Shown piece by piece: positions 1-64,000 of a DNA stretch of 64,000 nt. The notes under the pieces were generated by a model. It ran no database searches, was not told where the DNA came from, and saw only the letters and a list, made by a program, of their open reading frames with translations. The stretch's first letter is position 1. The number at the start of each line of letters is the position of its first letter. Origin of the DNA: Desulfococcaceae bacterium (GTDB lineage: Bacteria; Desulfobacterota; Desulfobacteria; Desulfobacterales; Desulfosalsimonadaceae); contig JAQYVU010000013.1 of NCBI GenBank assembly GCA_030145385.1, positions 1-64,000 of the forward strand, given 5' to 3'. The position numbers and the translations under genes were made by a program.

Positions 1-1360
1 CATCGATAAATCCGGAGATGCCGGTATTCGACGATCGCACCAGAGGTCTTCGGCATTCAACTGCCCGGAACACGGCCATGGAGAAATGCTGGTAATGTTC
101 ACTGGTTTTGCCGAACCAGGCGTCATTGGATAAAGTTATGATAAAATCCGCCCCCCGGGCTACGATAGATCGGGTGAGTTCCGGGAACAGCACTTCAAAA
201 CAGATTAATGCGCCGAACCGTCCGATTGGATCATTAAAAATAAGGCTTTCACATCCTGAAGAGTATTCTCTGGGAGCGGTATACCGGAGTTTCAGTACGT
301 CGATAAACCCCATGGGAAAGTATTCGCCAAATGGCAAAAGGTGAATTTTATTGTAAATATTTAATATTTTACCTTCACTGATCTGAAAAGCCGAATTATA
401 GAATGTATAGTTTCCAGGCGTTCCGGCATAACGGGGACCGCCGGTAATCAGGGTGGCATGATATTTTTTAAAAAGCTGTTTAACTGAATCCGGTATCTGC
501 TGTTCCAGGTAGAAAGGGACGGTGGTTTCCGGCCAGACGACCAGGGTGGCGCCTTCTTTTAATGCGTTTTCGCTGAATTCAAGCAGAGTTGACAAAATAT
601 CGAGCCATTTTTTTTTATCCCATTTTTCCTCCTGAGACACACTGACCTGGATGACGGCAATGGATTTTGAATCTGAAGCGTTATCTGTTGTTGTCTGAAC
701 ATCCGGTTTTGTCACAATATTTGGGAAAGAGAGGTGCGATAGGCGGAAACTGCCGTATATCAGGGTGAAGGTGGTCAGAATAAGGGGAAGAAGGAGAACC
801 ATGAGCGTATTTTTCCAGGCCGCAATGTTTGTAAAAGCCATATAGATAGAAATATTTGTCAGCACGATAAGAAATGAAATGCCGTAAACGCCTGTGACAT
901 CCGTAATTTGAATCATGGTGAGCCAGGAATACTGGGAGTGGCCGAGAAAAGACCAGGGAATTCCTGACAAAAAATGGGCGCGGGTAAATTCCAGCCCGGT
1001 CCATAAGCAGGAGATAGCCACTGCTTTTGCCGCCGGCGACATTTTCATCATTATCAATCGGCTGGCACCATAGGAAAATATCGCAAAGTAGAATCCAATG
1101 CCGCCGCCGATTACAACCAGCATGAATAAAAGGCTGACTATAAGCCCGGCGCTGCTGTTAAAATACAGGGCATGAAACACCCAGTAGGCCACTCCGATTG
1201 AATGGAGGGCGCCGAAAAGCCAGCCTATAAAAAAAGCGTGTCGGGGCCGGATATTTGAAATGGCAAAAAAAAGCGGGACCAGTCCCACCCAGGCCAGGGG
1301 CCAGAGTCCCGGTAACGGGAAGATAACAACGCACAGGCATGCGGACAGCAGGGTGAGCAA
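1..1360 (-). CDS. lnt: Apolipoprotein N-acyltransferase (Lnt), 3' end outside window
   Basis: This inner-membrane enzyme adds the third acyl chain to the N-terminal cysteine of lipoproteins. About 453 codons are visible and the C-terminus lies beyond base 1. The N-terminal half is hydrophobic (several membrane spans). The carbon-nitrogen hydrolase domain then shows the three catalytic landmarks in order: the Glu of TLVVWPET (near codon 277), the Lys of NKIHLLPFGEY, and the Cys of LICFEVLFP, followed by SNDAWFG and SSNTGISGF. Spacing matches E. coli Lnt. No ATG exists between the upstream in-frame stop and the conserved start of the protein. I chose TTG at 1360; an ATT at 1372 with an AAGGA nine bases upstream is an alternative. 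Substrates in this window could include the rhodanese, MsrAB and outer-membrane-factor lipoproteins. Identity is confident; the start is not. Confidence 0.9.
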   Translation of the reverse strand, partial: MLTLLSACLCVVIFPLPGLWPLAWVGLVPLFFAISNIRPRHAFFIGWLFGALHSIGVAYWVFHALYFNSSAGLIVSLLFMLVVIGGGIGFYFAIFSYGASRLIMMKMSPAAKAVAISCLWTGLEFTRAHFLSGIPWSFLGHSQYSWLTMIQITDVTGVYGISFLIVLTNISIYMAFTNIAAWKNTLMVLLLPLILTTFTLIYGSFRLSHLSFPNIVTKPDVQTTTDNASDSKSIAVIQVSVSQEEKWDKKKWLDILSTLLEFSENALKEGATLVVWPETTVPFYLEQQIPDSVKQLFKKYHATLITGGPRYAGTPGNYTFYNSAFQISEGKILNIYNKIHLLPFGEYFPMGFIDVLKLRYTAPREYSSGCESLIFNDPIGRFGALICFEVLFPELTRSIVARGADFIITLSNDAWFGKTSEHYQHFSMAVFRAVECRRPLVRSSNTGISGFID

Positions 1361-1472
1361 TACTTTTTTAATATCAGATATTCCTTGTTTTCAGGATGAA
1401 AAATTTTATCAACAATAAAGAGAAACTTCTGAAAAGTCAAAAAAGTTTAGCGGATCTGTAATTTTTGCGATA

Positions 1473-1640
1473 TATTAGGGTCGCGGAAAATATGTTTTGT
1501 CCCAAATGGCGAAGGATTTTGGTCCCGCATTCGAGGCGCGATGAAGCAAGTATATCAGGATATGTGCGCTTTATCGCAACAAAGAAGGCGGATCAAAAGA
1601 CCAGCAAGATGGGATAAAACATTTTTTCTGCGGCCCTTAT
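1473..1640. repeat. Long imperfect palindrome, about 160 bp
   Basis: The outer arms GGGTCGCGGAAAATATGTTT (from 1478) and the complement of the segment ending near 1636 pair over about 26 bp with few mismatches. The inner arms GGCGCGATGAAGC and its partner ending GCTTTATCGCAAC also pair. The element fills the gap between the divergent lnt and the rubrerythrin-like gene. No open frame fits it. It looks like a palindromic intergenic repeat (REP/MITE-like), but no second copy is seen in this window. Confidence 0.65.
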
Positions 1641-1726
1641 GTGAGTCCATGTAAAAGGACGAGTGATTCCGGTGCAGGAAAACTGTATCCTAACGTTCCA
1701 TTGAGGTGTAAATTAAGGAGGCATCA

Positions 1727-2194
1727 TTGTTTTCATTTTCAGAAGTCATTGATATGGCGATTCAGCTTGAAAAAAACGGGGAACAGGTTTATCTGGCGGC
1801 TCTTGATCACATAGACGACGCCGGTCTTAAACAGTTGCTTAAATGGATGGCCGAAGAAGAAAGGCACCATGCAAAATGGTTTGCCGACCTGAAAGGGGCT
1901 GTCGGCATCCTTGATGAAAATGAGTCAATAAAGGAAATGAATGATGCGCTGGTTCGGGATTATCTTGGAGACCAGGCTTTTTCTCTGAAGGAAGTGGATT
2001 TCAGCCGGGTAAAAGATACCAATGAATTGATCCGGATTTTTATTGAATTTGAGAAAGACACCATTCTTTTTTACGATATTCTGATATCGTTTGTGCCGGA
2101 TGAATCCACTAAGGAAAAAATTCGCCATATAATTACGGAAGAAGAAGCGCATGTTGAAAAATTCAAGGAGCTCATAAATACTGAAGAAAAATAA
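1727..2194 (+). CDS. Rubrerythrin-like ferritin-fold diiron protein
   Basis: A 155-aa protein that is almost entirely a ferritin-like four-helix bundle. Iron-ligand motifs are visible: Glu near residue 15 (QLEKNGEQVY), the EEERHHAKWF motif near residue 45, a mid-protein Glu (FEKDTILFY) and EEEAHVEKF near the C-terminus. Rubrerythrins use such diiron sites for peroxide reduction or oxygen defence in anaerobes. There is no rubredoxin-type CxxC domain at either end, so it is the short rubrerythrin-like form, and a redox partner must be separate. The start is TTG, set by AAGGAGG five bases upstream. A QueG-like pseudogene follows 12 bp downstream. The oxidative-stress role is family inference. 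Confidence 0.85.
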   Translation: MFSFSEVIDMAIQLEKNGEQVYLAALDHIDDAGLKQLLKWMAEEERHHAKWFADLKGAVGILDENESIKEMNDALVRDYLGDQAFSLKEVDFSRVKDTNELIRIFIEFEKDTILFYDILISFVPDESTKEKIRHIITEEEAHVEKFKELINTEEK

Positions 2195-2206
2195 TCAGAG
2201 GGATGA

Positions 2207-2462
2207 ATGAAAATATCTGACCAAAATCCGGGAAAAGACATCAAGCAAACCGCCCGAACTCTTGGCGCTGCTGACATTCGATTTGCCGGCGTTGAGCGGG
2301 TGAAATCCGACGAACAAGGATAGATCCGTGTGAGGAACGAACCACGATCTTATCCGTCAATGGATGCGGAGTATCTGATGCCAGGGGCGAAATCGATTAT
2401 TTCCATTATGCGTCCGTTAGACGGCGCTTTGAGCCGTTGCTGCGTAACCGTTAACCGAATGG
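2207..2462 (+). pseudogene. Remnant of a QueG-like 4Fe-4S reductase
   Basis: An ATG frame encodes a typical QueG/DUF1730-type start, with RTLGAADIRFAGVERV, and then hits an in-frame TAG near 2322. The same frame continues after the stop with YLMPGAKSIISIMRPL, which matches the PGAKS(V/I) segment of epoxyqueuosine-reductase-like iron-sulfur proteins. Homology is then lost near 2460, and none of the C-terminal ferredoxin cysteines are present. This is therefore an N-terminal relic with a nonsense mutation and a 3' deletion. It may be a paralogue rather than queG itself; tgt and queA lie elsewhere in the window. Confidence 0.6.
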
Positions 2463-2464
2463 TA

Positions 2465-3607
2465 TTATTCTTTCTTTTTGCCTTTTTGGGCCAGCTGTGA
2501 AGTCAGTTCTTTTGCTCGGTCAGCAGCTTTTTTAATTTTTTCCAGATACCTGGCTTTTTTATCTTCTGCGTCAATTTCATTTTCAAGTTGTGAGATGTTT
2601 TCCATCATGATATCGGTTAGTTCATTGATATCCCGGGCAAAGTCTTCTGAAAAGTTCCCGATCGCCTCATGGGTTTTGGTCTGGAAAATTTCTTTCTGGA
2701 GTTTCACCTGGCGGGTAATGTCCTGCCCAACAGCCAAAAGACCGACGGTTTGACCGTTTTCATCTTTTAACGTGGAATCAAACCACATAATGTCCCGTTT
2801 TTCACCGGATTTAGTGATAATGGATGAGATGTTCCCAGCCGGAACCTCCCGGTTGCTGGTTGAAGCTGTTGCATTGGAAAAGTTGTTACTGTCATCTTCA
2901 GGGGAGAAAACATCAACCCAGTATTGCCCCCTTACATCTTTGAGTGAATATCCGGAAACCATTTCCATATATGGATTAAACCTGACGATGCGGCCTTCCG
3001 TATCCAGTATCAGTACAATCCCCGGAGCGGCATTAAAAAGGCTTTCCGCGAAATTGCGGCTTTTTCTCAACCGTTCTTCGACTTTAATGCGTTCGGCCAT
3101 CTCCATTTCAAGGGCCATTTTTTCCTTATCCAGGTCCAGCATTTTTTCTTCCAGCTTATTGATAAGGCGTTCACTGTATAATTTATATACTCCTTTATTG
3201 CCATTTTGCTGCGGGCTGGGAATATTGATTCTACCATTGCTGAAGTTTTCAATTACTTTTAATATAGTCGTAAGCAGCTGTTCGTTATGAAATGGTTTGG
3301 TAATGAAAGCTTCGGCTCCGAATTTTTTGGACAGGTTTTCGTCTTTTTTGTCCGTGTATGTTCCCGAACAAAAAATAAAGGGAATATTTTTTAAATTATT
3401 GTCAATTTTGCATTCCTGGCACAGGTGATAGCCATCCATCACCGGCATGAGAATATCGGATATGATTAAATTGATGCTTTCGGATCTCAGTAGTTCAAGC
3501 GCTTTTTCCCCATTCGTTGCCTGAACGACCTCATAGCCGTTAGTTTCAAGCACGGTTTTCATCAGGGATAAATTTGATAAGTCATCGTCTACAATAAGGA
3601 TTTTCAT
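2465..3607 (-). CDS. Response regulator-PAS protein with degenerate kinase dimerisation region
   Basis: A 380-aa cytoplasmic signalling protein. Residues 1-120 are a receiver domain: acidic DDD at 7-9, phospho-acceptor Asp51 in SDILMPVMDG, and the TKPF lysine near 104. A charged coiled coil (about 150-185) leads into a PAS domain (about 190-310) ending in GQDITRQ. The last 70 residues resemble a histidine-kinase DHp helix pair (HEAIGNFSEDFARDINEL), but the usual His of the AHDFNN motif is Arg and no ATPase domain follows. The protein probably receives phosphate and senses a ligand or redox state without acting as a kinase. Output is unknown. The ATG at 3607 is chosen over an upstream in-frame start because AAGAGGA precedes it and the receiver begins there. 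Confidence 0.85.
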   Translation of the reverse strand: MKILIVDDDLSNLSLMKTVLETNGYEVVQATNGEKALELLRSESINLIISDILMPVMDGYHLCQECKIDNNLKNIPFIFCSGTYTDKKDENLSKKFGAEAFITKPFHNEQLLTTILKVIENFSNGRINIPSPQQNGNKGVYKLYSERLINKLEEKMLDLDKEKMALEMEMAERIKVEERLRKSRNFAESLFNAAPGIVLILDTEGRIVRFNPYMEMVSGYSLKDVRGQYWVDVFSPEDDSNNFSNATASTSNREVPAGNISSIITKSGEKRDIMWFDSTLKDENGQTVGLLAVGQDITRQVKLQKEIFQTKTHEAIGNFSEDFARDINELTDIMMENISQLENEIDAEDKKARYLEKIKKAADRAKELTSQLAQKGKKKE

Positions 3608-3791
3608 TTGCGGTCCTCTTAAGCGTTGATCAAAAATACCAATCGTAATGCGGAAATCGTAATAAAAAAACAAGAGCCGGAGTTGTAATTACGTACTGCT
3701 TAAGATTATTTTATTTATTATCAGTAAGTTTGACGTAAAAGTCAAGCTAAACTAAACTGTGCTGCATTGCAGGACGAACAGTTTGTATAGT

Positions 3792-3820
3792 TTGACACGT
3801 TTTTTGATCTTGGCTATAAT
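3792..3820 (+). promoter_or_regulatory. Consensus sigma-70 promoter
   Basis: TTGACA (3792-3797), a 17-bp spacer and TATAAT (3815-3820) match the housekeeping consensus at every position. Transcription would start near 3827 and lead into the small membrane protein at 3882 with a leader of about 55 bases. Confidence 0.75.
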
Positions 3821-3881
3821 CGACTGCAATAAAGACAAATTCGGATCTTTACAAAAATCTTATATTTTAACCGGGGGATCT

Positions 3882-4160
3882 ATGAAAAGGCAGACCTTTT
3901 GGAAAGGGTTGATGGCAGGAAGTATTTTGGGCTGGTTGTTTATTTTTTGGGGTGTATTCTTTCCTCTTGAAGATGGTGCCTTTAAAATTCTCTGGTTTTG
4001 CGTTCTGCTGGGATGGACAATATTACATCCCCTGGAACTGGCCATATCGCTTCCCATTGGCAAGGAAAAAGGCCTGGCACCGGAGCAGATATTTATGAAA
4101 ACAATGCTTTTTGGCTTTACCTGGTGGCTGCCGTTAAAGCTGGGTGTCTTTGACGAGTAA
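3882..4160 (+). CDS. Small membrane protein, function unknown
   Basis: A 92-aa protein with about two to three hydrophobic segments (LMAGSILGWLFIFWGVFF near residues 10-27, then ILWFCVLLGWTILHPLELAI, then MLFGFTWWLPLKLGVF). It is probably an inner-membrane protein. I do not recognise the family with certainty. The ATG at 3882 follows a GGGGGA ribosome site and lies 55 bases downstream of a perfect sigma-70 promoter, so strong constitutive expression is likely. Its stop codon directly abuts the stop of the convergent glycosyltransferase. An upstream in-frame start at 3759 is rejected because it lies before the promoter. Confidence 0.7.
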   Translation: MKRQTFWKGLMAGSILGWLFIFWGVFFPLEDGAFKILWFCVLLGWTILHPLELAISLPIGKEKGLAPEQIFMKTMLFGFTWWLPLKLGVFDE

Positions 4161-4901
4161 TCACAAAAGCCTGCTGTTTATTAACCCCAGTCGGGCCAGC
4201 CGGAATTTTAATGCCATCAGCAGGCATCCAAGTCCATATTTGACGCTGCGTGTAAAATTAATTGATGAGGCGTCATCAAAATAAAGGGTCGGACAACTGA
4301 CTTCGGCGATTGTATAGCCCGCCCATAAAATCTGGACCAGCATTTGATTGTCAAAAACAAAATCATCGGAGTTGCGGCTTAAGTTAATTTTTTCCAGAAG
4401 TTCCCGGGAAAAAGCACGGTATCCCGTATGATATTCAGACAGTTTTGCGCCGGTCAGGATGTTTTCAGCCAACGTAAGAAATCTGTTCGCAACATATTTC
4501 CATTTCGGCATTCCGCCTTTTAAAGCATAGCCTCCGAGTATTCGGGAGCCCAACACACATGAATACAGGTCATTTCCGATCATTGATGCCATGGCCGGAA
4601 TTAATTTCGGTGTGTACTGATAATCCGGGTGCACCATGATAATGATGTCGGCCCCCTGTTCTAAAGCAAGCCGGTAGCATGTTTTCTGGTTGGCGCCATA
4701 TCCTTTGTTCTTTGGATGGGTCTGAACCAGTGTATTGGGAAGTGTTTTGGCAATTTTTGTTGTCTCATCGCTGCTGGCATCATCCACCACGATGACCAGA
4801 TCAACAATCTTCTGTTCCATTACTTCATCATAAGTCCGTTTCAACGTCGCTGCCGCATTGTAAGCAGGCATGATTACGATTATTTTTTTGCCGTTAAACA
4901 T
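4161..4901 (-). CDS. Family 2 glycosyltransferase, DPM1-like
   Basis: A 246-aa soluble GT-A transferase. It opens with KIIVIMPAYNAAATLKRTY, has the nucleotide-binding DDASSDET motif and a metal-binding segment MVHPDYQY where DxD would sit. The middle shows GSRILGG and YHTGYRAFSRELL, typical of dolichyl- or polyprenyl-phosphate sugar synthases. No clear membrane anchor is present. It is the last gene of the minus-strand glycan locus, 161 bp downstream of the flippase, and has a CAGGAG ribosome site. Transfer of a sugar from a nucleotide donor to a lipid carrier is the likely reaction; the sugar cannot be told. Confidence 0.88.
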   Translation of the reverse strand: MFNGKKIIVIMPAYNAAATLKRTYDEVMEQKIVDLVIVVDDASSDETTKIAKTLPNTLVQTHPKNKGYGANQKTCYRLALEQGADIIIMVHPDYQYTPKLIPAMASMIGNDLYSCVLGSRILGGYALKGGMPKWKYVANRFLTLAENILTGAKLSEYHTGYRAFSRELLEKINLSRNSDDFVFDNQMLVQILWAGYTIAEVSCPTLYFDDASSINFTRSVKYGLGCLLMALKFRLARLGLINSRLL

Positions 4902-5062
4902 TTTTAACTCCTGAAAAAGGTCTAACCCGGATTTCTCACAAGCCTGATTCGTTCATGAGAAGTTCTGGTTTAAAGTGCCGCCGGTTAACTGTCGAATAAA
5001 TTGCATTCGGATTTCTTATAAAATAAAGCCTGTGATCCAGTCAAGTATGATTTGTTGATAAA

Positions 5063-6325
5063 TCATAGGATTAGTGGCTTACAAAATTTTCTGAAGTAAA
5101 ATATTTTGATCAGTGTCATTAAAAAATATGAAAGCGCAGTGGCGATGGCCGCGCCGATAAATCCAATACGGCTGACAAAGAGATAATCCAGAGTCAGGTT
5201 TACAATGACACAAAATATTGTAATTGCCTGGATAACACCGAATTTTTTCAAGCTGTTGAAAATCGGTTCATAGAACATACTGTATAATGAAAAAATCGCT
5301 CCGGTCAGAAGTATTCTGAAAACAACAACCGAGTCCTGATATTGACCGTTGTAAATCAGCTCAACAAATTTCGGCATGACCAGAAATAAAATAACTGAAA
5401 ATATTGTCCCGAGTAAAAAGAGCTTTTTTCTTTTGACGAATAAATAATTTTCAATTTTACTTTTATTATCAATATGCAGTGAAACAAACGGAAGAAAATA
5501 AATTTTAATGGTTGAAAAAATCATTATCATCCCTTTGAAAAACTGATAACCGAGGTTGTAAACGCCGATTTCTTCCATGGTTGAAAATTTGCGCAAAATA
5601 ATATTATCACCCCAGTTCAGCAAATAGACAGCGGTGCCGCCGAGCACTATCCATCGGGTGTAAAGGACCATTTTTTTGAAGGCGTTTTTATCATAAGATA
5701 AAGGCAGAAACATCTGATATCCGGTTTTTGAGATAAAAAAACATACGGAAATCAAAGGGGCCATCAAAAAAATGGGAAATACCCGCTCCAGCGTAATTTC
5801 CCAAAAAAAATTTATCAGGATTATATAACTAACAGAAATAATGGAAGTTATAAATTGAAAAATTGATTCCAGGATTCGTTTATTCTGGGAAATGAAAATA
5901 CAGCCAATAAAACTCTCTATCATTTTACCGGCAAAAACCAGTATTAAAAGGTATGTCTGGGTTTCGGTCAGCCTTGTGAAGTTGATAATTTGATTTTTAA
6001 ACAATAAAATGGCTGAAATGAAAAGCACAGAAGCTATCAAAAGAATAATGGCTCTGGATGTAATTGTATGGGTGATTTTTTTGCTTTTGGCAAGTTCTTC
6101 GATTCCGCAGATAACCGAGGGGTTTGCCGATGAGAGGACAATCGTTGAGTTAAAAAAATATACAATCATCATCCCCAGAGAATAAATCCCGAGTACTTCC
6201 GGGGTGAGAAATACTGCCAGAAGAATCGGTATCAGAAAAGAAAAACCCAGGCCGCTGACCTTTAATGCGCCATAGGATATCAGGTTTTTTCCCTTTTGGA
6301 ATTCATTTTTTACCCAGTTTAACAT
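5063..6325 (-). CDS. Polysaccharide flippase (Wzx/MOP superfamily)
   Basis: About 420 aa with 11-12 hydrophobic helices throughout, starting with KNLISYGALKVSGLGFSFLIP and containing LTPEVLGIYSLGMMIVYFF, the usual N-terminal signature of O-antigen/teichoic acid translocases. It would flip a lipid-linked oligosaccharide across the inner membrane. It sits inside the glycosyltransferase cluster, 46 bp from the YfhO-like gene, which supports that role. I prefer the ATG at 6325 (preceded by AGCGG) over a TTG four codons earlier. Confidence 0.85.
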   Translation of the reverse strand: MLNWVKNEFQKGKNLISYGALKVSGLGFSFLIPILLAVFLTPEVLGIYSLGMMIVYFFNSTIVLSSANPSVICGIEELAKSKKITHTITSRAIILLIASVLFISAILLFKNQIINFTRLTETQTYLLILVFAGKMIESFIGCIFISQNKRILESIFQFITSIISVSYIILINFFWEITLERVFPIFLMAPLISVCFFISKTGYQMFLPLSYDKNAFKKMVLYTRWIVLGGTAVYLLNWGDNIILRKFSTMEEIGVYNLGYQFFKGMIMIFSTIKIYFLPFVSLHIDNKSKIENYLFVKRKKLFLLGTIFSVILFLVMPKFVELIYNGQYQDSVVVFRILLTGAIFSLYSMFYEPIFNSLKKFGVIQAITIFCVIVNLTLDYLFVSRIGFIGAAIATALSYFLMTLIKIFYFRKFCKPLIL

Positions 6326-6371
6326 TACCGCTTTCAACTATTGATTTGTCTAATTATTTGGATTTTTTGAG

Positions 6372-8852
6372 TTAATCTTTGGGTTTGCCCGAATTAAAAA
6401 ACCTGAATAAACCCATTGAAATGTATATCACCAGAAACGATATCGAGACGGAAACAGCTTGTTTTAAATATACCGGCACGTACTTTAATTCGATGCGATG
6501 AAATCCTTTATCCATTATGATTCCCGTAAAACCGATATTGCTCTGAATGGTTGACACCGGCTGGCCATTGTCAAAGGCCTTCCATCCTTTATCAAAAGGA
6601 ATGGAGAAAAACAGCAGTTTTCTTTTATCAAGTGCGATTTCACCCGTAATGTTTTTCTGGGTAAAATCAGTGATGCGCATGGCGGAATTTTTTTTTTGAT
6701 CAACAATTTGATCAAATGTTTTTAATGTAAAACCATGCAGCAGGTTTTGCATTGCACTTGACGTGACAGCATTGAGTCCGGCAAGCGGCTGATCCGCCAC
6801 ACAGGCGATAAACATTGCCATGTCCTTTTGCGTTTTTGATAATTTGTCAAATTCGTTCCGGTTCAGATACATGTCGTAGGTGAATCCCAACGGCAAAGCG
6901 AATTTGTTTTTCATGACCATGACATCTTCGAATTGAGTAATCGGCTCATAGGTTAATTGATAAAAAGAATTTTTTTTCGAAAAATCATCCGGTTTCACCA
7001 GATTGTACTTTACGCTGGCAAGGGCCTGGAGAAGCGGCCGCTGAAGTAGTCCGATGGCCCAACGTGTTTTAGCTTCCTTACCTTTTTTAATGATTTCAGT
7101 TGCTTTTAAAAATTCAATATACTCCTGTTTGTTAAAGGAGGAATAGGAAGGCGTGCCAAAGTATCCGTGTACTTTGGCGTCATTAACACTCTCAAATTCA
7201 CCCAGAGAAGATGGGTAGTCCTTGTTTATCCGGTAAAAACCGGAATCAACGGATTTTATATAAGCGACCGCCTCCACCGTGTAGTCATTATAACCCACCT
7301 TGCTTTCAAATTGCTCCCTGGTAACGGTTTTGCGGTCATTGATGGTGATAGATGATAAATATCCGAATTCAAAGCACAATAAGATCAATAACAATATTTT
7401 GGTATACTGCCTTAGTCGGTCAAACCGCAATAAATATAAAAGTCCGGAATACAGAAGCAAAAAGCAGGCGACAACCAGTCGAAGGCTGTTATTAATTTCA
7501 ACATGCGGTATATTGCTGATAAAAGGGGAGTAGAGCACGCAAAGCAATGTCACCAGGGTTATGACCAGAACAATATCCTTTACAGTGTTTTTCTTTTGAA
7601 TGTGTTCAAGTCCATACAGGCCGTAGATCAGAAACATGAAGGGAATAAACAGGGACAGGCCATGCTTATAGTAGTTTCCCATAAATGCATACATGGCAAA
7701 CCGAATAAAGGGAAAGCCCAAAGGGATCATCCAGAAAAAGAAAAACCCGGCAAAAACAATCCTTTTTCTCCTGCCGGCAAGTAGAAATGCCTGGGGAAAA
7801 AGCAGAAGCGACAGCAACCCGGAATAAAAAGCCGGTGCTTCGAGATAATTAACCCACCCGGTAAAATTGCTCCCTGTTCCCATCAGATCATTTGAGAAAA
7901 ACCGCATGAATGTCGTTGCCGCTTCAAGCCGGTCGGTCAAAGCAAAGAAAGAAAGAGATAATAAGTCGTCCACGCCCACGGCCTTTACATCTCCTGAAAC
8001 CCGGGGGCTGTTTATCATCTCAATCAGGGTGTTGTATGAAAAAACTGTGCTGAGGCCGACGCCGACAGCCCCGAAACCAGCCAGTTTTAACAGGAAAATG
8101 ATTGATTCTTTCACGCTTAATGTATTGTCGGACAGAATCCTCAAAAGTGCGTAGGTAAGAAGAAATCCCGAAAATAAATACAACCTGAACGGATTATCGG
8201 CAGCAAAAAAGACGGCAACGGGAAATAAAAGCCAGTTGCCTTTTTTGTAGAATAATTCAAATGCATAAAGCATCAGAACAAAGTATACAACATTGGAGGA
8301 ATGCCCATACCACCCGCTGCTGCCCAGTATCAGGTAGCCGAGAAATGATGCCATTACCCCGCCGGCGATACAGGTATATTTGGAAAGGTTTAAAATTTTC
8401 AGAAAAAAATAAAATATGATACCCGTAATTGTTGATTTTAATATTTCAACAAAAACAATACCATATGCAAGACGTTCCGGGCCGAACAGGTTGAGTACCC
8501 AAAAAAAGGGGCTGGAGATGCCTCCCGGAAATATGGATTGCCCCATGCCTTGATGAAATGACCAGGTAGGAATGCCTTCCGAACGGAGATAGCGTGCTGC
8601 GTGAATGAAACCGGGATAATATGTGTTGTATGAGTCACACCCTGCGTCAAGAAAAAGAAGCAGCTTGTTAAAGAATATATAATCTTTATATACAAATAGT
8701 TGGATCAGCAATACAATGATTAAAAAAAGATAAAAACTGCTGATGTTTTTTAATAAATCAGCTGGGGGAATGTGCTTTTCAGTATAAGGTGGCCGTGAAA
8801 ACTCTTTTGAGGCGGATTTTTTATGATTTTTATGTGGTTTGGGGCTCATCAT
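6372..8852 (-). CDS. YfhO-like polytopic membrane protein (GT-C type)
   Basis: An 826-aa protein with a basic cytoplasmic N-terminus, about a dozen hydrophobic segments over residues 40-490, a soluble region (about 500-790) and a final membrane helix. The region after the first helix (FLDAGCDSYNTYYPGF) and the soluble end (PFDKGWKAFDNGQPVS) are characteristic of the YfhO family, which is associated with glycosylation of cell-surface polymers in other bacteria. Its start overlaps the upstream glycosyltransferase stop by 23 bp, indicating translational coupling. It may add a sugar side chain from a lipid-phosphate donor made by the neighbouring DPM1-like enzyme; that partnership is inference. 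Confidence 0.82.
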   Translation of the reverse strand: MMSPKPHKNHKKSASKEFSRPPYTEKHIPPADLLKNISSFYLFLIIVLLIQLFVYKDYIFFNKLLLFLDAGCDSYNTYYPGFIHAARYLRSEGIPTWSFHQGMGQSIFPGGISSPFFWVLNLFGPERLAYGIVFVEILKSTITGIIFYFFLKILNLSKYTCIAGGVMASFLGYLILGSSGWYGHSSNVVYFVLMLYAFELFYKKGNWLLFPVAVFFAADNPFRLYLFSGFLLTYALLRILSDNTLSVKESIIFLLKLAGFGAVGVGLSTVFSYNTLIEMINSPRVSGDVKAVGVDDLLSLSFFALTDRLEAATTFMRFFSNDLMGTGSNFTGWVNYLEAPAFYSGLLSLLLFPQAFLLAGRRKRIVFAGFFFFWMIPLGFPFIRFAMYAFMGNYYKHGLSLFIPFMFLIYGLYGLEHIQKKNTVKDIVLVITLVTLLCVLYSPFISNIPHVEINNSLRLVVACFLLLYSGLLYLLRFDRLRQYTKILLLILLCFEFGYLSSITINDRKTVTREQFESKVGYNDYTVEAVAYIKSVDSGFYRINKDYPSSLGEFESVNDAKVHGYFGTPSYSSFNKQEYIEFLKATEIIKKGKEAKTRWAIGLLQRPLLQALASVKYNLVKPDDFSKKNSFYQLTYEPITQFEDVMVMKNKFALPLGFTYDMYLNRNEFDKLSKTQKDMAMFIACVADQPLAGLNAVTSSAMQNLLHGFTLKTFDQIVDQKKNSAMRITDFTQKNITGEIALDKRKLLFFSIPFDKGWKAFDNGQPVSTIQSNIGFTGIIMDKGFHRIELKYVPVYLKQAVSVSISFLVIYISMGLFRFFNSGKPKD

Positions 8853-9789
8853 TCTGCCAGATCTCTTTTATACTGTATGCTTGGTTTTGAGTGGTTTCAT
8901 AATGATTTCGAAATAATATATCGATGATGAGGCCGGAGACAAAAAACTGGACACCGGCCAGGAAAAAAAATACCGTGAGCAGGGGCCAGGCAGTTTCGGA
9001 CATCCCCTGCCCGATTAAGAAATTGTAAAAAGTCACGGCTCCGGTGGAAAAGCCGAGAAATATCAGCAGCAGCCCGAGTCCTCCCAGAAAATGCAGCGGC
9101 CTTGATGCAAATTTATGCCAGAATGCAATTGCGATCATGTCAACAATGCCTTTAATGGTTCTTTTCCAGTTGTATTTGCTCACGCCTCTATACCGGGGGC
9201 GATGATTGACTGCTATTTCGCCGACCTGGTAGCCGGATCCCATTAATAATGCCGGAATAAACCGGTGCATTTCGCCATACAGGGTTATGCCGTTAAAACA
9301 TTCTTTTTTATATATTTTTAACGAACACCCGCTGTCATGAATGTGGTCTTTGATTAAAAAACGCCTGAATGTAAGGGCGCCGAAGGAGATAAAACGTTTC
9401 ATAAAGCTGTCTTTGCGTTCTTTTCGCCAGCCGGAAACAATATCCAGATTTTTTTGTTCCAGGGTTTTGATCAACAGAGGAATATCATTCGGATCGTTCT
9501 GACAGTCCCCGTCCATGGTGATGATATAATCGTATCTGGCGGATTTTATACCGGCATCAAATGCTGCGGTTTGACCAAAATTTTTCCGCAGCCGGATTAT
9601 TTTTAACGGGGATAACGCTTTGGCACGTTCAAATGTAGCATCTGTTGACCCGTCATCAACAAAGATGATTTCAAATTTATAACGATTATCTTTGCAGACG
9701 TGCAGTATCTCTTTGTGCAGTTTTTCAACATTTTCTTCTTCATTATACAGGGGGACAACAATGCTGATTTTTTTTTGATCCTCATTCAT
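8830..9789 (-). CDS. Family 2 glycosyltransferase, polyprenyl-phosphate sugar synthase (ArnC/GtrB-like)
   Basis: A 319-aa protein with an N-terminal GT-A domain (SIVVPLYNEEENVEKLH, FVDDGSTDAT, a DxD-like TMDGDCQNDP, and SGWRKERKD), followed by two C-terminal membrane helices near residues 235-260 and 270-295. This architecture belongs to enzymes that charge undecaprenyl phosphate with a sugar. It overlaps the downstream YfhO-like gene by 23 bp, consistent with donor synthesis coupled to a GT-C acceptor enzyme. The sugar is not predictable. Confidence 0.9.
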   Translation of the reverse strand: MNEDQKKISIVVPLYNEEENVEKLHKEILHVCKDNRYKFEIIFVDDGSTDATFERAKALSPLKIIRLRKNFGQTAAFDAGIKSARYDYIITMDGDCQNDPNDIPLLIKTLEQKNLDIVSGWRKERKDSFMKRFISFGALTFRRFLIKDHIHDSGCSLKIYKKECFNGITLYGEMHRFIPALLMGSGYQVGEIAVNHRPRYRGVSKYNWKRTIKGIVDMIAIAFWHKFASRPLHFLGGLGLLLIFLGFSTGAVTFYNFLIGQGMSETAWPLLTVFFFLAGVQFFVSGLIIDILFRNHYETTQNQAYSIKEIWQNDEPQTT

Positions 9790-9813
9790 AAAAGCGGAAG
9801 GTCCTTGATTTTT

Positions 9814-11463
9814 TTATTTTAGTGACACGGGGTTTATTCTTTTAAAAAAAATAATTGATGGTAGTAATGCCGGTGCGAGATAATATGTTAAATGAAGAGT
9901 AAAATTGTACCTGATCATTGCAATATTAGCTATGCTTATTAACATCACATTCAAAAGATTTATCAGACAAATGCTAAAAACGATAAACGCATCAATATTC
10001 CTGCAGCGCGTAAACAGGAAGATAAAAAAACTGTATATAAAAATCACGAAGTAAAGAAGGACCCAGATATGATTTCGAAACAACTTCTGGTGAATGCGTG
10101 AAAAGGAATTTACCATTATTAACAGGTTATTTTCCTGCAAACGATCAATCATGCTTTTTGCAACATTTTCTTCAATTCGGGGAGTATTGAAAATCTTAAA
10201 AGTCCCAGTCTGATTGCTTTTACTTAGAAAATATTTGATGATTCTCGCCCTGAAACATTTTTCATAAGATTCAAAAAATGGATAGGATGATGTTCGTGCG
10301 TGATGGAAGCTGTCAAAATAATGCAGATACTGAACCGCAATAAATTTCATATAATTATTCGGATGGTTCTTTATTGTGGTAAATGTGACATTTTTACAAT
10401 CTTCGAGAAATTTTTTCGACCTGTAAGGATTTACCTGACTCAATCGTTGCCAGAAGTTGTCATCAAAACTTTGATACTTTAGATAAAGGGCGGTAATATT
10501 TTTTATATCCCATGAATTTTCAATGTAGTTGTGCTCTTTTTGATTTGTCTGGGCCAGAACAGCCTTGTCGATTGCCTGGTTTATATAATCCGGAAAAGAA
10601 TCATCCTTTTCTATAAAACTAAACGTGTTGCAAACCATGTCTGAAAATCCCTGGGTAGAAATGCTGAAGTGGCCTAAAGTAAAAAAGTTGTAAGCGGATA
10701 TCATCGAATAAAAAAAGACAGCAGGGAAAACCAGATAAAATAAAACAATTCTCGGATATTTCAATCGCCACGCAAACATGAATTGCAAAACCAGTAAAGG
10801 GACGAGAAACAGACCGGTCGGTCTTACATAAACCAGCACAATGAAGGACAGGGAAACAAAAAACCAATAAATCCTCTTATCGGTTTTAAGTGAAAGTATA
10901 TAAAATGAAATAAAAAGGGTAATTATATTTACATAAAGGCATTCTGTCAGGATACTGGATTCAGAGTGAATAAAAATAACTGATGATGTAAAAATTGTAA
11001 TCGCAAAAGTTGCGGGAATAGTCAGTTTCGGATAGATTCTATTGATTGTATAAATAAAAAATAAGGAAGAGCAGATCGTGATAAAGGACTGGGCATATTC
11101 TACCAGTAATATATCCGCACTAATGTTATGCATAAAAGAAAGAAAGAACGGATAACCGGGTGTCCGTGATAAAAAAAAAGGGGTACCCTCCACGATTGTT
11201 TTTGCAACAGCCGCATAACTGGGAGCATCGTCAAAAATATAAGGAATATTAATATATAAATAAAATGGCAGCCGTAAAGCAGCAAAGATTAAGATAAAAA
11301 AAGAGCTACTAAGAATAAACTGATGGTCATAAATTTTTTTAAACATTATTTCCGGTTTGATCCTTTTGTTGTTTTTTATGAAGTCAATACCAGGTCGACC
11401 AAAATATTCTTTCAAAACCTGTTTTTTAACAAAATCCAGATCGCTTCCAATCCATCTGACCAT
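9814..11463 (-). CDS. Polytopic GT-C-like glycosyltransferase (ArnT/PMT-like)
   Basis: A 549-aa protein with about ten hydrophobic helices. The first periplasmic loop carries FDDAPSYAAVAKTIVEG and a conserved RTPGYPFFLSFM, resembling the acidic catalytic loop and the following segment of ArnT/PMT-type enzymes that use lipid-linked sugars. The gene is conspicuously AT-rich compared with flanking genes, suggesting acquisition by transfer. The listed start overlaps the upstream transferase by 52 bp; the ATG at 11346 (MFKKIYDH) would remove the overlap and is equally plausible. Function beyond membrane glycosyltransferase is not supported. Confidence 0.7.
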   Translation of the reverse strand: MVRWIGSDLDFVKKQVLKEYFGRPGIDFIKNNKRIKPEIMFKKIYDHQFILSSSFFILIFAALRLPFYLYINIPYIFDDAPSYAAVAKTIVEGTPFFLSRTPGYPFFLSFMHNISADILLVEYAQSFITICSSLFFIYTINRIYPKLTIPATFAITIFTSSVIFIHSESSILTECLYVNIITLFISFYILSLKTDKRIYWFFVSLSFIVLVYVRPTGLFLVPLLVLQFMFAWRLKYPRIVLFYLVFPAVFFYSMISAYNFFTLGHFSISTQGFSDMVCNTFSFIEKDDSFPDYINQAIDKAVLAQTNQKEHNYIENSWDIKNITALYLKYQSFDDNFWQRLSQVNPYRSKKFLEDCKNVTFTTIKNHPNNYMKFIAVQYLHYFDSFHHARTSSYPFFESYEKCFRARIIKYFLSKSNQTGTFKIFNTPRIEENVAKSMIDRLQENNLLIMVNSFSRIHQKLFRNHIWVLLYFVIFIYSFFIFLFTRCRNIDAFIVFSICLINLLNVMLISIANIAMIRYNFTLHLTYYLAPALLPSIIFFKRINPVSLK

Positions 11464-12089
11464 TTTATTTTTTTCCCTTCTTTGATTTTTCTGGGAAAAT
11501 AGTTTATGGGTAGTTCTTTGATTTTAATCCCTTTTTTAGAAACCTTGGCAGTTATTTCGGGGCAAAATCCGAAGCCCTGAGATTCTAGATGAATTGACTT
11601 TAACAAATCTGCATCAAATACCTTATAGCATGTCGGCTCATCCGTAATATTCTGATTATATAATATATTTGAAAGTAATGAGAGCAGTCTGCCCCCTAAA
11701 TAAAACCTGATGTACGATTTAGGGTTAAATTTTTTTAAATACCTCGATCCGTAAACTACCGTAGTCTCTTTATTAATAATAGGTTTGACAAGTTCAATGT
11801 AATCATTAGGATCATATTCCAAGTCACCATCCTGAATAATAACAATTTCGCCGGAAATATGTTGAATTGCCGTGATTATGGAAGCGCCTTTGCCTTTATT
11901 TTTTTCATGAAAGATAATTATAAAGCCTTCTCTTTCAAGATAATTCTTAAGAATATCGCGGCTTCCATCCGTTGAACCATCATCAACAATAATAATTTCC
12001 TTGTTGAGTGGAGATTTATCAACTTTGGCAATAATCTTTTCTATTGTCCGTGCCTCATTCAAAATCGGCATGATTACAGACAGCTTCAT
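11412..12089 (-). CDS. Family 2 glycosyltransferase, DPM1-like
   Basis: A 225-aa GT-A enzyme with SVIMPILNEARTIEKII, IVDDGSTDGS, the DxD-type IIQDGDLEYDP, and YGSRYLKKF with TCYKVFDADLL in the acceptor half. It is close to bacterial dolichyl-phosphate mannose synthase-like proteins of surface-glycan loci and lacks membrane helices. The gene is AT-rich like its downstream neighbour, and the two probably moved together. It lies 170 bp downstream of the next transferase. Confidence 0.88.
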   Translation of the reverse strand: MKLSVIMPILNEARTIEKIIAKVDKSPLNKEIIIVDDGSTDGSRDILKNYLEREGFIIIFHEKNKGKGASIITAIQHISGEIVIIQDGDLEYDPNDYIELVKPIINKETTVVYGSRYLKKFNPKSYIRFYLGGRLLSLLSNILYNQNITDEPTCYKVFDADLLKSIHLESQGFGFCPEITAKVSKKGIKIKELPINYFPRKIKEGKKIKWSDGLEAIWILLKNRF

Positions 12090-12259
12090 ATTGGTTTCCG
12101 ATTGTTTTATTTAAAGTCAGTATGCCAAATTACAGATGTATTGTGTGGCTGGGCGAAAACCGCTAACTTCCCCAATTTTTGCGTTTGGCAAAATTTTCAG
12201 ATTTTTGTTCAATTAGTGTTTAGCCATTAAAGCGCATAATTCTTTGATCTGATGTGCTT

Positions 12260-13339
12260 TTAACCAATTAGGTTTTTTGTCATGCGCCAGTATAAATTTA
12301 AAATTGCAGATAAAAAATTTACAGCCAGTTGTTCGGGCCGGTTTTTAATAAATCCCGGGGCAAACGGCAGGGAGCCGCCAAGTAAAAGTTCGCGGTCATG
12401 GCGCACGCGCCTGGACGCCATAGACTTTCTTTTAGCCATAATATGCTTTTTGCTTTTTAAAACGGATACAATGGCTTTGTGCCAGGTTTTAAGCCATCCC
12501 CGTCTGATCACAACCGCGAGCATTGAGACTTCGTAGAGCAAAAGCATGGGGGCTAATACGATCAGGGTGCGGAGTCTGTAATGTATCAAAAGGGTCAGCA
12601 GGCGATGTCTGATGTTAAAATAAACTCTTTTTTCCGGGTATGCATTGTTTCCCCGGAATGACAGGTTAGGAGTGCCTGCTCCAGAATCATGGTACACGAC
12701 GGCTTCGGGTTCACATAAAATAGAATATCCCATAGATCTTAACTTCAAGCTGAACTCCAGGTCTTCAAAATAAATGAAATAAGATTCATCGAACCCGCCG
12801 CAGGATAATGCGGCTTTTCTGTTCACCAGCATACAGGCACTTATGCAGGCCGTTACTTCACAGGTTTTTGATGGTAGCGCACTAACGGGCTGATATGCGT
12901 GCCGTGATTTCATCATTCCGATAAAGTGTGGTTCGGCACCGTCACATTGAACGGTTGTCCTGTCATGGTGCAGCAATATCCTCGGGCATATCATCGCGGG
13001 ATGGTATTGTTTGTAAGTATCATGGAGCTTCCGGATACAATCATCATGTACATACACGTCATCATCAAGAAGCAGCACAAGATCTGAGCAAGTGCTTTTC
13101 AGTCCGATATTACGGGCTTTGCTTGGCCCAAAATTCTGATCCAGTTTAATTAAATCAACGTCAGGAAATTTTAATAAAATATTTGAAGGGCTGTTATCCG
13201 TGGAAGCATTATCCTCCACAATAATTTTTTCCAGGAAAAACGATTGATCAAATAGAGCATTCAGGCAGTTTATGATTTCCCGGCCGCCGTTATGATTGAC
13301 GATAACGGCGCTGATGGTTTGAGTTGGTTTTTCGTTCAT
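12260..13339 (-). CDS. Family 2 glycosyltransferase, rhamnosyltransferase-like
   Basis: A 359-aa protein resembling WbbL/RfbF-type transferases. Visible are SAVIVNHNGGREIINCLNA, VEDNASTDNS, the acidic LLLDDDVYVHDD, and GGFDESYFIYFEDLEFSLK, which contains the ED motif typical of rhamnosyltransferase-like GT2 enzymes. The C-terminal third has one hydrophobic stretch (LRTLIVLAPMLLLYEVSML) that could associate with the membrane. It belongs to the same minus-strand glycan locus. The specific sugar is uncertain. Confidence 0.85.
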   Translation of the reverse strand: MNEKPTQTISAVIVNHNGGREIINCLNALFDQSFFLEKIIVEDNASTDNSPSNILLKFPDVDLIKLDQNFGPSKARNIGLKSTCSDLVLLLDDDVYVHDDCIRKLHDTYKQYHPAMICPRILLHHDRTTVQCDGAEPHFIGMMKSRHAYQPVSALPSKTCEVTACISACMLVNRKAALSCGGFDESYFIYFEDLEFSLKLRSMGYSILCEPEAVVYHDSGAGTPNLSFRGNNAYPEKRVYFNIRHRLLTLLIHYRLRTLIVLAPMLLLYEVSMLAVVIRRGWLKTWHKAIVSVLKSKKHIMAKRKSMASRRVRHDRELLLGGSLPFAPGFIKNRPEQLAVNFLSAILNLYWRMTKNLIG

Positions 13340-13491
13340 GATAAATTATGCCCTTAGCCAGTGGGGCCGTTCCCGATTAACAAAATTTTTCAGTTGAATG
13401 AATGTTTTATATGTCAGGTAAGCATCGGTGGATGTTTACAGGTGTAGAAGAATGCCATAAATACAGGGTCAAGACTCCTCTGTCATCGTTT

Positions 13492-14670
13492 TTATAAGTG
13501 TTGCACTTTCACCAGTTGCTTGTAAATTTTAATAAGGTCTTCTCCTCGGGACTGCCATGAAAAATTTTGACCCACAAAATTTTTTGCATTTCTGCCTAGT
13601 TCCGCAGCAATTGTTCTGTTGTTCGCAAGGTGCTTAATTCCGTCGGCAAATGCCTGAGGACTGTTTTCTTTTACAATCCATGCATTCTCACCATGTGTAA
13701 GAAAATGTCCGGAGCTGGCAAACGAGACAATCGGTTTTCCGGCAGCCATATAGTTTAAAAGCTTCAATGGGTGTCCTGCACCATCCGGTCTGGGGTTCAA
13801 GAGAATATCCGTCTGTGCGAGTTGTTCGGGCAATTCTCTGAAATCAGAAGGAAAAATGTCGATCTGGGCGTCAATGTTTAATCTCTTAATTAGCGGTTTA
13901 TAATGATCAATCGCGTTGTTTGAGTAAAGGTGGAGACGAAGTTGGGGCTGTGTTTGTGTTAAAACACCAAATGCTTCCAGCATAATGTTGAGGCCCTGGT
14001 ATTGCGCAAAATTTCCGGCAAACCCCAAAATAATATTCTTTCCATGAGTTTCATGTTTAGCTTTAACTTGAGAAAAATGTGCAAGCTCAATTCCATTTGG
14101 AATAACCGAGATTTTTTCGGATGGAATAGTAAAATTTGTTAGCAGTTTGTTTTTAATCTCATCAGTAACGGCAATTACATGATCCGCATGTCTTGGAAGA
14201 TGCCCATCGAAAAACCTGCCGATTTTTTTGAGCCGGCGTTCATGCAGAAAGAGTCGGTAATACTGAAGTTCTGTGGCAAGCAGCGTATGCATATCAAAAA
14301 TGATCGGAACGTTCCCCAAAAACCGAACCGGCAGCGCGGCCAGAAAACCCTCAACATGGTGCGCGTGAATAATATCAAATTTATATTTTTTATAAAGGCT
14401 GAGTATCTTGAATGTTAACATTGGATCCACAACCAGCAATTTTAAAATTCCTGGTCCTGGACTCATTTTTTTATAAAAATTCAAATTCGGGATTCGATGC
14501 GTAATAAAAGGCGATGTCTGTTCCCGATGCCCAAGGTGATAAGTGATCACATGTACTTCAAGGCCCATCTCAGACAGTATCTGGGCCATTCGGTATATGC
14601 GGACAGGGGTACCCCGGGGATATGGAAAAGGGCATGCTGCCACCATAGCAATGCGGAGCTTGTCAGTCAT
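13492..14670 (-). CDS. Family 4 glycosyltransferase (GT-B fold)
   Basis: A 392-aa GT-B enzyme. The N-terminal domain begins RIAMVAACPFPYPRGTPVR and has a conserved His pair in DIIHAHHVEGF. The C-terminal domain carries GIELAHFSQV, LGFAGNFAQYQGL, and the donor-site region DILLNPRPDGAGHPLKLLNY with the E-like position of the EX7E motif altered (GAGHPLK instead of E...PLK). The ATG at 14670, preceded by AAGGGA, is preferred over an upstream in-frame start at 14727. This is the first gene of the minus-strand glycan locus; the 325 bp upstream should hold its promoter. Confidence 0.87.
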   Translation of the reverse strand: MTDKLRIAMVAACPFPYPRGTPVRIYRMAQILSEMGLEVHVITYHLGHREQTSPFITHRIPNLNFYKKMSPGPGILKLLVVDPMLTFKILSLYKKYKFDIIHAHHVEGFLAALPVRFLGNVPIIFDMHTLLATELQYYRLFLHERRLKKIGRFFDGHLPRHADHVIAVTDEIKNKLLTNFTIPSEKISVIPNGIELAHFSQVKAKHETHGKNIILGFAGNFAQYQGLNIMLEAFGVLTQTQPQLRLHLYSNNAIDHYKPLIKRLNIDAQIDIFPSDFRELPEQLAQTDILLNPRPDGAGHPLKLLNYMAAGKPIVSFASSGHFLTHGENAWIVKENSPQAFADGIKHLANNRTIAAELGRNAKNFVGQNFSWQSRGEDLIKIYKQLVKVQHL

Positions 14671-14995
14671 ATTTATCCCTTTTCTCTGCCAAATCCGCCT
14701 ATTTTCCCCATACAAAAATCTCAACACTTATTAAGCATCTTTTCATCAGTTATTCGCCGGACCAATTTTATAAATGAGATAGTGGCTATTTTCCTATCGA
14801 CAAGGTTGTTGGATGTAATTGTTAATTACAATGCTAAGTTTAACTGGAAATAATACCATATAATTTATTTATATCAAATTTTTTGTTGTGTTTTATGTTT
14901 TCTTTTAACCTCATTCCATGATCGTATTGAATTATAAGGTGCGGTAATGCATAATAATGACTTTACCTGATGGGGAAAACCGATTAGATTAGGCA
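14671..14995. other. Intergenic region between divergent genes
   Basis: AT-rich spacer between the GT4 gene (minus) and the TPR membrane protein (plus). It should contain both promoters, but I see no convincing -35/-10 pair, operator or terminator. Confidence 0.4.
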
Positions 14996-16900
14996 ATGAT
15001 TCGCGATTTAGTAGTATCCTGCAACTCGTTATTATCTGTGAATAAAAAAAATATGCTCATGAATATTTTGAACCGATATAAGTCGATCCTGATCTGCTGC
15101 TTTCTGGTGATTGCGACAGTTGCTGTTTACGGACAAGCGCACGAATTTGAGTTTGTGAATTATGATGATACAGTCTATGTCACGGAAAACCGCAATATTC
15201 AAAAGGGAATTTCGTCTGACTCCGTTGCCTGGGCTTTTACAACCGTCTATGCCGCCAACTGGCATCCAATAACCTGGCTGTCCCATATGCTGGATTACCG
15301 GTTGTTCGGAATGCATTCCGGAAATCATCATCTGACCAATCTTTTTTTGCACATCGCCAATACCCTGTTGCTGTTTTTGGTTTTCAGAAAAATGACCGGC
15401 GATTTGTGGCAAAGCGCTTTTGTTGCGGCTCTTTTTGCCCTTCATCCGCTGCATGTCGAGTCGGTGGCCTGGGTATCTGAGCGAAAGGATGTGCTGAGTA
15501 CTTTTTTCTGGATGCTGACCATGTGGTGCTATGCCGCATATGTTTTTCGGCCGTCTGCTTTCAGGTATTTGGGGGTGTTTGTTTTTTTTGCCTTTGGATT
15601 GATGTCCAAACCGATGCTGGTGACGCTGCCATGTGTTCTTCTGCTTTTGGATTACTGGCCCTTAAAACGGTTTTCATTTCAGGAGTTACCCGGTCAACGT
15701 TTTCAGAATCACCCATTTGCTTTTAGAATATTTTGGGAAAAAATTCCCCTGTTTGTTTTGGTGGGCATATCGTGCAGTTTGACCTACTATGCCCAGAAAC
15801 ATGGGGGTGCGGTTCGGACCCTGGATTATATCTCCTTTGCGGACAGAATTGCCAATGCACTGGTATCTTACGCTCTCTATATCGGGAAAATGATATATCC
15901 GCTTAATTTGGCGTGTCTGTATCCTCATCCGGGAACACTGCCATGGTGGCAGATTTTAACCGCCAGCCTGGTCCTTTTGCTGGTATCGGTAATGGTTATC
16001 CGATCGGCAAAGACCCGTCCGTATTTTTTGTCCGGCTGGCTATGGTATCTGGGAACGCTGGTGCCGGTCATCGGGCTGGTGCAGGTGGGGGGGCAGTCCA
16101 TGGCAGACCGGTATACCTATATACCCCTGATCGGACTGTTTACCATGATTGCCTGGGGGGGAGCTGAGTTTTTGAAGTCGTGGAGATTTCGAAATGTCTT
16201 TTTTTGCGTTTTTCCGACTATTCTTTTTTCCGCTGTAATGATTTTAACCTGGAAACAAGTCGGTTATTGGAAAAACAGTATGACGCTTTTTGAACATGCC
16301 CTGGAAGTGACTGACTACAAGACCGACTACAATAGCGCAATCCATTTTAATCTGGGGAATGTGCTGGTAGAAAAGGGGCAGGATCTGGAAGCGATGAATC
16401 ATTATTTAAAGGCAATTCACGTTAAACCGGATTTTGCTGATGCGCATAACAACCTGGCCAACCTCTATGCGAAGCAGGGCAGGCAGGATGCTGCCATTGA
16501 ACACTATTTAAAGGTGCTATCGATAAATCCGGATTATGCGGGCGCCCGATATAACCTGGGTATCGCGTTGGACGCTCAGGGCCGTACACAAGAGGCGGTG
16601 CCGCATTTTTTGGAGGCAGTAAAAGACATGCCGGATAGTTCGGATGCTTTTTTTAAGACGGGTAATGCCTTATTCAAGACAGGTAAGACCGATGAGGCCA
16701 TCAGGTACTATCAACAGGCGCTTCGAATTAAACCCGATTTTGTAAATGCTCACTGCAACTTAGGTATTGCGCTTTTTCGCAAAGGGGATGTGGACGGGTC
16801 TGTCGCCGCATTTCAAGCGGCGTTGCGGCTGCAACCGGATTTCAAACCCGCACGGCAATATCTTCAGAAAGCGATGTCGGTCCGGTCAAAAAAATATTAA
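14996..16900 (+). CDS. TMTC-like membrane protein with C-terminal TPR repeats
   Basis: A 634-aa protein. Residues about 30-440 form a polytopic membrane domain with an early acidic loop (FEFVNYDDTVYVTEN) and the conserved WHPITWLSHMLDYRLFG and HPLHVESVAWVSERKDVLS motifs. These are shared with the TMTC O-mannosyltransferase group and its bacterial TPR relatives. Residues about 440-620 are four to five tetratricopeptide repeats (for example FNLGNVLVEKGQDLEAMNH, NNLANLYAKQGRQDAAIEH). The acidic pair suggests GT-C catalysis, perhaps protein O-glycosylation, with the TPRs binding partners in the periplasm. The first ATG is listed; ATG at 15053 or 15059 gives a more typical N-terminus. It stands alone. 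Confidence 0.8.
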   Translation: MIRDLVVSCNSLLSVNKKNMLMNILNRYKSILICCFLVIATVAVYGQAHEFEFVNYDDTVYVTENRNIQKGISSDSVAWAFTTVYAANWHPITWLSHMLDYRLFGMHSGNHHLTNLFLHIANTLLLFLVFRKMTGDLWQSAFVAALFALHPLHVESVAWVSERKDVLSTFFWMLTMWCYAAYVFRPSAFRYLGVFVFFAFGLMSKPMLVTLPCVLLLLDYWPLKRFSFQELPGQRFQNHPFAFRIFWEKIPLFVLVGISCSLTYYAQKHGGAVRTLDYISFADRIANALVSYALYIGKMIYPLNLACLYPHPGTLPWWQILTASLVLLLVSVMVIRSAKTRPYFLSGWLWYLGTLVPVIGLVQVGGQSMADRYTYIPLIGLFTMIAWGGAEFLKSWRFRNVFFCVFPTILFSAVMILTWKQVGYWKNSMTLFEHALEVTDYKTDYNSAIHFNLGNVLVEKGQDLEAMNHYLKAIHVKPDFADAHNNLANLYAKQGRQDAAIEHYLKVLSINPDYAGARYNLGIALDAQGRTQEAVPHFLEAVKDMPDSSDAFFKTGNALFKTGKTDEAIRYYQQALRIKPDFVNAHCNLGIALFRKGDVDGSVAAFQAALRLQPDFKPARQYLQKAMSVRSKKY

Positions 16901-17152
16901 GTTTGACGGCTTGGTATAAAGTTTTTCATGGTGATTTGTCACCACTGTATGAGAAAATAACTTGTCAACTATGTTAGAATTTTATGAACGAGTTATTTGG
17001 AAGCCCAATATCTATTTTGGATTTTGGGTTGCACGGCATCTTTTTCTGCTTCAAAGTACTAATTATAGTTCAGGTTTTGCGCGTGCCTGATTCCGTAAAA
17101 TATATGATCCGTATTTTAAGCGAACGGGTTTTTAAGCACAGGAAGAAATATT

Positions 17153-17653
17153 GTGGCTTCAAAAAACAAACGCCGATACTGGCTGATGAAATCCGAACCG
17201 ACCTGTTTTTCATTTGAAGATCTCAAACAGTCATCCGAGCATGTTACCTGTTGGGATGGGGTGCGAAACTATCAGGCACGCAATCTGCTTCGGGATGAAA
17301 TAAAAAAGGGAGATGGGGTCCTTTTTTATCACAGCAACATAAAAATTCCTTCCATTGTCGGTCTTGCCGAGGTGATCAGGGAAGGGTACCCGGATTATAC
17401 TGCATGGGATCCGAAATCGGAACATTATGACCCCAAATCCAGTGTTGAGAATCCCATCTGGTTTATGGTGGATATTCAATACGTGGCTGATCTGGATCCT
17501 CCGGTAACAAGGGATGATCTGAAATCGCATCCGGTACTGGAAAAAATGGGCGTAATGAGAAAAGGCAACCGGCTGTCCGTGATGCCGGTTGCGGAAAACG
17601 AATGGCAGGTCATCTTGAATTTAAACGGTATGGCTGATCCTTTCAAAAAATAA
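17153..17653 (+). CDS. EVE domain protein
   Basis: A 166-aa protein that is wholly an EVE domain (PUA-like fold related to YTH and thymocyte nuclear protein 1). Diagnostic segments are YWLMKSEP at the start, WDGVRNYQARNLLRD, KKGDGVLFYHSN, VGLAEVIREGYPD and FMVDIQYV. EVE proteins are thought to bind modified bases in DNA or RNA. The GTG start follows AGGAAG by seven bases. It is the only intact gene between the TMTC-like protein and the truncated SDR. No restriction or modification genes are nearby, so a housekeeping role is as likely as defence. Confidence 0.9.
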   Translation: MASKNKRRYWLMKSEPTCFSFEDLKQSSEHVTCWDGVRNYQARNLLRDEIKKGDGVLFYHSNIKIPSIVGLAEVIREGYPDYTAWDPKSEHYDPKSSVENPIWFMVDIQYVADLDPPVTRDDLKSHPVLEKMGVMRKGNRLSVMPVAENEWQVILNLNGMADPFKK

Positions 17654-17674
17654 TTGACGAGAAAATTGCATGCC

Positions 17675-17974
17675 ATGATATCCAGGACCCGGGAAAAAAT
17701 AAAACGGATATTACTTACCGGATCCACCGGATTTATCGGCAAGCGTCTGCTTTACAGGCTGGATGAAAACGGATACCACGTTCGCTGCCTGGTCCGGCCG
17801 CCTGAAATCGTCGATTTGAAAATTCCCCTGGCCCGTGAACCTGAAATCGTTTACGGAAACCTGCTGGATCCGGACTCGCTGAAGGCCGCATTGGAAGGTA
17901 TGGATGCCGCTTATTACCTGGTGCTGGAAGCTGTCGATGATCCACGCAATTCCCGCCGGTCTTGTCATCAATGA
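17675..17974 (+). pseudogene. Truncated NAD(P)-dependent SDR/NmrA-like protein
   Basis: The frame encodes a sound Rossmann start (KRILLTGSTGFIGKRLLYRL, with GxxGxxG) and continues through CLVRPPE, YGNLLDPDSLKAALEG and MDAAYYLV. It then ends abruptly about 100 residues in with an unrelated tail. Intact atypical SDRs of this type are 290-480 aa and often end in a DUF2867 domain; all of that is missing. The homology break near 17925 suggests a deletion. It begins directly after the EVE gene stop, so it was probably the second gene of a pair. The ATG at 17675 is used; a TTG at 17654 is possible. Confidence 0.65.
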
Positions 17975-17979
17975 TGAAC

Positions 17980-18606
17980 TTAACGTTTCATGATTACAAG
18001 ATTTACGGCCAGGGCAATAAAAACCGTTCCGGCAATCCGGTTTAAAATTTGCTGGGCATTTGCAGAACGGTAAAACCACTGGCGGATCCCCCCTGCCAGC
18101 AATGCAATGCTGCCGAATACCAGCACGGTGGCGACAATAAAAATCCCTCCGAAACTGATGAGCTGCAAGGTCAGAGACCCGCGGTCCGGGTCGGCAAACT
18201 GCGGCAAAAACGCCAGAAAAAAAATAGATACCTTGGGGTTGGTGATATTCATGATAATGCCGCGCCTGTATAGTTTCAGATAATCGCGCCCGTTATTATC
18301 CGCGCTCTGGATTTGGGTGGCAGACGCCCGAAAGGCCTGCCAGGCCAGATACAGCAGGTAGCCGGCACCGAAAAATTTCAGCGCCGTGAAGGCGGCCGCA
18401 GAAGTCTGGAAAATCACCGCCACCCCGAATGCCACGGCCAGGGTATGAACGATAAGTCCGGTACAAAGTCCGCATGTCACGACCAGTCCCGCCAGTTTTC
18501 CGTTGAGCGCGGATTGGGTTAAAACGAAAATATTATCCGGCCCCGGCGAAAGAGCGAGCAGGGCGGATGCCGCAAAGAAAGTGATGAGAATGTCAACGGG
18601 TATCAT
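17980..18606 (-). CDS. LysE/RhtB family amino-acid exporter
   Basis: A 208-aa inner-membrane protein with five to six helices. The family signature LLALSPGPDNIFVLTQSALNG sits in the first 40 residues, followed by GYLLYLAWQAFRA and RRGIIMNITNPKVSIFFLAF. LysE/RhtB members export lysine, threonine, homoserine or homoserine lactones; the substrate here cannot be told. The ATG at 18606 is preferred because AAGGA lies nine bases upstream, while a TTG three codons earlier abuts it. It converges on the truncated SDR and has no operon partner. Confidence 0.9.
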   Translation of the reverse strand: MIPVDILITFFAASALLALSPGPDNIFVLTQSALNGKLAGLVVTCGLCTGLIVHTLAVAFGVAVIFQTSAAAFTALKFFGAGYLLYLAWQAFRASATQIQSADNNGRDYLKLYRRGIIMNITNPKVSIFFLAFLPQFADPDRGSLTLQLISFGGIFIVATVLVFGSIALLAGGIRQWFYRSANAQQILNRIAGTVFIALAVNLVIMKR

Positions 18607-18700
18607 GTATTGCAATCCTTGTCTGTGTGACGCTGTTTTAATATCTAAAACAGTTGCAGCTGTTATAAAGTTTTTAAAATCAGATAGTTATCCATAAAAT

Positions 18701-21700
18701 TTAAATTTTTACCGCCGAGCGTTTGTTTTCCTGTTTGTCCGGCGATGCGCTAAACAGCGCTTTTACCTTTTCAATGAATAAATGAATATCATCTAATATC
18801 ATATATCCGCAGGGAATCAGCAGCAGGGTAATCCCGGTGGCAAACATCACGCCGAAACCTAAGCTGACGGCCATGGGAATTAAAAAACGGGCCTGGATGC
18901 TTTTTTCCAGCAGCATCGGGGTCAATCCCGCAAAAGTGGTCAATGAAGTCAGGATGATTGCCCGGAATCTTAACATTCCGCCTTTGATAACCGCATCATA
19001 GGCGCTGTCGCCATCCTTGCGCATCCGGTTCACCCGGTGGATCAGAACCAGTGAATCGTTGACCACCACACCTGCCAGCCCGACAATGCCGAACAGGCTG
19101 ACAATACTGATATTAAATCCCATCAGCAAATGCCCCCACACGGCACCGACAATGCCGAACGGGATGGCGGACATCACAATCAGCGGCTGGGAAAAGGATT
19201 TGAACGGCACGGCCAGCAAGGCATAAATACAGAACAGGGCAATAATAAACCCCCGTTTTACATCTGCTAAAGATTCCTGCTGTTCTTTGCCTTCCCCTTC
19301 AATGGTAAACCGAAGGCCCGGATATGTATTTTTCATTTCCGGTAAAAACCGGTCAACCAGGTCCTGGCGGATTTCATTGGCATTGGCCGCATTCTCATTC
19401 ACGTCTGCGGTAACCTTGATGACCCGCAGGCGCTGGGCCCGTTCAATGGTCGCATAGCCCCTTTTCATATCCACCTCTGCCACTGTCCGGAAAGGCACTT
19501 CCTCTCCGGCTGCCGTGCGGATACGCATTTCTTCGACATTTCCCACGGATCTGCGCTCGTCATCCGGAAACCGGATCAACACCTTGACTTCATTCTTGTC
19601 TCTCTGGAACCGGATGGCCTCGGCACCGTAAAAACCGTGCCGCACCTGGCGGGCCAGGTCGCTTAAGGTCAGTCCCAGGCTTTCTGCTTTTGGTTTTAAT
19701 TTCAGCTGCATTTCCATTTTGCCGGGCTGATAGCTGTCACTGATATCAAAAACACCGGGGAATTTACCCAGTTCGGTTTTCAGATCCTCTGCCGCGGTTT
19801 GGAGCTGTTCATAGTCATTTAATGACAGATGGATTTCGATGGCATTGCCGGCACTGTGAATTTCGCTGGAAAAGATCAGGGATTCCGTGTCGGCAATGCT
19901 GCCCACCCGTTCCCGCCACATGCGGTTGAGTTCAGCCGAACTGATATCCCGGATTTCCCCGTCCAGCAACTGGATCCAGACCTGTGCGAGATGTCCGCCT
20001 GAGCCTGAAGCGCCATGGCGGCCAAACTGGACGCCGATCAGGTTGGCGCTGTATTCCATGAGCGGCAGCGCGTTTTCGGCCCTTTTTTCATCCTGTTCAG
20101 TCATCACGTCCTTGCCGGCCTGTTCAATATATTTCACCACCTCCCGGGTTCGCTCCAAAGGGGTGCCGGACGGCATGGTGACCATGCACTGGAGCACATC
20201 TCCTTCCACTTTGGGGAAAAACGTGAATTTAATTTTACCCGATGTCCAGACACCAAGGGTCAGCATCAGGACGGAAATGCCGATAGCCACGGTCACATAA
20301 CGCCAGCGGACGCAGAATTTAACCAGCCAGGCATAGGGGTTTTGAATCACCCAGGTCATGATGCGTGCCATGAATTTTTCTTTTTTTTCCGGAGACTGCG
20401 CCATGAGCGCCGCCTTGCTTCTGGCCAGATGGGCGGGCAGCACAAACAGGGATTCCACCAGCGAGCCAATCAGGACTGCGATGACGACAATGGGAATGTT
20501 GCGCATGAGTTTTCCCATGGTGCCCCCGGCCATGAGCAGCGGGGCGAATGCCACCATAGTGGTTAAAACGGAAAAAATTACCGGACGGCCCACTTCGATG
20601 GCACCTTCGACAGCAGCGTCCAGGGGTGAGAGCCCTTCCTCCTGCTTGCGGAATACATTTTCCCCCACGATAATGGCATCATCCACCACAATTCCCAATA
20701 CCATGATAAACGCAAACAAGGAGATCATGTTCAGCGAGACGTCATTATACGGCAGTAGCATAAGCCCGGCAGCAAAACTGATGGGAATCCCCAGGGTTAC
20801 CCAGAAGGCCAGGCGCAGGTTGAGGAAAAAGCCCAGGATCAGGCTGACCAGGATCAGTCCCCAAAACATGTTTTTAGTCAGCAGCTCAATGCGGCTTTTT
20901 AAAATTTTGGACATATCATTATATGTTTCAACATGGATGCCGTCCGGAAGTCCCGGCTTGATTTCTGCCAGGTATTCTTTTACGGCAGCGGTCACTTTTA
21001 ATGCGTTCTGCTCGGCAACCCGGTAAACATTGACAATTAAAGCCGGTTTTCCTTCAAACCCGGCATAGAGGTCCACATCGGCAAAACCTTCTTTTAAATC
21101 GGCAAGATCGCCCAGGGTCACATTTGTGCCATCCGGATGGGTGATGATCGGGATGTCATGATAATCCGGCGCGTAATACCGGCGTCCTTTTGTCCGGATC
21201 AACACCTCGCCGGTCCGTGTTTTAACGCTTCCGGCAGGAAGATCCAGGCTGTTTTTTTCAACGGCTGCGGCCACCATTCCCAACGTCAGGCCATACTTGC
21301 GCAACGTGTTTTCAGGGATTTCAATATGGATTTCATTATCCCGTGCCGCCGCAATCTCTGCCAGTGTAATCCCCGGCAGGTTGGTCAATTCGTCTTTGAT
21401 GGTTTCAGCGACATGCTTGATGCTGGCTTCCGATGCGTCTCCGTAAACCGAAACACTGACGACCTGGGACTGGCGGGTCAGTTCACGAACCACGGGTTTC
21501 TCCGCTTCATCCGGCAGGGTGGTGATCCGGTCAACTTCCGCTTTGACTTCATCTAAAAGCTTTTTAAGGTCCCAGTCTTTCATGACTTCGATGGTAACCG
21601 ATCCGGCGCCTTCCCGGGCTTTTGAATCGATGCGCTCAATACCGGTCAGGCCTGCGATGTTTTCTTCAATACGGCGCACCACGCCTTCTTCAACTTCCTC

Positions 21701-21871
21701 GGGTGAAGCCCCGGGATAAGCGATGGAAATATTGATTTTATCTAAGGTGGTTTCCGGAAAAACTTCCAGTTTTATGCTGAATCCGGTGAGAATCCCGGCG
21801 ATGAGCAAAAAGAACATCAGCAGATTGGCTGCCACATGATTGTCTGCAAACCAGGCAATGGCACCTTTCAT
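18701..21871 (-). CDS. RND efflux pump permease (AcrB-like)
   Basis: A 1056-aa inner-membrane proton-driven transporter with the RND layout: helix 1 at the N-terminus, large periplasmic loop, helices 2-6 with the GIVVDDAIIVGENV proton-relay aspartates, then the duplicated half ending in GLAGVVVNDSLVLIHRVN. It begins with FADNHVAANLLMFFLLIAG and contains YPGASPEEVE, typical of HAE-1-like pumps. The start overlaps the adaptor stop (TAATG) behind GGAGGA, so translation is coupled. With the adaptor and outer-membrane factor it should form a tripartite drug or toxic-compound exporter. The substrate is unknown. Confidence 0.95.
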   Translation of the reverse strand: MKGAIAWFADNHVAANLLMFFLLIAGILTGFSIKLEVFPETTLDKINISIAYPGASPEEVEEGVVRRIEENIAGLTGIERIDSKAREGAGSVTIEVMKDWDLKKLLDEVKAEVDRITTLPDEAEKPVVRELTRQSQVVSVSVYGDASEASIKHVAETIKDELTNLPGITLAEIAAARDNEIHIEIPENTLRKYGLTLGMVAAAVEKNSLDLPAGSVKTRTGEVLIRTKGRRYYAPDYHDIPIITHPDGTNVTLGDLADLKEGFADVDLYAGFEGKPALIVNVYRVAEQNALKVTAAVKEYLAEIKPGLPDGIHVETYNDMSKILKSRIELLTKNMFWGLILVSLILGFFLNLRLAFWVTLGIPISFAAGLMLLPYNDVSLNMISLFAFIMVLGIVVDDAIIVGENVFRKQEEGLSPLDAAVEGAIEVGRPVIFSVLTTMVAFAPLLMAGGTMGKLMRNIPIVVIAVLIGSLVESLFVLPAHLARSKAALMAQSPEKKEKFMARIMTWVIQNPYAWLVKFCVRWRYVTVAIGISVLMLTLGVWTSGKIKFTFFPKVEGDVLQCMVTMPSGTPLERTREVVKYIEQAGKDVMTEQDEKRAENALPLMEYSANLIGVQFGRHGASGSGGHLAQVWIQLLDGEIRDISSAELNRMWRERVGSIADTESLIFSSEIHSAGNAIEIHLSLNDYEQLQTAAEDLKTELGKFPGVFDISDSYQPGKMEMQLKLKPKAESLGLTLSDLARQVRHGFYGAEAIRFQRDKNEVKVLIRFPDDERRSVGNVEEMRIRTAAGEEVPFRTVAEVDMKRGYATIERAQRLRVIKVTADVNENAANANEIRQDLVDRFLPEMKNTYPGLRFTIEGEGKEQQESLADVKRGFIIALFCIYALLAVPFKSFSQPLIVMSAIPFGIVGAVWGHLLMGFNISIVSLFGIVGLAGVVVNDSLVLIHRVNRMRKDGDSAYDAVIKGGMLRFRAIILTSLTTFAGLTPMLLEKSIQARFLIPMAVSLGFGVMFATGITLLLIPCGYMILDDIHLFIEKVKALFSASPDKQENKRSAVKI

Positions 21872-23043
21872 TATGAATCTCCTCCGGTATTTTCCACAAA
21901 TCGAACCTGCATGCCGTCACTGACCGCCTTAAGAGATGAGATGACCACTATTTCATTGTCAGACAGCCCGTCTTCAATCACGATGCCGTCATGATTGGAT
22001 CGGGCCACTTTAACTTTTCGAAAATACAGGCGGTTTTCTTCGGGGTTGACCACCCAGACGGACTGATTCTCACGCATGGCTGATCGGGGGATGACTGTTG
22101 CTTGATCTAAGGTGCGGCCGTAAATATCAATTTCGACAAACTGTCCGGCTGCCAGCGGGGGAAGGGACGCATATGGTTTTTCCACCTGAACAACCACATT
22201 GTGCATTCGGGTCAATTCATTGATCCGGCCTTCCGACCGGACCACCTGTCCCGGCCATCTGACTTTTTTTCCGGCCACCACCGCTTTTACTTCAGCGGCC
22301 GCACCGGTTGCGCTGTCTGTTGTAAAGCCCGGCACGTCAAACCAGAAAAGATCTTCGTCTTCCAGTGGTATCACGATTTCCGAGGCATCCGTGGATTGGA
22401 GGGTTGCCAGCGACTGGCCGGGGGATACATATTGTCCGATATCGACATTTTCGGAAACCACACGCCCGTTAAACGGTGCGGTCAGACGGGTCCGTTCGAG
22501 ATTGAGCCGGGCTTCTTTCAGGTTGGAACGTTCCGCTTCCAGCATTGAGCGAGCAGCCGCCAGTTGAGGTTCTTTGACCACCAGCGGGGGCGGTTCCTCA
22601 TTTGGATTATGCTGTTTCCATTCATCACCGGCTGCTGCCGATTCTTCCTGCGCCAGTTTAAAAAGGCTTTCTGCCTCTTTCACGCGGGCTTCGGCCAGGG
22701 TGACGGATATTTCATAGTCCACCGGCTCAATGGATAGCAAGCGATCGCCTTTTCGGAACATTCCGCCGTTGACCAGGCTGGATCCCACTTCAACGATTTT
22801 GCCGTTGACCTGGGGGACGAGCTGAATTTCCTGAACCGGTTTTGCCGACCCCTGGCCGGTGATTGTAATCTGCATTGGCCCGGTATTGACTGATACTGTT
22901 CGGACCATCGGCAGGGGGACTTCCGGTTTTTGTCTTTCAATGCCCTTTTTCCCGGCTTTTAATTTTGTAAACCCGGCAACACCGATGACGATAATGAGAA
23001 TCGTGATGATTGTCTGGATAAGAATTTTCTGTTTGGGCGACAT
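21871..23043 (-). CDS. RND periplasmic adaptor (membrane fusion protein)
   Basis: A 390-aa HlyD/AcrA-type adaptor. A single N-terminal helix (ILIQTIITILIIVIGVAGF) anchors it. A split lipoyl domain follows (GQGSAKPVQEIQLVPQVNGK and NGRVVSENVDIGQYVSPGQ) around a coiled-coil hairpin (about residues 105-185). A beta-barrel and membrane-proximal domain complete it (VVQVEKPYASLPPLAAGQFV). It bridges the pump and the outer-membrane channel encoded on either side. It is 21 bp downstream of the outer-membrane factor and overlaps the permease start. Confidence 0.93.
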   Translation of the reverse strand: MSPKQKILIQTIITILIIVIGVAGFTKLKAGKKGIERQKPEVPLPMVRTVSVNTGPMQITITGQGSAKPVQEIQLVPQVNGKIVEVGSSLVNGGMFRKGDRLLSIEPVDYEISVTLAEARVKEAESLFKLAQEESAAAGDEWKQHNPNEEPPPLVVKEPQLAAARSMLEAERSNLKEARLNLERTRLTAPFNGRVVSENVDIGQYVSPGQSLATLQSTDASEIVIPLEDEDLFWFDVPGFTTDSATGAAAEVKAVVAGKKVRWPGQVVRSEGRINELTRMHNVVVQVEKPYASLPPLAAGQFVEIDIYGRTLDQATVIPRSAMRENQSVWVVNPEENRLYFRKVKVARSNHDGIVIEDGLSDNEIVVISSLKAVSDGMQVRFVENTGGDS

Positions 23044-23064
23044 AGTTTTTTAACCTGTTTGTTT

Positions 23065-24489
23065 TCAATTGGTTATTTCTAAATCCCAGCCGCCGCCAAG
23101 GGCCCGGCACAGGCTGACATGATTGGATAGAATTTCGTATTCAACCGTGATCAGCAGAAGTGCTGCATTGACCCGGACCTGCTGGGAGTCCAGAACCGTC
23201 AGATAGTCCACCAGGCCCCTGCCGTAACGGTCATAGGCCACATCAAGGGTGGACGTTGCCTCGTCCCGGAATTTTAAAAGCCGGTTTCGACGTTCAATCA
23301 GTTCCTTACGATTGAGCAGAGCACCTTCAACTTCGGCAAAGGCCTGCAATACTGTTTTTGAATAGACCGTAAGTGCCTGTTCATATCGGGCCTGGGCGGC
23401 GCGCTGGTTAGCGGCCAGTTTGCCCGCATTAAACACCGACTGCATTCCCCCGGCAGCAATGCTCCAGAGCTCGCTTTCTGGATCAAACAGGGAGTTTAGT
23501 TCATCGCTGGCATAACCGAATGAGCCGGTGAGCGAAATTTTAGGAAAACGGCCTGCTTTGGCCACCCCGATTTGGGCGCATGCGGAATGCAGGACGGCTT
23601 CTGCGGATTGAATATCAGGGCGCCGCGCAATCAGTTCCGACGGCAATCCCGGCGGAACTTCCGGGGGCAGCCGGAAATAATTCAAATCCTGAGCGCGCGG
23701 CGGTTTATTTTTCGGGTATTGGCCCTGTAAAATTGCAAGGGCCTGGCTTTGCAGGCCGAGTGCGGCGGTCAGCGCTGGCAGCTGCGATTGTGCCTGGGCC
23801 AGAATCCGGCTGGCCTGCCGGACATCAAGGATTGTTGTCAGGCCCCGCCGGTATCGGCCTTCAACGATTTCCAGGCTCCGGCGGTAGGCGGAAACACTTT
23901 TATTGTTGACCTGAATCTGGCGCTCTATTGATTCAATATTTAAATACAGGGTGACTGCTTCGGCAACCAGGGTTTGAATAATTGTCCGGCGATTTTCCTC
24001 GGCAGAAAGAAGTTGTGCTTTCGCCGCCTCTGTGGATCGGGCCAGCCGACCCCAGAGATCAATTTCAAACGATGCCGGCAGGGATAAATTATATGAATCG
24101 CTGGTTTTTGTGCCGATGTTCCCGGTTAACGGGTTGATGGTGGAATAGCTCCGGCGGCCGGCTTCTACGCTTAAATTTAAAGAGGGATACTGGTCTGCAC
24201 GTGTCTGTTTGAAAATTGACTGAACCTCCATTACCCGGGCGGCGGCTGTCAGAATATCCGGATTGTTCTGAACAACATTGCTGACAATCTGATCAATTTC
24301 CGGATCATCAAAAACCTGCCACCAGTTTTTTTGTTCCTGCAATTCGGCTGACTTTTCCGGCGGAGTATTTATAAAAGTTTCCGCCAAGGGGATATTTAAA
24401 TCCGGGCTTTTAAAATCCGGCCCCATGGTGCAGGCGGTCAACAGAAGCCCGGCCAGCACGGTGATGCTATGAATATACCGCGATTTCAA
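23065..24489 (-). CDS. Outer-membrane efflux lipoprotein (TolC/NodT family)
   Basis: A 474-aa outer-membrane factor with a lipoprotein signal (VLAGLLLTAC, acylated Cys near residue 20). Two OEP repeats are rich in coiled coil and contain the family motifs WWQVFDDPEIDQIV, PASFEIDLWGRLARST and RRPDIQSAEAVLHSACAQIG. The start codon is TTG, overlapping the tetR stop as TTGA and preceded by GAGGAGG, so expression is coupled to the regulator gene. It supplies the exit duct for the RND pump encoded downstream. Confidence 0.94.
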   Translation of the reverse strand: MKSRYIHSITVLAGLLLTACTMGPDFKSPDLNIPLAETFINTPPEKSAELQEQKNWWQVFDDPEIDQIVSNVVQNNPDILTAAARVMEVQSIFKQTRADQYPSLNLSVEAGRRSYSTINPLTGNIGTKTSDSYNLSLPASFEIDLWGRLARSTEAAKAQLLSAEENRRTIIQTLVAEAVTLYLNIESIERQIQVNNKSVSAYRRSLEIVEGRYRRGLTTILDVRQASRILAQAQSQLPALTAALGLQSQALAILQGQYPKNKPPRAQDLNYFRLPPEVPPGLPSELIARRPDIQSAEAVLHSACAQIGVAKAGRFPKISLTGSFGYASDELNSLFDPESELWSIAAGGMQSVFNAGKLAANQRAAQARYEQALTVYSKTVLQAFAEVEGALLNRKELIERRNRLLKFRDEATSTLDVAYDRYGRGLVDYLTVLDSQQVRVNAALLLITVEYEILSNHVSLCRALGGGWDLEITN

Positions 24490-25145
24490 ACTGTTTCCTC
24501 CTCGGTACGGTTCTTAATGCCATTAATACCGTTCATGGCAAATGACACAATATGATCAATAACCCGGGATTTAAACTGCGGATCAAATTCCTGGTTCATT
24601 ACCCGGGAAACCACCGGCTGGGCAAACCCGAAATAAACAATCATGCTGATGATGCTGAAAATGGACAGTGTCAGCTGCTCCAGGCATATGTTCTCCGGCA
24701 GAGACGGCCGGATCAATTCACGGACAGCAATATGCATCGGGCGGATGACTTCCTCAACTACAATGTTAACGGCTTCCGTGGGGTGTGCCAATTCCCGGAG
24801 CATCAGGTTGATATGGCATTGTCTTTCATTGTCCGTCATAGAACCGACAAGAAAGGCCGTGGCAATCGCCCGGACCATGTCGGCGGTATCCGGGTCGTTT
24901 TTTTCAGACAGGTATTTTCTGAAAAATTTTCGGACACCATCTGCCCGGGGGACCCAGCGTTCCTTGAACACGGAAAGATACAGGTTCATTTTATTCCCAA
25001 AATGATAATTGATTGCTGCCAGGTTGCTGTCAGCCGCTGCGGTGATTTCCCGGACGCTGACTGCTGCAAATCCTTTCTGGGCAAACAGCTGCTCCGCCTG
25101 TATCAGCAATCTGTCCCTTGTGTTATCCGTCGATGGATTTGTCAA
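24486..25145 (-). CDS. TetR-family repressor (CerR/DUF1956-like)
   Basis: A 219-aa regulator. Residues 8-55 hold the TetR helix-turn-helix (LLIQAEQLFAQKGFAAVSV, ITAAADSNLAAINYHFGNK). The remainder is an all-helical ligand domain resembling the CerR/CecR C-terminal family. It is the first gene of the efflux operon and should repress it, with pump substrates as inducers. The start appears to be TTG (LTNPSTD), seven bases after GGAGT. Two perfect palindromes lie 56-81 bp upstream inside the promoter and are the likely operator. Confidence 0.92.
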   Translation of the reverse strand: MTNPSTDNTRDRLLIQAEQLFAQKGFAAVSVREITAAADSNLAAINYHFGNKMNLYLSVFKERWVPRADGVRKFFRKYLSEKNDPDTADMVRAIATAFLVGSMTDNERQCHINLMLRELAHPTEAVNIVVEEVIRPMHIAVRELIRPSLPENICLEQLTLSIFSIISMIVYFGFAQPVVSRVMNQEFDPQFKSRVIDHIVSFAMNGINGIKNRTEEETV

Positions 25146-25200
25146 ATGAATACTCCGTTGGAGCTTGAATTAATCAAAAAAATTGAGTTTCTATATGTTT

Positions 25201-25235
25201 CAAACGTTTGTATTAAACGATCGTTTGAATGTCAA
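25201..25235 (-). promoter_or_regulatory. Efflux operon promoter with embedded TetR operator
   Basis: Read on the minus strand, TTGACA (25235-25230), a 17-bp spacer and TACAAA (25212-25207) form a sigma-70 promoter for tetR and the efflux genes. The spacer contains the perfect 12-bp palindrome AAACGATCGTTT (25215-25226), and a second perfect palindrome CAAACGTTTG (25201-25210) overlaps the -10. Repressor bound here would block RNA polymerase directly, giving autoregulation. Confidence 0.7.
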
Positions 25236-25495
25236 TGGTTTTTTAACCCGGCATCCCGCCGTGATAGAGTCGAATAAAACGTCTTAAGACTTAGTTACAA
25301 TTGGTGTGCCGGCTTTAATACCTTGTTAAATGACAATTCATGACGAAGCGGTGACGAAAATTGTCAAAATCATTGCATAAAATAATAACCATTCGTTTTG
25401 GAGGATAATGTTTAAAAAAATGCATTTTGTTGAAATCCTATACAGCCGGTCATTCGTGCTGAACACAGGATGATCGTATTCGGATAGAATGAAAT

Positions 25496-25512
25496 ATGGA
25501 ATGTTAATTGCA
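25496..25512 (+). promoter_or_regulatory. Possible sigma-54 promoter
   Basis: ATGGAATGTTAATTGCA has GG and GC separated by exactly 10 bases, and the -12 half (TTGCAA) matches consensus. The -24 half (TGGAATG) keeps TGG and G only. It lies about 66 bp before the sensor kinase start. The match is moderate and could be chance in AT-rich DNA. Confidence 0.35.
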
Positions 25513-25577
25513 ATAATTTTAAAGAACCCTTTTATAATCAACTGTTTTTTTGCGTAACTGTCGGAGAAAAAGGATCC

Positions 25578-27809
25578 ATGTCGATACGGACAAAAATTGG
25601 CATTATTTTATTATGCGCTGTTATCTGTTTCAGCGTTGCGCAGTACAGTGTCCAGCGGTTTATAATTCTTCCGGGGTTCTTTTCCCTTGAACGTGATGAA
25701 GCAATCAGGGATACGGGTCGCGTGTCAAAAGCTATTATAAATGAAATAGAGCATTTGGGTACCATGTGTTGGGATTGGGCGGCATGGGATGATACCTATG
25801 ATTTCGTGCAATCCGGGTCTGAAGAATATATTAAATCCAATCTGGTTTTAAGTACGTTTATCGGTAATAATTTGAATTTAATTTATATCTGCGATGTTGA
25901 GGGTCATGTCGTATGGGGAAAGATTTATGACGCTGACGCAGAAAGAGAAATTCAACTGGACTTATTCCCAAAGGATTTTTTACCCCCGACGCATCCTCTG
26001 CTCATTGGAGATAGCGGTCAGCATCAGCCGGGTCCGGGTGTCAAGGGGATTTTGATCACTGAAGCAGGTCCTGCTGCGGTGTCTGCCATGCCTATATTAA
26101 AAAGTAACAATGATGGCCCGTCACGCGGAACGCTTATTATGGGACGTTTTTTGAATGCGGATACGGTTTTGCATATTGCGGACCAAACCCAGGTTGATTT
26201 TTCTTTAACAACACTTTCCGCTTCAGCCGCCCGGCTTGTATTAAAAAATAATAATGAAATATCTTTTGAGGTCGAGGTTGCGGATAAGGATCATTTAAAT
26301 GTGCATTCAATTTTTCCGGATATTAACGGAAAGCCGGCAATCGCCATCACCACGAATTTTTACAGAAAAATTTCCCAAAAAGGCTATGACACGGTTCAAA
26401 ACGGTATCTATTCGATGCTGATTGCCGGCATGGGTATACTGATTCTGATATTGCTAAGTCTCAAATATTCTATTCTTAATCCAATTTCAATACTGAGCAA
26501 CCATGTTTTCTCCATTAAAAAATCCGGGGATCTGTCAAAAAGATTGTTGTTTTCCCAAAACGATGAAATCGGGATACTCGCAAATGAGTTTGATAATATG
26601 GTTTCCCGGATTGAGCAGATTGCGATTGAGAAAGATCTGATCAACAAGCAGTTAAGCAAAGATATCGAAAAACGTAAACAGGCAGAAACAGCCTTAATGG
26701 ATAGCGAAAAACGTTTTCGGACCATGGTCGAACAGGCGGGTGATGCGGTTTTTTTACATGATGCAGACGGTAATTTCAGGATCGTCAACCAGGCTGCCTG
26801 TGAGCATCTTGGCTATGAAAAAAGTATGCTTTTAAACTTATCCATATATGATGTTGACCCGGATGCCGTCATGCGGGGAGATGATAATAATTTCTGGAAA
26901 AAAATAAAACATAGTGAACCGTTTTTATTTGAAACACGGCATCAGCGAAAGGATGGAACGTTTATCCCGGTTGAAGTGAGCCTGACGTCCATTCAATACG
27001 GCGGGGAGGACTTAATCTTATCCATTGCAAGGGACGTTACCCAACGCAAACAAATGGATGATCAAATCCGTCAATCCCAGAAAATGGAGGCAATGACGAC
27101 ATTAACAGCCGGGATTGCCCATAATTTTAACAATATTCTTTCGGTGATAGTCGGTTGCACGGAGCTTGCCGTTGCAAGGCTGCCAAAGGACAATCAGGCG
27201 GTTAGGCTTTTAAAAAAGGTTGAAGATGCCAGTGTCCGGGCAAAGGACATTGTCTGGCAGCTGATTCGCTTTAGTCAGAAGTATGAAAATAATTTTCTGC
27301 CTGTCCGGGTGTATTCGGTGATCGAAAAAGAGATCAGGCAAATGGAATCTGTGATTTCCGGCAAAATAAGAATTATCAGTCAGTTGCAATCAGACTGCTA
27401 TCCGGTTTTCGGAGATGTCAGTCAGTTCCGGGTTTTGATGGAAAATCTCCTGACAAATGCAGTTGAGTCAATAACAAATGGCCGGGGGGTCATTGAAGTT
27501 CAGCTTGAAAATATCTCTGATCCGGGTGCCGCCAATGCCAGGGATGAAAATCTCAAAAACGGAAAATTCATCCGGCTGACAATCAGGGATAATGGCCAGG
27601 GAATCGAGCCGTCTCATATGGATCGGATATTTGATCCGTATTTTACCACAAAAGATTTTTCAAATGGTGCCGGTATGGGACTATCCGTTGTGCACGGTAT
27701 TGTAACAAATAATGGCGGATCCATAACTGTTGACAGTAAGGTTGACAGGGGGACCGAGATCCGTATTCTTTTCCCGGCGGCTGAACCCGCCGGTGAAATG
27801 ACAAATTAA
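25578..27809 (+). CDS. CHASE4-HAMP-PAS hybrid-free sensor histidine kinase
   Basis: A 743-aa inner-membrane sensor. Order: membrane helix (8-28); periplasmic CHASE4 domain (about 45-270, with CWDWAAWDDTYDFV); second helix (about 278-300); HAMP (about 300-355); PAS (about 380-490, ending IARDVTQRKQ); HisKA with phospho-acceptor His515 in TAGIAHNFNNIL; and an ATPase domain with the N box (LLTNAVESI), G1 (IRDNGQGIEPSHMDRIFDPY) and G2 (GAGMGLSVVHG). No receiver is fused and no response-regulator gene is adjacent, so the partner is elsewhere; the receiver-PAS protein at 2465 is one candidate by type only. The signal is unknown. A terminator follows immediately. Confidence 0.92.
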   Translation: MSIRTKIGIILLCAVICFSVAQYSVQRFIILPGFFSLERDEAIRDTGRVSKAIINEIEHLGTMCWDWAAWDDTYDFVQSGSEEYIKSNLVLSTFIGNNLNLIYICDVEGHVVWGKIYDADAEREIQLDLFPKDFLPPTHPLLIGDSGQHQPGPGVKGILITEAGPAAVSAMPILKSNNDGPSRGTLIMGRFLNADTVLHIADQTQVDFSLTTLSASAARLVLKNNNEISFEVEVADKDHLNVHSIFPDINGKPAIAITTNFYRKISQKGYDTVQNGIYSMLIAGMGILILILLSLKYSILNPISILSNHVFSIKKSGDLSKRLLFSQNDEIGILANEFDNMVSRIEQIAIEKDLINKQLSKDIEKRKQAETALMDSEKRFRTMVEQAGDAVFLHDADGNFRIVNQAACEHLGYEKSMLLNLSIYDVDPDAVMRGDDNNFWKKIKHSEPFLFETRHQRKDGTFIPVEVSLTSIQYGGEDLILSIARDVTQRKQMDDQIRQSQKMEAMTTLTAGIAHNFNNILSVIVGCTELAVARLPKDNQAVRLLKKVEDASVRAKDIVWQLIRFSQKYENNFLPVRVYSVIEKEIRQMESVISGKIRIISQLQSDCYPVFGDVSQFRVLMENLLTNAVESITNGRGVIEVQLENISDPGAANARDENLKNGKFIRLTIRDNGQGIEPSHMDRIFDPYFTTKDFSNGAGMGLSVVHGIVTNNGGSITVDSKVDRGTEIRILFPAAEPAGEMTN

Positions 27810-27835
27810 AGGGTTTAGTAAACCCCTTTCTTTTC
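27808..27835 (+). terminator. Intrinsic terminator after the kinase gene
   Basis: AAAGGGTTT, loop AGT and AAACCCCTTT (27808-27829) form a hairpin with one bulge, followed by CTTTTC. The stem starts on the kinase stop codon. Confidence 0.65.
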
Positions 27836-27932
27836 ACTGCTTGATATTCCAATATGCTATTGGTATAAACCCATCAGTCTGAATTGCTCATGAAACATTA
27901 AGTTTTAAATTAAAAACCGGTTGGTATTTTCA

Positions 27933-28316
27933 ATGTCAAAAATCCTTATCATCGGCATCGGCGGATCCATCGGTGCCATTTTGCGTTACCTGATCAGTGG
28001 ATATGTCCAGCATTTAACGAAGAGTGTCGGGTTTCCGTATGGGACGCTTTTTGTAAATATTTTCGGGTGTTTTATTATCGGCATGTTGTTTCACCTGTCA
28101 GATACGCATGGTGTTTTTTCTTCCCAGTCCCGCTCTTTAATTTTCATCGGGATTCTCGGCAGTTTTACGACATTTTCCACCTTCGGCAATGAAACAATGA
28201 ATCTGTTTCACGAAAGTGAAAATTTTTTGGCTTCTGCAAATATAGTGGCCCATATTGTTTTGGGTCTCTGCGCCGTATGGCTGGGTCGGGTCAGCGGATA
28301 CTTAATTTGGAGGTGA
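27933..28316 (+). CDS. crcB: Fluoride exporter CrcB/Fluc
   Basis: A 127-aa four-helix membrane protein of the Fluc dual-topology fluoride channel family. Signature segments are all present: GIGGSIGAILRYLIS at the start, FPYGTLFVNIFGCFIIG in helix 2, and GILGSFTTFSTFGNET in helix 3 with the Phe-box and the sodium-site region. Only one subunit gene is seen, so it should form a homodimer. I find no fluoride-riboswitch consensus in the roughly 100 bases upstream. The ATG at 27933 is preferred over a TTG four codons earlier. The next gene's ribosome site lies across this stop codon. Confidence 0.93.
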   Translation: MSKILIIGIGGSIGAILRYLISGYVQHLTKSVGFPYGTLFVNIFGCFIIGMLFHLSDTHGVFSSQSRSLIFIGILGSFTTFSTFGNETMNLFHESENFLASANIVAHIVLGLCAVWLGRVSGYLIWR

Positions 28317-28322
28317 TAATTG

Positions 28323-28664
28323 ATGATTCCTGAGCAAGGATGTCTGCTGCGTATTTTTATCGGAGAAATGGATAAATGCAAAGGCAAGCCCCTTTATGAA
28401 TGGATCGTGGTCAAAGCCCGGGAGGAAGGACTGGCCGGGGCAACCGTGTTGCGGGGCATGATGGGGTTCGGCGCCAACAGCCGCGTGATTCATACGTTTA
28501 AGATCAGGCGGTTGTCAGAAGATCTGCCTATTGTTATTGAGATTGTTGATACCCGGGAAAAACTGGAGCGCTTTCTGGGGTTGATTGATGACAAGATTGA
28601 TGCCGGTCTGGTGACATTAGAGAAAGCCGAGGTCCGTTTTTACCGCAGTAAAAATTCTTCTTAA
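28323..28664 (+). CDS. DUF190 family protein
   Basis: A 113-aa cytoplasmic protein of the DUF190 family, which has a ferredoxin-like fold related to PII signalling proteins. Recognisable segments are LLRIFIGEMDKCKGKPLYEW, AGATVLRGMMGFGANSRVH-like (GFGANSRVIHTFKIRR) and DLPIVIEIVDTREKLE. Members are commonly encoded beside crcB, as here, and may modulate the channel. The GGAGGTGA ribosome site overlaps the crcB stop, so the two are translationally coupled. TTG at 28320 is a possible alternative start. Confidence 0.9.
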   Translation: MIPEQGCLLRIFIGEMDKCKGKPLYEWIVVKAREEGLAGATVLRGMMGFGANSRVIHTFKIRRLSEDLPIVIEIVDTREKLERFLGLIDDKIDAGLVTLEKAEVRFYRSKNSS

Positions 28665-29554
28665 GAAGGCCGTCCAATTTTTAAATTATAGTACAGCCGA
28701 TAGAACTCAGATGTGTCCGGCGTTCCTTTCAGCCTTTTGATAAAATACAATATTACCAGCCGGATAATTAATGCGGCATTTTTAGACCCCTTTTTTTCCC
28801 AGCGCCTGACCGAGACAAGCACATTGCCGTACAGATACACCTGTTTCCCCAACCGATTCAGGCGAATGGACAACTCGACATCTTCCATCAACGGAATGTC
28901 CGGGAAAATATCATTCCGAACAACCGGCTCTCGTCTGAAAAACTGCACCTGATCACCAAAACGGATGTTCAAAAATGCGGCCCGAAAATCATTTGCCAGT
29001 TCGAGAAACCGGTAGCGACGGTCGGGGGAGTCAAACCGGCACCCTACGGCCCCGCCGATAAAAGCAGGGTGATCGTTGAACGCGGAAATTATTTGATCAA
29101 TGTCAAAACCCGTTATCCGGGTGTCTGCATGAAGAATCGCTACCCCCTCCCCGCTGGCTGCGCTGATGCCCGCCTTGATCTGTCCGCCCCGGCCGCCGCC
29201 GCTTTCAACGGGTTTGTCATGAATCATAACATGCGCACCGGCCTGTTGTGCCAACATGCGTGTCCGGTCATTTGATCCGGCATCCACAACAATAATTTCA
29301 GACACATGCCGGCTGCCTGCAACCGACCGGATGCACGAGGCAATATGTTCATCTTCATTCAGTGTCGGAATAATGATGGACAGTGAGCGGCACGGGGATG
29401 GAGAAATCGTTTTTTGCTGCTTGAAACGGAACGGCAAAGACGGCAGCGCTTCCCAGGCAAAAAGAAATAAAAATGGGATTCGGGTTAACATCTGCATCCA
29501 TGCCGGCAAGCCATTGCCTATCATTTTCAATCGGCTGGCAGAATTATTTTTCAT
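28661..29554 (-). CDS. Family 2 glycosyltransferase, TIGR04283-like
   Basis: A 297-aa protein. After a hydrophobic N-terminal stretch (WMQMLTRIPFLFLFAWEAL), a GT-A domain begins at about residue 57: SLSIIIPTLNEDEHIASC, VVDAGSNDRT, GRGGQIKAGISAASG and LHADTRI. The GRG-Q-N/K-G and HADT motifs are typical of the TIGR04283 family (rSAM/selenodomain-associated transferase 2). The usual partner genes are not next to it. It converges with DUF190, overlapping its end by 4 bp. The first ATG lacks a clear ribosome site; internal starts at residues 11 or 19 are possible. Confidence 0.82.
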   Translation of the reverse strand: MKNNSASRLKMIGNGLPAWMQMLTRIPFLFLFAWEALPSLPFRFKQQKTISPSPCRSLSIIIPTLNEDEHIASCIRSVAGSRHVSEIIVVDAGSNDRTRMLAQQAGAHVMIHDKPVESGGGRGGQIKAGISAASGEGVAILHADTRITGFDIDQIISAFNDHPAFIGGAVGCRFDSPDRRYRFLELANDFRAAFLNIRFGDQVQFFRREPVVRNDIFPDIPLMEDVELSIRLNRLGKQVYLYGNVLVSVRRWEKKGSKNAALIIRLVILYFIKRLKGTPDTSEFYRLYYNLKIGRPS

Positions 29555-29565
29555 GATTAAACCAT

Positions 29566-29604
29566 AATAAGAAAGACCGTTTAAATCAAACGGCCTTTCT
29601 TATT
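29566..29604 (-). terminator. Strong hairpin terminator after the rhodanese gene
   Basis: AATAAGAAAGACCGTTT, a 5-base loop and AAACGGCCTTTCTTATT pair over 17 bp with one mismatch. It lies about 60 bp past the rhodanese stop and just before the next minus-strand gene. Its symmetric A/T flanks could let it work in both directions. Confidence 0.75.
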
Positions 29605-29667
29605 ATTCTCGAATTCCACCCGGCTTTAAATTTAAAATCGTGTTGTTAAGTATCAGATTCTATTGCT

Positions 29668-32502
29668 TTACGGCAGGTTTGGATATTCATCAATTATTGG
29701 ATTGATATCTGCTTCCGATCCCATGCTCCATTCGAACCAGGAGCTGTCGAAATTGCTGATTTGCGGATAGCCCATCATATAAGCATAAAACCAGGCCAGG
29801 CTGGAACGCCAGGCTGTGCCGCAGTAAAAACAGAGGTGTTTGTCGGTGGTCATGCCCAGAGAATTCCAGTAAGGGTAGATCTCGGCCGGCGATTTGAGGG
29901 TGCCGTCGGCGTTCGTAAATTCATCCTTGCCCCAGACCGCGCCGGTAATCCGTCCGCTGGTGGGAATATAGCTGTAGGGGGTGGTGGCGCCGATATATTC
30001 ATCCCGGTTACGGATATCGACGATCAGGGCATCGGTCTCAGTCCCGTCGGAGACATCGCGCACATAGGGAATGTCCACCTTGTATTCAGGATGAATGGCT
30101 GTTATGCGGCCGGGTTCATCCGGATCAAAAAAGTCCACGGGCGTTCGGACAGCGGCAATGGTTTCTAACTCATATCCGGCGGCGCTCCATGCACTTTTGC
30201 CGCCGTCTAAGAAACGGACGTCTTCGACGCCGGCATACATAAGGGTCCAGAGGACCCTGGCGGCGGCGTCTAAGCTGCTGCCATAGACCACTACCGTGGT
30301 GTTCTTGTCGATCCCCATGTAGGCAATGGCCGGCAGCAGGTATTCATCCGGATAAATATTCCACCAGTTGCGCGGCAGCGTGTCATCCGGTCCCAGGCCC
30401 TTGGCGGCATCCTCTTCTTCGGTGGTGCTGCGGTCCCAGCAGGGAGGTTCGCCCGCGTCCACGGGCCAGTCATTGCGGGCATTAAAACAGTCGTATTCAA
30501 TTTCATCGGTGTTCACCCAGATGGCTTCGGGGAGATGCCCGTTGTTGTATGCGTCTCCGGCCGGTCCCCACCCGGTTTCAACGATCACATAGGGCGTGCC
30601 GTCATTATTGTTATCCATTATTTCTTTTAACCCGGCGGCACTGACTAGTTTGTCACTGTTTCCGGTTTCTTTGGGGTTGTCATAATAAGACCACTCATAC
30701 CATCCCCCGTCATAGTTGGCAGCCGGCCATCCCATGAGATAGGCATAAAAGGTGTACAGGCCGGATCGCCAGCCGGTGCCGCAGTAGAAATACATGGTTT
30801 TATCCGCTGAAAATCCCGAATCGGTCCAACTTTTCTCAATCTCCGTATACGATCTAAGCGACTGGTTATCGCCGCTCACCACTTCTACCCAGTCGCCGAT
30901 CCATTGAGCGGTTTTAATGCGCCCGAATTCATGGAAATAATGATAGTACGAGTTTGAAGAACCAACAAATTCCGCCCATTCACGATCATCCACGATGACG
31001 GCATCGGTGCTGGTGCCGTCGATCACATCATTTAAATCATCCGTGGTGGCAAGGTATTGAACATTGTCCGCTTTATCGCCAAAGCTTGCCGGGGCCAGGG
31101 TGTTCGGTGTAATTTCAATGTCTCCGCCATATGCCACCCATGCGTCGTAACTGCCGTTGAGGATACGGACGTCGTCGACACCAGCATGCAATAAGGCCCA
31201 GGCAACGCGCCCGGCAGTCATCATGGAAATGTCGTCATCCGCATAAACCACGACAGTCTTGTCCGCGGAAATGCCCATATTGCCGAAAAATTCCTGAAGT
31301 TCTGCAACGGGTTTGGCACTGCCTTCTTCGGGAAACGCATATCCATCGCCATACTCCGAATTTGGCCCGTTTTCGATACTGTATGTGTCCATAAAAATTG
31401 CCCCGGGAATGTGGCCTGTTTCATAAGGTGTCCCGGCATAATCTGTCCGATTTTCACTGTAGCGGGCTTCCCACGACGTGAAGAGGATAACATATCCGTT
31501 TCCCGGATAGGTCGGTGGGTTTTCCCCCTTGATCAGGGCGTCAACCCAAGCGGGGTGGACGAGCGCTTGGTAGTTTTCGAGTTTTTCCATGGGGCAGGTC
31601 GCGGCATCGGCCGCAGCCCAGTCCCAGATGGATGCATCATAATTTGCAGCATTTTCAAAACCCATCAAACGACAGATAAAATACGCATAGGCACTCCGGA
31701 TGCCGGCAGTGCAATAGGCTGCGACTTCCTTGTCTGCTGTGACCCCTTTGGATTCAAACAGGGTTTTCATGGCCGTATAGTCGAGGATGGTTTTGTCAGC
31801 CGAAAAATAGCTTTCATAGGGAAGATGTGCGGCACCAGGAATGTGGCCGCCTCTTTTTTCATTATAAAGCGTCCAGCCGATAAATTCCGGGTCGGTCCGG
31901 GTGTCAATCAGAGCAAAATCCGTGTCATTGCTCCGATCAACGACGTGTTCCTTGCCGGTGACCACACTATCATTGACAATTGCCGAAAATGTGACTGCTT
32001 TCCGGGTTCGGACGTTTGTTTCAGGCACGTTGCCGTCCGCGATCCATTTGTCCCATCCACCGTCAAGAATGCGAACATTTTCGCTGCCAAGGTATTCAAG
32101 CATCCAGAACAGCCGTCCTGCGGCTCCCCAGGATGCAGTTGTATCATCATAGATAATCATCCAGGTATCACGTTTGATGCCTCCGGCACCCAGAAGTGTT
32201 TCCAGTTCACTTACCGGTTTCAAATTTAATCCGGAATCGGAAAATTCCTGCCACGGCATACTTAATGCGCCCGGAATATGACCGGCATTATAAGCGTCCG
32301 CACTTCGTGCGTCCAATATCACTACACCGTCTTCGGACAGGTGTGATGCTTCAGCGATGAGGCTGCCATTGGGATATCCTTTTGTTGTTGGATTGACGGT
32401 GTGTTTGACACTGGAGCTTGAATCATTGCAACCGGAAATGGCAAATACCGCCATTCCGATGACACCTATTAACAGCACCCATGATTGAAATTTTTGAAGC
32501 AT
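29668..32502 (-). CDS. Lipoprotein with six rhodanese domains
   Basis: A 944-aa exported sulfurtransferase. The lipobox AISGC (Cys25) predicts an acylated lipoprotein on the periplasmic or outer-membrane face. Six rhodanese domains follow, roughly 45-155, 185-300, 310-465, 485-610, 618-780 and 805-935. The active-site loop keeps cysteine only in domains 2, 4 and 6: Cys264 (YCTAGIRS), Cys574 (YCGTGWRS) and Cys894 (YCGTAWRS). In domains 1, 3 and 5 the same position is Asp, Ala or Gly. This is three inactive/active pairs, each like a two-domain thiosulfate sulfurtransferase, repeating every 310-320 residues. Likely substrates are thiosulfate, polysulfide or other sulfane sulfur. The ATG follows AGGAGG. 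No sulfur-oxidation partner is adjacent. Confidence 0.93.
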   Translation of the reverse strand: MLQKFQSWVLLIGVIGMAVFAISGCNDSSSSVKHTVNPTTKGYPNGSLIAEASHLSEDGVVILDARSADAYNAGHIPGALSMPWQEFSDSGLNLKPVSELETLLGAGGIKRDTWMIIYDDTTASWGAAGRLFWMLEYLGSENVRILDGGWDKWIADGNVPETNVRTRKAVTFSAIVNDSVVTGKEHVVDRSNDTDFALIDTRTDPEFIGWTLYNEKRGGHIPGAAHLPYESYFSADKTILDYTAMKTLFESKGVTADKEVAAYCTAGIRSAYAYFICRLMGFENAANYDASIWDWAAADAATCPMEKLENYQALVHPAWVDALIKGENPPTYPGNGYVILFTSWEARYSENRTDYAGTPYETGHIPGAIFMDTYSIENGPNSEYGDGYAFPEEGSAKPVAELQEFFGNMGISADKTVVVYADDDISMMTAGRVAWALLHAGVDDVRILNGSYDAWVAYGGDIEITPNTLAPASFGDKADNVQYLATTDDLNDVIDGTSTDAVIVDDREWAEFVGSSNSYYHYFHEFGRIKTAQWIGDWVEVVSGDNQSLRSYTEIEKSWTDSGFSADKTMYFYCGTGWRSGLYTFYAYLMGWPAANYDGGWYEWSYYDNPKETGNSDKLVSAAGLKEIMDNNNDGTPYVIVETGWGPAGDAYNNGHLPEAIWVNTDEIEYDCFNARNDWPVDAGEPPCWDRSTTEEEDAAKGLGPDDTLPRNWWNIYPDEYLLPAIAYMGIDKNTTVVVYGSSLDAAARVLWTLMYAGVEDVRFLDGGKSAWSAAGYELETIAAVRTPVDFFDPDEPGRITAIHPEYKVDIPYVRDVSDGTETDALIVDIRNRDEYIGATTPYSYIPTSGRITGAVWGKDEFTNADGTLKSPAEIYPYWNSLGMTTDKHLCFYCGTAWRSSLAWFYAYMMGYPQISNFDSSWFEWSMGSEADINPIIDEYPNLP

Positions 32503-33262
32503 CTGTATAGCCTCCTGTATTTAAAGATTAAATTTTGATTTAAAATTTAAGCAATACTTCCATGAAGGTTTTAAAATGTCCAATTCAAAATATCTATTTT
32601 CTCATTTATTGAAATAGGTATTCTCTATAGTGAAAGGTGATCCTTCTGCGTCAGGGATCGTTATGCCAAAGTTTCTTTACAGGTTTTTACTAGTGATTGG
32701 TGTTGTTTTTTTCAAAAAGATTTTTTTAGCCTTGGGGTAAAGTTTAATTTGAAGTTTTTTTTGTTTAAAATCAATACTATACCTAAGAAAGTGGGAAAAG
32801 ATCAATAATTCGGCCAAATTCTTTGATTTTTTATTGCTCGGGCATTTCACGAACAAATGGTCTCAAAAAAAGGCTGTGAGGTATCAATTTCGCCTGGAAA
32901 ATTAAATTTAATCTGCCACTCAAAATCTTTTTTTTAAAAAATTTAATATTTTTTGGGGTAAATTTTGAAGAGGGATTCTATTCTGTGATAATTGCATCCG
33001 TTTATATGTATTAAAAAGCAAATAGTTAGAGTTGGATAACCGTGAGTCTGTTAATGGCACTAGTTTTTAGCTAGTGGAATACTCATAGTCTTTTCGAAAT
33101 GATAATTTTTTTAAATGTGTCATAGTAATACCGTCATAACAGTGTTTTGTTTTTAAACAGTCGTTTTTTGGCTGAATTATGTTTTTGGTATTGAGAATAA
33201 CCAACTGATTTAAATTAAATTTAAAGTATTTCTCATAACAATCTTACTGGAAGGTGATTCGG
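32503..33262. other. 750-bp AT-rich non-coding region
   Basis: Spacer between the divergent rhodanese and DUF2156 genes. It has no plausible coding frame on either strand. It is strongly AT-rich with many short A and T tracts, and a small hairpin CACTAG/CTAGTG near 33057-33075. Both promoters and regulatory sites must lie here, but I see no clear consensus. A degraded gene too diverged to recognise cannot be excluded. Confidence 0.5.
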
Positions 33263-34342
33263 ATGTTTATGTTTAACAGTTCTTCAGAAGCCTTGGATCA
33301 AATAAAAGTCATCCCGGATAATTGGGTACTGCCGTCCGGTGTCGGCAAAGTTGATGTTTCCGCTAAAGTTTCAGGGGAAACTGCATCATTCAGCTTTGAG
33401 GAACGGATGGAGTACATGCAGAAATACGGCAGTCACTGCATGTCATTTTCAACCCTGCAGCCGGGAATGAAATTTTTTGACGTGCCGGGCAAAGGGTTTA
33501 TCTCCTATATGCAGAAATGGGGGAGCCAGATGGTCTTGTCTGATCCGATATGCCATGAGAATGACCGTGAAGCGGTTATCGGAGAATTTCTTAGCAAATA
33601 CCCCAGCAGCGGTTTTATTCAGGTCACCGAGCCGGTGGCCCGTCTGATTCATGAGCGCTTTGGTTTTTACGCCACCCAATTCGGCATCGAAACGGTTATT
33701 GACCTTGGGAAATGGAGTCTTTCCGGCAAAAAAAAGCAGGTATTGCGCACATCTTTGAACCAGGCAAAGAAAAAGGGTGTTGTCATCCGTGAGAATCCCG
33801 AAGAGACAAGGCATCATGAGCTTTCAAAAAAATGGATGTCAACGAGAAAGATCAAAAACAGGGAGATCGGGTTTTTAATCCGTCCGATGGTGATGGATCA
33901 TGAGGAAAATACCCGGAAGTTTTTTGCATATCAGGGTGATGAACTTATCGGGTTTGTATTTTTTGATCCCATTTTCAAAGATGGCGAAATTATCAGTTAC
34001 GTGCCGAATATCTCAAGGTTCAGCCATTCCTTTCGCCAGGGCATTTTTTATTCCCTGCTCACTCACGCCATTGAAACATTTAAAGCCGAAGGTCTTAAAG
34101 AAGTGAATCTGGGGCTTTCCATTCTGGTTCTGGATGACGAGGACGAGGTCCATGAGTCCAGATTATTGAAAAATGCTGAACGCCTGATATTCAAGTATGG
34201 AAATTTTATATATAATTTTAAGGGGATTGCGTTCACCAAATCGCGGTTCAGGGGAAAAACCAATAAATTCTACTCAGCGCACAAGTGGAGTTTTCCGGCA
34301 GCCAAACTCATCACCATGTTTAAGTTGTCCAACGTTTTCTGA
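33263..34342 (+). CDS. DUF2156 (MprF C-terminal-like) acyltransferase-fold protein
   Basis: A 359-aa protein resembling the soluble C-terminal domain of phosphatidylglycerol lysyltransferase (DUF2156, a tandem GNAT fold). Typical segments are MSFSTLQPGMKFFDVPGKGF, GSQMVLSDPICHENDREAVI, VLRTSLNQAKKKGVVIREN and YQGDELIGFVFFDPIF. No membrane domain is attached, unlike full MprF. The ATG at 33263 is preferred because GGAAGG lies eight bases upstream. It is followed 78 bp later by the first reductase-like SDR, and a vestige of a second copy of this gene precedes the second SDR, which argues that the pair is functional. Aminoacyl- or acyl-transfer is family inference; the substrate is unknown. Confidence 0.78.
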   Translation: MFMFNSSSEALDQIKVIPDNWVLPSGVGKVDVSAKVSGETASFSFEERMEYMQKYGSHCMSFSTLQPGMKFFDVPGKGFISYMQKWGSQMVLSDPICHENDREAVIGEFLSKYPSSGFIQVTEPVARLIHERFGFYATQFGIETVIDLGKWSLSGKKKQVLRTSLNQAKKKGVVIRENPEETRHHELSKKWMSTRKIKNREIGFLIRPMVMDHEENTRKFFAYQGDELIGFVFFDPIFKDGEIISYVPNISRFSHSFRQGIFYSLLTHAIETFKAEGLKEVNLGLSILVLDDEDEVHESRLLKNAERLIFKYGNFIYNFKGIAFTKSRFRGKTNKFYSAHKWSFPAAKLITMFKLSNVF

Positions 34343-34420
34343 TAACGGATCACACCAAATCATTTTCTGAATATGAATTTTTACAAGGCATCTCAATTCT
34401 AAAGAAACATAGGGGGCTTC

Positions 34421-35731
34421 ATGATTTATTTCGTTACTGGCATTACAGGTACGGTTGTTCCGGTAATTGTTGAAAATTTAATGAAAAAAGAAAAAGACCC
34501 TGTTTTTTATTTTGCTATCAGAAAAGATTCAAAAGGAAACCATATCCGGGCAAGATTCGAATCGGTGGTCCTTGGGATGGATTTGGATAATTCCGCCAGA
34601 CAGAAACTTTTGCAAGAATCAAAGCTGGTTGAAATAGATGTTGAAAAAGAAAAGCTGGGCATTGATCCGGATCTTTATTCAGAGTTGATATTAAACATTG
34701 AAAAGATTCTCCATGGTGCAGCAGATGTCCGGTTTGATCAACTGTATGAAAAAATTAAAGTGCCGAATGTTGTTTTTACCAAAAAAATCTATGCATTGTT
34801 TAATGAAATAAAGCTGCATCGGGAGATATACGGAAAAAGCAAATTAACTTTATACTATATTTCAACCGGTTATGCCTACGGTATCTATAAGAAACCCATC
34901 CCTGAAGATTTCCCTGAATTCCACCCTGGAAAGCCGGACAACACATACGCCCAGACCAAGGCAGAGGCCAAGTTTTTCATTTTGGATAAAATCAAGCGGT
35001 TTAATGATCAGATTGTGATTTTTGAGCCGACCATTATCGGCGGATCAGCCCAAACCGGTAAAACCAAAACATACAACCTGCATTATATCGTTATGATGCT
35101 GGGATATATGGGAAAACTGCCATTTCTGACCTCGTCGGAAAACCGGCTTGATATTGTACCGGTGGACTGGGTCGCGGCGGTTATTTCAGATATCATGTCC
35201 AAAGATGAATACCATCAGGGTGTCATGAGGCTGGCAAGCGGGTCGGAAGGGATCTCCATCAAATACCTGCGCGATGTCGGTTATGATTTTTATACAAGCA
35301 ACGATCCGGTCCCGGGCCACCATATCCCCAAAATTCGATTTGTTCCCCGATATGTTTTTAATTTAATGGTCCAGCTTCAAAAATCTTTTTACCGGGCCAT
35401 GTATTTCTGCACCCGCAACAAGCGGTTCCGCAAAATGGTGAAAGGCATCAGCCTGCTTGAAGGCTATTTTCCTTACATTACGGGATATAAAGTGTTTGAG
35501 AATTCAAAGAGCCGGGAATTGATTGAGAAATATACGGATTGTTCAGCAGCACCGTCACTTCAGGATGTTTTCAATGAAAAAGGTGAACTGGTCAAAAAAG
35601 GATATTACAGAAAAATTCTGGTCGATACGCTGGAGACCGGCTGGGGCGGTCTGGTGGATTTTGAGCGGCTGGAAGAGAAAACAGCAACTTACAAGGCCCC
35701 GCAGGCTGCATACGGAACTTCAAGAAAGTAA
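34421..35731 (+). CDS. Fatty-acyl-reductase-like extended SDR, copy 1
   Basis: A 436-aa NAD(P)-dependent protein resembling the thioester-reductase/fatty-acyl-CoA reductase family. Matching segments in order: VTGITGTVVPVIVENL, AIRKDSKG, ILHGAADVRFDQ, YYISTGYAYG, NTYAQTKAEAK (the YxxxK catalytic pair), FEPTIIGGS and DIVPVDWVAAVI. In the nucleotide-binding loop the third glycine of GxxGxxG is Val (GITGTVV). No membrane helices are evident. It probably reduces an acyl thioester to aldehyde or alcohol, but substrate and product are unknown. It lies downstream of the DUF2156 gene, has a GGGGG ribosome site, and is followed by an intrinsic terminator. The gene at 36125 is a close paralogue. Confidence 0.8.
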   Translation: MIYFVTGITGTVVPVIVENLMKKEKDPVFYFAIRKDSKGNHIRARFESVVLGMDLDNSARQKLLQESKLVEIDVEKEKLGIDPDLYSELILNIEKILHGAADVRFDQLYEKIKVPNVVFTKKIYALFNEIKLHREIYGKSKLTLYYISTGYAYGIYKKPIPEDFPEFHPGKPDNTYAQTKAEAKFFILDKIKRFNDQIVIFEPTIIGGSAQTGKTKTYNLHYIVMMLGYMGKLPFLTSSENRLDIVPVDWVAAVISDIMSKDEYHQGVMRLASGSEGISIKYLRDVGYDFYTSNDPVPGHHIPKIRFVPRYVFNLMVQLQKSFYRAMYFCTRNKRFRKMVKGISLLEGYFPYITGYKVFENSKSRELIEKYTDCSAAPSLQDVFNEKGELVKKGYYRKILVDTLETGWGGLVDFERLEEKTATYKAPQAAYGTSRK

Positions 35732-35883
35732 GCGTATTATTTTAAATCGTTTTATAGACGAATATATTTTAATCGCCGGATGTTTCGCACGGCACTTTAT
35801 CAAGTAAAGAAATGTTTTCGGCTTGCTGATTAATGGTTAGTTTACTTAAAAAAGTTTCTTAAAATCCATTTAGGTTAAGGATT

Positions 35884-35920
35884 AAGCACTGCTTAGGGGG
35901 GATCTGAGCAGTGCTTTTTT
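35884..35920 (+). terminator. Intrinsic terminator after SDR copy 1
   Basis: AAGCACTGCT and AGCAGTGCTT form a perfect 10-bp stem around a 14-base loop, followed by a run of T. It separates the two SDR paralogues, so the second copy needs its own promoter. Confidence 0.9.
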
Positions 35921-35975
35921 ATCGGCTTGTATCTTGAAGATCGACCTGATATGACACTTTAACTTTATCAAACTG

Positions 35976-36112
35976 TTATATATATAATTTTAAAGGTATT
36001 GAATTTACCAAATCCCGGTTCAGGGGACAAGAAAACAAGTTTTAACGCACGCACACGGTATCTGCCGATTGTGAAGCTTTTGTCGGTGTTGAAATTATCC
36101 AATGTATTTTAA
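35976..36112 (+). pseudogene. Vestige of a second DUF2156 gene (C-terminus only)
   Basis: Reading plus, IYNFKGIEFTKSRFRGQENK matches the C-terminal IYNFKGIAFTKSRFRGKTNK of the intact gene at 33263. A one-base frameshift follows. The next frame gives PIVKLLSVLKLSNVF and a stop, matching AAKLITMFKLSNVF at the intact end. Nothing upstream of this segment remains; the terminator of SDR copy 1 lies there instead. The stop is 12 bp before the second SDR, the same arrangement as the intact pair. Confidence 0.85.
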
Positions 36113-36124
36113 AAGGGGTTGTGC

Positions 36125-37411
36125 ATGATTTATTTTATTACCGGTGTTACGGGAACGGTTGTTCCGGTCATTGTTGAGGATTTGATGCGAAAAGATGCGG
36201 ATCCTCATTTTTATTTTGCGATTCGAAAAGATACCAGGGGAATCGGTATTAAAAGCCGGTTTGAATCCGTGGTCACTTCTCTGGATTTGGATCAGGCGTC
36301 AAAGCAAAAACTGTCGGAAAGATCAAAACTGGTTGAAATCGATGTTGAAAAAGAAAAACTGGGCATTGATCCGGAAATTTATGCAGAACTGGTGAGCAAC
36401 ACGGAAAAAATACTGCACGGTGCAGCAGATGTCCGGTTTGATCAGCCCTATGATGAGATTAAAATTTCAAATGTCATTTTTTCACATAAAATATATGAGC
36501 TGTTTGATAAAATAAAGAATCATCGGAAAGAAAACAGCCAAACGGATGCGACTTTATATTATATTTCCACCGGCTATGCGTATGGCATCTATAATAAAGC
36601 GATACCGGAAGATTTTCCTGATTTTAAGCCGGGTAAGCCGGACAATACCTACGCACAGACAAAAGCCGAAGCAAAGATTTTTATTCTCGATAAAATCAAT
36701 CGCTTAAATGATCGGATTGTCCTTTTTGAGCCCACGATTATCGGCGGGTCCGCCCGGACCGGCCGAACCAAGACCTATAATCTTCATTATGTTGTTTTGA
36801 TGCTGGGGTACCTGGGGAAAATGCCTTTTTTTACCGCCGCCGACAATCAGCAGGATATTGTTCCGGTGGACTGGGTGGCGGATGTGATTTCAGATATTAT
36901 GGCAAAAGATGAATTCCACCAGGGCGTGCTGCGTTTGGCCAGCGGGCCGGATGCCCCAACCGTCGGGGATGTTCATGATGCAGGATATGAGTATTTTACC
37001 GCCAATGATCCGGTTCCGGGGCATTTGATTCCAGAGATTTCTTTTGTTCCCCGCTGGTTTTTTTATTTTATGATTAATGTGCAAAAAACGTTTAATCAGG
37101 CCATGTATAAAATTACCGGGAAAAAGAAATATCGCAAAATGGTGGTCGGCGTCCGGCTTTTGGAAGGATATTTCCCGTATATTACCCGATACAAAGTGTT
37201 CGAAAATTCAAAGAGTACGCAACTTCTTGAGAAATATACTGATTGCCCTAAGGCCCCGATTCTCCAGAACATCAAAGACAAAAACGGCAATCTGGTTAAA
37301 AAAGGCTATATTGATAAAATTTTGGCGGATACGCTGGAAACCGGCTGGGGCGGTATCGTGGATTTTACCCGGGTGGCCGCGCAGGTGGCGGCAAATAAGA
37401 GTTCGCGTTAA
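36125..37411 (+). CDS. Fatty-acyl-reductase-like extended SDR, copy 2
   Basis: A 428-aa close paralogue of the SDR at 34421, co-linear along its whole length with long identical blocks (for example LVEIDVEKEKLGIDP, HGAADVRFDQ, NTYAQTKAEAK, KTYNLHY). The YxxxK pair is intact and the nucleotide loop is again GVTGTVV, lacking the third glycine, so this is a family trait rather than a mutation. Differences cluster in the middle loop (about residues 125-145) and the C-terminal third. The ATG at 36125 is preferred over TTG at 36119 because AAAAGGGG precedes it. The vestigial DUF2156 gene lies directly upstream. Retention of an open frame suggests the copy is functional. Confidence 0.8.
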   Translation: MIYFITGVTGTVVPVIVEDLMRKDADPHFYFAIRKDTRGIGIKSRFESVVTSLDLDQASKQKLSERSKLVEIDVEKEKLGIDPEIYAELVSNTEKILHGAADVRFDQPYDEIKISNVIFSHKIYELFDKIKNHRKENSQTDATLYYISTGYAYGIYNKAIPEDFPDFKPGKPDNTYAQTKAEAKIFILDKINRLNDRIVLFEPTIIGGSARTGRTKTYNLHYVVLMLGYLGKMPFFTAADNQQDIVPVDWVADVISDIMAKDEFHQGVLRLASGPDAPTVGDVHDAGYEYFTANDPVPGHLIPEISFVPRWFFYFMINVQKTFNQAMYKITGKKKYRKMVVGVRLLEGYFPYITRYKVFENSKSTQLLEKYTDCPKAPILQNIKDKNGNLVKKGYIDKILADTLETGWGGIVDFTRVAAQVAANKSSR

Positions 37412-37796
37412 GAATATGCCTGTTGATTATTTTGTTTTTTTGTAAACGGCAATATATTGTGGTTCTCACGAAAGCTTAAGATCCCGGAATACAATCGACA
37501 ATCCGGGGTTATTAAAGAGCATCATCTCTTGTCAACAGTTCGCACCATGATAGATTAGCGACGATCCCAAAAGAGTGGATTAACTTTTTCATACCTTCAT
37601 TTTGAAAACAAAACCACACAGAATAAATTTTCTACTGAGATATTATTGTTTTTTAATACAATAATTTATATCAATTTTAGATCTTTCCTCCACCAATAAG
37701 GGAGAAAACAAGAGATCGCTCGTGAGCAATACAATATGGTATAAAAAATAGATTATATTTAATAAATAAGTTTGCAAGAAATTATGGAGTATATGC
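37412..37796. other. Intergenic region with weak hairpin
   Basis: AT-rich spacer with no coding frame I can support. CCCGGA (37483-37488) and TCCGGG (37502-37507) could form a weak terminator for the second SDR, followed by only a short T-rich stretch. Nothing else is evident. Confidence 0.35.
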
Positions 37797-38114
37797 ATGA
37801 ATCAAACAATCTATCTTGAGCATGAGTTTTGGGCACTGTTAGTGTGCTCGATCATCCTGCCGGTTGGCATTTTTGTATTGATGACGTGGAAACGCAGATT
37901 CTCCAGGGCAACTTTATTTCTAATAGGGACCCTGTTAGTCTTTCTTTCAGGTTTTGACGCAATTCTTCTGCAAAGATTGAGTGCCAAAGCTAAGGCTTCT
38001 GCCAATCTCCTGGATGATCGAATATTTGCTTCTGAGATTTCAATCGCACTCTACATTATCCCTTTGATTTTGGCTGGGATAGGGGTTAACCATAGCAAGC
38101 TATGTGCTGTGTGA
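37797..38114 (+). CDS. Hypothetical small membrane protein
   Basis: A 105-aa protein with three predicted membrane helices: WALLVCSIILPVGIFVLM (about 12-29), ATLFLIGTLLVFLSGF (about 38-53) and a final one near residues 80-97 (SIALYIIPLILAGIGV). A basic stretch KRRFSR lies between the first two. A GGAG ribosome site is upstream of the ATG. I do not recognise the family. It stands alone between the SDR cassette and a degraded region, so no role can be inferred. Confidence 0.6.
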   Translation: MNQTIYLEHEFWALLVCSIILPVGIFVLMTWKRRFSRATLFLIGTLLVFLSGFDAILLQRLSAKAKASANLLDDRIFASEISIALYIIPLILAGIGVNHSKLCAV

Positions 38115-38727
38115 GCACTTGACTATTGCCGAACTGGATGACAACAAGAAAGCAAACGGGTAAGCCGCCTACCGCCTCTAACTATGTAGCCGTGGACCCG
38201 GGCCCGTAACGGGCCGTAGTCGGGCTTAAGATCAAGCATCAGTTTTTTGAAAAAATGACGCGAACTGCAGTCTATCTCCGGATGCACAGATTCCCAGGAC
38301 ACACCTGATTTATTGCTCGCCCGTTCGGGTTCATAGTATTCCAGAACGCATGGTGACGTCCTCTGCCTTTGTCCATCGTGGAATCGCCACTATTGTATAG
38401 TGGACGAGATCTGCCAGAGGGTGATTTGCTGCTACAGAATCTTCAAAATCAGAAAACTTTGACTTGAGTTCCTCGTCAATCACAGTTCTATTGACAGAGG
38501 CAATCTCAAATAGAGTCTGTTTTTTCTATTATCGTGATTCACATAATATGTTGTGCGAAAACGAATACCCAAAAATTGTGATTACTTCAATTAATTGCAG
38601 GCCCGGCCAAACCTGAGATAAAAGAATTCATAAAAAACCCAACTATGGAAATATTGTGAATCTTCAGGTCAGAAACAGCCTTTTACTGCATGGATTGCCG
38701 GGACTGGGTGACACATAAATTTGTCGG
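38115..38727. other. Degraded intergenic region
   Basis: About 600 bp with no intact gene. It contains a GC-rich inverted repeat (GGGCCCGTAACGGGCC, about 38200-38215) and, on the minus strand, the PIN-like remnant listed separately. The base composition changes abruptly after the hypothetical membrane protein, consistent with insertions and decay. Confidence 0.45.
38331..38553 (-). pseudogene. PIN-domain (VapC-like) toxin remnant
   Basis: On the minus strand one frame reads TLFEIASVNRTVIDEELKS then KFSDFEDSV, closely resembling the middle of PIN nucleases (EVAPV-RAVI--AL-S-F-DFEDAV). Just upstream, in another frame, TTYYVNHDNRKN resembles the preceding YY(I/L) helix, so a frameshift separates the two. 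In-frame stops close the upstream side and the frame ends at 38331. The N-terminal catalytic aspartates and any antitoxin gene are not visible. I judge it a dead toxin gene with moderate confidence. Confidence 0.5.
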
Positions 38728-39831
38728 CTATTCAAATAACTTAACATATTCTCCATACCCTTTTTTTTCAAGGTCCGCTTTCGGGATGAATCGTAAAGAA
38801 GCCGAATTAATGCAGTACCTTAATCCAGTGGGAATTGGCCCGTCATCAAATACGTGCCCCAGGTGCGAATCTGCTTTTTTGCTCCGCACTTCCGTCCGTT
38901 TCATAAACAGCGCATTATCCGATTTTTCGATCAAAGCCTGTTGTGCAATCGGCTGTGTAAAGCTCGGCCAACCGGTCCCGGAACGAAATTTGTCAGTGGA
39001 TGAAAAAAGAGGCTCTCCAGACACAATATCTACATAAATACCCTCTTTTTTGTTGTCCCAATACTCATTGTTAAACGGGGGTTCTGTTTTGTCTTTTTGA
39101 GTGACCGCGTACTGAAGCGGAGTCAGGCGTTCTTTGATTACGGAATCTGCCGGTTTTGAATAGTCTTTTTCTCTTTCAGAACTGACGTTTTTTGCTTCAC
39201 TTCCCCAGATCTTTTTCAGGTACTGGTCCCGTCCGGAACCATGCCGGTAGAATTTATAACGGATGGGATTTTTTTGGGAATAGTCCTGGTGATATTCCTC
39301 AGCCGGGTAGAATTTATCATATTTAATGATTTCAGTTGCTATTAACTTGTCATATCGGTTGGTTGTCCCGATATGTGTTTTTGATTTTTCAGCAATCTGT
39401 TTCTGTTCGTCAGTATGATAGAAAATAGCGGACCGGTACTGCGGACCCCGATCGACAAAAGAACCGCCTCCATCCGTAGGGTCAATCTGTTGCCAGAATA
39501 TATCCAGCAGCTTTTCATAAGAAATTTTTCCCGGATCATAGGAGATTTGGATGGCTTCCAAATGACCTGATTTACCTGATGAAACCTGTTCATAGGTGGG
39601 ATTTTCCGTTTGTCCGCCCGTATACCCGGACACAACGTCAATCACTCCGTTAATTTTTTCATACGGCGCTTCCATGCACCAGAAACATCCGCCGGCAAAA
39701 GTGGCGGTTTCAGCATTGATCGGCTGCCGGGCGGTAATTTCGTCCGCAGTTGCGGAAATGTCTTTATTGTTACATCCAAATAGACTCATGATCATAATCC
39801 CTGAAATAAATAGTTTAATCGGTATGTTCAT
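38728..39831 (-). CDS. msrAB: Methionine sulfoxide reductase MsrA-MsrB fusion, lipoprotein
   Basis: A 367-aa fusion. A lipoprotein signal (MIMSLFGC, Cys20) implies export. MsrA (about 40-195) has the catalytic [11 protein letters not shown] motif and [12 protein letters not shown]. MsrB (about 225-360) has [31 protein letters not shown] and the catalytic Cys of RYCINSASL. MsrB lacks the zinc-binding cysteines and has Thr at the resolving-Cys position (SGTGWPSF), so it may use another reductant route. The N-terminal thioredoxin-like domain of PilB-type proteins is absent. It repairs oxidised methionine in periplasmic proteins. It diverges from the acyltransferase at 40143. Confidence 0.94.
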
Positions 39832-40142
39832 GGCGTTAATCCTCTTTCAGCAGTCATAATAAACAAAAGATAATACATTTCTAAAAGGGCGCAACTCTGG
39901 GCCGGTTTATGCGTCATCACGGAGTGATGACTGAGATGACCTGAAAATGGGTTTATGCTGACAGATGCCAAAAGAGTATAGTTCTTTCTTAAAATATGTT
40001 ACAAGCGACAGGGTGGATATTTTTTCCAGTTTATTTAAATCGTCAGTCTTTTTGTGTATATAACGGGAGCGTCAGGTCCGACCCGGCCAATTTGATATAT
40101 CCATTTGATATTTATTTTTTAATTTTGTTACACAAGGAAATA
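39832..40142. other. Divergent intergenic region with 8-bp perfect inverted repeat
   Basis: Spacer between msrAB and the acyltransferase. GTCATCAC-GGA-GTGATGAC (39913-39931) is a perfect inverted repeat and a possible regulator-binding site, sitting 82 bp before the msrAB start codon. No clear -35/-10 pair was identified. Confidence 0.4.
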
Positions 40143-41171
40143 ATGATGCAGGATCGTTGTGATATTAACGAATCATTCTTTTTTGACAGCTTGCCCGTTT
40201 CTGTTGAAGAGATTCAAGCTTACACACAAAGGTATTTTTCTCCAAAAGAGGTAAAGGGGCATTTTGTAAAAAGATTTTCAGTCTGGGTAATTATATCCTT
40301 TCTCAGACTGTTGCCTTATAGCGTTGCTTACCACTTTGGTACGTTCATCGGCAAAGCCCTCTGTTTTTTAAAAGTTGGAAGCAACGTTGCTTTAACGAAT
40401 CTTGACATCGTATATGGCGACACAAAGTCGGCATCAGAAAAACAGGCCATTTACAGAGCCTCTTTGATAAACTTTGGCCGTGTTATCATTAATTATATGC
40501 GGCTGCCGTTTGCAGGGGAAGAATTTTGGACAAAACATTGCGAACTGGTCAACGAAGAATCCCTTAAAAAAGCTGTAAACAAAAAAAAAGGGGTCATCTT
40601 TGTCGGAGGGCATATCGGCATGTGGGACCTTGCCGGTGGAAAGGTGGGGATGTCCGGTTACCCGACGGCAGTTGTTTCCAAAGGCATTGTTGATCCGGTA
40701 ATTGACAAGCTCGTTACTGAAGCCCGAACGGCAATGAATATGGGGGGAATTGAAACCAGAAAAACGATGGATCAGATTTTTTCAGGTTTAAAGCGTGGGG
40801 AATCCCTGGTTCTGGCCCTTGATCAGAACATGAAAAAAGGGAAGGGCGAGTTTATTGACTGGATGGGGAAAAAGGCTTCATCCGTCAAATCAACTGCTTA
40901 TATAGTAAGGGAGTCAGGGGCTGCCGTGATACCCGGTTTTATGATTCAGCTGGGGCCAAAAAAGTTTAAAGTGATTTTGGGTGATGAACTTTCATGGCTG
41001 GACTGTCCCGAAGACCCGGAAAAAGAGCTGATGATGAATAATCAGAATCAGGCTGATGCGGTTCAGAAAATTATCCTGGAGTATCCGGAACACTGGCTCT
41101 GGATCTATAAAAGATGGAAAGTCTGTCCTGACGGGGAGACAAATCCGTATAAGAAAAATAAAACGGTTTAA
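40143..41171 (+). CDS. LpxL/HtrB-like lipid A or lysophospholipid acyltransferase
   Basis: A 342-aa protein of the LpxL/HtrB superfamily. It has one N-terminal hydrophobic segment (FSVWVIISFLRLLPYSVAY), the NVALTNLDIVYGD segment typical of LpxL proteins, and the HxxxxD catalytic motif in GGHIGMWDLAG, then LALDQNMKKGKGEFIDWMGK. It should act on the inner face of the inner membrane, adding an acyl chain to lipid A or a related lipid. The ATG at 40143 follows AAGGAAA; an upstream in-frame start at 39996 is not supported. It converges with the yjbQ gene, with a possible shared hairpin between them. Confidence 0.85.
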   Translation: MMQDRCDINESFFFDSLPVSVEEIQAYTQRYFSPKEVKGHFVKRFSVWVIISFLRLLPYSVAYHFGTFIGKALCFLKVGSNVALTNLDIVYGDTKSASEKQAIYRASLINFGRVIINYMRLPFAGEEFWTKHCELVNEESLKKAVNKKKGVIFVGGHIGMWDLAGGKVGMSGYPTAVVSKGIVDPVIDKLVTEARTAMNMGGIETRKTMDQIFSGLKRGESLVLALDQNMKKGKGEFIDWMGKKASSVKSTAYIVRESGAAVIPGFMIQLGPKKFKVILGDELSWLDCPEDPEKELMMNNQNQADAVQKIILEYPEHWLWIYKRWKVCPDGETNPYKKNKTV

Positions 41172-41233
41172 ATCCGGGCAATGAAAAATCAGAGGAAGAG
41201 GCTTTTCCCGGGTTTGATGAGCCGGTTTTTATG

Positions 41234-41650
41234 CTATTCGCCGATGATTTTGACCAAAACCCGCTTCCGCCGGCGGCCGTCAAATTCGCCGTAAAAAATC
41301 TGTTCCCATGTGCCAAAGTCCAGGCGACCGCCCGTGACGGCCACCACCACTTCACGTCCCATGATTTGGCGTTTCATATGCGCATCCGCATTATCTTCGC
41401 CCACATTGTGCCGGTATTGGGAAATCGGTTCATGGGGGGCGAGTTTTTCCAGCCATTTCTCATAGTCATGGTGAAGACCCGATTCATCGTCATTGATAAA
41501 CACGGACGCGGTAATGTGCATGGCATTGACAAGGATCAGGCCTTCTTTGATGCCGCTTTCCATGAGGCACGCTTCCACATCCGGGGTGATATTGATAAAC
41601 GCGCGTCTTGTGGGGACTTGAAAAAAAAGTTCCTTGCGAAAATTTTTCAT
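41234..41650 (-). CDS. YjbQ/UPF0047 family protein
   Basis: A 138-aa cytoplasmic protein of the YjbQ family (UPF0047, described as having secondary thiamine-phosphate synthase activity). Characteristic segments are [40 protein letters not shown] and [20 protein letters not shown]. Conserved His residues in [15 protein letters not shown] and the C-terminal region could bind metal. The ATG at 41650 follows CAGGAG and is preferred over an upstream in-frame start. The true physiological role of the family is unsettled. Confidence 0.93.
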
Positions 41651-41729
41651 GTAAACTCCTGTGATAATGAAAGTTCGGGTTTGGATTAATGCATGAAGAT
41701 TAAAGACGATGAAAAATTTTGTTTGCTGG

Positions 41730-42431
41730 TTAAAAAGATGTAATTTTATAAGAAAGATTGAAAACGTACTGGATGCCTTCATATTGGATTTTGCCGTTTG
41801 GTTCTTTAAATTTAAGGCCGGATGTCACAGCCCTGATGCCTGCTCCGATCATGAAGTTGTCCATGATTTTAAATTCGATACCTGTACGGCCGTAAAGACC
41901 TGCCGACAGTTTGGATTCAACTTCCGATTCAACGGACTCATATTCGTTTTTTTCCGGATCAAATTCTTGCCTTCCATAAACGATCAAAGGCCCTGCTGCG
42001 GCATAGAGGCGCAGGCGCTTGGCAAAAGAAAATCCGATATAGCCGCCGGCAAAATAATCGATCAGCAACATCTGGTTTTCAAATTGAATTTTAATCTCTC
42101 CTCCGGGAGAACCGCTTGAGACTTCAACATGCCGGGTGTCATTTTTCATGCTGAACAGCAAGCCGACATCTAAGCCGTACTCCAGCCTGTTTTCATGATA
42201 GGGGCGCTGGGCGGCGGCGCCAAAGATAAAGTATTTATCATCATCTCCGTCAACATTGACGTCCTCCTCCTCAAGCGTCATACTCATCCCCATCACCTGA
42301 CAATGCAGAGGAACTTCCGGACCCAACGCATACCCGATGGAATTAAAATCCATAATCAAAAGAGAAAATAAAATAATGGCGATGCAATGAATCAGTTGAG
42401 TTGTATCGATTTTTTGGATTATATTCCTCAA
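41730..42431 (-). CDS. Predicted outer-membrane beta-barrel protein
   Basis: A 233-aa protein with an N-terminal export signal ([17 protein letters not shown], then a likely cleavage near ALG). Alternating hydrophobic/polar strands follow (for example [50 protein letters not shown]), ending in a terminal Phe after [11 protein letters not shown]. These are hallmarks of a small eight-stranded outer-membrane barrel. An acidic loop ([13 protein letters not shown]) could bind cations. The start appears to be TTG. I do not recognise a specific family. It lies 79 bp upstream of yjbQ. Confidence 0.65.
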
Positions 42432-42460
42432 GGCGCTGCCCCTGTAAAATTTACGCGATT

Positions 42461-42488
42461 TGAACTTCTGAACTCCTGAACTCCTGAA
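42461..42488. repeat. 8-bp tandem repeat, 3.5 copies
   Basis: TGAACTTC-TGAACTCC-TGAACTCC-TGAA, located 30 bp upstream of the beta-barrel gene start on its 5' side. The copy number could vary by slippage, but no effect on the gene is demonstrable from sequence. Confidence 0.6.
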
Positions 42489-42707
42489 TAAAAAAAGACC
42501 GGGATAAAATGAATTGTTACAATATAGTGTGATTTTGAGAAATCTAATTAAAAAAATATCTTATCTGCATTGTGTTTGTCAAAAAGTTTATATTGCCCCC
42601 TGTCCTGTTTGGGGTTATTGAAAAAAACAGTTTTGCATCATAAAATAATTGTAATCGATAAGCTCCTTCTGTGTGTTTAAAATATTTATATAAATTACTG
42701 AAAACAG

Positions 42708-45700
42708 ATGAATACTGAAACTTTAAACAACCGGCTCAAACAACTGGAAAATCTGCTGCCCGACGCCATGCATAAAAACCGGCATGCTGTGCTGCGCGAG
42801 ATTAACCGGATCCGGCAGAGAAAAAAAATATCACCGGATGATAAAAAAATATTATCCGAAATTAATAATTTGGAAAAAAAGCTGCGGTTGTCCATTGATC
42901 ATAAAAACCATCGACTGCGCCATCGGCCGAGAATTTCCTATGATGAAAATCTGCCGATTGTGGATCGAAGAAAAGACATCATCGAAGCGATTCAGAACAA
43001 TCAGGTGGTTATTGTGTCCGGAGAAACAGGTTCCGGAAAAACAACGCAGCTGCCTAAGTTTTGCATAGAGGCCGGCCGGGGGATCGATGGCCTGATCGGC
43101 TGTACCCAGCCGCGTCGGATTGCCGCTATGACGGTGGCCCAGCGGATTTCAGATGAACTGGGTGAGCCCATGGGACAATCAGTGGGGTACAAGATACGGT
43201 TTGCCGACCGGACCAGTCGGGAGAACGCTTATATTAAGATGATGACCGACGGCATTCTCCTGGCCGAGGCTCAGTCGGACAGGTACTTAAATGTTTATGA
43301 TACGCTGATTATCGATGAGGCCCACGAGAGAAGCCTGAACATTGATTTTATCCTCGGCATTTTAAGGAATCTGCTGCGGAAAAGAAAAGACTTAAAACTC
43401 ATCGTGACGTCCGCCACCATTGATACGGAAAAGTTTTCAAAAGCATTTGACAATGCGCCGGTTATCGAAGTTTCCGGCCGAATGTTTCCGGTGGAGGTAC
43501 GTTACTGGAAAGCACCGGCTGGTGATGATGATTCGGAAGTACAGACTATCGTGGATCGCGCGGTGGATGCTGTGGATAGCATTGCCGATCAATATCATGC
43601 CGGCGATATTCTGGTTTTCATGCCCACCGAGCATGATATCCGGGAAACCTGCGAGAACCTTGAAGGGCGGAAATATCGTCATACCATTATTTTGCCATTG
43701 TACGCCCGGCTTTCCGCCGCAGACCAGATGAAGGTGTTTGCGTCTTATCCGGGGCGCAAAATTATCGTTGCCACAAATATTGCGGAAACATCGATCACTG
43801 TTCCGGGGGTCCGGTATGTGGTGGATACGGGGGTGGCCAGGATATCCAGTTATGATCCAAGAACCCGGACCATGTCATTGCCCATATTGCCCGTGTCAAG
43901 AAGCAGTGCGGACCAGCGGATGGGCCGGTGCGGCCGGGTGCAAAACGGCATCTGCATCCGGCTGTTTTTAGAAGAGGATTATAATAACCGGTCTTTGTTT
44001 ACATCCCCGGAAATTTTGCGGGCCAACCTTGCCGAAGTCATTCTGCGCATGATTGCATTAAAACTGGGCAATATTCAATCCTTTCCGTTTGTGGATCCGC
44101 CGCCGTCACGGCAGATCAAGGACGGATTTGATCTGTTGCTGGAACTGGGGGCCATTGTTCCGAACGCCGGAAGGAAAAAGGATAACGCCCCGTTTCGGCT
44201 GACAAACCAGGGGCGGCTGATGGCCCGAATTCCCTTAGGGCCCCGGTTGTCCAGAATGCTGATTGAGGCATGGGAGAAGGGGTGCATCAAGGAAGTGGCG
44301 GTGATTGTATCCGCCCTGACAATTCCGGATCCCAGAGAAAAACCGAGAGACGCATTTACCAAAGCAGAGGCCGCCCATGCGCGTTTTAAAGACCCGGCCT
44401 CTGATTTTATTACCCTGTATAATATCTGGAATGACTGTTTCAAAAATTCGGAAGCAGGAAAGCCGTTTATTCGCGCCCGGGACCTGAAAAAGTTTTGTAA
44501 CACCAACTATATGTCGTTTAAACGGATGCGGGAATGGCAGGATGTTCATGAACAGATTATCGATATCCTGGAAGAATCCGGGTTCGATTTTGACAGGCAG
44601 CCCCCGGTTGCAAAAGCGGAAAATCCGGATGATGTTTTTTCTGCGCACTTTACCGCCATTCACAAATCCATCCTGAGCGGTTTTTTAAGCAATATTGCAG
44701 TTAAAAAGGAAAAAAATATTTACCAGGCCACCAAACAGCGTCAGGTCATGATCTTTCCTGGATCCGGACTGTTTAACAAGGCCGGTCAATGGATTGTTGC
44801 CGCTGAAATGGTTGAAACATCCCGTCTGTTTGCCCGCCGGGTGGCCATGATCAACAGTGAATGGCTTGAGGCGGTGGGCGGGTTTCAATGCCGATATACC
44901 TATACGAATCCCCGGTGGCAGCGGAATCGGGGGGCGGTGGTTGCCGATGAGCAGGTAAGCTTGTTCGGTCTTGTGATCGTGTCCGGCCGGCCGGTTCATT
45001 TTGGTCCGAAGAACCCGGAGGTTGCGTCGGAAATTTTTTTCCAAAGTGCCTTGATAGAAGGAGATGTTAAAAATGTTCTTCCGTTTATGTCCTCTAACTG
45101 GTCATTGATTGAAGATGTCCGGGATGTTGAAAATCGTTTCCGCCGGCGGGACCTGCTGGTCAGCGAGACAGAACTAATTGAGTTCTATCGGAAAAGGTTG
45201 TCCGGGGTCTATGACATCCCCACGCTGAAAAAATATATCAGGAAAAGAGGGTCTGACGATTTTTTGAAAATGAAACAATCCGATGTGCTTTCCGTTTCAC
45301 CGGACGATGAACAGTTGTCTTTATTTCCGGATACCGTTTCCGTGGGGCAGGACGCCTATGACTGCGCGTACCGGTTTGAACCCGGCCAGGAGCATGACGG
45401 GGTTACGGTGAAAATGCCGGTGTCCGCTGCCTCGGCGATTCCCATGGAATCCACCGACTGGGTGGTCCCGGGACTGCTTGAGGAGAAAATCACGGAACTG
45501 ATCAAGGGGTTGCCGAAATCCTATCGCAAGCAGCTGGTGCCGGTGGCTGCGACGGTTAAGGTGGTTATGGAAGAGATGCCGAAGTTCAATGGGGCACTGG
45601 TTAATTGTCTGAGCCGGTTTTTATATGATCGGTTAAAAGTGGATATACCGGCCAGCATCTGGAATGAAAAAGATCTGCCGGGCCACCTGAATATGCGGAT

Positions 45701-46706
45701 TACCCTGACCGATGCGGCCGGAAAGGAAATCTGCACCAGCCGGGATAAAGGCATCCTGATGCAGTCAATCCCCCAGACCTCACGCATGGAAGGGTTTGAA
45801 GACCAGCGCCGCAAGTGGGAAAAAACCGGATTGACCACATGGGATTTTGAGGATCTGCCGGAAATGATTAATATCACGGCTGAAAACGGCAATATGTTTC
45901 CCGTGTACCCGGGTTTGGAAAAAAACAACACGGGCGTTAACCTGCGATTGTTTCGGCACAAAGATGCGGCTGAAGCAGCTCACAAACAAGGCGTGGGGCA
46001 GTTGTATCGCCAGTATTTTTCCAAGGATATAAAATTCTTAAAAAAAAACCTGACCCTGCCGTTAATTGCTGAGGAAATGGCTCGGTATTTTGGCGGAAAA
46101 AAGCAGATTGAACAGCAGATGATAGACCGGGCCATTCAGGATCTGTTCGACAGAAATATTCGGACCCGGGCGGAGTTTTTTGATTATGCCCAACAGCACA
46201 TGAATCAGCTGGTTCCCGCCGGACAGAATTTGTTAAAGGCAATCCTGCCGGTCATGACGGTTTACAAAGAGGCCCGTTCCCTGTTTTATTCCATCGAGAC
46301 GTCCAGCGCAAACAATCCGGTTGTGATGGGATTTATCGATGAACTGCGCAAATCCCTTGCCGTTCTGGTGCCGGATAATTTTATTGAACTCTACACAATG
46401 GACCGGATGCCGGATCTGGGCCGATATATCAAGGCCATTATCTTAAGAGCGCAAAGAGGTCGTGCGGATATTGATAAAGACCGGAAGAAAGCGGCAAACA
46501 TCAAACCGCTTACCGATAGTCTAAACGAAATGATCGACAGCCTGGAGTCCACCACATCTTTCGAAAAAAGAGAGGCTGTAGAGACGTTTTACTGGATGAT
46601 CGAGGAGTTTAAAGTATCGCTGTTTGCACAGGAACTGAAAACACCGTATCCGGTTTCAATCAAGAAATTAAACAATCAGGTCAGCCGGATTCGCCGGATG
46701 ATTTAG
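42708..46706 (+). CDS. hrpA: ATP-dependent RNA helicase HrpA
   Basis: A 1332-aa DEAH-box helicase of the long HrpA type. Motif I (SGETGSGKTTQLPKF) is at about residue 104, motif II DEAH at about 203, motif III SAT at about 235, and motif VI QRMGRCGR at about 405. The HA2 and OB-like domains follow, then the DUF3418 C-terminal half that distinguishes HrpA from HrpB. The N-terminus is a charged helical segment. In E. coli HrpA acts in mRNA processing and in resolving stalled ribosomes. The gene is monocistronic; its end overlaps the convergent glycosyltransferase by 4 bp. Confidence 0.95.
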   Translation: MNTETLNNRLKQLENLLPDAMHKNRHAVLREINRIRQRKKISPDDKKILSEINNLEKKLRLSIDHKNHRLRHRPRISYDENLPIVDRRKDIIEAIQNNQVVIVSGETGSGKTTQLPKFCIEAGRGIDGLIGCTQPRRIAAMTVAQRISDELGEPMGQSVGYKIRFADRTSRENAYIKMMTDGILLAEAQSDRYLNVYDTLIIDEAHERSLNIDFILGILRNLLRKRKDLKLIVTSATIDTEKFSKAFDNAPVIEVSGRMFPVEVRYWKAPAGDDDSEVQTIVDRAVDAVDSIADQYHAGDILVFMPTEHDIRETCENLEGRKYRHTIILPLYARLSAADQMKVFASYPGRKIIVATNIAETSITVPGVRYVVDTGVARISSYDPRTRTMSLPILPVSRSSADQRMGRCGRVQNGICIRLFLEEDYNNRSLFTSPEILRANLAEVILRMIALKLGNIQSFPFVDPPPSRQIKDGFDLLLELGAIVPNAGRKKDNAPFRLTNQGRLMARIPLGPRLSRMLIEAWEKGCIKEVAVIVSALTIPDPREKPRDAFTKAEAAHARFKDPASDFITLYNIWNDCFKNSEAGKPFIRARDLKKFCNTNYMSFKRMREWQDVHEQIIDILEESGFDFDRQPPVAKAENPDDVFSAHFTAIHKSILSGFLSNIAVKKEKNIYQATKQRQVMIFPGSGLFNKAGQWIVAAEMVETSRLFARRVAMINSEWLEAVGGFQCRYTYTNPRWQRNRGAVVADEQVSLFGLVIVSGRPVHFGPKNPEVASEIFFQSALIEGDVKNVLPFMSSNWSLIEDVRDVENRFRRRDLLVSETELIEFYRKRLSGVYDIPTLKKYIRKRGSDDFLKMKQSDVLSVSPDDEQLSLFPDTVSVGQDAYDCAYRFEPGQEHDGVTVKMPVSAASAIPMESTDWVVPGLLEEKITELIKGLPKSYRKQLVPVAATVKVVMEEMPKFNGALVNCLSRFLYDRLKVDIPASIWNEKDLPGHLNMRITLTDAAGKEICTSRDKGILMQSIPQTSRMEGFEDQRRKWEKTGLTTWDFEDLPEMINITAENGNMFPVYPGLEKNNTGVNLRLFRHKDAAEAAHKQGVGQLYRQYFSKDIKFLKKNLTLPLIAEEMARYFGGKKQIEQQMIDRAIQDLFDRNIRTRAEFFDYAQQHMNQLVPAGQNLLKAILPVMTVYKEARSLFYSIETSSANNPVVMGFIDELRKSLAVLVPDNFIELYTMDRMPDLGRYIKAIILRAQRGRADIDKDRKKAANIKPLTDSLNEMIDSLESTTSFEKREAVETFYWMIEEFKVSLFAQELKTPYPVSIKKLNNQVSRIRRMI

Positions 46707-47563
46707 TCTTCCGCCTTTTTCCCTTTATCTTCAATCTCTTCCGCAAGCCGGTAGTAGTACATGGCCACGGTCTTGCGGCCGTGCTTCAAACACCCGTCCG
46801 CATAAATTCTGCATTTTTTCTTGAGCATGTTTTCCGCCGCCTGGTGTTGCGATTCGGAAAGAAAATCACTCCGGAGGATTTTTTTCAGGGCGTAAATTCT
46901 GTATTTGTCAAGACCGGTTGTGCTTGACAGCTGGTCTTCATGACCGCCGGTTTTAACGATCAGCGGTTTATCGATCAGATGAACGGGATATCGGCAGGTG
47001 ACACGGAGCCACAAATCATAATCTTCACAGGCCGGAAGCGATTCGTCAAAGGCATCGACTTTTATAAAAAGATTTTTTCGCATCATGACGGCCGACGGAC
47101 TGATCAGGCAGAGGGCCAGGGACGGTATGAAAATCATTCCGGACAGTTTCCGGTGTTTTTGTTTGGGGTTGACTCTTTTTTCGTTGCGTATCCAGATCTC
47201 TTCCGTCTGGCATATCAGGGCGTCCGGGTTTGCATTGAAAAATTCAACCTGGGCGGACAGTTTTTCGGGATACCAGTAATCGTCAGAATCCAGAAAGGCA
47301 ATCAAAGAGCCGGATGAAGCCGAAATGCCTTTGTTTCGGGCAGCACTGACCCCTAAATTGGGCTGCTGGATATATTTGATGGGCTTGTCATATGTTTTGA
47401 CAAGGGCTTCCGTGTCATCCGTGGACCCGTCATCGATCACGATGAGTTCAAAATTTTTGTAATCCTGTTCCAGAACCGAGTCGATGGCTTTGTTTAAAGT
47501 CCATGCCCGGTTATATGTGGGGATGATGACACTGACAAGGGGGGTGTTTATATTTTTTGGCAT
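46703..47563 (-). CDS. Family 2 glycosyltransferase
   Basis: A 286-aa GT-A enzyme with SVIIPTYNRAWTLNKAIDS, IDDGSTDDTEAL, the DxD-type FLDSDDYWYP and the acceptor-side ACEDYDLWLRV. The C-terminal 60 residues are helical and basic. It stands apart from the main glycan locus, and no neighbour indicates a pathway. It converges with hrpA, sharing 4 bp. The acceptor and sugar are unknown. Confidence 0.88.
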   Translation of the reverse strand: MPKNINTPLVSVIIPTYNRAWTLNKAIDSVLEQDYKNFELIVIDDGSTDDTEALVKTYDKPIKYIQQPNLGVSAARNKGISASSGSLIAFLDSDDYWYPEKLSAQVEFFNANPDALICQTEEIWIRNEKRVNPKQKHRKLSGMIFIPSLALCLISPSAVMMRKNLFIKVDAFDESLPACEDYDLWLRVTCRYPVHLIDKPLIVKTGGHEDQLSSTTGLDKYRIYALKKILRSDFLSESQHQAAENMLKKKCRIYADGCLKHGRKTVAMYYYRLAEEIEDKGKKAED

Positions 47564-47733
47564 GATTATGTAACCAGACTGCTTTTAAAAATTATATGTT
47601 AAGGCACTTGAAAGATCTAAACTTCAAAGCCGATTGTTTTTGTATTCTAAAATATTTCAGATTGATTGAAAACAAGTATTTGTCTCCCACGACAGGGCGC
47701 ACGATTTTTTTTAAAATTGAGCATCCTCCGGGT

Positions 47734-47779
47734 TGTGAGATTTTACTAAATCATCCTGTGAGATTTTATTAAATCATCC
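47734..47779. repeat. 23-bp direct repeat, two tandem copies
   Basis: TGTGAGATTTTACTAAATCATCC is followed immediately by a copy with one C-to-T difference. It lies 35 bp beyond the stop of the CoA-transferase fusion gene. Confidence 0.75.
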
Positions 47780-47813
47780 AACGCAGTATCGGGACCAAAG
47801 GCGACGGTTTTTA

Positions 47814-49679
47814 TTAATCTGATTGTTTGAAGGGTATCGACAATCGATACACCCCATATTCAAGGGTTGCCTTGACTTCGGCAGCGCCTTTTTCAAATAC
47901 CCGCATCATTTCCTTGTTGGCAGGGAGGACATCTGCGGTAAATCCCTGGAGTCCGCGTTCCTTGGCCAGACGCATCAGCTGTTTGTACAAGAAAGTCGCA
48001 ATGCCGATACTCTGAAATTCTTCATCCACAACAAATGCCACATCTCCATATGGCCGTTTCGGATCTTTGACATACCGGGCTTCTGCAATAATCTGCCCTT
48101 TGCCTGAATCTCCCACCAGGCCGACAATGGACATGACCTTGCCGTAATCCACATTGACATATTCCTGCATTTTGGAATGGGGCATGGTTTTAAGGGGCGT
48201 AAAATATCGGTAATAAACCGATTCGTCGGAGAACCGGTAAAACAGACGCCGCATTTCCTGTTCATCCGAGGGCCGAATCGCTCTGAACCGGACGGAAACA
48301 TTGTTTTTAAATGTGTGTTTGCATTGGGCCTCTGAAGGATAAAGGTGGGCATTCTCTGCAATGAAAATCTGATCGTTATAGATGATTTTCTGTGCCTTGG
48401 CTTCTTCGATCAGTTGAGCCCGGTCCTCGGGATGGGCAATTTCAATCAAAGCCATCGCCCGTTCCCTCACTGTACGTCCGTTTAAATTGGCGACGCCGTA
48501 TTCGGTAACCACCAGATCCAGTGATTCGCGAACATTTAGCTGGTTGGGAATGTCGCCAAGTGAAATCTTAAAATTGGCTTCACCTTTCAGATTTCTGCTC
48601 GGCAGCGCAAAGATGGAATATCCAAGAAATGATATCTCAGCGCCGTTTACAAAATCGATGACTTCAGCCGTATCTGTGGTGACATTGCCTTTGCCCACGT
48701 GCAGGGCAACTCCGCCGGTCAAATCGATTTTTCGAATGTTGATAATAGCCACAAATCTAGCGTTTTTGCCGATTCTCATGGGGTTGAACACCTTGTCAAG
48801 GTTCTGAAACTCAACCAAGGGATTGTTGTCCAGCCAGCTTAACAGTTCCGGGGTTCCAATGGCGTATGAGGCCAGGGATTTTCCCGGGAAATGTCTTTTG
48901 TATCGGTTGGTGACCGCCCCGCTGTTGACCAGGTCCATGAGGGCGTCGGAAAATATCGGTGAATGGACGCCCAAGTCTTTTTTATGCATCAAATGTTTGG
49001 CCAGCGGTTCATATAAGGGACCAAAGGAAAAAGAGATGCAGCTGCCGTCTTCTATGGCAGAGGCGATATTGGCAGCGACCTTGTCAAATATCGGATCAAT
49101 CGGCCACCGTTGGAAATAGATCGGTTTTTCCGTTGCTTTGACCAGCATGTCAAATTCATTGATGGAGACAAAAGAGTTGCCCTGTGTCTGGGGAATATCC
49201 GGGTTAATTTCTCCGACAACAATTGTTGCCTGATCCATGACCAGGCGGGCTACGTCAACGGCAACGCCGAAACTGCAGTATCCCAGTTTGTTGGGTGGTG
49301 TAATCTGGATAAACGCCACGTCAAAGGGGATCTGGCGGGATGCGATCAGCTGGGAAAGCCTGGAAAACCGGCTGGGAATCAGATCCACCCGGCCTTCAAA
49401 TATTGCCTCCTTGGCCACCCACCCGGAAAAAAATGTCTTTAAACGGTATTTCTGGTTTTTGAGTTCTTTGATAGAGATGGCATCTCCAAAGCTTAATAGC
49501 TGAAAAAGCTCCAGATCCTGAAGGTTGTCCGCGTTTGAATCCATGAGATGCTTCACCAGTGTCCGTGGCTCAGCCGCACCGGTTCCCAGAAAAATGCACA
49601 TGCCGGGCTGGATTTTTTCAAGTACTTTTTCCGGAGCGACAACCAGGTCTTCCCAATTTGTTTTTTGTGTCTGGCTCAT
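47814..49679 (-). CDS. Acetyl-CoA hydrolase/transferase fused to GNAT acetyltransferase
   Basis: A 621-aa fusion. Residues about 10-435 form an acetyl-CoA hydrolase/4-hydroxybutyrate CoA-transferase, with PGMCIFLGTGAAEPRTLVKH, the C-terminal-domain GAEISFLGYSIFALPSRN, and VTEYGVANLNGRTVRERAMA. Residues about 460-615 are a GNAT domain (VRFRAIRPSDEQEMRRLFYR, AFVVDEEFQSIGIATFLYKQ). This architecture is known in deltaproteobacteria. The first part moves CoA between acetate and acyl-CoA; the GNAT part may acetylate a protein lysine, coupling acetyl-CoA level to regulation (inference). The acyl-CoA synthetase upstream on the same strand, beyond its terminator, suggests shared acyl-CoA metabolism. 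Confidence 0.92.
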   Translation of the reverse strand: MSQTQKTNWEDLVVAPEKVLEKIQPGMCIFLGTGAAEPRTLVKHLMDSNADNLQDLELFQLLSFGDAISIKELKNQKYRLKTFFSGWVAKEAIFEGRVDLIPSRFSRLSQLIASRQIPFDVAFIQITPPNKLGYCSFGVAVDVARLVMDQATIVVGEINPDIPQTQGNSFVSINEFDMLVKATEKPIYFQRWPIDPIFDKVAANIASAIEDGSCISFSFGPLYEPLAKHLMHKKDLGVHSPIFSDALMDLVNSGAVTNRYKRHFPGKSLASYAIGTPELLSWLDNNPLVEFQNLDKVFNPMRIGKNARFVAIINIRKIDLTGGVALHVGKGNVTTDTAEVIDFVNGAEISFLGYSIFALPSRNLKGEANFKISLGDIPNQLNVRESLDLVVTEYGVANLNGRTVRERAMALIEIAHPEDRAQLIEEAKAQKIIYNDQIFIAENAHLYPSEAQCKHTFKNNVSVRFRAIRPSDEQEMRRLFYRFSDESVYYRYFTPLKTMPHSKMQEYVNVDYGKVMSIVGLVGDSGKGQIIAEARYVKDPKRPYGDVAFVVDEEFQSIGIATFLYKQLMRLAKERGLQGFTADVLPANKEMMRVFEKGAAEVKATLEYGVYRLSIPFKQSD

Positions 49680-49723
49680 TTTTTAATTCTATACTGAAAA
49701 GTAAGTTCAATTGTATCTGATAA

Positions 49724-49768
49724 GAAATCCCCTTATCTTTTATTGTTTCAAAAAGCTAAGGGGATTTC
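49724..49768 (-). terminator. Intrinsic terminator after the acyl-CoA synthetase gene
   Basis: GAAATCCCCTTA (49724-49735) and TAAGGGGATTTC (49757-49768) form a perfect 12-bp stem around a 21-base loop, 46 bp past the synthetase stop. It separates that gene from the CoA-transferase fusion. Confidence 0.75.
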
Positions 49769-49813
49769 ACTTCACTTCAATTAATTAAACCGATCGAAGT
49801 CTGAATGGCTGCA

Positions 49814-51607
49814 TCAGTCTTTCGGGTACATTGAATCGATTTGTCCTTTATAAGCTTCGAATGCCACATTCTTTTTAACTTTGAATGTAGGGGTCATCAT
49901 TTTATTTTCAACCGTAAATTCCGGCACCAGCGTGATTTTCTTGATGGTTTCAAATTTTGCAAAATTCTTATTCTTTTCGGCTACTTCTGAATTAATCAGC
50001 TTGATGATCTTATCATTGGTCAGCAGGCCTTCAAATTTATCAAATTTGATGCCGTTTTCATTGGCATATTCCGTGATATTGTCCGGATCCAGGGTGACGA
50101 GGGCTGACAAAAATTTCCGTCTGTCGCCGATCACCATGACCTGATTGATGTATTTAGAGGTTGCGATGGTTCCTTCGATGGCGGACGGGGCAATGTTTTT
50201 ACCGCCGGCGGTAATGATCAGATCTTTTTTACGGCCGGTGATGCGCAAGAAGTTTTCGGAATCGATTTCGCCAAGGTCGCCGGTATGGAGCCAGCCGTCG
50301 GCAGAGATGTCTTTAGCGGTTTCTTCCGGCATTTTATAGTATTCTCTCATAACGTTGCGGCCGCGAAACAGGATTTCGCCATCTTCGGCAATTTTCTGTT
50401 CAATTCCCGGTCCCGGAGGGCCCACCCAGCCGACACGGTAGTTGTCCGGCCGGTTAACGTTGGTAAAGGATGTATTTTCCGTCATGCCGAGTCCCTCAAG
50501 TACAATCACATCCGCGCCGAGAAAGAACCGATGGATGGTTGGGTCTAAGGGAGCCGCACCACTGATGCAGAACCGCAGCCGACCACCCAAGGCTGCATGA
50601 ATTTTTGAGAATACGAGCTTTGTGGCGACTTTGTGCTTGATGCCGAGCAGCAGCGGAATCGGTTCTTTGTTCAGGCGGCAGTCTACCACCTGGTCGCCGA
50701 CACTTCTGGCCCAGTTGAAGATTTTCAGCTTGGCCCCGCCGGCGGCCTCGGCGCCGCTGACCACTTTTGAATACACTTTTTCATAAATTCTCGGCACGCT
50801 TGGAAACCAGTGCGGTCGGGCCATTTTTAAATCATCCACAATGGAGTCCATTCCCCGGGCAAAATTGGTGGTGGTGCCAAACAGCATGGACGCATAGGTC
50901 AATGTCCGGGCAAAGACATGAGCCAGCGGGAGGAAGAGAAACCCCTCATCCCCTTCTCTAACCTCGGCGCAGCCTTCCACTGACTGGGCGGTAAAGATGA
51001 GGTTGTCCTGGGTGATAACCGCTCCCTTGGGGACGCCGGTGGTCCCGGAGGTATATACGATGGTCGCGACATCCTGAGGAGTTACCTCTTTGACGCGCTG
51101 CTGATAATCTTTTTCTGTGACGTTTTTTCCAAGCGCAAGGAAATCATCAAAGCTGATAATCCAGTCATCCTGAGTCGCACCATTGAAAAGAATAACTTTT
51201 CGGATATTGGGAATTTCGTCTTTAATTTTGAGAATTTTGTCCATTTGGACCTGGTCTTCGGCAAAAATGACAACAGAATCGGAATGATTGATAATGTATT
51301 TGCAGTCTTCCGCCAGGTTTGACTGGTAGATACCGACAGTGATCGCACCGGAACATGTGGTGCCCATATCGGATAAAACCCACTTGTAACATGAATTGCT
51401 GAGAATGATGACTTTGTCACCCTTCTGAACATCCAGAGCCATGAGGCTTTTGCCGACCTGTTTGACCTGGTCGTAGAATCCAGACCATGTGACTGATTCT
51501 GATGTGCCTTCCGAATCCAGAAACCATCGATAAGCTGTTGTATCGGGTTTTGTATCAACTGTTTTTTTCAGCAACTGGTGGATATTCTGGTAATCTACGA
51601 TGCGCAT
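49814..51607 (-). CDS. Long-chain acyl-CoA synthetase (AMP-forming)
   Basis: A 597-aa ANL-superfamily ligase of the FAA1/FadD type. The P-loop is IVYTSGTTGVPKGAVI, the A5 region is EGLGMTENTS, the A7 region is WLHTGDLGEID, and the A8 linker is ITGRKKDLIITAGGKNIAPS. It activates fatty acids to acyl-CoA through an acyl-adenylate, feeding beta-oxidation or lipid synthesis. The ATG at 51607 follows GGGAGG and is preferred over an in-frame start 15 codons earlier. It is a single gene with a strong terminator. Confidence 0.94.
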   Translation of the reverse strand: MRIVDYQNIHQLLKKTVDTKPDTTAYRWFLDSEGTSESVTWSGFYDQVKQVGKSLMALDVQKGDKVIILSNSCYKWVLSDMGTTCSGAITVGIYQSNLAEDCKYIINHSDSVVIFAEDQVQMDKILKIKDEIPNIRKVILFNGATQDDWIISFDDFLALGKNVTEKDYQQRVKEVTPQDVATIVYTSGTTGVPKGAVITQDNLIFTAQSVEGCAEVREGDEGFLFLPLAHVFARTLTYASMLFGTTTNFARGMDSIVDDLKMARPHWFPSVPRIYEKVYSKVVSGAEAAGGAKLKIFNWARSVGDQVVDCRLNKEPIPLLLGIKHKVATKLVFSKIHAALGGRLRFCISGAAPLDPTIHRFFLGADVIVLEGLGMTENTSFTNVNRPDNYRVGWVGPPGPGIEQKIAEDGEILFRGRNVMREYYKMPEETAKDISADGWLHTGDLGEIDSENFLRITGRKKDLIITAGGKNIAPSAIEGTIATSKYINQVMVIGDRRKFLSALVTLDPDNITEYANENGIKFDKFEGLLTNDKIIKLINSEVAEKNKNFAKFETIKKITLVPEFTVENKMMTPTFKVKKNVAFEAYKGQIDSMYPKD

Positions 51608-51803
51608 GGTTGCCTCCCTTTCTATGGTTATTATGTCGGAAAGATATCTCAATAATTAATTATTGGACATGGCCTGACGGCCGTAAACCGTATTTTCAGC
51701 TTTTGGGATTAATTATACATCAATATGGAAGATGAGGACTTATGTCAAGTATTTTCAGCTTTTTGGTTACCTGCTTATAATGCTCTATTCATTTATGAGG
51801 TTA

Positions 51804-52670
51804 TCAGTGAAAAAGAACCCCGGCATATCCCACAAAAGAATCTCCCGGATGTTTTTCATAACTGGAGCTATACCCCACCAGTTTGGCGTGTTTTGCCCCA
51901 AGCTTGTCTGCTGCAGCAACGGCTGCAGCAGCAGCACCGCTGCAGCATGCGTTGCCGCTGGCGAGTCCTTCGGCAATCAACCCTTCAGTATCCATGTCCA
52001 GCATCCGGTCTATGGCTTTGCGATCATTGTGGTCTCTTACCCAGTCAACCGCATCTTTGCCCGAACCCACAGGTGTAAAGCCGTAACTGGATCCGTAATG
52101 GGTGAGATCCGTTGACCCCACTACTTTAATCGTTACGTCTGACTGTCGCGCTATTTCCGCAACACTCCGGGCGATTTTAAGGGATTTGCCGGCCGGCGGT
52201 ACCCCGATGGGAATTAGCCGGGAGGTGTTAAAAAAATATTTAATAAACGGCAGCTGAAGTTCAATGGTATTGTCCGGAGCATAGTGATCGGGGGTTTCGA
52301 TGTTAAAGGAAAATTTTTCAGCAAGGCTGCCGGCAAGCCCGGAGTCAATTTCAATGTCTCCGAAGGGAGTTTCCCACGCGCCTTGGGTCATGATGCACGG
52401 GGTTGAACTCGGGTGCATGTGCATGCCGAAAACAACGACAACATCCGGCTGTTGTTGCGCGTCCGGGCCGCTTAATGCGGAAATCACACGGCACGCAAGG
52501 CTGCCGGAAAAATACCATCCCGCATGGGGAACAATCCCGCCAATGTAGTTGGCTTCCGGGACTGTTTGAAAACCGGACTCTTTTAAAAAGTTTTTGATCT
52601 CTTTTTCACATTCAGAAGCGGTTGCCGGATACCAGCTTCCGGAAAAAGATGATTTGCGGACGCTTTTCAT
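51804..52670 (-). CDS. Memo-family protein (AmmeMemoRadiSam protein B)
   Basis: A 288-aa protein of the Memo family, structurally related to class III non-heme iron dioxygenases. Conserved segments are FSGSWYPATASECEKEI, GGIVPHAGWYFSGSLACRVI, VVVFGMHMHPSS, STDLTHYGSSYGF and SGNACCSGAAAA. Conserved His residues in PHAGWYFSG, GMHMH and LTHYG would bind metal. Memo often forms a three-gene AmmeMemoRadiSam set with an AMMECR1 domain and a radical SAM protein; neither is visible in this window. The ATG at 52670 follows GGAGGT. Confidence 0.93.
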   Translation of the reverse strand: MKSVRKSSFSGSWYPATASECEKEIKNFLKESGFQTVPEANYIGGIVPHAGWYFSGSLACRVISALSGPDAQQQPDVVVVFGMHMHPSSTPCIMTQGAWETPFGDIEIDSGLAGSLAEKFSFNIETPDHYAPDNTIELQLPFIKYFFNTSRLIPIGVPPAGKSLKIARSVAEIARQSDVTIKVVGSTDLTHYGSSYGFTPVGSGKDAVDWVRDHNDRKAIDRMLDMDTEGLIAEGLASGNACCSGAAAAAVAAADKLGAKHAKLVGYSSSYEKHPGDSFVGYAGVLFH

Positions 52671-52685
52671 GACGACCTCCATGGT

Positions 52686-52809
52686 TTAGGTAATTAGGCC
52701 GAAGGCTGAAGACTGAAGGGAAAACAGAATCTCCTGTTAGATTTGTTGATTACGCCTTCAGCACTATGCCTTCTACCTTCAGTCTTCAGTCTAATTACCT
52801 TCTGCCTAA
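52686..52809. repeat. Palindromic intergenic repeat, about 120 bp
   Basis: TTAGGTAATTAG plus GGCTGAAGACTGAAGG on the left pairs with CCTTCAGTCTTCAGTCTAAT plus TACCTTCTGCCTAA on the right, leaving an unpaired middle of about 45 bases. It fills the gap between the aminotransferase stop and the Memo ribosome site. It may form a large mRNA hairpin inside this operon. Confidence 0.7.
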
Positions 52810-52815
52810 AAAATT

Positions 52816-53997
52816 CTATTTGAATTTTTTAATCGTCCTCTCAAATCCCGGCATCGCGTTGGTGATGGTTTCTTCCGTCACGCAGAACGCAATCCTGAAA
52901 TGACCGGGGCCGCCGAAACCGGTGCCGGGTACGACCAGGATCAGTTCTTCCTGGAGGGCCTGGACAAATTTCACATCATCGGCAACCGGTGCCTGGGGAA
53001 ACAGGTAAAATGCGCCGGGCGGTTTGACAAATTCATATCCGCAGGAGGCAAGGCCGCTGCACAAAAGCTCACGGTTTTTTGCATATTGGCTCATGTCAAC
53101 CGTCTCGCCCTGAAGGCCGGCAATGACCCGCTGCATTAATGCCGGGGCATTTACAAAACCCAATATCCGGTTGGCAAGGCTCATGCCGTTGATCAGGTCC
53201 GCCAGAAAACTTGCCGACGGATTGAGCGCGATATATCCGATGCGTTCACCGGGCAGAGAAAGGTCCTTGGAATAAGACGTGGTAATAATGCTTTCCGGGT
53301 AACAGTTAAAAATACTCGGGACTTTGGCCCCGTCATAGATGATTTTCCGGTAGGGCTCATCAGATATCAGGTAAATGGTCCTGCCGAATTCTATGCTTTT
53401 GTCTGTCAGCAACGATCCCAGCTGATTCAGGCTGTCGGCTGAATAAATCTGTCCGGTGGGGTTGTTGGGAGAGTTGATAATCACAGCCTTGGTCTTGCCG
53501 GTGATGGCGGCCTCGATGGCTTCCAGGTCCAGAGTGAAATCCGACCGGGTTTTGACCGGGATCAGCCGGCCCCTGTGGTTTTCCACGTAAAATCTGTATT
53601 CCACGAAAAACGGGGCCGGGGTCAGGACTTCATCTTCGGGATCCAGTATGGTTTTTAAGATAACATTTAACCCGCCGGCCGCGCCGCAGGTCATCAGGAT
53701 TTCATTTTCGGTAATATCCGTGCCGTGCTCCTTAGACAGATACGATGCCACCGCCTGCCGAACAAAGGGGTAGCCCGGATTCGGCATATAGGCGTGGCTG
53801 CCCGGTTCTTCAGATTCGATAAGTGATTTTAATTTTTGATTAAAGGCAGCAGGCGGCTGAATATTGGGATTGCCGAGGCTGAAATCAAACACATTTTCAG
53901 CACCGTGCGCCGCTTTAAGTTTGGCACCTTCTTCAAACATTTTGCGGATCCACGAAGCACCCGACATGTACCCTTCAATCTGTTTTGCAATGGTCAT
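52816..53997 (-). CDS. Class I/II PLP-dependent aminotransferase
   Basis: A 393-aa fold-type I aminotransferase. Landmarks: FSLGNPNIQPP near the start, the cofactor Asn/Asp region NSPNNPTGQIY, SDEPYRKIIYDG, and the Schiff-base Lys in TTSYSKDLSLPGERIGY. The substrate Arg is expected near GHFRIAFC at the C-terminus. It is closest in feel to aspartate/alanine-type aminotransferases; the exact substrate is not clear. It sits 50 bp downstream of the NifU-like gene in the queA-tgt run. Confidence 0.92.
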   Translation of the reverse strand: MTIAKQIEGYMSGASWIRKMFEEGAKLKAAHGAENVFDFSLGNPNIQPPAAFNQKLKSLIESEEPGSHAYMPNPGYPFVRQAVASYLSKEHGTDITENEILMTCGAAGGLNVILKTILDPEDEVLTPAPFFVEYRFYVENHRGRLIPVKTRSDFTLDLEAIEAAITGKTKAVIINSPNNPTGQIYSADSLNQLGSLLTDKSIEFGRTIYLISDEPYRKIIYDGAKVPSIFNCYPESIITTSYSKDLSLPGERIGYIALNPSASFLADLINGMSLANRILGFVNAPALMQRVIAGLQGETVDMSQYAKNRELLCSGLASCGYEFVKPPGAFYLFPQAPVADDVKFVQALQEELILVVPGTGFGGPGHFRIAFCVTEETITNAMPGFERTIKKFK

Positions 53998-54047
53998 TAT
54001 GGTCTCCGGTCCAGGTTGAACACCCTGTTGATCAAATATTTATGCGA

Positions 54048-54269
54048 TTAATCTACTTTCTCAACTGATTTGATTTCCGGAATTTCCTGTTTTACCAGGC
54101 GTTCAATACCGTTTTTCAGGGTCATCTGGGACATGGGGCATCCCGCGCAGGCGCCCTGGAGTTTTACCGTGACAATTCCGTCCACCACATCGATCAGTTC
54201 GACATCGCCGCCGTCGGCCTGCAAAGAGGGTCTGATTTTATCAATTACTTTCTGAACTTTTTCTTTCAT
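54048..54269 (-). CDS. NifU C-terminal-domain Fe-S scaffold protein
   Basis: A 73-aa protein that is wholly a NifU-like C-terminal domain. LQADGGDVELIDV and LQGACAGCPMSQMTLKNGIE carry the CxxC that holds a transferable [4Fe-4S] cluster. It supplies clusters to apo-proteins in the cytoplasm. The ATG at 54269 is preferred because the upstream in-frame TTG lies within its TGGAGGAT ribosome site. It lies between tgt and the aminotransferase. Confidence 0.95.
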   Translation of the reverse strand: MKEKVQKVIDKIRPSLQADGGDVELIDVVDGIVTVKLQGACAGCPMSQMTLKNGIERLVKQEIPEIKSVEKVD

Positions 54270-54447
54270 ATTATCCTCCAAATATATTTATGCAATTATG
54301 TTAATTGTTTTGGTCGTTTTTTTAAACGATCATAAAATGAACCGGTTGATATTGCAACCATTTCTATGGATATAGGATAAGACAGACAAAATCTTCTGTC
54401 ATTTTTGAGCCGGATTCTTTCATATTCAACAAAATACCCGGTGGTGG

Positions 54448-55590
<1,143 letters not shown>

Positions 55591-55623
55591 TCAGGGTCAT
55601 TATTTCTGATCCTGAAAGTATAG

Positions 55624-55750
55624 GGTGGCTATGTTAAAAGTTTTATATACAAGGCGTAGTGGTTTTTCAGGCTCGAAATAATACAAGTCGTATATTGAGT
55701 GGCTGAAAAGCTGCTGCAACGCAGTAGATGAAACTTTTAGCGACGCCACC
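55624..55750. repeat. 127-bp palindromic element, copy A
   Basis: The ends are inverted repeats (GGTGGCGTCGCTAAAAGTTT against the complement of GGTGGCTATGTTAAAAGTTT), and internal segments TTTTCAGCC/AGCCTGAAAA also pair. Read in the direction of queA, it begins two bases after the stop codon. Copy B at 62690-62817 has the same length, about 75% identity by eye, and the same position and orientation relative to its upstream gene. Confidence 0.85.
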
Positions 55751-55752
55751 GG

Positions 55753-56817
55753 TTATTCAATAAACATCGCATCCCCATAACTAAAAAACCGATACCTTTC
55801 TTTTACCGCGCAATTATAGGCATTCAGTATATTGTCCCGCCCGGCAAATGCCGACACGAGCATGATCAGTGTGGATTGGGGCAGATGAAAGTTGGTGATC
55901 ATGGCGTCAACGCATTTAAACGTGTAGCCCGGGTATATGAAAATGTCGCAGCTGCCGGTGCACGGAGAAATATGGCCTTTTTCATCGGCAACATATTCCA
56001 GTGTTCTTACCGATGTGGTGCCCACGGCCACCACCCGGCGACCGTCAGTTTTTGCGGCATTGATCATTTTTGCGGTGCTTTCGGATATGATGAAATGCTC
56101 CGAATGCATCTGGTGGTCGCGGATATCTGAACATCGGATGGGCATGAATGTGCCGTATCCCACATGGAGCGTAATATTGGCAATGGATACGCCCATGTCT
56201 TTGATATGTTCAAGCATTTTGGCAGAAAAATGCAGCCCGGCAGTGGGGGCTGCCACCGCGCCTTTGTGTTTTGCGTAAACCGTCTGGTAGCTGGTTTTGT
56301 CCTTCCATTTGGGGTCTGCGGCCTGTTCCCGCTTGATATACGGCGGCAGCGGCATCACGCCGTTGGTGTTCATTACTTCGTCAAACGGTTGTTCACTGAA
56401 AAATTCAAGGGTAAAGGTCCGTTCGTGAACCGCAGATACCGTTGCTTTTAAATCCGGGCCGAAATCGATGCAGGTGCCGGGTTTGGGTGATTTGGACGCC
56501 TTGACCAGGCATTCGAATTCAATTTTGCCGCCTGCGCTGATATTCTGTGCTGCCGCCGCATAGTTGACGATCAGGATTTCAATTTTGCCGCCGGTCTCCT
56601 TGCGGCCGAACATCCTGGCCGGAATCACCGCCGTGTTGTTGACAACCAGCACATCCCCTTTTTTCAGCAGATTTGTCAGAGATGAAAACTGATGATGGGA
56701 AATCTCTCCGGTTGTTTTTTTTAAATGCAGAAGCCGGGACTGGTCTCTGTTGCTGACCGGTTCCTGGGCAATCAGGTCTTCCGGAAGAAAATAATCATAG
56801 TCGGTTAAGGCGTGCAT
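55753..56817 (-). CDS. queA: S-adenosylmethionine:tRNA ribosyltransferase-isomerase
   Basis: A 354-aa enzyme that makes epoxyqueuosine by moving the ribosyl group of SAM to preQ1 in tRNA. Family segments: FLPEDLIAQEPVSNRDQSRL, GDVLVVNNTAVIPARMFGR, KGAVAAPTAGLHFSAKML, LHVGYGTFMPIR, HSEHFIISE, VGTTSVRTLE, and TNFHLPQSTLIMLVSAFAG. The ATG at 56817 gives the normal N-terminus (MHALTDYDYF); an earlier in-frame start adds 14 unlikely residues. It is 13 bp downstream of the DUF2065 gene and followed by palindromic element A and tgt. Confidence 0.97.
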   Translation of the reverse strand: MHALTDYDYFLPEDLIAQEPVSNRDQSRLLHLKKTTGEISHHQFSSLTNLLKKGDVLVVNNTAVIPARMFGRKETGGKIEILIVNYAAAAQNISAGGKIEFECLVKASKSPKPGTCIDFGPDLKATVSAVHERTFTLEFFSEQPFDEVMNTNGVMPLPPYIKREQAADPKWKDKTSYQTVYAKHKGAVAAPTAGLHFSAKMLEHIKDMGVSIANITLHVGYGTFMPIRCSDIRDHQMHSEHFIISESTAKMINAAKTDGRRVVAVGTTSVRTLEYVADEKGHISPCTGSCDIFIYPGYTFKCVDAMITNFHLPQSTLIMLVSAFAGRDNILNAYNCAVKERYRFFSYGDAMFIE

Positions 56818-56830
56818 GGGAATAATCTTA

Positions 56831-57016
56831 TTACATTTTACCGATATAGACGAGAACAAGCCCGGTCAGCATGAGCACCAATCCGAATTTGCGCAGGGCA
56901 TCATCCGGGATTTCCAGGACTTTTTTCATCATTTGCTTCATATTCTCAGGGAACCCGAAATAGGGGAGCCCTTCAATTATCATCACCATGCCGATAACAC
57001 ACACAAAAAACTTCAT
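56831..57016 (-). CDS. DUF2065 (YjeT-like) small membrane protein
   Basis: A 61-aa protein with two hydrophobic helices (FFVCVIGMVMIIEGLPYF and FGLVLMLTGLVLVYIG) joined by a charged linker, matching the DUF2065/YjeT family, including the IEGLPYF and LR-FGL-L motifs. Its function is unknown. It heads the minus-strand run with queA 13 bp downstream. The start could instead be the ATG six codons earlier at 57034. Confidence 0.85.
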   Translation of the reverse strand: MKFFVCVIGMVMIIEGLPYFGFPENMKQMMKKVLEIPDDALRKFGLVLMLTGLVLVYIGKM

Positions 57017-57427
57017 TTTTACGTAAATCTCCATCCTGGCAATTAAACACAGGTGAATACCTGTTAAAAAAACAAATCACTATATCTTTCATCTGAATCA
57101 GATGTCAAAATAAAATACATCGGCAGCAGTTGCAAAATTGTTTTGCGTTTTATTTGAGACTCCCAGCGAACTGAATCACAATTTTCCAATATCATTGATA
57201 AGGTTCGTTTCTATGACAGTGATGAAGAAATACCATGAAAAGCTTTTTGATTTGCCGTAAATAAAGGTTGACGATGACTATCAATTTATCACATAAAAAA
57301 GTCTTATATATAAGGTGTTTTCCGGGAAAAGATTTTTTTCCTGGTGTCGGAATCGAAAAACAGCAGTTTCGGCCAGGCAATCAAAATATTAACAAATTAA
57401 CGATTTAAGATATGTTAAGGAAGAAAA
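57017..57427. other. Divergent intergenic region (DUF2065-queA run and gatB)
   Basis: About 390 bp without a gene. ACAGGT-GAAT-ACCTGT (57049-57064) is a perfect 6-bp inverted repeat immediately before the DUF2065 start, a possible operator or small hairpin. Promoters for both directions are expected here, but none is clear. Confidence 0.4.
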
Positions 57428-58858
57428 ATGGAATTTGAACCGGTCATCGGGCTTGAGGTCCATTCCCAGTTAAAAACCAATACAAAAATTTTCTGCTCCT
57501 GTTCCACCCGGTTCGGCGCGGATCCCAATACCCATGTATGCCCCGTATGTCTCGGAATGCCGGGGGTGTTGCCGGTGTTAAACAAAACCGTGGTGGAATA
57601 CGCTATGCACATGGCTCTTGCCACCAACTGCACCATTACGCGGCAAAGCCGGTTTGCCAGAAAAAATTATTTTTATCCGGACCTTCCCAAAGGCTATCAG
57701 ATTTCCCAGTATGAATTCCCCATTGCCGAACACGGGCATATCAATATTACATTGGCAGACGGCACCTTCAAACGGATCGGGATCACCCGGATCCATATGG
57801 AAGAAGATGCCGGCAAGCTCATTCATGACCCGGGCCGCCCGGTGAGCATGGTGGATTATAACCGAACCGGAACTCCTTTAATTGAGATCGTTTCCGAACC
57901 GGATATCCGCTCAGCCGAGGAAGCCGGGGCGTATTTGCGCCAAATCCGGTCGATCCTCAGGTATCTGGGCATCAGCGACGGCAACATGGAAGAAGGCAGT
58001 TTCCGGTGCGATGCCAATGTGTCCATCCGGCCCAAAGGAACCGAACCGTTCGGCACCCGGGCGGAACTGAAAAATCTGAATTCCTTTAAATATGTGGAAA
58101 GCGCCATTGCTTATGAGATCAAGCGCCAGAAAGCCGTGATTGCCGATGGCGGCCAGGTGGTGCAGGAAACCCGCCTGTGGGACAGCGCCAAAAATCGCTC
58201 CCATTCCATGCGGGGCAAGGAAGAGGCCCATGATTACCGTTATTTCCCGGACCCGGACCTGGTGCCGATCGTCATTGATGAACAATGGATCGAGTCGGTC
58301 AGACAAAGTCTGCCTGAACTGCCCGAAGCCCGAAAAGAGCGGTTTGTCAAAGACTATGCCCTTCCCGTCTATGATGCGGAAGTATTGACCACTGCCAGAG
58401 AACTGGCCGATTATTTTGAAGACTGCGCCAAAAAGGTTAACAATCCCAAAATGGTCAGCAACTGGGTGATGGGCACATTGCTGGGTCTGCTCAAGGCTGA
58501 AGGCAAAACCATTGAACAATCCCCGGTGTCATCCGCCCGGTTGGCCGAACTGCTCACGCTTATTGAAACCAATGTCATCAGCGGAAAAATTGCCAAAACC
58601 GTGTTTGAAGAAATGGTCAAGTCCGGTAAATCCCCCAAAACGATCGTGGAGGAAAAAGGCCTGGTTCAGGTAACTGATGAATCCGCCATTGAAGCGGTGG
58701 TGGATCAGGTGATTGCCGCCAATCCTTTGCAGGTGGAAAAATTTACAGGCGGCAATAAAAAGCTTATTGGCTTTTTTGTGGGGCAGGTAATGAAGGAAAC
58801 CAAGGGCAAGGCGAATCCGCAGATTGTGAATAAGCTGCTTGCTCAGAAGTTGAAGTAA
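57428..58858 (+). CDS. gatB: Aspartyl/glutamyl-tRNA amidotransferase subunit B
   Basis: A 476-aa GatB. The N-terminal kinase-like cradle domain shows [34 protein letters not shown] (zinc cysteines), [53 protein letters not shown] and [12 protein letters not shown]. The last 150 residues are the tRNA-binding YqeY-like tail. With GatA and GatC it amidates mischarged Glu-tRNAGln or Asp-tRNAAsn. gatA and gatC are not adjacent, so the complex is encoded at separate loci. The ATG follows TAAGGAAG. An intrinsic terminator follows. Confidence 0.97.
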
Positions 58859-58917
58859 GAAGGAATTTAACCTTATCTTATAACGGGTTTTCTGCTTTTG
58901 GGTTGCGGATTTTTTAG

Positions 58918-58952
58918 AAAGCCTCATTACGTCATGACGTGGTGAGGCTTTT
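58918..58952. terminator. Intrinsic terminator after gatB
   Basis: AAAGCCTCA and TGAGGCTTT bracket an inner palindrome (ACGTCATGACGT), giving a long stem with T tracts on both sides. It could stop transcription from either direction. Confidence 0.75.
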
Positions 58953-58973
58953 GCGTGTGTTGAATTTTTCTGC

Positions 58974-59195
58974 TTAGACTCTCTTCTTCAATTCGTAATT
59001 GGCAAGAACTGAACGAAAAGTATCTGCAAATTCTGATACAGACTGAATATTACTTATTATATGAACAAAAACATCCGTCTTGGATTCTGATTCTGTCTTG
59101 TGCATTGCTCCATCTTCCAAAAGACGATAGTAGGTGGGGTTTGAGTTGCTTGAGGTCTCGGAACGGACCTTAAAGAAACAATCACATAGTGGACT
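58974..59195 (-). pseudogene. Unrecognised coding remnant
   Basis: On the minus strand a stop-free stretch of 74 codons has protein-like composition and codon use (for example NSNPTYYRLLEDGAMHKTE and FVHIISNIQSVSEFADTFR), ending at TAA. It has no start codon in its first third and a stop (TAA) just upstream. It looks like the 3' end of a gene whose front is gone. An ATG inside could make a 45-aa peptide. I do not recognise the family. Confidence 0.35.
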
Positions 59196-59303
59196 TTACC
59201 GGGAGTTTACTATTTCTTGATTTTTTTCATTGGATTAACAAACGGAGGCTACCATCTGCCTTTGTTAAAACTTTCGCCTTATGATTACTAAAACTCAGAA
59301 AAA

Positions 59304-60848
59304 TTAATAGGTCAATGTCCTGCTCATACGGATGCCAAGTTTGCGCATGCGCCCCCTGAGCGTTGAAGGGTGCATATTCAAAAGCTCTGCCGCGCCGCCT
59401 GCTCCTTCTATTTTCCCATTTGCTAATTGGAGGCTTTTGACGATGTGCCTGATTGTCATTTCTTCCATTGTCGGGAAATTGGCTGGATCATCTGCTGATG
59501 AATCTGACGCCCTCGGACCAGCACTTGTCCCGGCCAGGTGTGGAAAAGATAAGGGCAACCCCTTACTGATGATTATCGCCCGTTCCATAACATTTTGTAA
59601 TTCACGCACATTTCCGGGCCAGTCATACGATTGCAGCTGTGCCAGGGCTTCCGGAGAGAAACGGGGTGTATAGGAAATGTTCATTTCCTTTGATTTATGC
59701 CGCATGAAATACTCTGCCAGGGCAGGGATGTCTTCTTGCCGTTCCCTTAAAGGGGGGATAAAAACAGGAAAAACATTCAGGCGGAACCACAGGTCTTGTC
59801 TGAACTTCAGATCCTTGACCATGGCTTCAAGATCACGGTTGGTGGCTGCAATAATACGGGCATCAACAGAAATATTAAACTGTCCGCCCACACGTTTAAA
59901 TTCCATTGTCTGAATCAGACGAAGCAGCTTAACCTGAGCATTGAGGGAGAGCTCTCCAATTTCATCCAGAAAAATTGTTCCACCGTCTGCCTGCTCGAAA
60001 TATCCTTTTCTTAACTGACTGGCACCTGTAAACGCCCCTTTTTCATGGCCAAACAATTCGCTTTCAAGAAGTGATTCCGGTATGGCACCGCAATTTAAGC
60101 TCACAAATGGCTTATCTGCCCGACGTGACTTCTGATGAATCGCATTGGCCAGAACCTCTTTACCAACGCCTGTTTCTCCCATCAGCAATACCGGAGAATC
60201 AAGCGGAGCCACCTGTTCGATCTGTTCCAAAGTACCTGACAGGCCGGACTCCATGCCGACAATCTGGCTGTCACCCAGATACCCAAGCCTTTTTTTTAAC
60301 TCTGCATTCTCAATTGTAAGGGACTCGCGGAGTTCATCTATTTCAATACGGTTTAACAGGTTAATGGTGATGCTGGATATGACATCATATATCTCTTCCA
60401 GGCGACGATAGTGTTCATCAAGATATCGTCCCTTTCCAAGGGCAACCAGGCCTAAAACAGCATATCGATCCCTGTCTATCCTTTTATTTATTGCAATTGT
60501 GGAGAATATGTCAGGAATGCCCAGGTGCGCCGCGATGTCTTTTAAAAGTGCACTTTGTTCCGAGTCGTTGATTAATGCAATTTTTTCTCCTCGAAACTGG
60601 ATTGCCTCCTGATAAGCTGCTTTTGATAACTTAACGGTTTCATCAACCAGGACAGCATTATCCTTTGTCACCACTGCCCGGTATCGGGCAACTCGCCGCC
60701 TGTCGTCCATAATCGGAATATTGATGAAGTCTAAAGGGAAACTTTCCTGAAGGGATTTAAAAACTTCAACCAGGGCTTGGTGAATATCCTGACTGTTAAA
60801 CACCCGCAATGATAAGGCGCTGGCAGATTCTTTTAATAATGTGGTCAT
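59304..60848 (-). CDS. Sigma-54-dependent transcriptional activator with GAF-like sensor domain
   Basis: A 514-aa bacterial enhancer-binding protein. Residues about 15-175 form a GAF-like sensor. The AAA+ domain (about 200-430) has Walker A GETGVGKE, the sigma-54 loop GAFTGA, Walker B GGTIFLDEIGEL, and the arginine-finger region FRLNVFPV-PPLRER. A Fis-type helix-turn-helix ends the protein (AELLNMHPSTLRGRMRKLGI). It diverges from a -24/-12 promoter 145 bp away and very probably activates it. The sensor ligand could be a substrate of the alcohol dehydrogenase or ThDP enzyme (inference). The ribosome site is GAGGGGG. Confidence 0.94.
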   Translation of the reverse strand: MTTLLKESASALSLRVFNSQDIHQALVEVFKSLQESFPLDFINIPIMDDRRRVARYRAVVTKDNAVLVDETVKLSKAAYQEAIQFRGEKIALINDSEQSALLKDIAAHLGIPDIFSTIAINKRIDRDRYAVLGLVALGKGRYLDEHYRRLEEIYDVISSITINLLNRIEIDELRESLTIENAELKKRLGYLGDSQIVGMESGLSGTLEQIEQVAPLDSPVLLMGETGVGKEVLANAIHQKSRRADKPFVSLNCGAIPESLLESELFGHEKGAFTGASQLRKGYFEQADGGTIFLDEIGELSLNAQVKLLRLIQTMEFKRVGGQFNISVDARIIAATNRDLEAMVKDLKFRQDLWFRLNVFPVFIPPLRERQEDIPALAEYFMRHKSKEMNISYTPRFSPEALAQLQSYDWPGNVRELQNVMERAIIISKGLPLSFPHLAGTSAGPRASDSSADDPANFPTMEEMTIRHIVKSLQLANGKIEGAGGAAELLNMHPSTLRGRMRKLGIRMSRTLTY

Positions 60849-60904
60849 TAAATTCCCCCTCTTGTCAATGGCAAGCCATAAAACCTGTTTTATTTAACGG
60901 AATT

Positions 60905-60939
60905 GTCAAATACCAAGAGTACGACCTATCATATTTGAC
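60905..60939. promoter_or_regulatory. Candidate upstream activating sequence
   Basis: GTCAAATA (60905-60912) and TATTTGAC (60932-60939) form a perfect inverted repeat with a 19-base spacer. It is centred about 100 bp upstream of the predicted sigma-54 start site, the usual place for an enhancer-binding protein. It is a likely site for the divergent regulator. Confidence 0.5.
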
Positions 60940-60992
60940 GGTCTAAAGCAAGGCTAATCATATAAATATCTGATAGTAAATAGAATCTAATT

Positions 60993-61009
60993 TTGGCACG
61001 TGCTGTGCA
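60993..61009 (+). promoter_or_regulatory. Sigma-54 (-24/-12) promoter
   Basis: TTGGCACGTGCTGTGCA has the invariant GG (60995-60996) and GC (61007-61008) exactly 10 bases apart and a consensus TTGGCACG -24 element. Transcription should start near 61020, giving a 64-base leader to the ATG at 61084. Confidence 0.88.
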
Positions 61010-61083
61010 AAGTTTTTATTGCGAAACAGTGGTTACAAAAATTCTTGTTTGCATTGAATAAAGTGAAAGGAAAGAAAACAGCA

Positions 61084-62304
61084 ATGAAAGCACTGCAATT
61101 TAATGTCAGCGTACCTCAATTTGTTTTGGCAAAAAGCGTGGCTCCCGTGGCCGGAAAGCAAGTTTTTTATAAAGGCCCGTTAAAGACCGTCCAGCTGGCT
61201 GATATTCCAGAGCCCGAACGTCCTTCAGATAACTGGGCAAAAGTAAAGACCATTTATTGCGGGTTTTGCGGCAGCGATTTAAATTTAATTTTACTGCACG
61301 ATTCCCCGACCGCGTCGCCCTTCACCTCCTTTCCCTGTGGTATCGGCCACGAAATAATTGGTGAAATCGTGGAAGCCGGCCCGGGAATCAAACACTTAAA
61401 TGTCGGAGACCGGGTTGCAATCAATCCGGTTCTTGCCTGTGAAGCCAGAAACATCTCTCCAGTGTGTCCGAGCTGCCAAAGCGGTCGTTCCGGTAACTGC
61501 GAAAACCTTGCCGAGGGCTCTCTTCCGCCTGGAATGTTCACCGGAATCAACAGCAAAATCAATGGGGGGTTTGCACCGAGCATGGTTGCACACAAAAGCC
61601 AGCTTTTCAAAATCCCGGATGCGGTCTCTAATGAATCCGCTGTGATGACCGAACCGCTGGCAGTTGCCCTGCAAACAATTTTTGACAACATGCCGAAAGC
61701 TGATGATCAGATCCTTGTAATTGGCGGAGGGGTAATCGGCAACCTGATCATCCAGTCCGCAAGAACACTGGCTCCCAACTGCCGGATATCTGTTATTGAG
61801 CCATCTCCATCTGCCGCTCGTCTGGCCTTAGAAATGGGGGCTGATCAAATCATACCTTATAAAAAAGTATTTAAACAGACCGAGCAAATAACCGGCGCAA
61901 CAGTTTATAAGCCGATGATCGGAACAGAAATTGCCATGGGCGGGTTTCATCGTATCTATGACACCATTGGAAAATCATCAACCCTGAATTTAAGCCTGCG
62001 GATACTTTCCGCCATGGGAACGCTCAGTGTGGTTGGGATCGGCGGGGATGTGAAGCTGGATCTTACACCCATGTGGCTGAAGCTGCAGACCGTCAAAGGC
62101 GTCTACAGTTACGGCATGGTTAATAACAATGGCAAACTGCGGCATGTATTCGAGATAGCACTGGATCTGCTGAATGAGGGAAAAATAAAAGCAGATACCC
62201 TGGTCACCCATAAATTCAGGCTCGAGGAATATAAAAAAATGATTGAAGTAAATTTAAACAAGAGTGAGCACGGCGCAATTAAAACCGTGGTTTCATTCAC
62301 CTAA
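61084..62304 (+). CDS. Zinc-dependent alcohol dehydrogenase (MDR family)
   Basis: A 406-aa medium-chain dehydrogenase. The catalytic zinc site is CGFCGSDLNL plus GIGHEIIGEI. The structural zinc is held by four cysteines in CEARNISPVCPSCQSGRSGNC. The NAD(P) loop is VIGGGVIGNLI, followed by an acidic IEPSPSA suggesting NAD+. It should oxidise a secondary alcohol or diol, or reduce the ketone. An in-frame start at 61000 lies inside the sigma-54 promoter, so the ATG at 61084, with AAAGGAAAG upstream, is used. It is the first gene of the operon shared with the SCP2-like and ThDP enzymes. Confidence 0.92.
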   Translation: MKALQFNVSVPQFVLAKSVAPVAGKQVFYKGPLKTVQLADIPEPERPSDNWAKVKTIYCGFCGSDLNLILLHDSPTASPFTSFPCGIGHEIIGEIVEAGPGIKHLNVGDRVAINPVLACEARNISPVCPSCQSGRSGNCENLAEGSLPPGMFTGINSKINGGFAPSMVAHKSQLFKIPDAVSNESAVMTEPLAVALQTIFDNMPKADDQILVIGGGVIGNLIIQSARTLAPNCRISVIEPSPSAARLALEMGADQIIPYKKVFKQTEQITGATVYKPMIGTEIAMGGFHRIYDTIGKSSTLNLSLRILSAMGTLSVVGIGGDVKLDLTPMWLKLQTVKGVYSYGMVNNNGKLRHVFEIALDLLNEGKIKADTLVTHKFRLEEYKKMIEVNLNKSEHGAIKTVVSFT

Positions 62305-62334
62305 ACCTTTAACAATTTCAAAGGAGAAAAAACA

Positions 62335-62691
62335 ATGAGGTTATCAATTCTACTCATAGCCCTTGCTCAAATCTTAAAAATTGCTGCTGTCACCAACAAA
62401 GCATTCAAGCACTATATTCGGAAAACCAATGCAAAAATCCTGATTAAAACAGCAGACGGTGAACACGCGCGGCTGTTTGTGTTCAATAAAGGCACCATCT
62501 CTTCAAAAAAGGGAGACCACAAAGAGTTTGATGTGGCGCTTGTCTGGAAAGATGCGGCCACGGGATTTTCAGTGATGACCAGCAAAGAGGCGGATGCGTC
62601 TTTTAATGCGGCCGCTCAAGGAAAGCTGAAGGTTGAAGGAATGAGTGTCTTTGCCCAGTGGTTTGAAGATGGGATGAAGCTCGTCATGTGA
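62335..62691 (+). CDS. SCP2-like lipid-binding domain protein
   Basis: A 118-aa protein with a hydrophobic N-terminal stretch (LSILLIALAQILKIAAV), then a compact alpha/beta region resembling SCP2/sterol-carrier domains (AKILIKTADGEHARLFVFNK, then FDVALVWKDAATGFSVMTSK and GKLKVEGMSVFAQWFEDGMK). It may bind a hydrophobic substrate or cofactor for the enzymes on either side. AAAGGAG precedes the ATG and it lies 30 bp after the dehydrogenase. Palindromic element B starts on its stop codon. The family assignment is moderate. Confidence 0.55.
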   Translation: MRLSILLIALAQILKIAAVTNKAFKHYIRKTNAKILIKTADGEHARLFVFNKGTISSKKGDHKEFDVALVWKDAATGFSVMTSKEADASFNAAAQGKLKVEGMSVFAQWFEDGMKLVM

Positions 62692-62817
62692 TGGCGTCGT
62701 TAAAAATCCCATCTGCTGCGTTGTAGCTGTTTTTCAGCCTCCCAATATACTAACTGTATTATCTTAAGCCTGAAAAACCGCTACGCCTTGCATATGGAAC
62801 TTTAGACTTAGCCATCC
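62690..62817. repeat. 127-bp palindromic element, copy B
   Basis: Related along its full length to the element at 55624-55750 (shared blocks include TGGCGTCG, TGCGTTG, AGCCTGAAAAACC and CTACGCCTTG). Its ends are weak inverted repeats (ATGGC.../...GCCAT). It begins within the SCP2-like gene's stop codon and separates it from the ThDP enzyme gene, so it could attenuate or process the operon mRNA. Confidence 0.85.
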
Positions 62818-62869
62818 ATAAACTTTAAAATATTTTTTAATAAATCAAAATTGTTAAAGGAGAAAAGGC

Positions 62870-64000
62870 ATGTCAAAAAAAATAACCGGTGGACATCTTG
62901 TCGCAAAATATATGAAAGAGATTGAAAACGTGAATACGGTTTTTACACTGTCAGGCGGACATATTGAAAATATTCTGGATGGATTATCAGAATACAATAT
63001 CCGCACCATTGATACCCGTCACGAACAGGCAGCCGCTATGATGGCACATGCCTGGTCGATATATACCGGTGAGACGGGGGTTTGCCTGGTGACCGCGGGC
63101 CCTGGATTTACCAACGCATTAACAGGCATTGCAAATGCTCATTTGGATTGTGTTCCAATGGTAGTGTTATCCGGAAGGCACCCCATTCGCGATGACTTGA
63201 CCGGTGCGCTTCAGGAAATGAACCAGGTCGACATGGTTAAACCCATCACCAAATGGTGTGCGACCTGTTATGACCCAAGGCGGATTCCGGAATATCTTTC
63301 CATCGCATTCCGTGAGGCGAGCACGGGCAGACCAGGGCCGGTTTTCTTGGAACTGCCGCCGGACATTCTGTTTGTTGAAGTTGAAAAAGATGCTGTCAAG
63401 ATGCCTACCCGCAGAATGCACAATTCTTCAACACATCCTGGAGAAGACGAATTAAAAGAGGCTGCCCGAATTATCAATAACGCAAAGAAACCCTTGTTTT
63501 TGGGCGGCAGCGGTACCGGCATGAGCTGCTGCACACTGTCTCTCCCATCGTTTATTGAGAAAACCGGTATGCCGTTTTCCCTGATCAACAACGGCAGAGG
63601 TGCCATGCCTGATAATCATCCGCTGTGTATCAATGACGGCGGGTTTAACAGCGTCATGACAGCCCTGCCCCAGGCCGACGTAATCGTTGCTGTCGGGATC
63701 CGGTTTAACTGGGTACTCCAGCACGGTCGGCTGTTTCCGGATGCCAAGGTGATCCGGGTCGATATTGATCCAAATGAAATCGATCGGAATCGACGCGCTG
63801 ATGTCGGGTTGGTTGGGGATGTCAATGATGTTCTGAACCAGCTTATTCCTCTGGTGGATAAAAAAGATCACAAGAAATGGGTGAAGGACCTGAGAAATGC
63901 TTATAAAGCGTTTATGACAACAGAGATTGAACAACGTGAAACCGCTTCTGATCCCATACACCCGAACCGTCTGGTTGCTAAAATCCAGGAAGTGTTTGGC
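62870..64000 (+). CDS. Thiamine-diphosphate enzyme, acetolactate synthase-like (3' end outside window)
   Basis: 377 codons are visible, about two thirds of a usual 550-aa enzyme. The N-terminal PYR domain has FTLSGGHIENILDGL, the cofactor-activating Glu in DTRHEQAAAMMAHAW, TAGPGFTNALTGIANAHLD and PGPVFLELPPDIL. The central domain begins near residue 190 (AARIINNAKKPLFLGGSG, DVIVAVGIRFNW, VIRVDIDPNEI). The ThDP-binding PP domain lies past the window. It could be an acetolactate synthase-like carboligase or a C-C cleaving enzyme. Being under sigma-54 control with an alcohol dehydrogenase argues for a catabolic rather than valine/isoleucine role. AAAGGAG precedes the ATG. Confidence 0.9.
   Translation, partial: MSKKITGGHLVAKYMKEIENVNTVFTLSGGHIENILDGLSEYNIRTIDTRHEQAAAMMAHAWSIYTGETGVCLVTAGPGFTNALTGIANAHLDCVPMVVLSGRHPIRDDLTGALQEMNQVDMVKPITKWCATCYDPRRIPEYLSIAFREASTGRPGPVFLELPPDILFVEVEKDAVKMPTRRMHNSSTHPGEDELKEAARIINNAKKPLFLGGSGTGMSCCTLSLPSFIEKTGMPFSLINNGRGAMPDNHPLCINDGGFNSVMTALPQADVIVAVGIRFNWVLQHGRLFPDAKVIRVDIDPNEIDRNRRADVGLVGDVNDVLNQLIPLVDKKDHKKWVKDLRNAYKAFMTTEIEQRETASDPIHPNRLVAKIQEVFG

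Follow-up and report, generated by a model that had tools for sequence, protein, structure and literature searches.

Organization of the locus

The window, meaning the whole stretch of 64,000 nucleotides of DNA that was analyzed, contains one intact and one partly deleted pair of genes for a DUF2156 protein and a predicted short-chain dehydrogenase/reductase (SDR). We call these cassette 1 (DUF1, SDR1) and cassette 2 (DUF2, SDR2). Genomes are given G numbers (the window's own is G000) and contigs C numbers. The features are as follows.

33263-34342, + strand: DUF1, intact DUF2156 (LPG_synthase_C) protein of cassette 1; 359 amino acids, ATG start
34421-35731, + strand: SDR1, NAD_binding_4 protein of the fatty-acyl/thioester reductase type, cassette 1; 436 amino acids
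35884-35921, + strand: hairpin and T-run resembling an intrinsic terminator, 3′ of SDR1; stem 35884-35916, 14 pairs
35908-35990, + strand: retained leader of the deleted DUF2; promoter-like site at 35959-35988
about 35979-36112, + strand: vestige, the 3′ end of DUF2, carrying a stop and a frameshift of 2 bases; matches DUF2 of G008 and G003
36125-37411, + strand: SDR2, intact reductase of cassette 2; 428 amino acids, ATG start, PF07993 match

The order DUF2156, SDR1, terminator, vestige, SDR2 on the + strand agrees with an earlier note on this DNA. An in-frame GTG also occurs at 33254 for DUF1, and the open reading frame list places the SDR2 start at a TTG at 36119. The terminator-like stem is the longest among 10 such sites found (shuffles average 5.0 sites), and a counterpart lies between SDR1 and DUF2 in G003.

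A deletion in the second cassette

The vestige aligns to the local DUF2156 gene with a score of 73, against at most 38 in 500 dinucleotide shuffles, and was detected in a search of its own genome at E 2.3e-6. The similarity that led the earlier note to derive it from the neighboring gene is thus real, but its nearest relative is a separate DUF2 lineage, intact in the related genomes G003 and G008. The vestige is identical to DUF2 of G003 at 38/43 residues and 111/130 bases and to that of G008 at 38/43 residues, compared with 27/37 residues and 95/132 bases for the neighboring gene. It contains one in-frame TAA and, compared with intact DUF2, a frameshift of 2 bases. The claim that vestige and intact gene lie at the same distance from their SDRs was incorrect: the gaps are 12 nt (36113-36124) and 78 nt (34343-34420). 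A 12 nt gap separates DUF2 and SDR2 in the intact pair of G008 as well; in G003 the gap is ~178 nt and contains extra sequence.

Two segments of the window match DUF2 of G008. Positions 35908-35990 match its leader (66/83 bases, gapless, score 49 against at most 19 in 300 shuffles) and 35979-36117 match its tail (115/139 bases). The two matches overlap by 12 bases in the window, which indicates that a single internal deletion of ~1 kb took most of the cassette 2 DUF2156 gene. The deletion left the DUF2 terminator, leader, and 3′ tail directly before SDR2. The leader of G003 DUF2 aligns to the window only as far as 35951. No promoter is claimed for SDR2; the position of the site is common to G008, but promoter-like sites are no more frequent than in shuffles (14 found, 14.6 in shuffles).

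Origin and selection of the second cassette

All four genes occur intact in tandem in G003, and in G008 pair 2 and pair 1 are on different contigs. The DUF2156 tree places DUF2 together with genes of another genus (support 96/96). A single clade of the SDR-linked DUF2156 proteins of the window's genus is disfavored (AU p 0.016) and the matching test for the SDRs gave p 0.055, both with groups picked after the tree was seen. Between SDR1 and SDR2, 33% of residues are different and dS is about 1.3. From the DUF2 placement, the SDR divergence, and the separate contigs in G008, we infer that pair 2 either arose by an old duplication or came in from a relative. A second two-gene unit did exist, as the earlier note proposed, but its origin as a simple tandem copy of the intact neighbor is unsupported.

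SDR2 is 89% identical to SDR2 of G008 and 86% identical to that of G003, with dN/dS about 0.11; for DUF1 orthologues dN/dS is 0.05-0.09. These values are simple pairwise counts, and five slices were off the start codon or one codon early. Both SDR1 and SDR2 remain under purifying selection, consistent with the earlier statement that the transferase copy was lost while both SDRs were kept open.

Predicted acyl reductases

We predict that both SDRs are acyl reductases. They match PF07993 (NAD_binding_4) with 124.4 bits (SDR1) and 125.4 bits (SDR2), about E 1e-36, above a cut-off of 20.1. A PDB search with the SDR gave just two matches, the MxaA reductase (4u7w, E 1.9e-12) and a fatty acyl-CoA reductase (7eoz, E 3.4e-7). 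Like these fatty acyl-CoA and thioester reductases, the SDRs match over the whole domain and contain the catalytic YxxxK, with Tyr176 and Lys180 unchanged across the 16 aligned rows. Unlike them, they are stand-alone proteins of 428-436 amino acids that miss the cut-offs of TIGR01746 (thioester reductase; 64.7 and 75.3 bits, cut-off 213) and PRK07201 by far. The usual nucleotide-binding motif is TGxxGxxG; the SDRs retain the first two glycines and have Val13 at the third position in 16/16 aligned rows. The SDR1 structure model (mean pLDDT 42, from 6 of the 16 aligned rows) is not good enough for a fold search.

Searching with PF07993 lacks specificity, with matches in 14/14 control genomes. 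Above 100 bits, NAD_binding_4 matches in 36 family genomes comprise only 17 SDR orthologues and 2 other proteins. Strong NAD_binding_4 proteins besides the SDRs are present in G004 and G030, a point against the prediction. At E 1e-20, SDR orthologues were found in 2 of the 395 genomes sampled from the phylum (the window's own and, weakly, G138). A phosphopantetheinyl-transferase gene lies 3′ of the SDR in G015, which we count in favor of a carrier-bound substrate.

The DUF2156 protein

DUF1 matches PF09924 (LPG_synthase_C) with 150.7 bits (cut-off 27.5) over most of the protein, and the DUF2156 protein matches PDB 4v36 at E 2.1e-23. It thus resembles the C-terminal part of MprF and the solved aminoacyl-PG synthases (4v36, 5vrv, 6lv0), with which it can be aligned and shares Lys326 and the Arg of the DLMR stretch (Arg252). 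The Asp and Arg of this stretch are presumably important in aminoacyl-PG synthases. The Asp of two solved relatives is replaced by Asn249, invariant in 19 rows. Other differences from MprF are the length of 359 amino acids without a flippase part and the adjoining acyl reductases. The match to bifunctional MprF (NF033480) is restricted to model positions 550-814 and, at 74.8 bits, falls below the cut-off of 600. The DUF1 structure model (mean pLDDT 53, from 6 of 19 aligned rows) is too poor for a fold search. Four genomes (G012, G017, G018, and G022) have the SDR and a wax-ester synthase (WS/DGAT) with no DUF2156 match. Our best reading of these sequences is that DUF2156 is a dispensable partner of the reductase.

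Conservation of the pairing

The DUF2156-SDR pair is conserved in related genomes, within one family of Desulfobacterales-type MAGs, where it occurs at 12 loci in several genera. The family has 19 full-length DUF2156 genes, a count that omits broken pieces in G001 (C14, C448), weak matches (G052; G006 C123), and non-family genes. Twelve precede an SDR, six precede a gene for an FcrA-like protein, and one precedes neither. At E 1e-30, DUF2156 was found in 22/389 order genomes, 15 of them inside the family; the seven others comprise six remote matches (E 1e-40 to 1e-72) and a closer one in G730 (E 2e-135). No acyl reductase adjoins DUF2156 in the 5 of these 7 non-family loci inspected, which counts against a general pairing. 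In line with the earlier note, the literature searchable here gave no characterized pathway with this pairing.

Among 23 family genomes, 2 have both SDR and FcrA-like genes, 11 only the SDR, 6 only the FcrA-like gene, and 4 neither. The FcrA-like count of 8 includes two genes cut by contig ends (G009, 222 residues; G010, 31 residues) and omits shorter HMGR-like genes of G006, G038, and G049. SDR remnants in the FcrA-bearing G002 (27 residues) and G005 (46 residues) fit replacement. Mutual exclusion of the two reductases (one-sided Fisher p 0.037, blind to shared ancestry) is not claimed, since the window's own genome keeps both.

The parallel cassette with an FcrA-like reductase

FcrA is a relative of HMG-CoA reductase that reduces fatty acyl-CoA, and the accessible text of PMC11948995 names WS/DGAT and fadD among its neighbors. 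Contig C63 of the window's own genome encodes an FcrA-like protein in a parallel cassette with a third DUF2156 lineage, in the order DUF2156, FcrA-like, PfaD, PfaA-like. The C63 protein has 513 amino acids, and HMGR structures align from residue 139 onward, leaving an N-terminal extension; PF25653 is found at residues 18-132 of the G004 copy. The catalytic Glu, Lys, Asp, and His are retained in 6/6 aligned FcrA-like proteins, and all six have Asp for Ser684, Val for the pocket Lys, and Trp for Leu862. The pocket Lys is printed as Lys795 in the accessible text of PMC11948995 and corresponds by alignment to human Lys735. HMG-CoA synthase (PF01154), the only gene used to check for a mevalonate pathway, is absent from the window's genome (97% complete). 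As far as that text describes FcrA, the C63 protein shares the N-terminal extension, every hallmark residue, and a genome with WS/DGAT and without HMG-CoA synthase. It differs in adjoining DUF2156, methyltransferase, and PfaD/PfaA-like genes.

PfaD on C63 scores 640 bits (cut-off 449), and the PfaA-like protein of G004 scores 1159 bits (cut-off 1010). The locus therefore resembles the Pfa-type secondary lipid synthases described in the accessible text of PMC3098273, but DUF2156 and the FcrA-like gene precede PfaD, and the locus lies outside the window's own cassettes. That portion of the paper makes no mention of HMG or a methyltransferase. The PfaD/PfaA neighbors could point to a special lipid, not storage wax. 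PfaD was rejected as an SDR partner: pfaD-type matches occur in 36/37 genomes (29 above the cut-off), and the SDR-bearing G016, G017, G018, G021, and G022 have none above it, so no PfaD-SDR link is claimed.

Predicted role in lipid metabolism

The window's genome encodes its own WS/DGAT (G000:C34:22498-23328), with 367 bits to TIGR02946 (cut-off 310) and the HHxxxDG motif as HHCIGDG. WS/DGAT is present in 19/19 family genomes with either reductase (SDR or FcrA-like) and in 1/4 with neither (n=23), an association within one family that takes no account of shared ancestry. In G011 (60% complete), WS/DGAT is present and both reductases are lacking. No SDR gene adjoins WS/DGAT in the loci inspected. 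The genomic context of the pairing points to fatty-alcohol and wax-ester metabolism.

The sequence shows that two divergent cassettes, each of a DUF2156 gene and a reductase gene, once stood in tandem at this locus, and that cassette 2 lost most of its DUF2156 gene through the deletion at the 12 bases where leader and tail overlap. We propose that both SDRs reduce fatty-acyl thioesters (CoA or ACP) to fatty aldehyde or alcohol, and the products may go mainly to wax-ester storage via WS/DGAT. The unrelated FcrA-like enzyme, with an HMG-CoA-reductase fold, would do a like job in the parallel cassette. More tentatively, DUF2156 may transfer acyl or aminoacyl groups, either supplying the adjoining reductase with substrate or accepting its product. 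If DUF2156 is dispensable, its loss would have left a working stand-alone reductase in cassette 2; SDR2 probably supplies fatty alcohols to wax storage. Taken whole (two cassettes, the DUF2 deletion, SDRs serving mainly wax esters, a dispensable DUF2156), we give this proposal an even chance. It offers a genetic pathway, open to testing, by which uncultured anaerobic sulfate reducers could form fatty alcohols and probably wax esters. The half-deleted cassette, as a natural experiment, suggests that the reductase can manage without the transferase, and the two kinds of cassette suggest that an MprF-type transferase fold may serve fatty-acyl reduction beside two unrelated reductases.

A bolder extension, which we regard as doubtful, is that the DUF2156 proteins of this clade are specialized to work with fatty-acyl-thioester reductases and have switched between two unrelated reductase folds, SDR and FcrA/HMGR. 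The enzyme could be an MprF-like one that has turned from aminoacyl-tRNA and phospholipid chemistry to shuttling acyl or alkyl groups among a carrier protein, the reductase, and an acceptor, yielding lipids of a class so far undescribed in sulfate reducers.

It is possible, but on balance unlikely, that the product of the cassettes is not storage wax but a specialized lipid of the membrane or cell surface: an N-acyl amino alcohol, an alkyl ether, or a fatty alcohol esterified with an amino acid. DUF2156 would then attach an acyl group or amino acid to what the reductase makes, and a methyltransferase would complete the molecule. Membership of DUF2156 in the aminoacyl-lipid synthase family (PF09924, 4v36) fits this, as do the methyltransferase and PfaD/PfaA-like synthase genes adjoining the third DUF2156 lineage and a methyltransferase adjoining SDR2 in G003 that is 88% identical to that of C63. 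The invariant Asn in place of the DLMR Asp speaks against it, and so does the SDR without DUF2156 in four genomes and at SDR2 of the window, each in a genome with WS/DGAT.

That the deletion ended cassette 2 expression, leaving a recently silenced gene that only looks intact, is improbable, even though the upstream gene is gone, promoter-like sites are at shuffle frequency, and SDR remnants are known in G002 and G005. SDR2 is full length, and the DUF2 leader with its promoter-like site is retained. The low dN/dS against G008 and G003 also argues for function, but is not decisive since pairwise values mostly reflect time before the deletion.

Least probable is that the SDRs, as extended short-chain dehydrogenases, have substrates other than fatty-acyl thioesters, such as sugar nucleotides, and that their place beside DUF2156 has no lipid-pathway meaning: the missing third glycine and weaker matches to Epimerase (E 4e-4, 0.03) and, for SDR1, GDP_Man_Dehyd (E 2e-3) fit this, but the NAD_binding_4 match is far stronger, the two PDB matches are to the MxaA reductase and a fatty acyl-CoA reductase, the pair is kept at its 12 loci across genera, and DUF2156 relatives are coupled to the FcrA-like reductase too.

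Origin of the second reductase gene and the DUF2156 vestige

The locus has the order proposed in the earlier note, with the + strand used throughout:

33263-34342, +, intact DUF2156 gene (DUF1; PF09924)
34421-35731, +, first NAD_binding_4 (PF07993) reductase gene (SDR1)
between SDR1 and the vestige, +, terminator-like hairpin
36125-37411, +, second reductase gene (SDR2), 3′ of the vestige

The resemblance of the vestige to a DUF2156 gene also held: its alignment score is 73, against a maximum of 38 in 500 dinucleotide shuffles, and a search of its own genome recovered it at E 2.3e-6. The claim that the vestige is left over from a copy of the neighboring gene did not hold. Relatives in the same family contain two SDR-linked DUF2156 lineages, which form an intact tandem (DUF1-SDR1-DUF2-SDR2) in G003 and lie on separate contigs, as DUF1-SDR1 and DUF2-SDR2, in G008. 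The vestige is closer to DUF2 of G003 (38/43 residues in two frame pieces, 111/130 bases) and of G008 (38/43 residues in two frame pieces, 110/133 bases) than to DUF1 of the window (27/37 residues, 95/132 bases).

The leader of DUF2 also left a trace. Positions 35908-35990 match the leader of G008 DUF2 without gaps (66/83; score 49, maximum of 19 in 300 shuffles), positions 35979-36117 match its tail (115/139 bases), and the two matches share 12 bases. The leftover tail contains one stop codon and a 2-base frameshift. The simplest history is that one deletion, at an imperfect short repeat, removed about 1.0 kb from inside the gene. Spacing to the SDR, said to be equal in both units, is 78 nt in the intact pair and 12 nt at the vestige; the latter has the same length as the DUF2-SDR2 gap in G008. 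In G003 the gap measures about 178 nt and contains extra sequence (L063 8730-8907), and a 17-base piece of this sequence occurs once, in G003, among 195 loci compared.

A second DUF2156-SDR unit was present, as the proposed tandem duplication implied, but not as a recent local copy. SDR1 and SDR2 are 67% identical, with dS about 1.3. SDR2 of the window is 89% identical to that of G008 (dS 0.6) and 86% identical to that of G003 (dS 0.8), with dN/dS about 0.11 for both; dN/dS is 0.09-0.13 for SDR1 orthologues and 0.05-0.09 for DUF1 orthologues, all from simple pairwise counts that are approximate at such high dS. In the DUF2156 tree, DUF2 clusters with genus g7 (support 96/96). With groups picked after viewing the tree, placing every SDR-linked DUF2156 gene from the window's genus in one clade is disfavored (AU p 0.016), and the same test on the SDRs gave p 0.055. 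By these comparisons, the second pair either is an old duplicate or was obtained from a relative.

Distribution of the gene pair

We found 17 full or nearly full-length SDR orthologues in 14 of 36 family genomes. In 395 sampled genomes of the phylum, two passed E 1e-20: the own genome and, with a weak match, G138. The pairing is kept in related genomes: intact DUF2156 genes lie upstream of 12 of the 17 orthologues, a vestige precedes one (SDR2 of the window), and four have none (G012, G017, G018, and G022). The 3′ neighbor of 19 full-length family DUF2156 genes is an SDR in 12, an HMG-CoA-reductase-like (HMGR-like) gene in six (counting G010, where the first 31 codons are visible before the contig end), and neither in one (G005, judged on the roughly 480 bases remaining on the contig). 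Outside the family, 7 of 389 genomes of the order have DUF2156 relatives at E 1e-30, and no acyl reductase was seen in the five of these neighborhoods examined. One genome from another family (G730, L106 6703-8632) has a methyltransferase-DUF2156 pair followed by three genes with DUF6160, with no acyl reductase seen nearby.

A parallel cassette with an FcrA-like gene

A third DUF2156 lineage, also present on contig C63 of the own genome, occurs in the order methyltransferase, DUF2156, HMGR-like gene, PfaD, and PfaA-like gene. In G004 this cassette is preceded by housekeeping genes, among them that for methionyl-tRNA synthetase. We compared the HMGR-like protein with the features of FcrA, an HMG-CoA-reductase-related fatty acyl-CoA reductase, named in PMC11948995. 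Like FcrA, it keeps the catalytic Glu, Lys, Asp, and His and has Asp for Ser684, Val for the pocket Lys, and Trp for Leu862 (each in 6/6 rows), as well as an N-terminal extension. HMG-CoA synthase is absent from the own genome and was found in 1 of 37 genomes (G005, 7% contaminated). One transferase family therefore has neighbors of two unrelated folds, each capable of acyl-thioester reduction. A relative 88% identical to the C63 methyltransferase adjoins SDR2 in G003, on the opposite strand. In G001, the third-lineage DUF2156 (L054 and L055, contigs C14 and C448) is stop-broken and divided over two contig ends, and the reading frame of its FcrA-like neighbor is open.

Predicted role in wax-ester synthesis

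The best-supported role for SDR1 and SDR2 is reduction of fatty-acyl thioesters to an aldehyde or alcohol that would feed wax-ester synthesis. Profile searches of the PDB matched them to two proteins and no others: the MxaA reductase and a fatty acyl-CoA reductase. A phosphopantetheinyl-transferase gene follows the SDR in G015, which fits a carrier-bound substrate. A search of 23 family genomes found wax-ester synthase (WS/DGAT, PF03007) in 20, namely each of the 19 that carry an SDR or FcrA-like gene and one of the four with neither (G011, 60% complete). G013, G014, and G020 lack all three. Outside the family, WS/DGAT occurs in 2 of 14 genomes of the order. The association with a reductase has p 0.002, ignoring shared ancestry. 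Other strong NAD_binding_4 proteins occur in G004 (150 bits) and G030 (135 bits).

The WS/DGAT of the own genome clears the NCBIfam cut-off and has the motif HHCIGDG. No SDR or FcrA gene adjoins it; it lies in a stretch of contig C34 (L190 5635-11148) together with two PHB-accumulation-regulator-type genes and two genes for ArsA-type ATPases. G007 and G021 have this arrangement too, and the region is likely a storage-granule locus.

DUF2156 belongs to the LPG-synthase family. Two solved relatives have Asp in the DLMR stretch, where the proteins here have an invariant Asn, making tRNA-dependent aminoacylation doubtful; our guess is acyl or alkyl transfer. Tolerance of the DUF2 deletion is accounted for by the four genomes that retain an SDR and WS/DGAT without DUF2156. 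The leader that remains may still drive SDR2 expression, but promoter-like sites such as the one it contains are no more frequent than chance.

The enzyme families are already known, and their arrangement seems undescribed in the literature searched, where DUF2156 was not found together with a thioester reductase. Titles and abstract openings of five papers on DUF2156 and lipids contain no such pairing, nor do the matches listed in broader searches (best 15 of 223; best 8 of 22), and the FcrA paper (PMC11948995) does not mention DUF2156.

Other genes of the window

Upstream of the locus are a CrcB-like gene adjoining a DUF190 gene (27921-28664, +), families also found near DUF2156 or an SDR remnant in G005 and G002, and a gene for a 944 amino acid protein with six rhodanese-domain stretches in a single chain (29668-32502, -). 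Downstream are genes for an MsrA-MsrB methionine sulfoxide reductase fusion (38728-39831, -), a relative of LpxL-type lipid A acyltransferase (39996-41171, +; PF03279, 155.7 bits), a UPF0047 protein (41234-41782, -), and a DEAH-type helicase with DUF3418 (42708-46706, +). Several related genomes have relatives of the MsrA-MsrB fusion close to their DUF2156-SDR locus.
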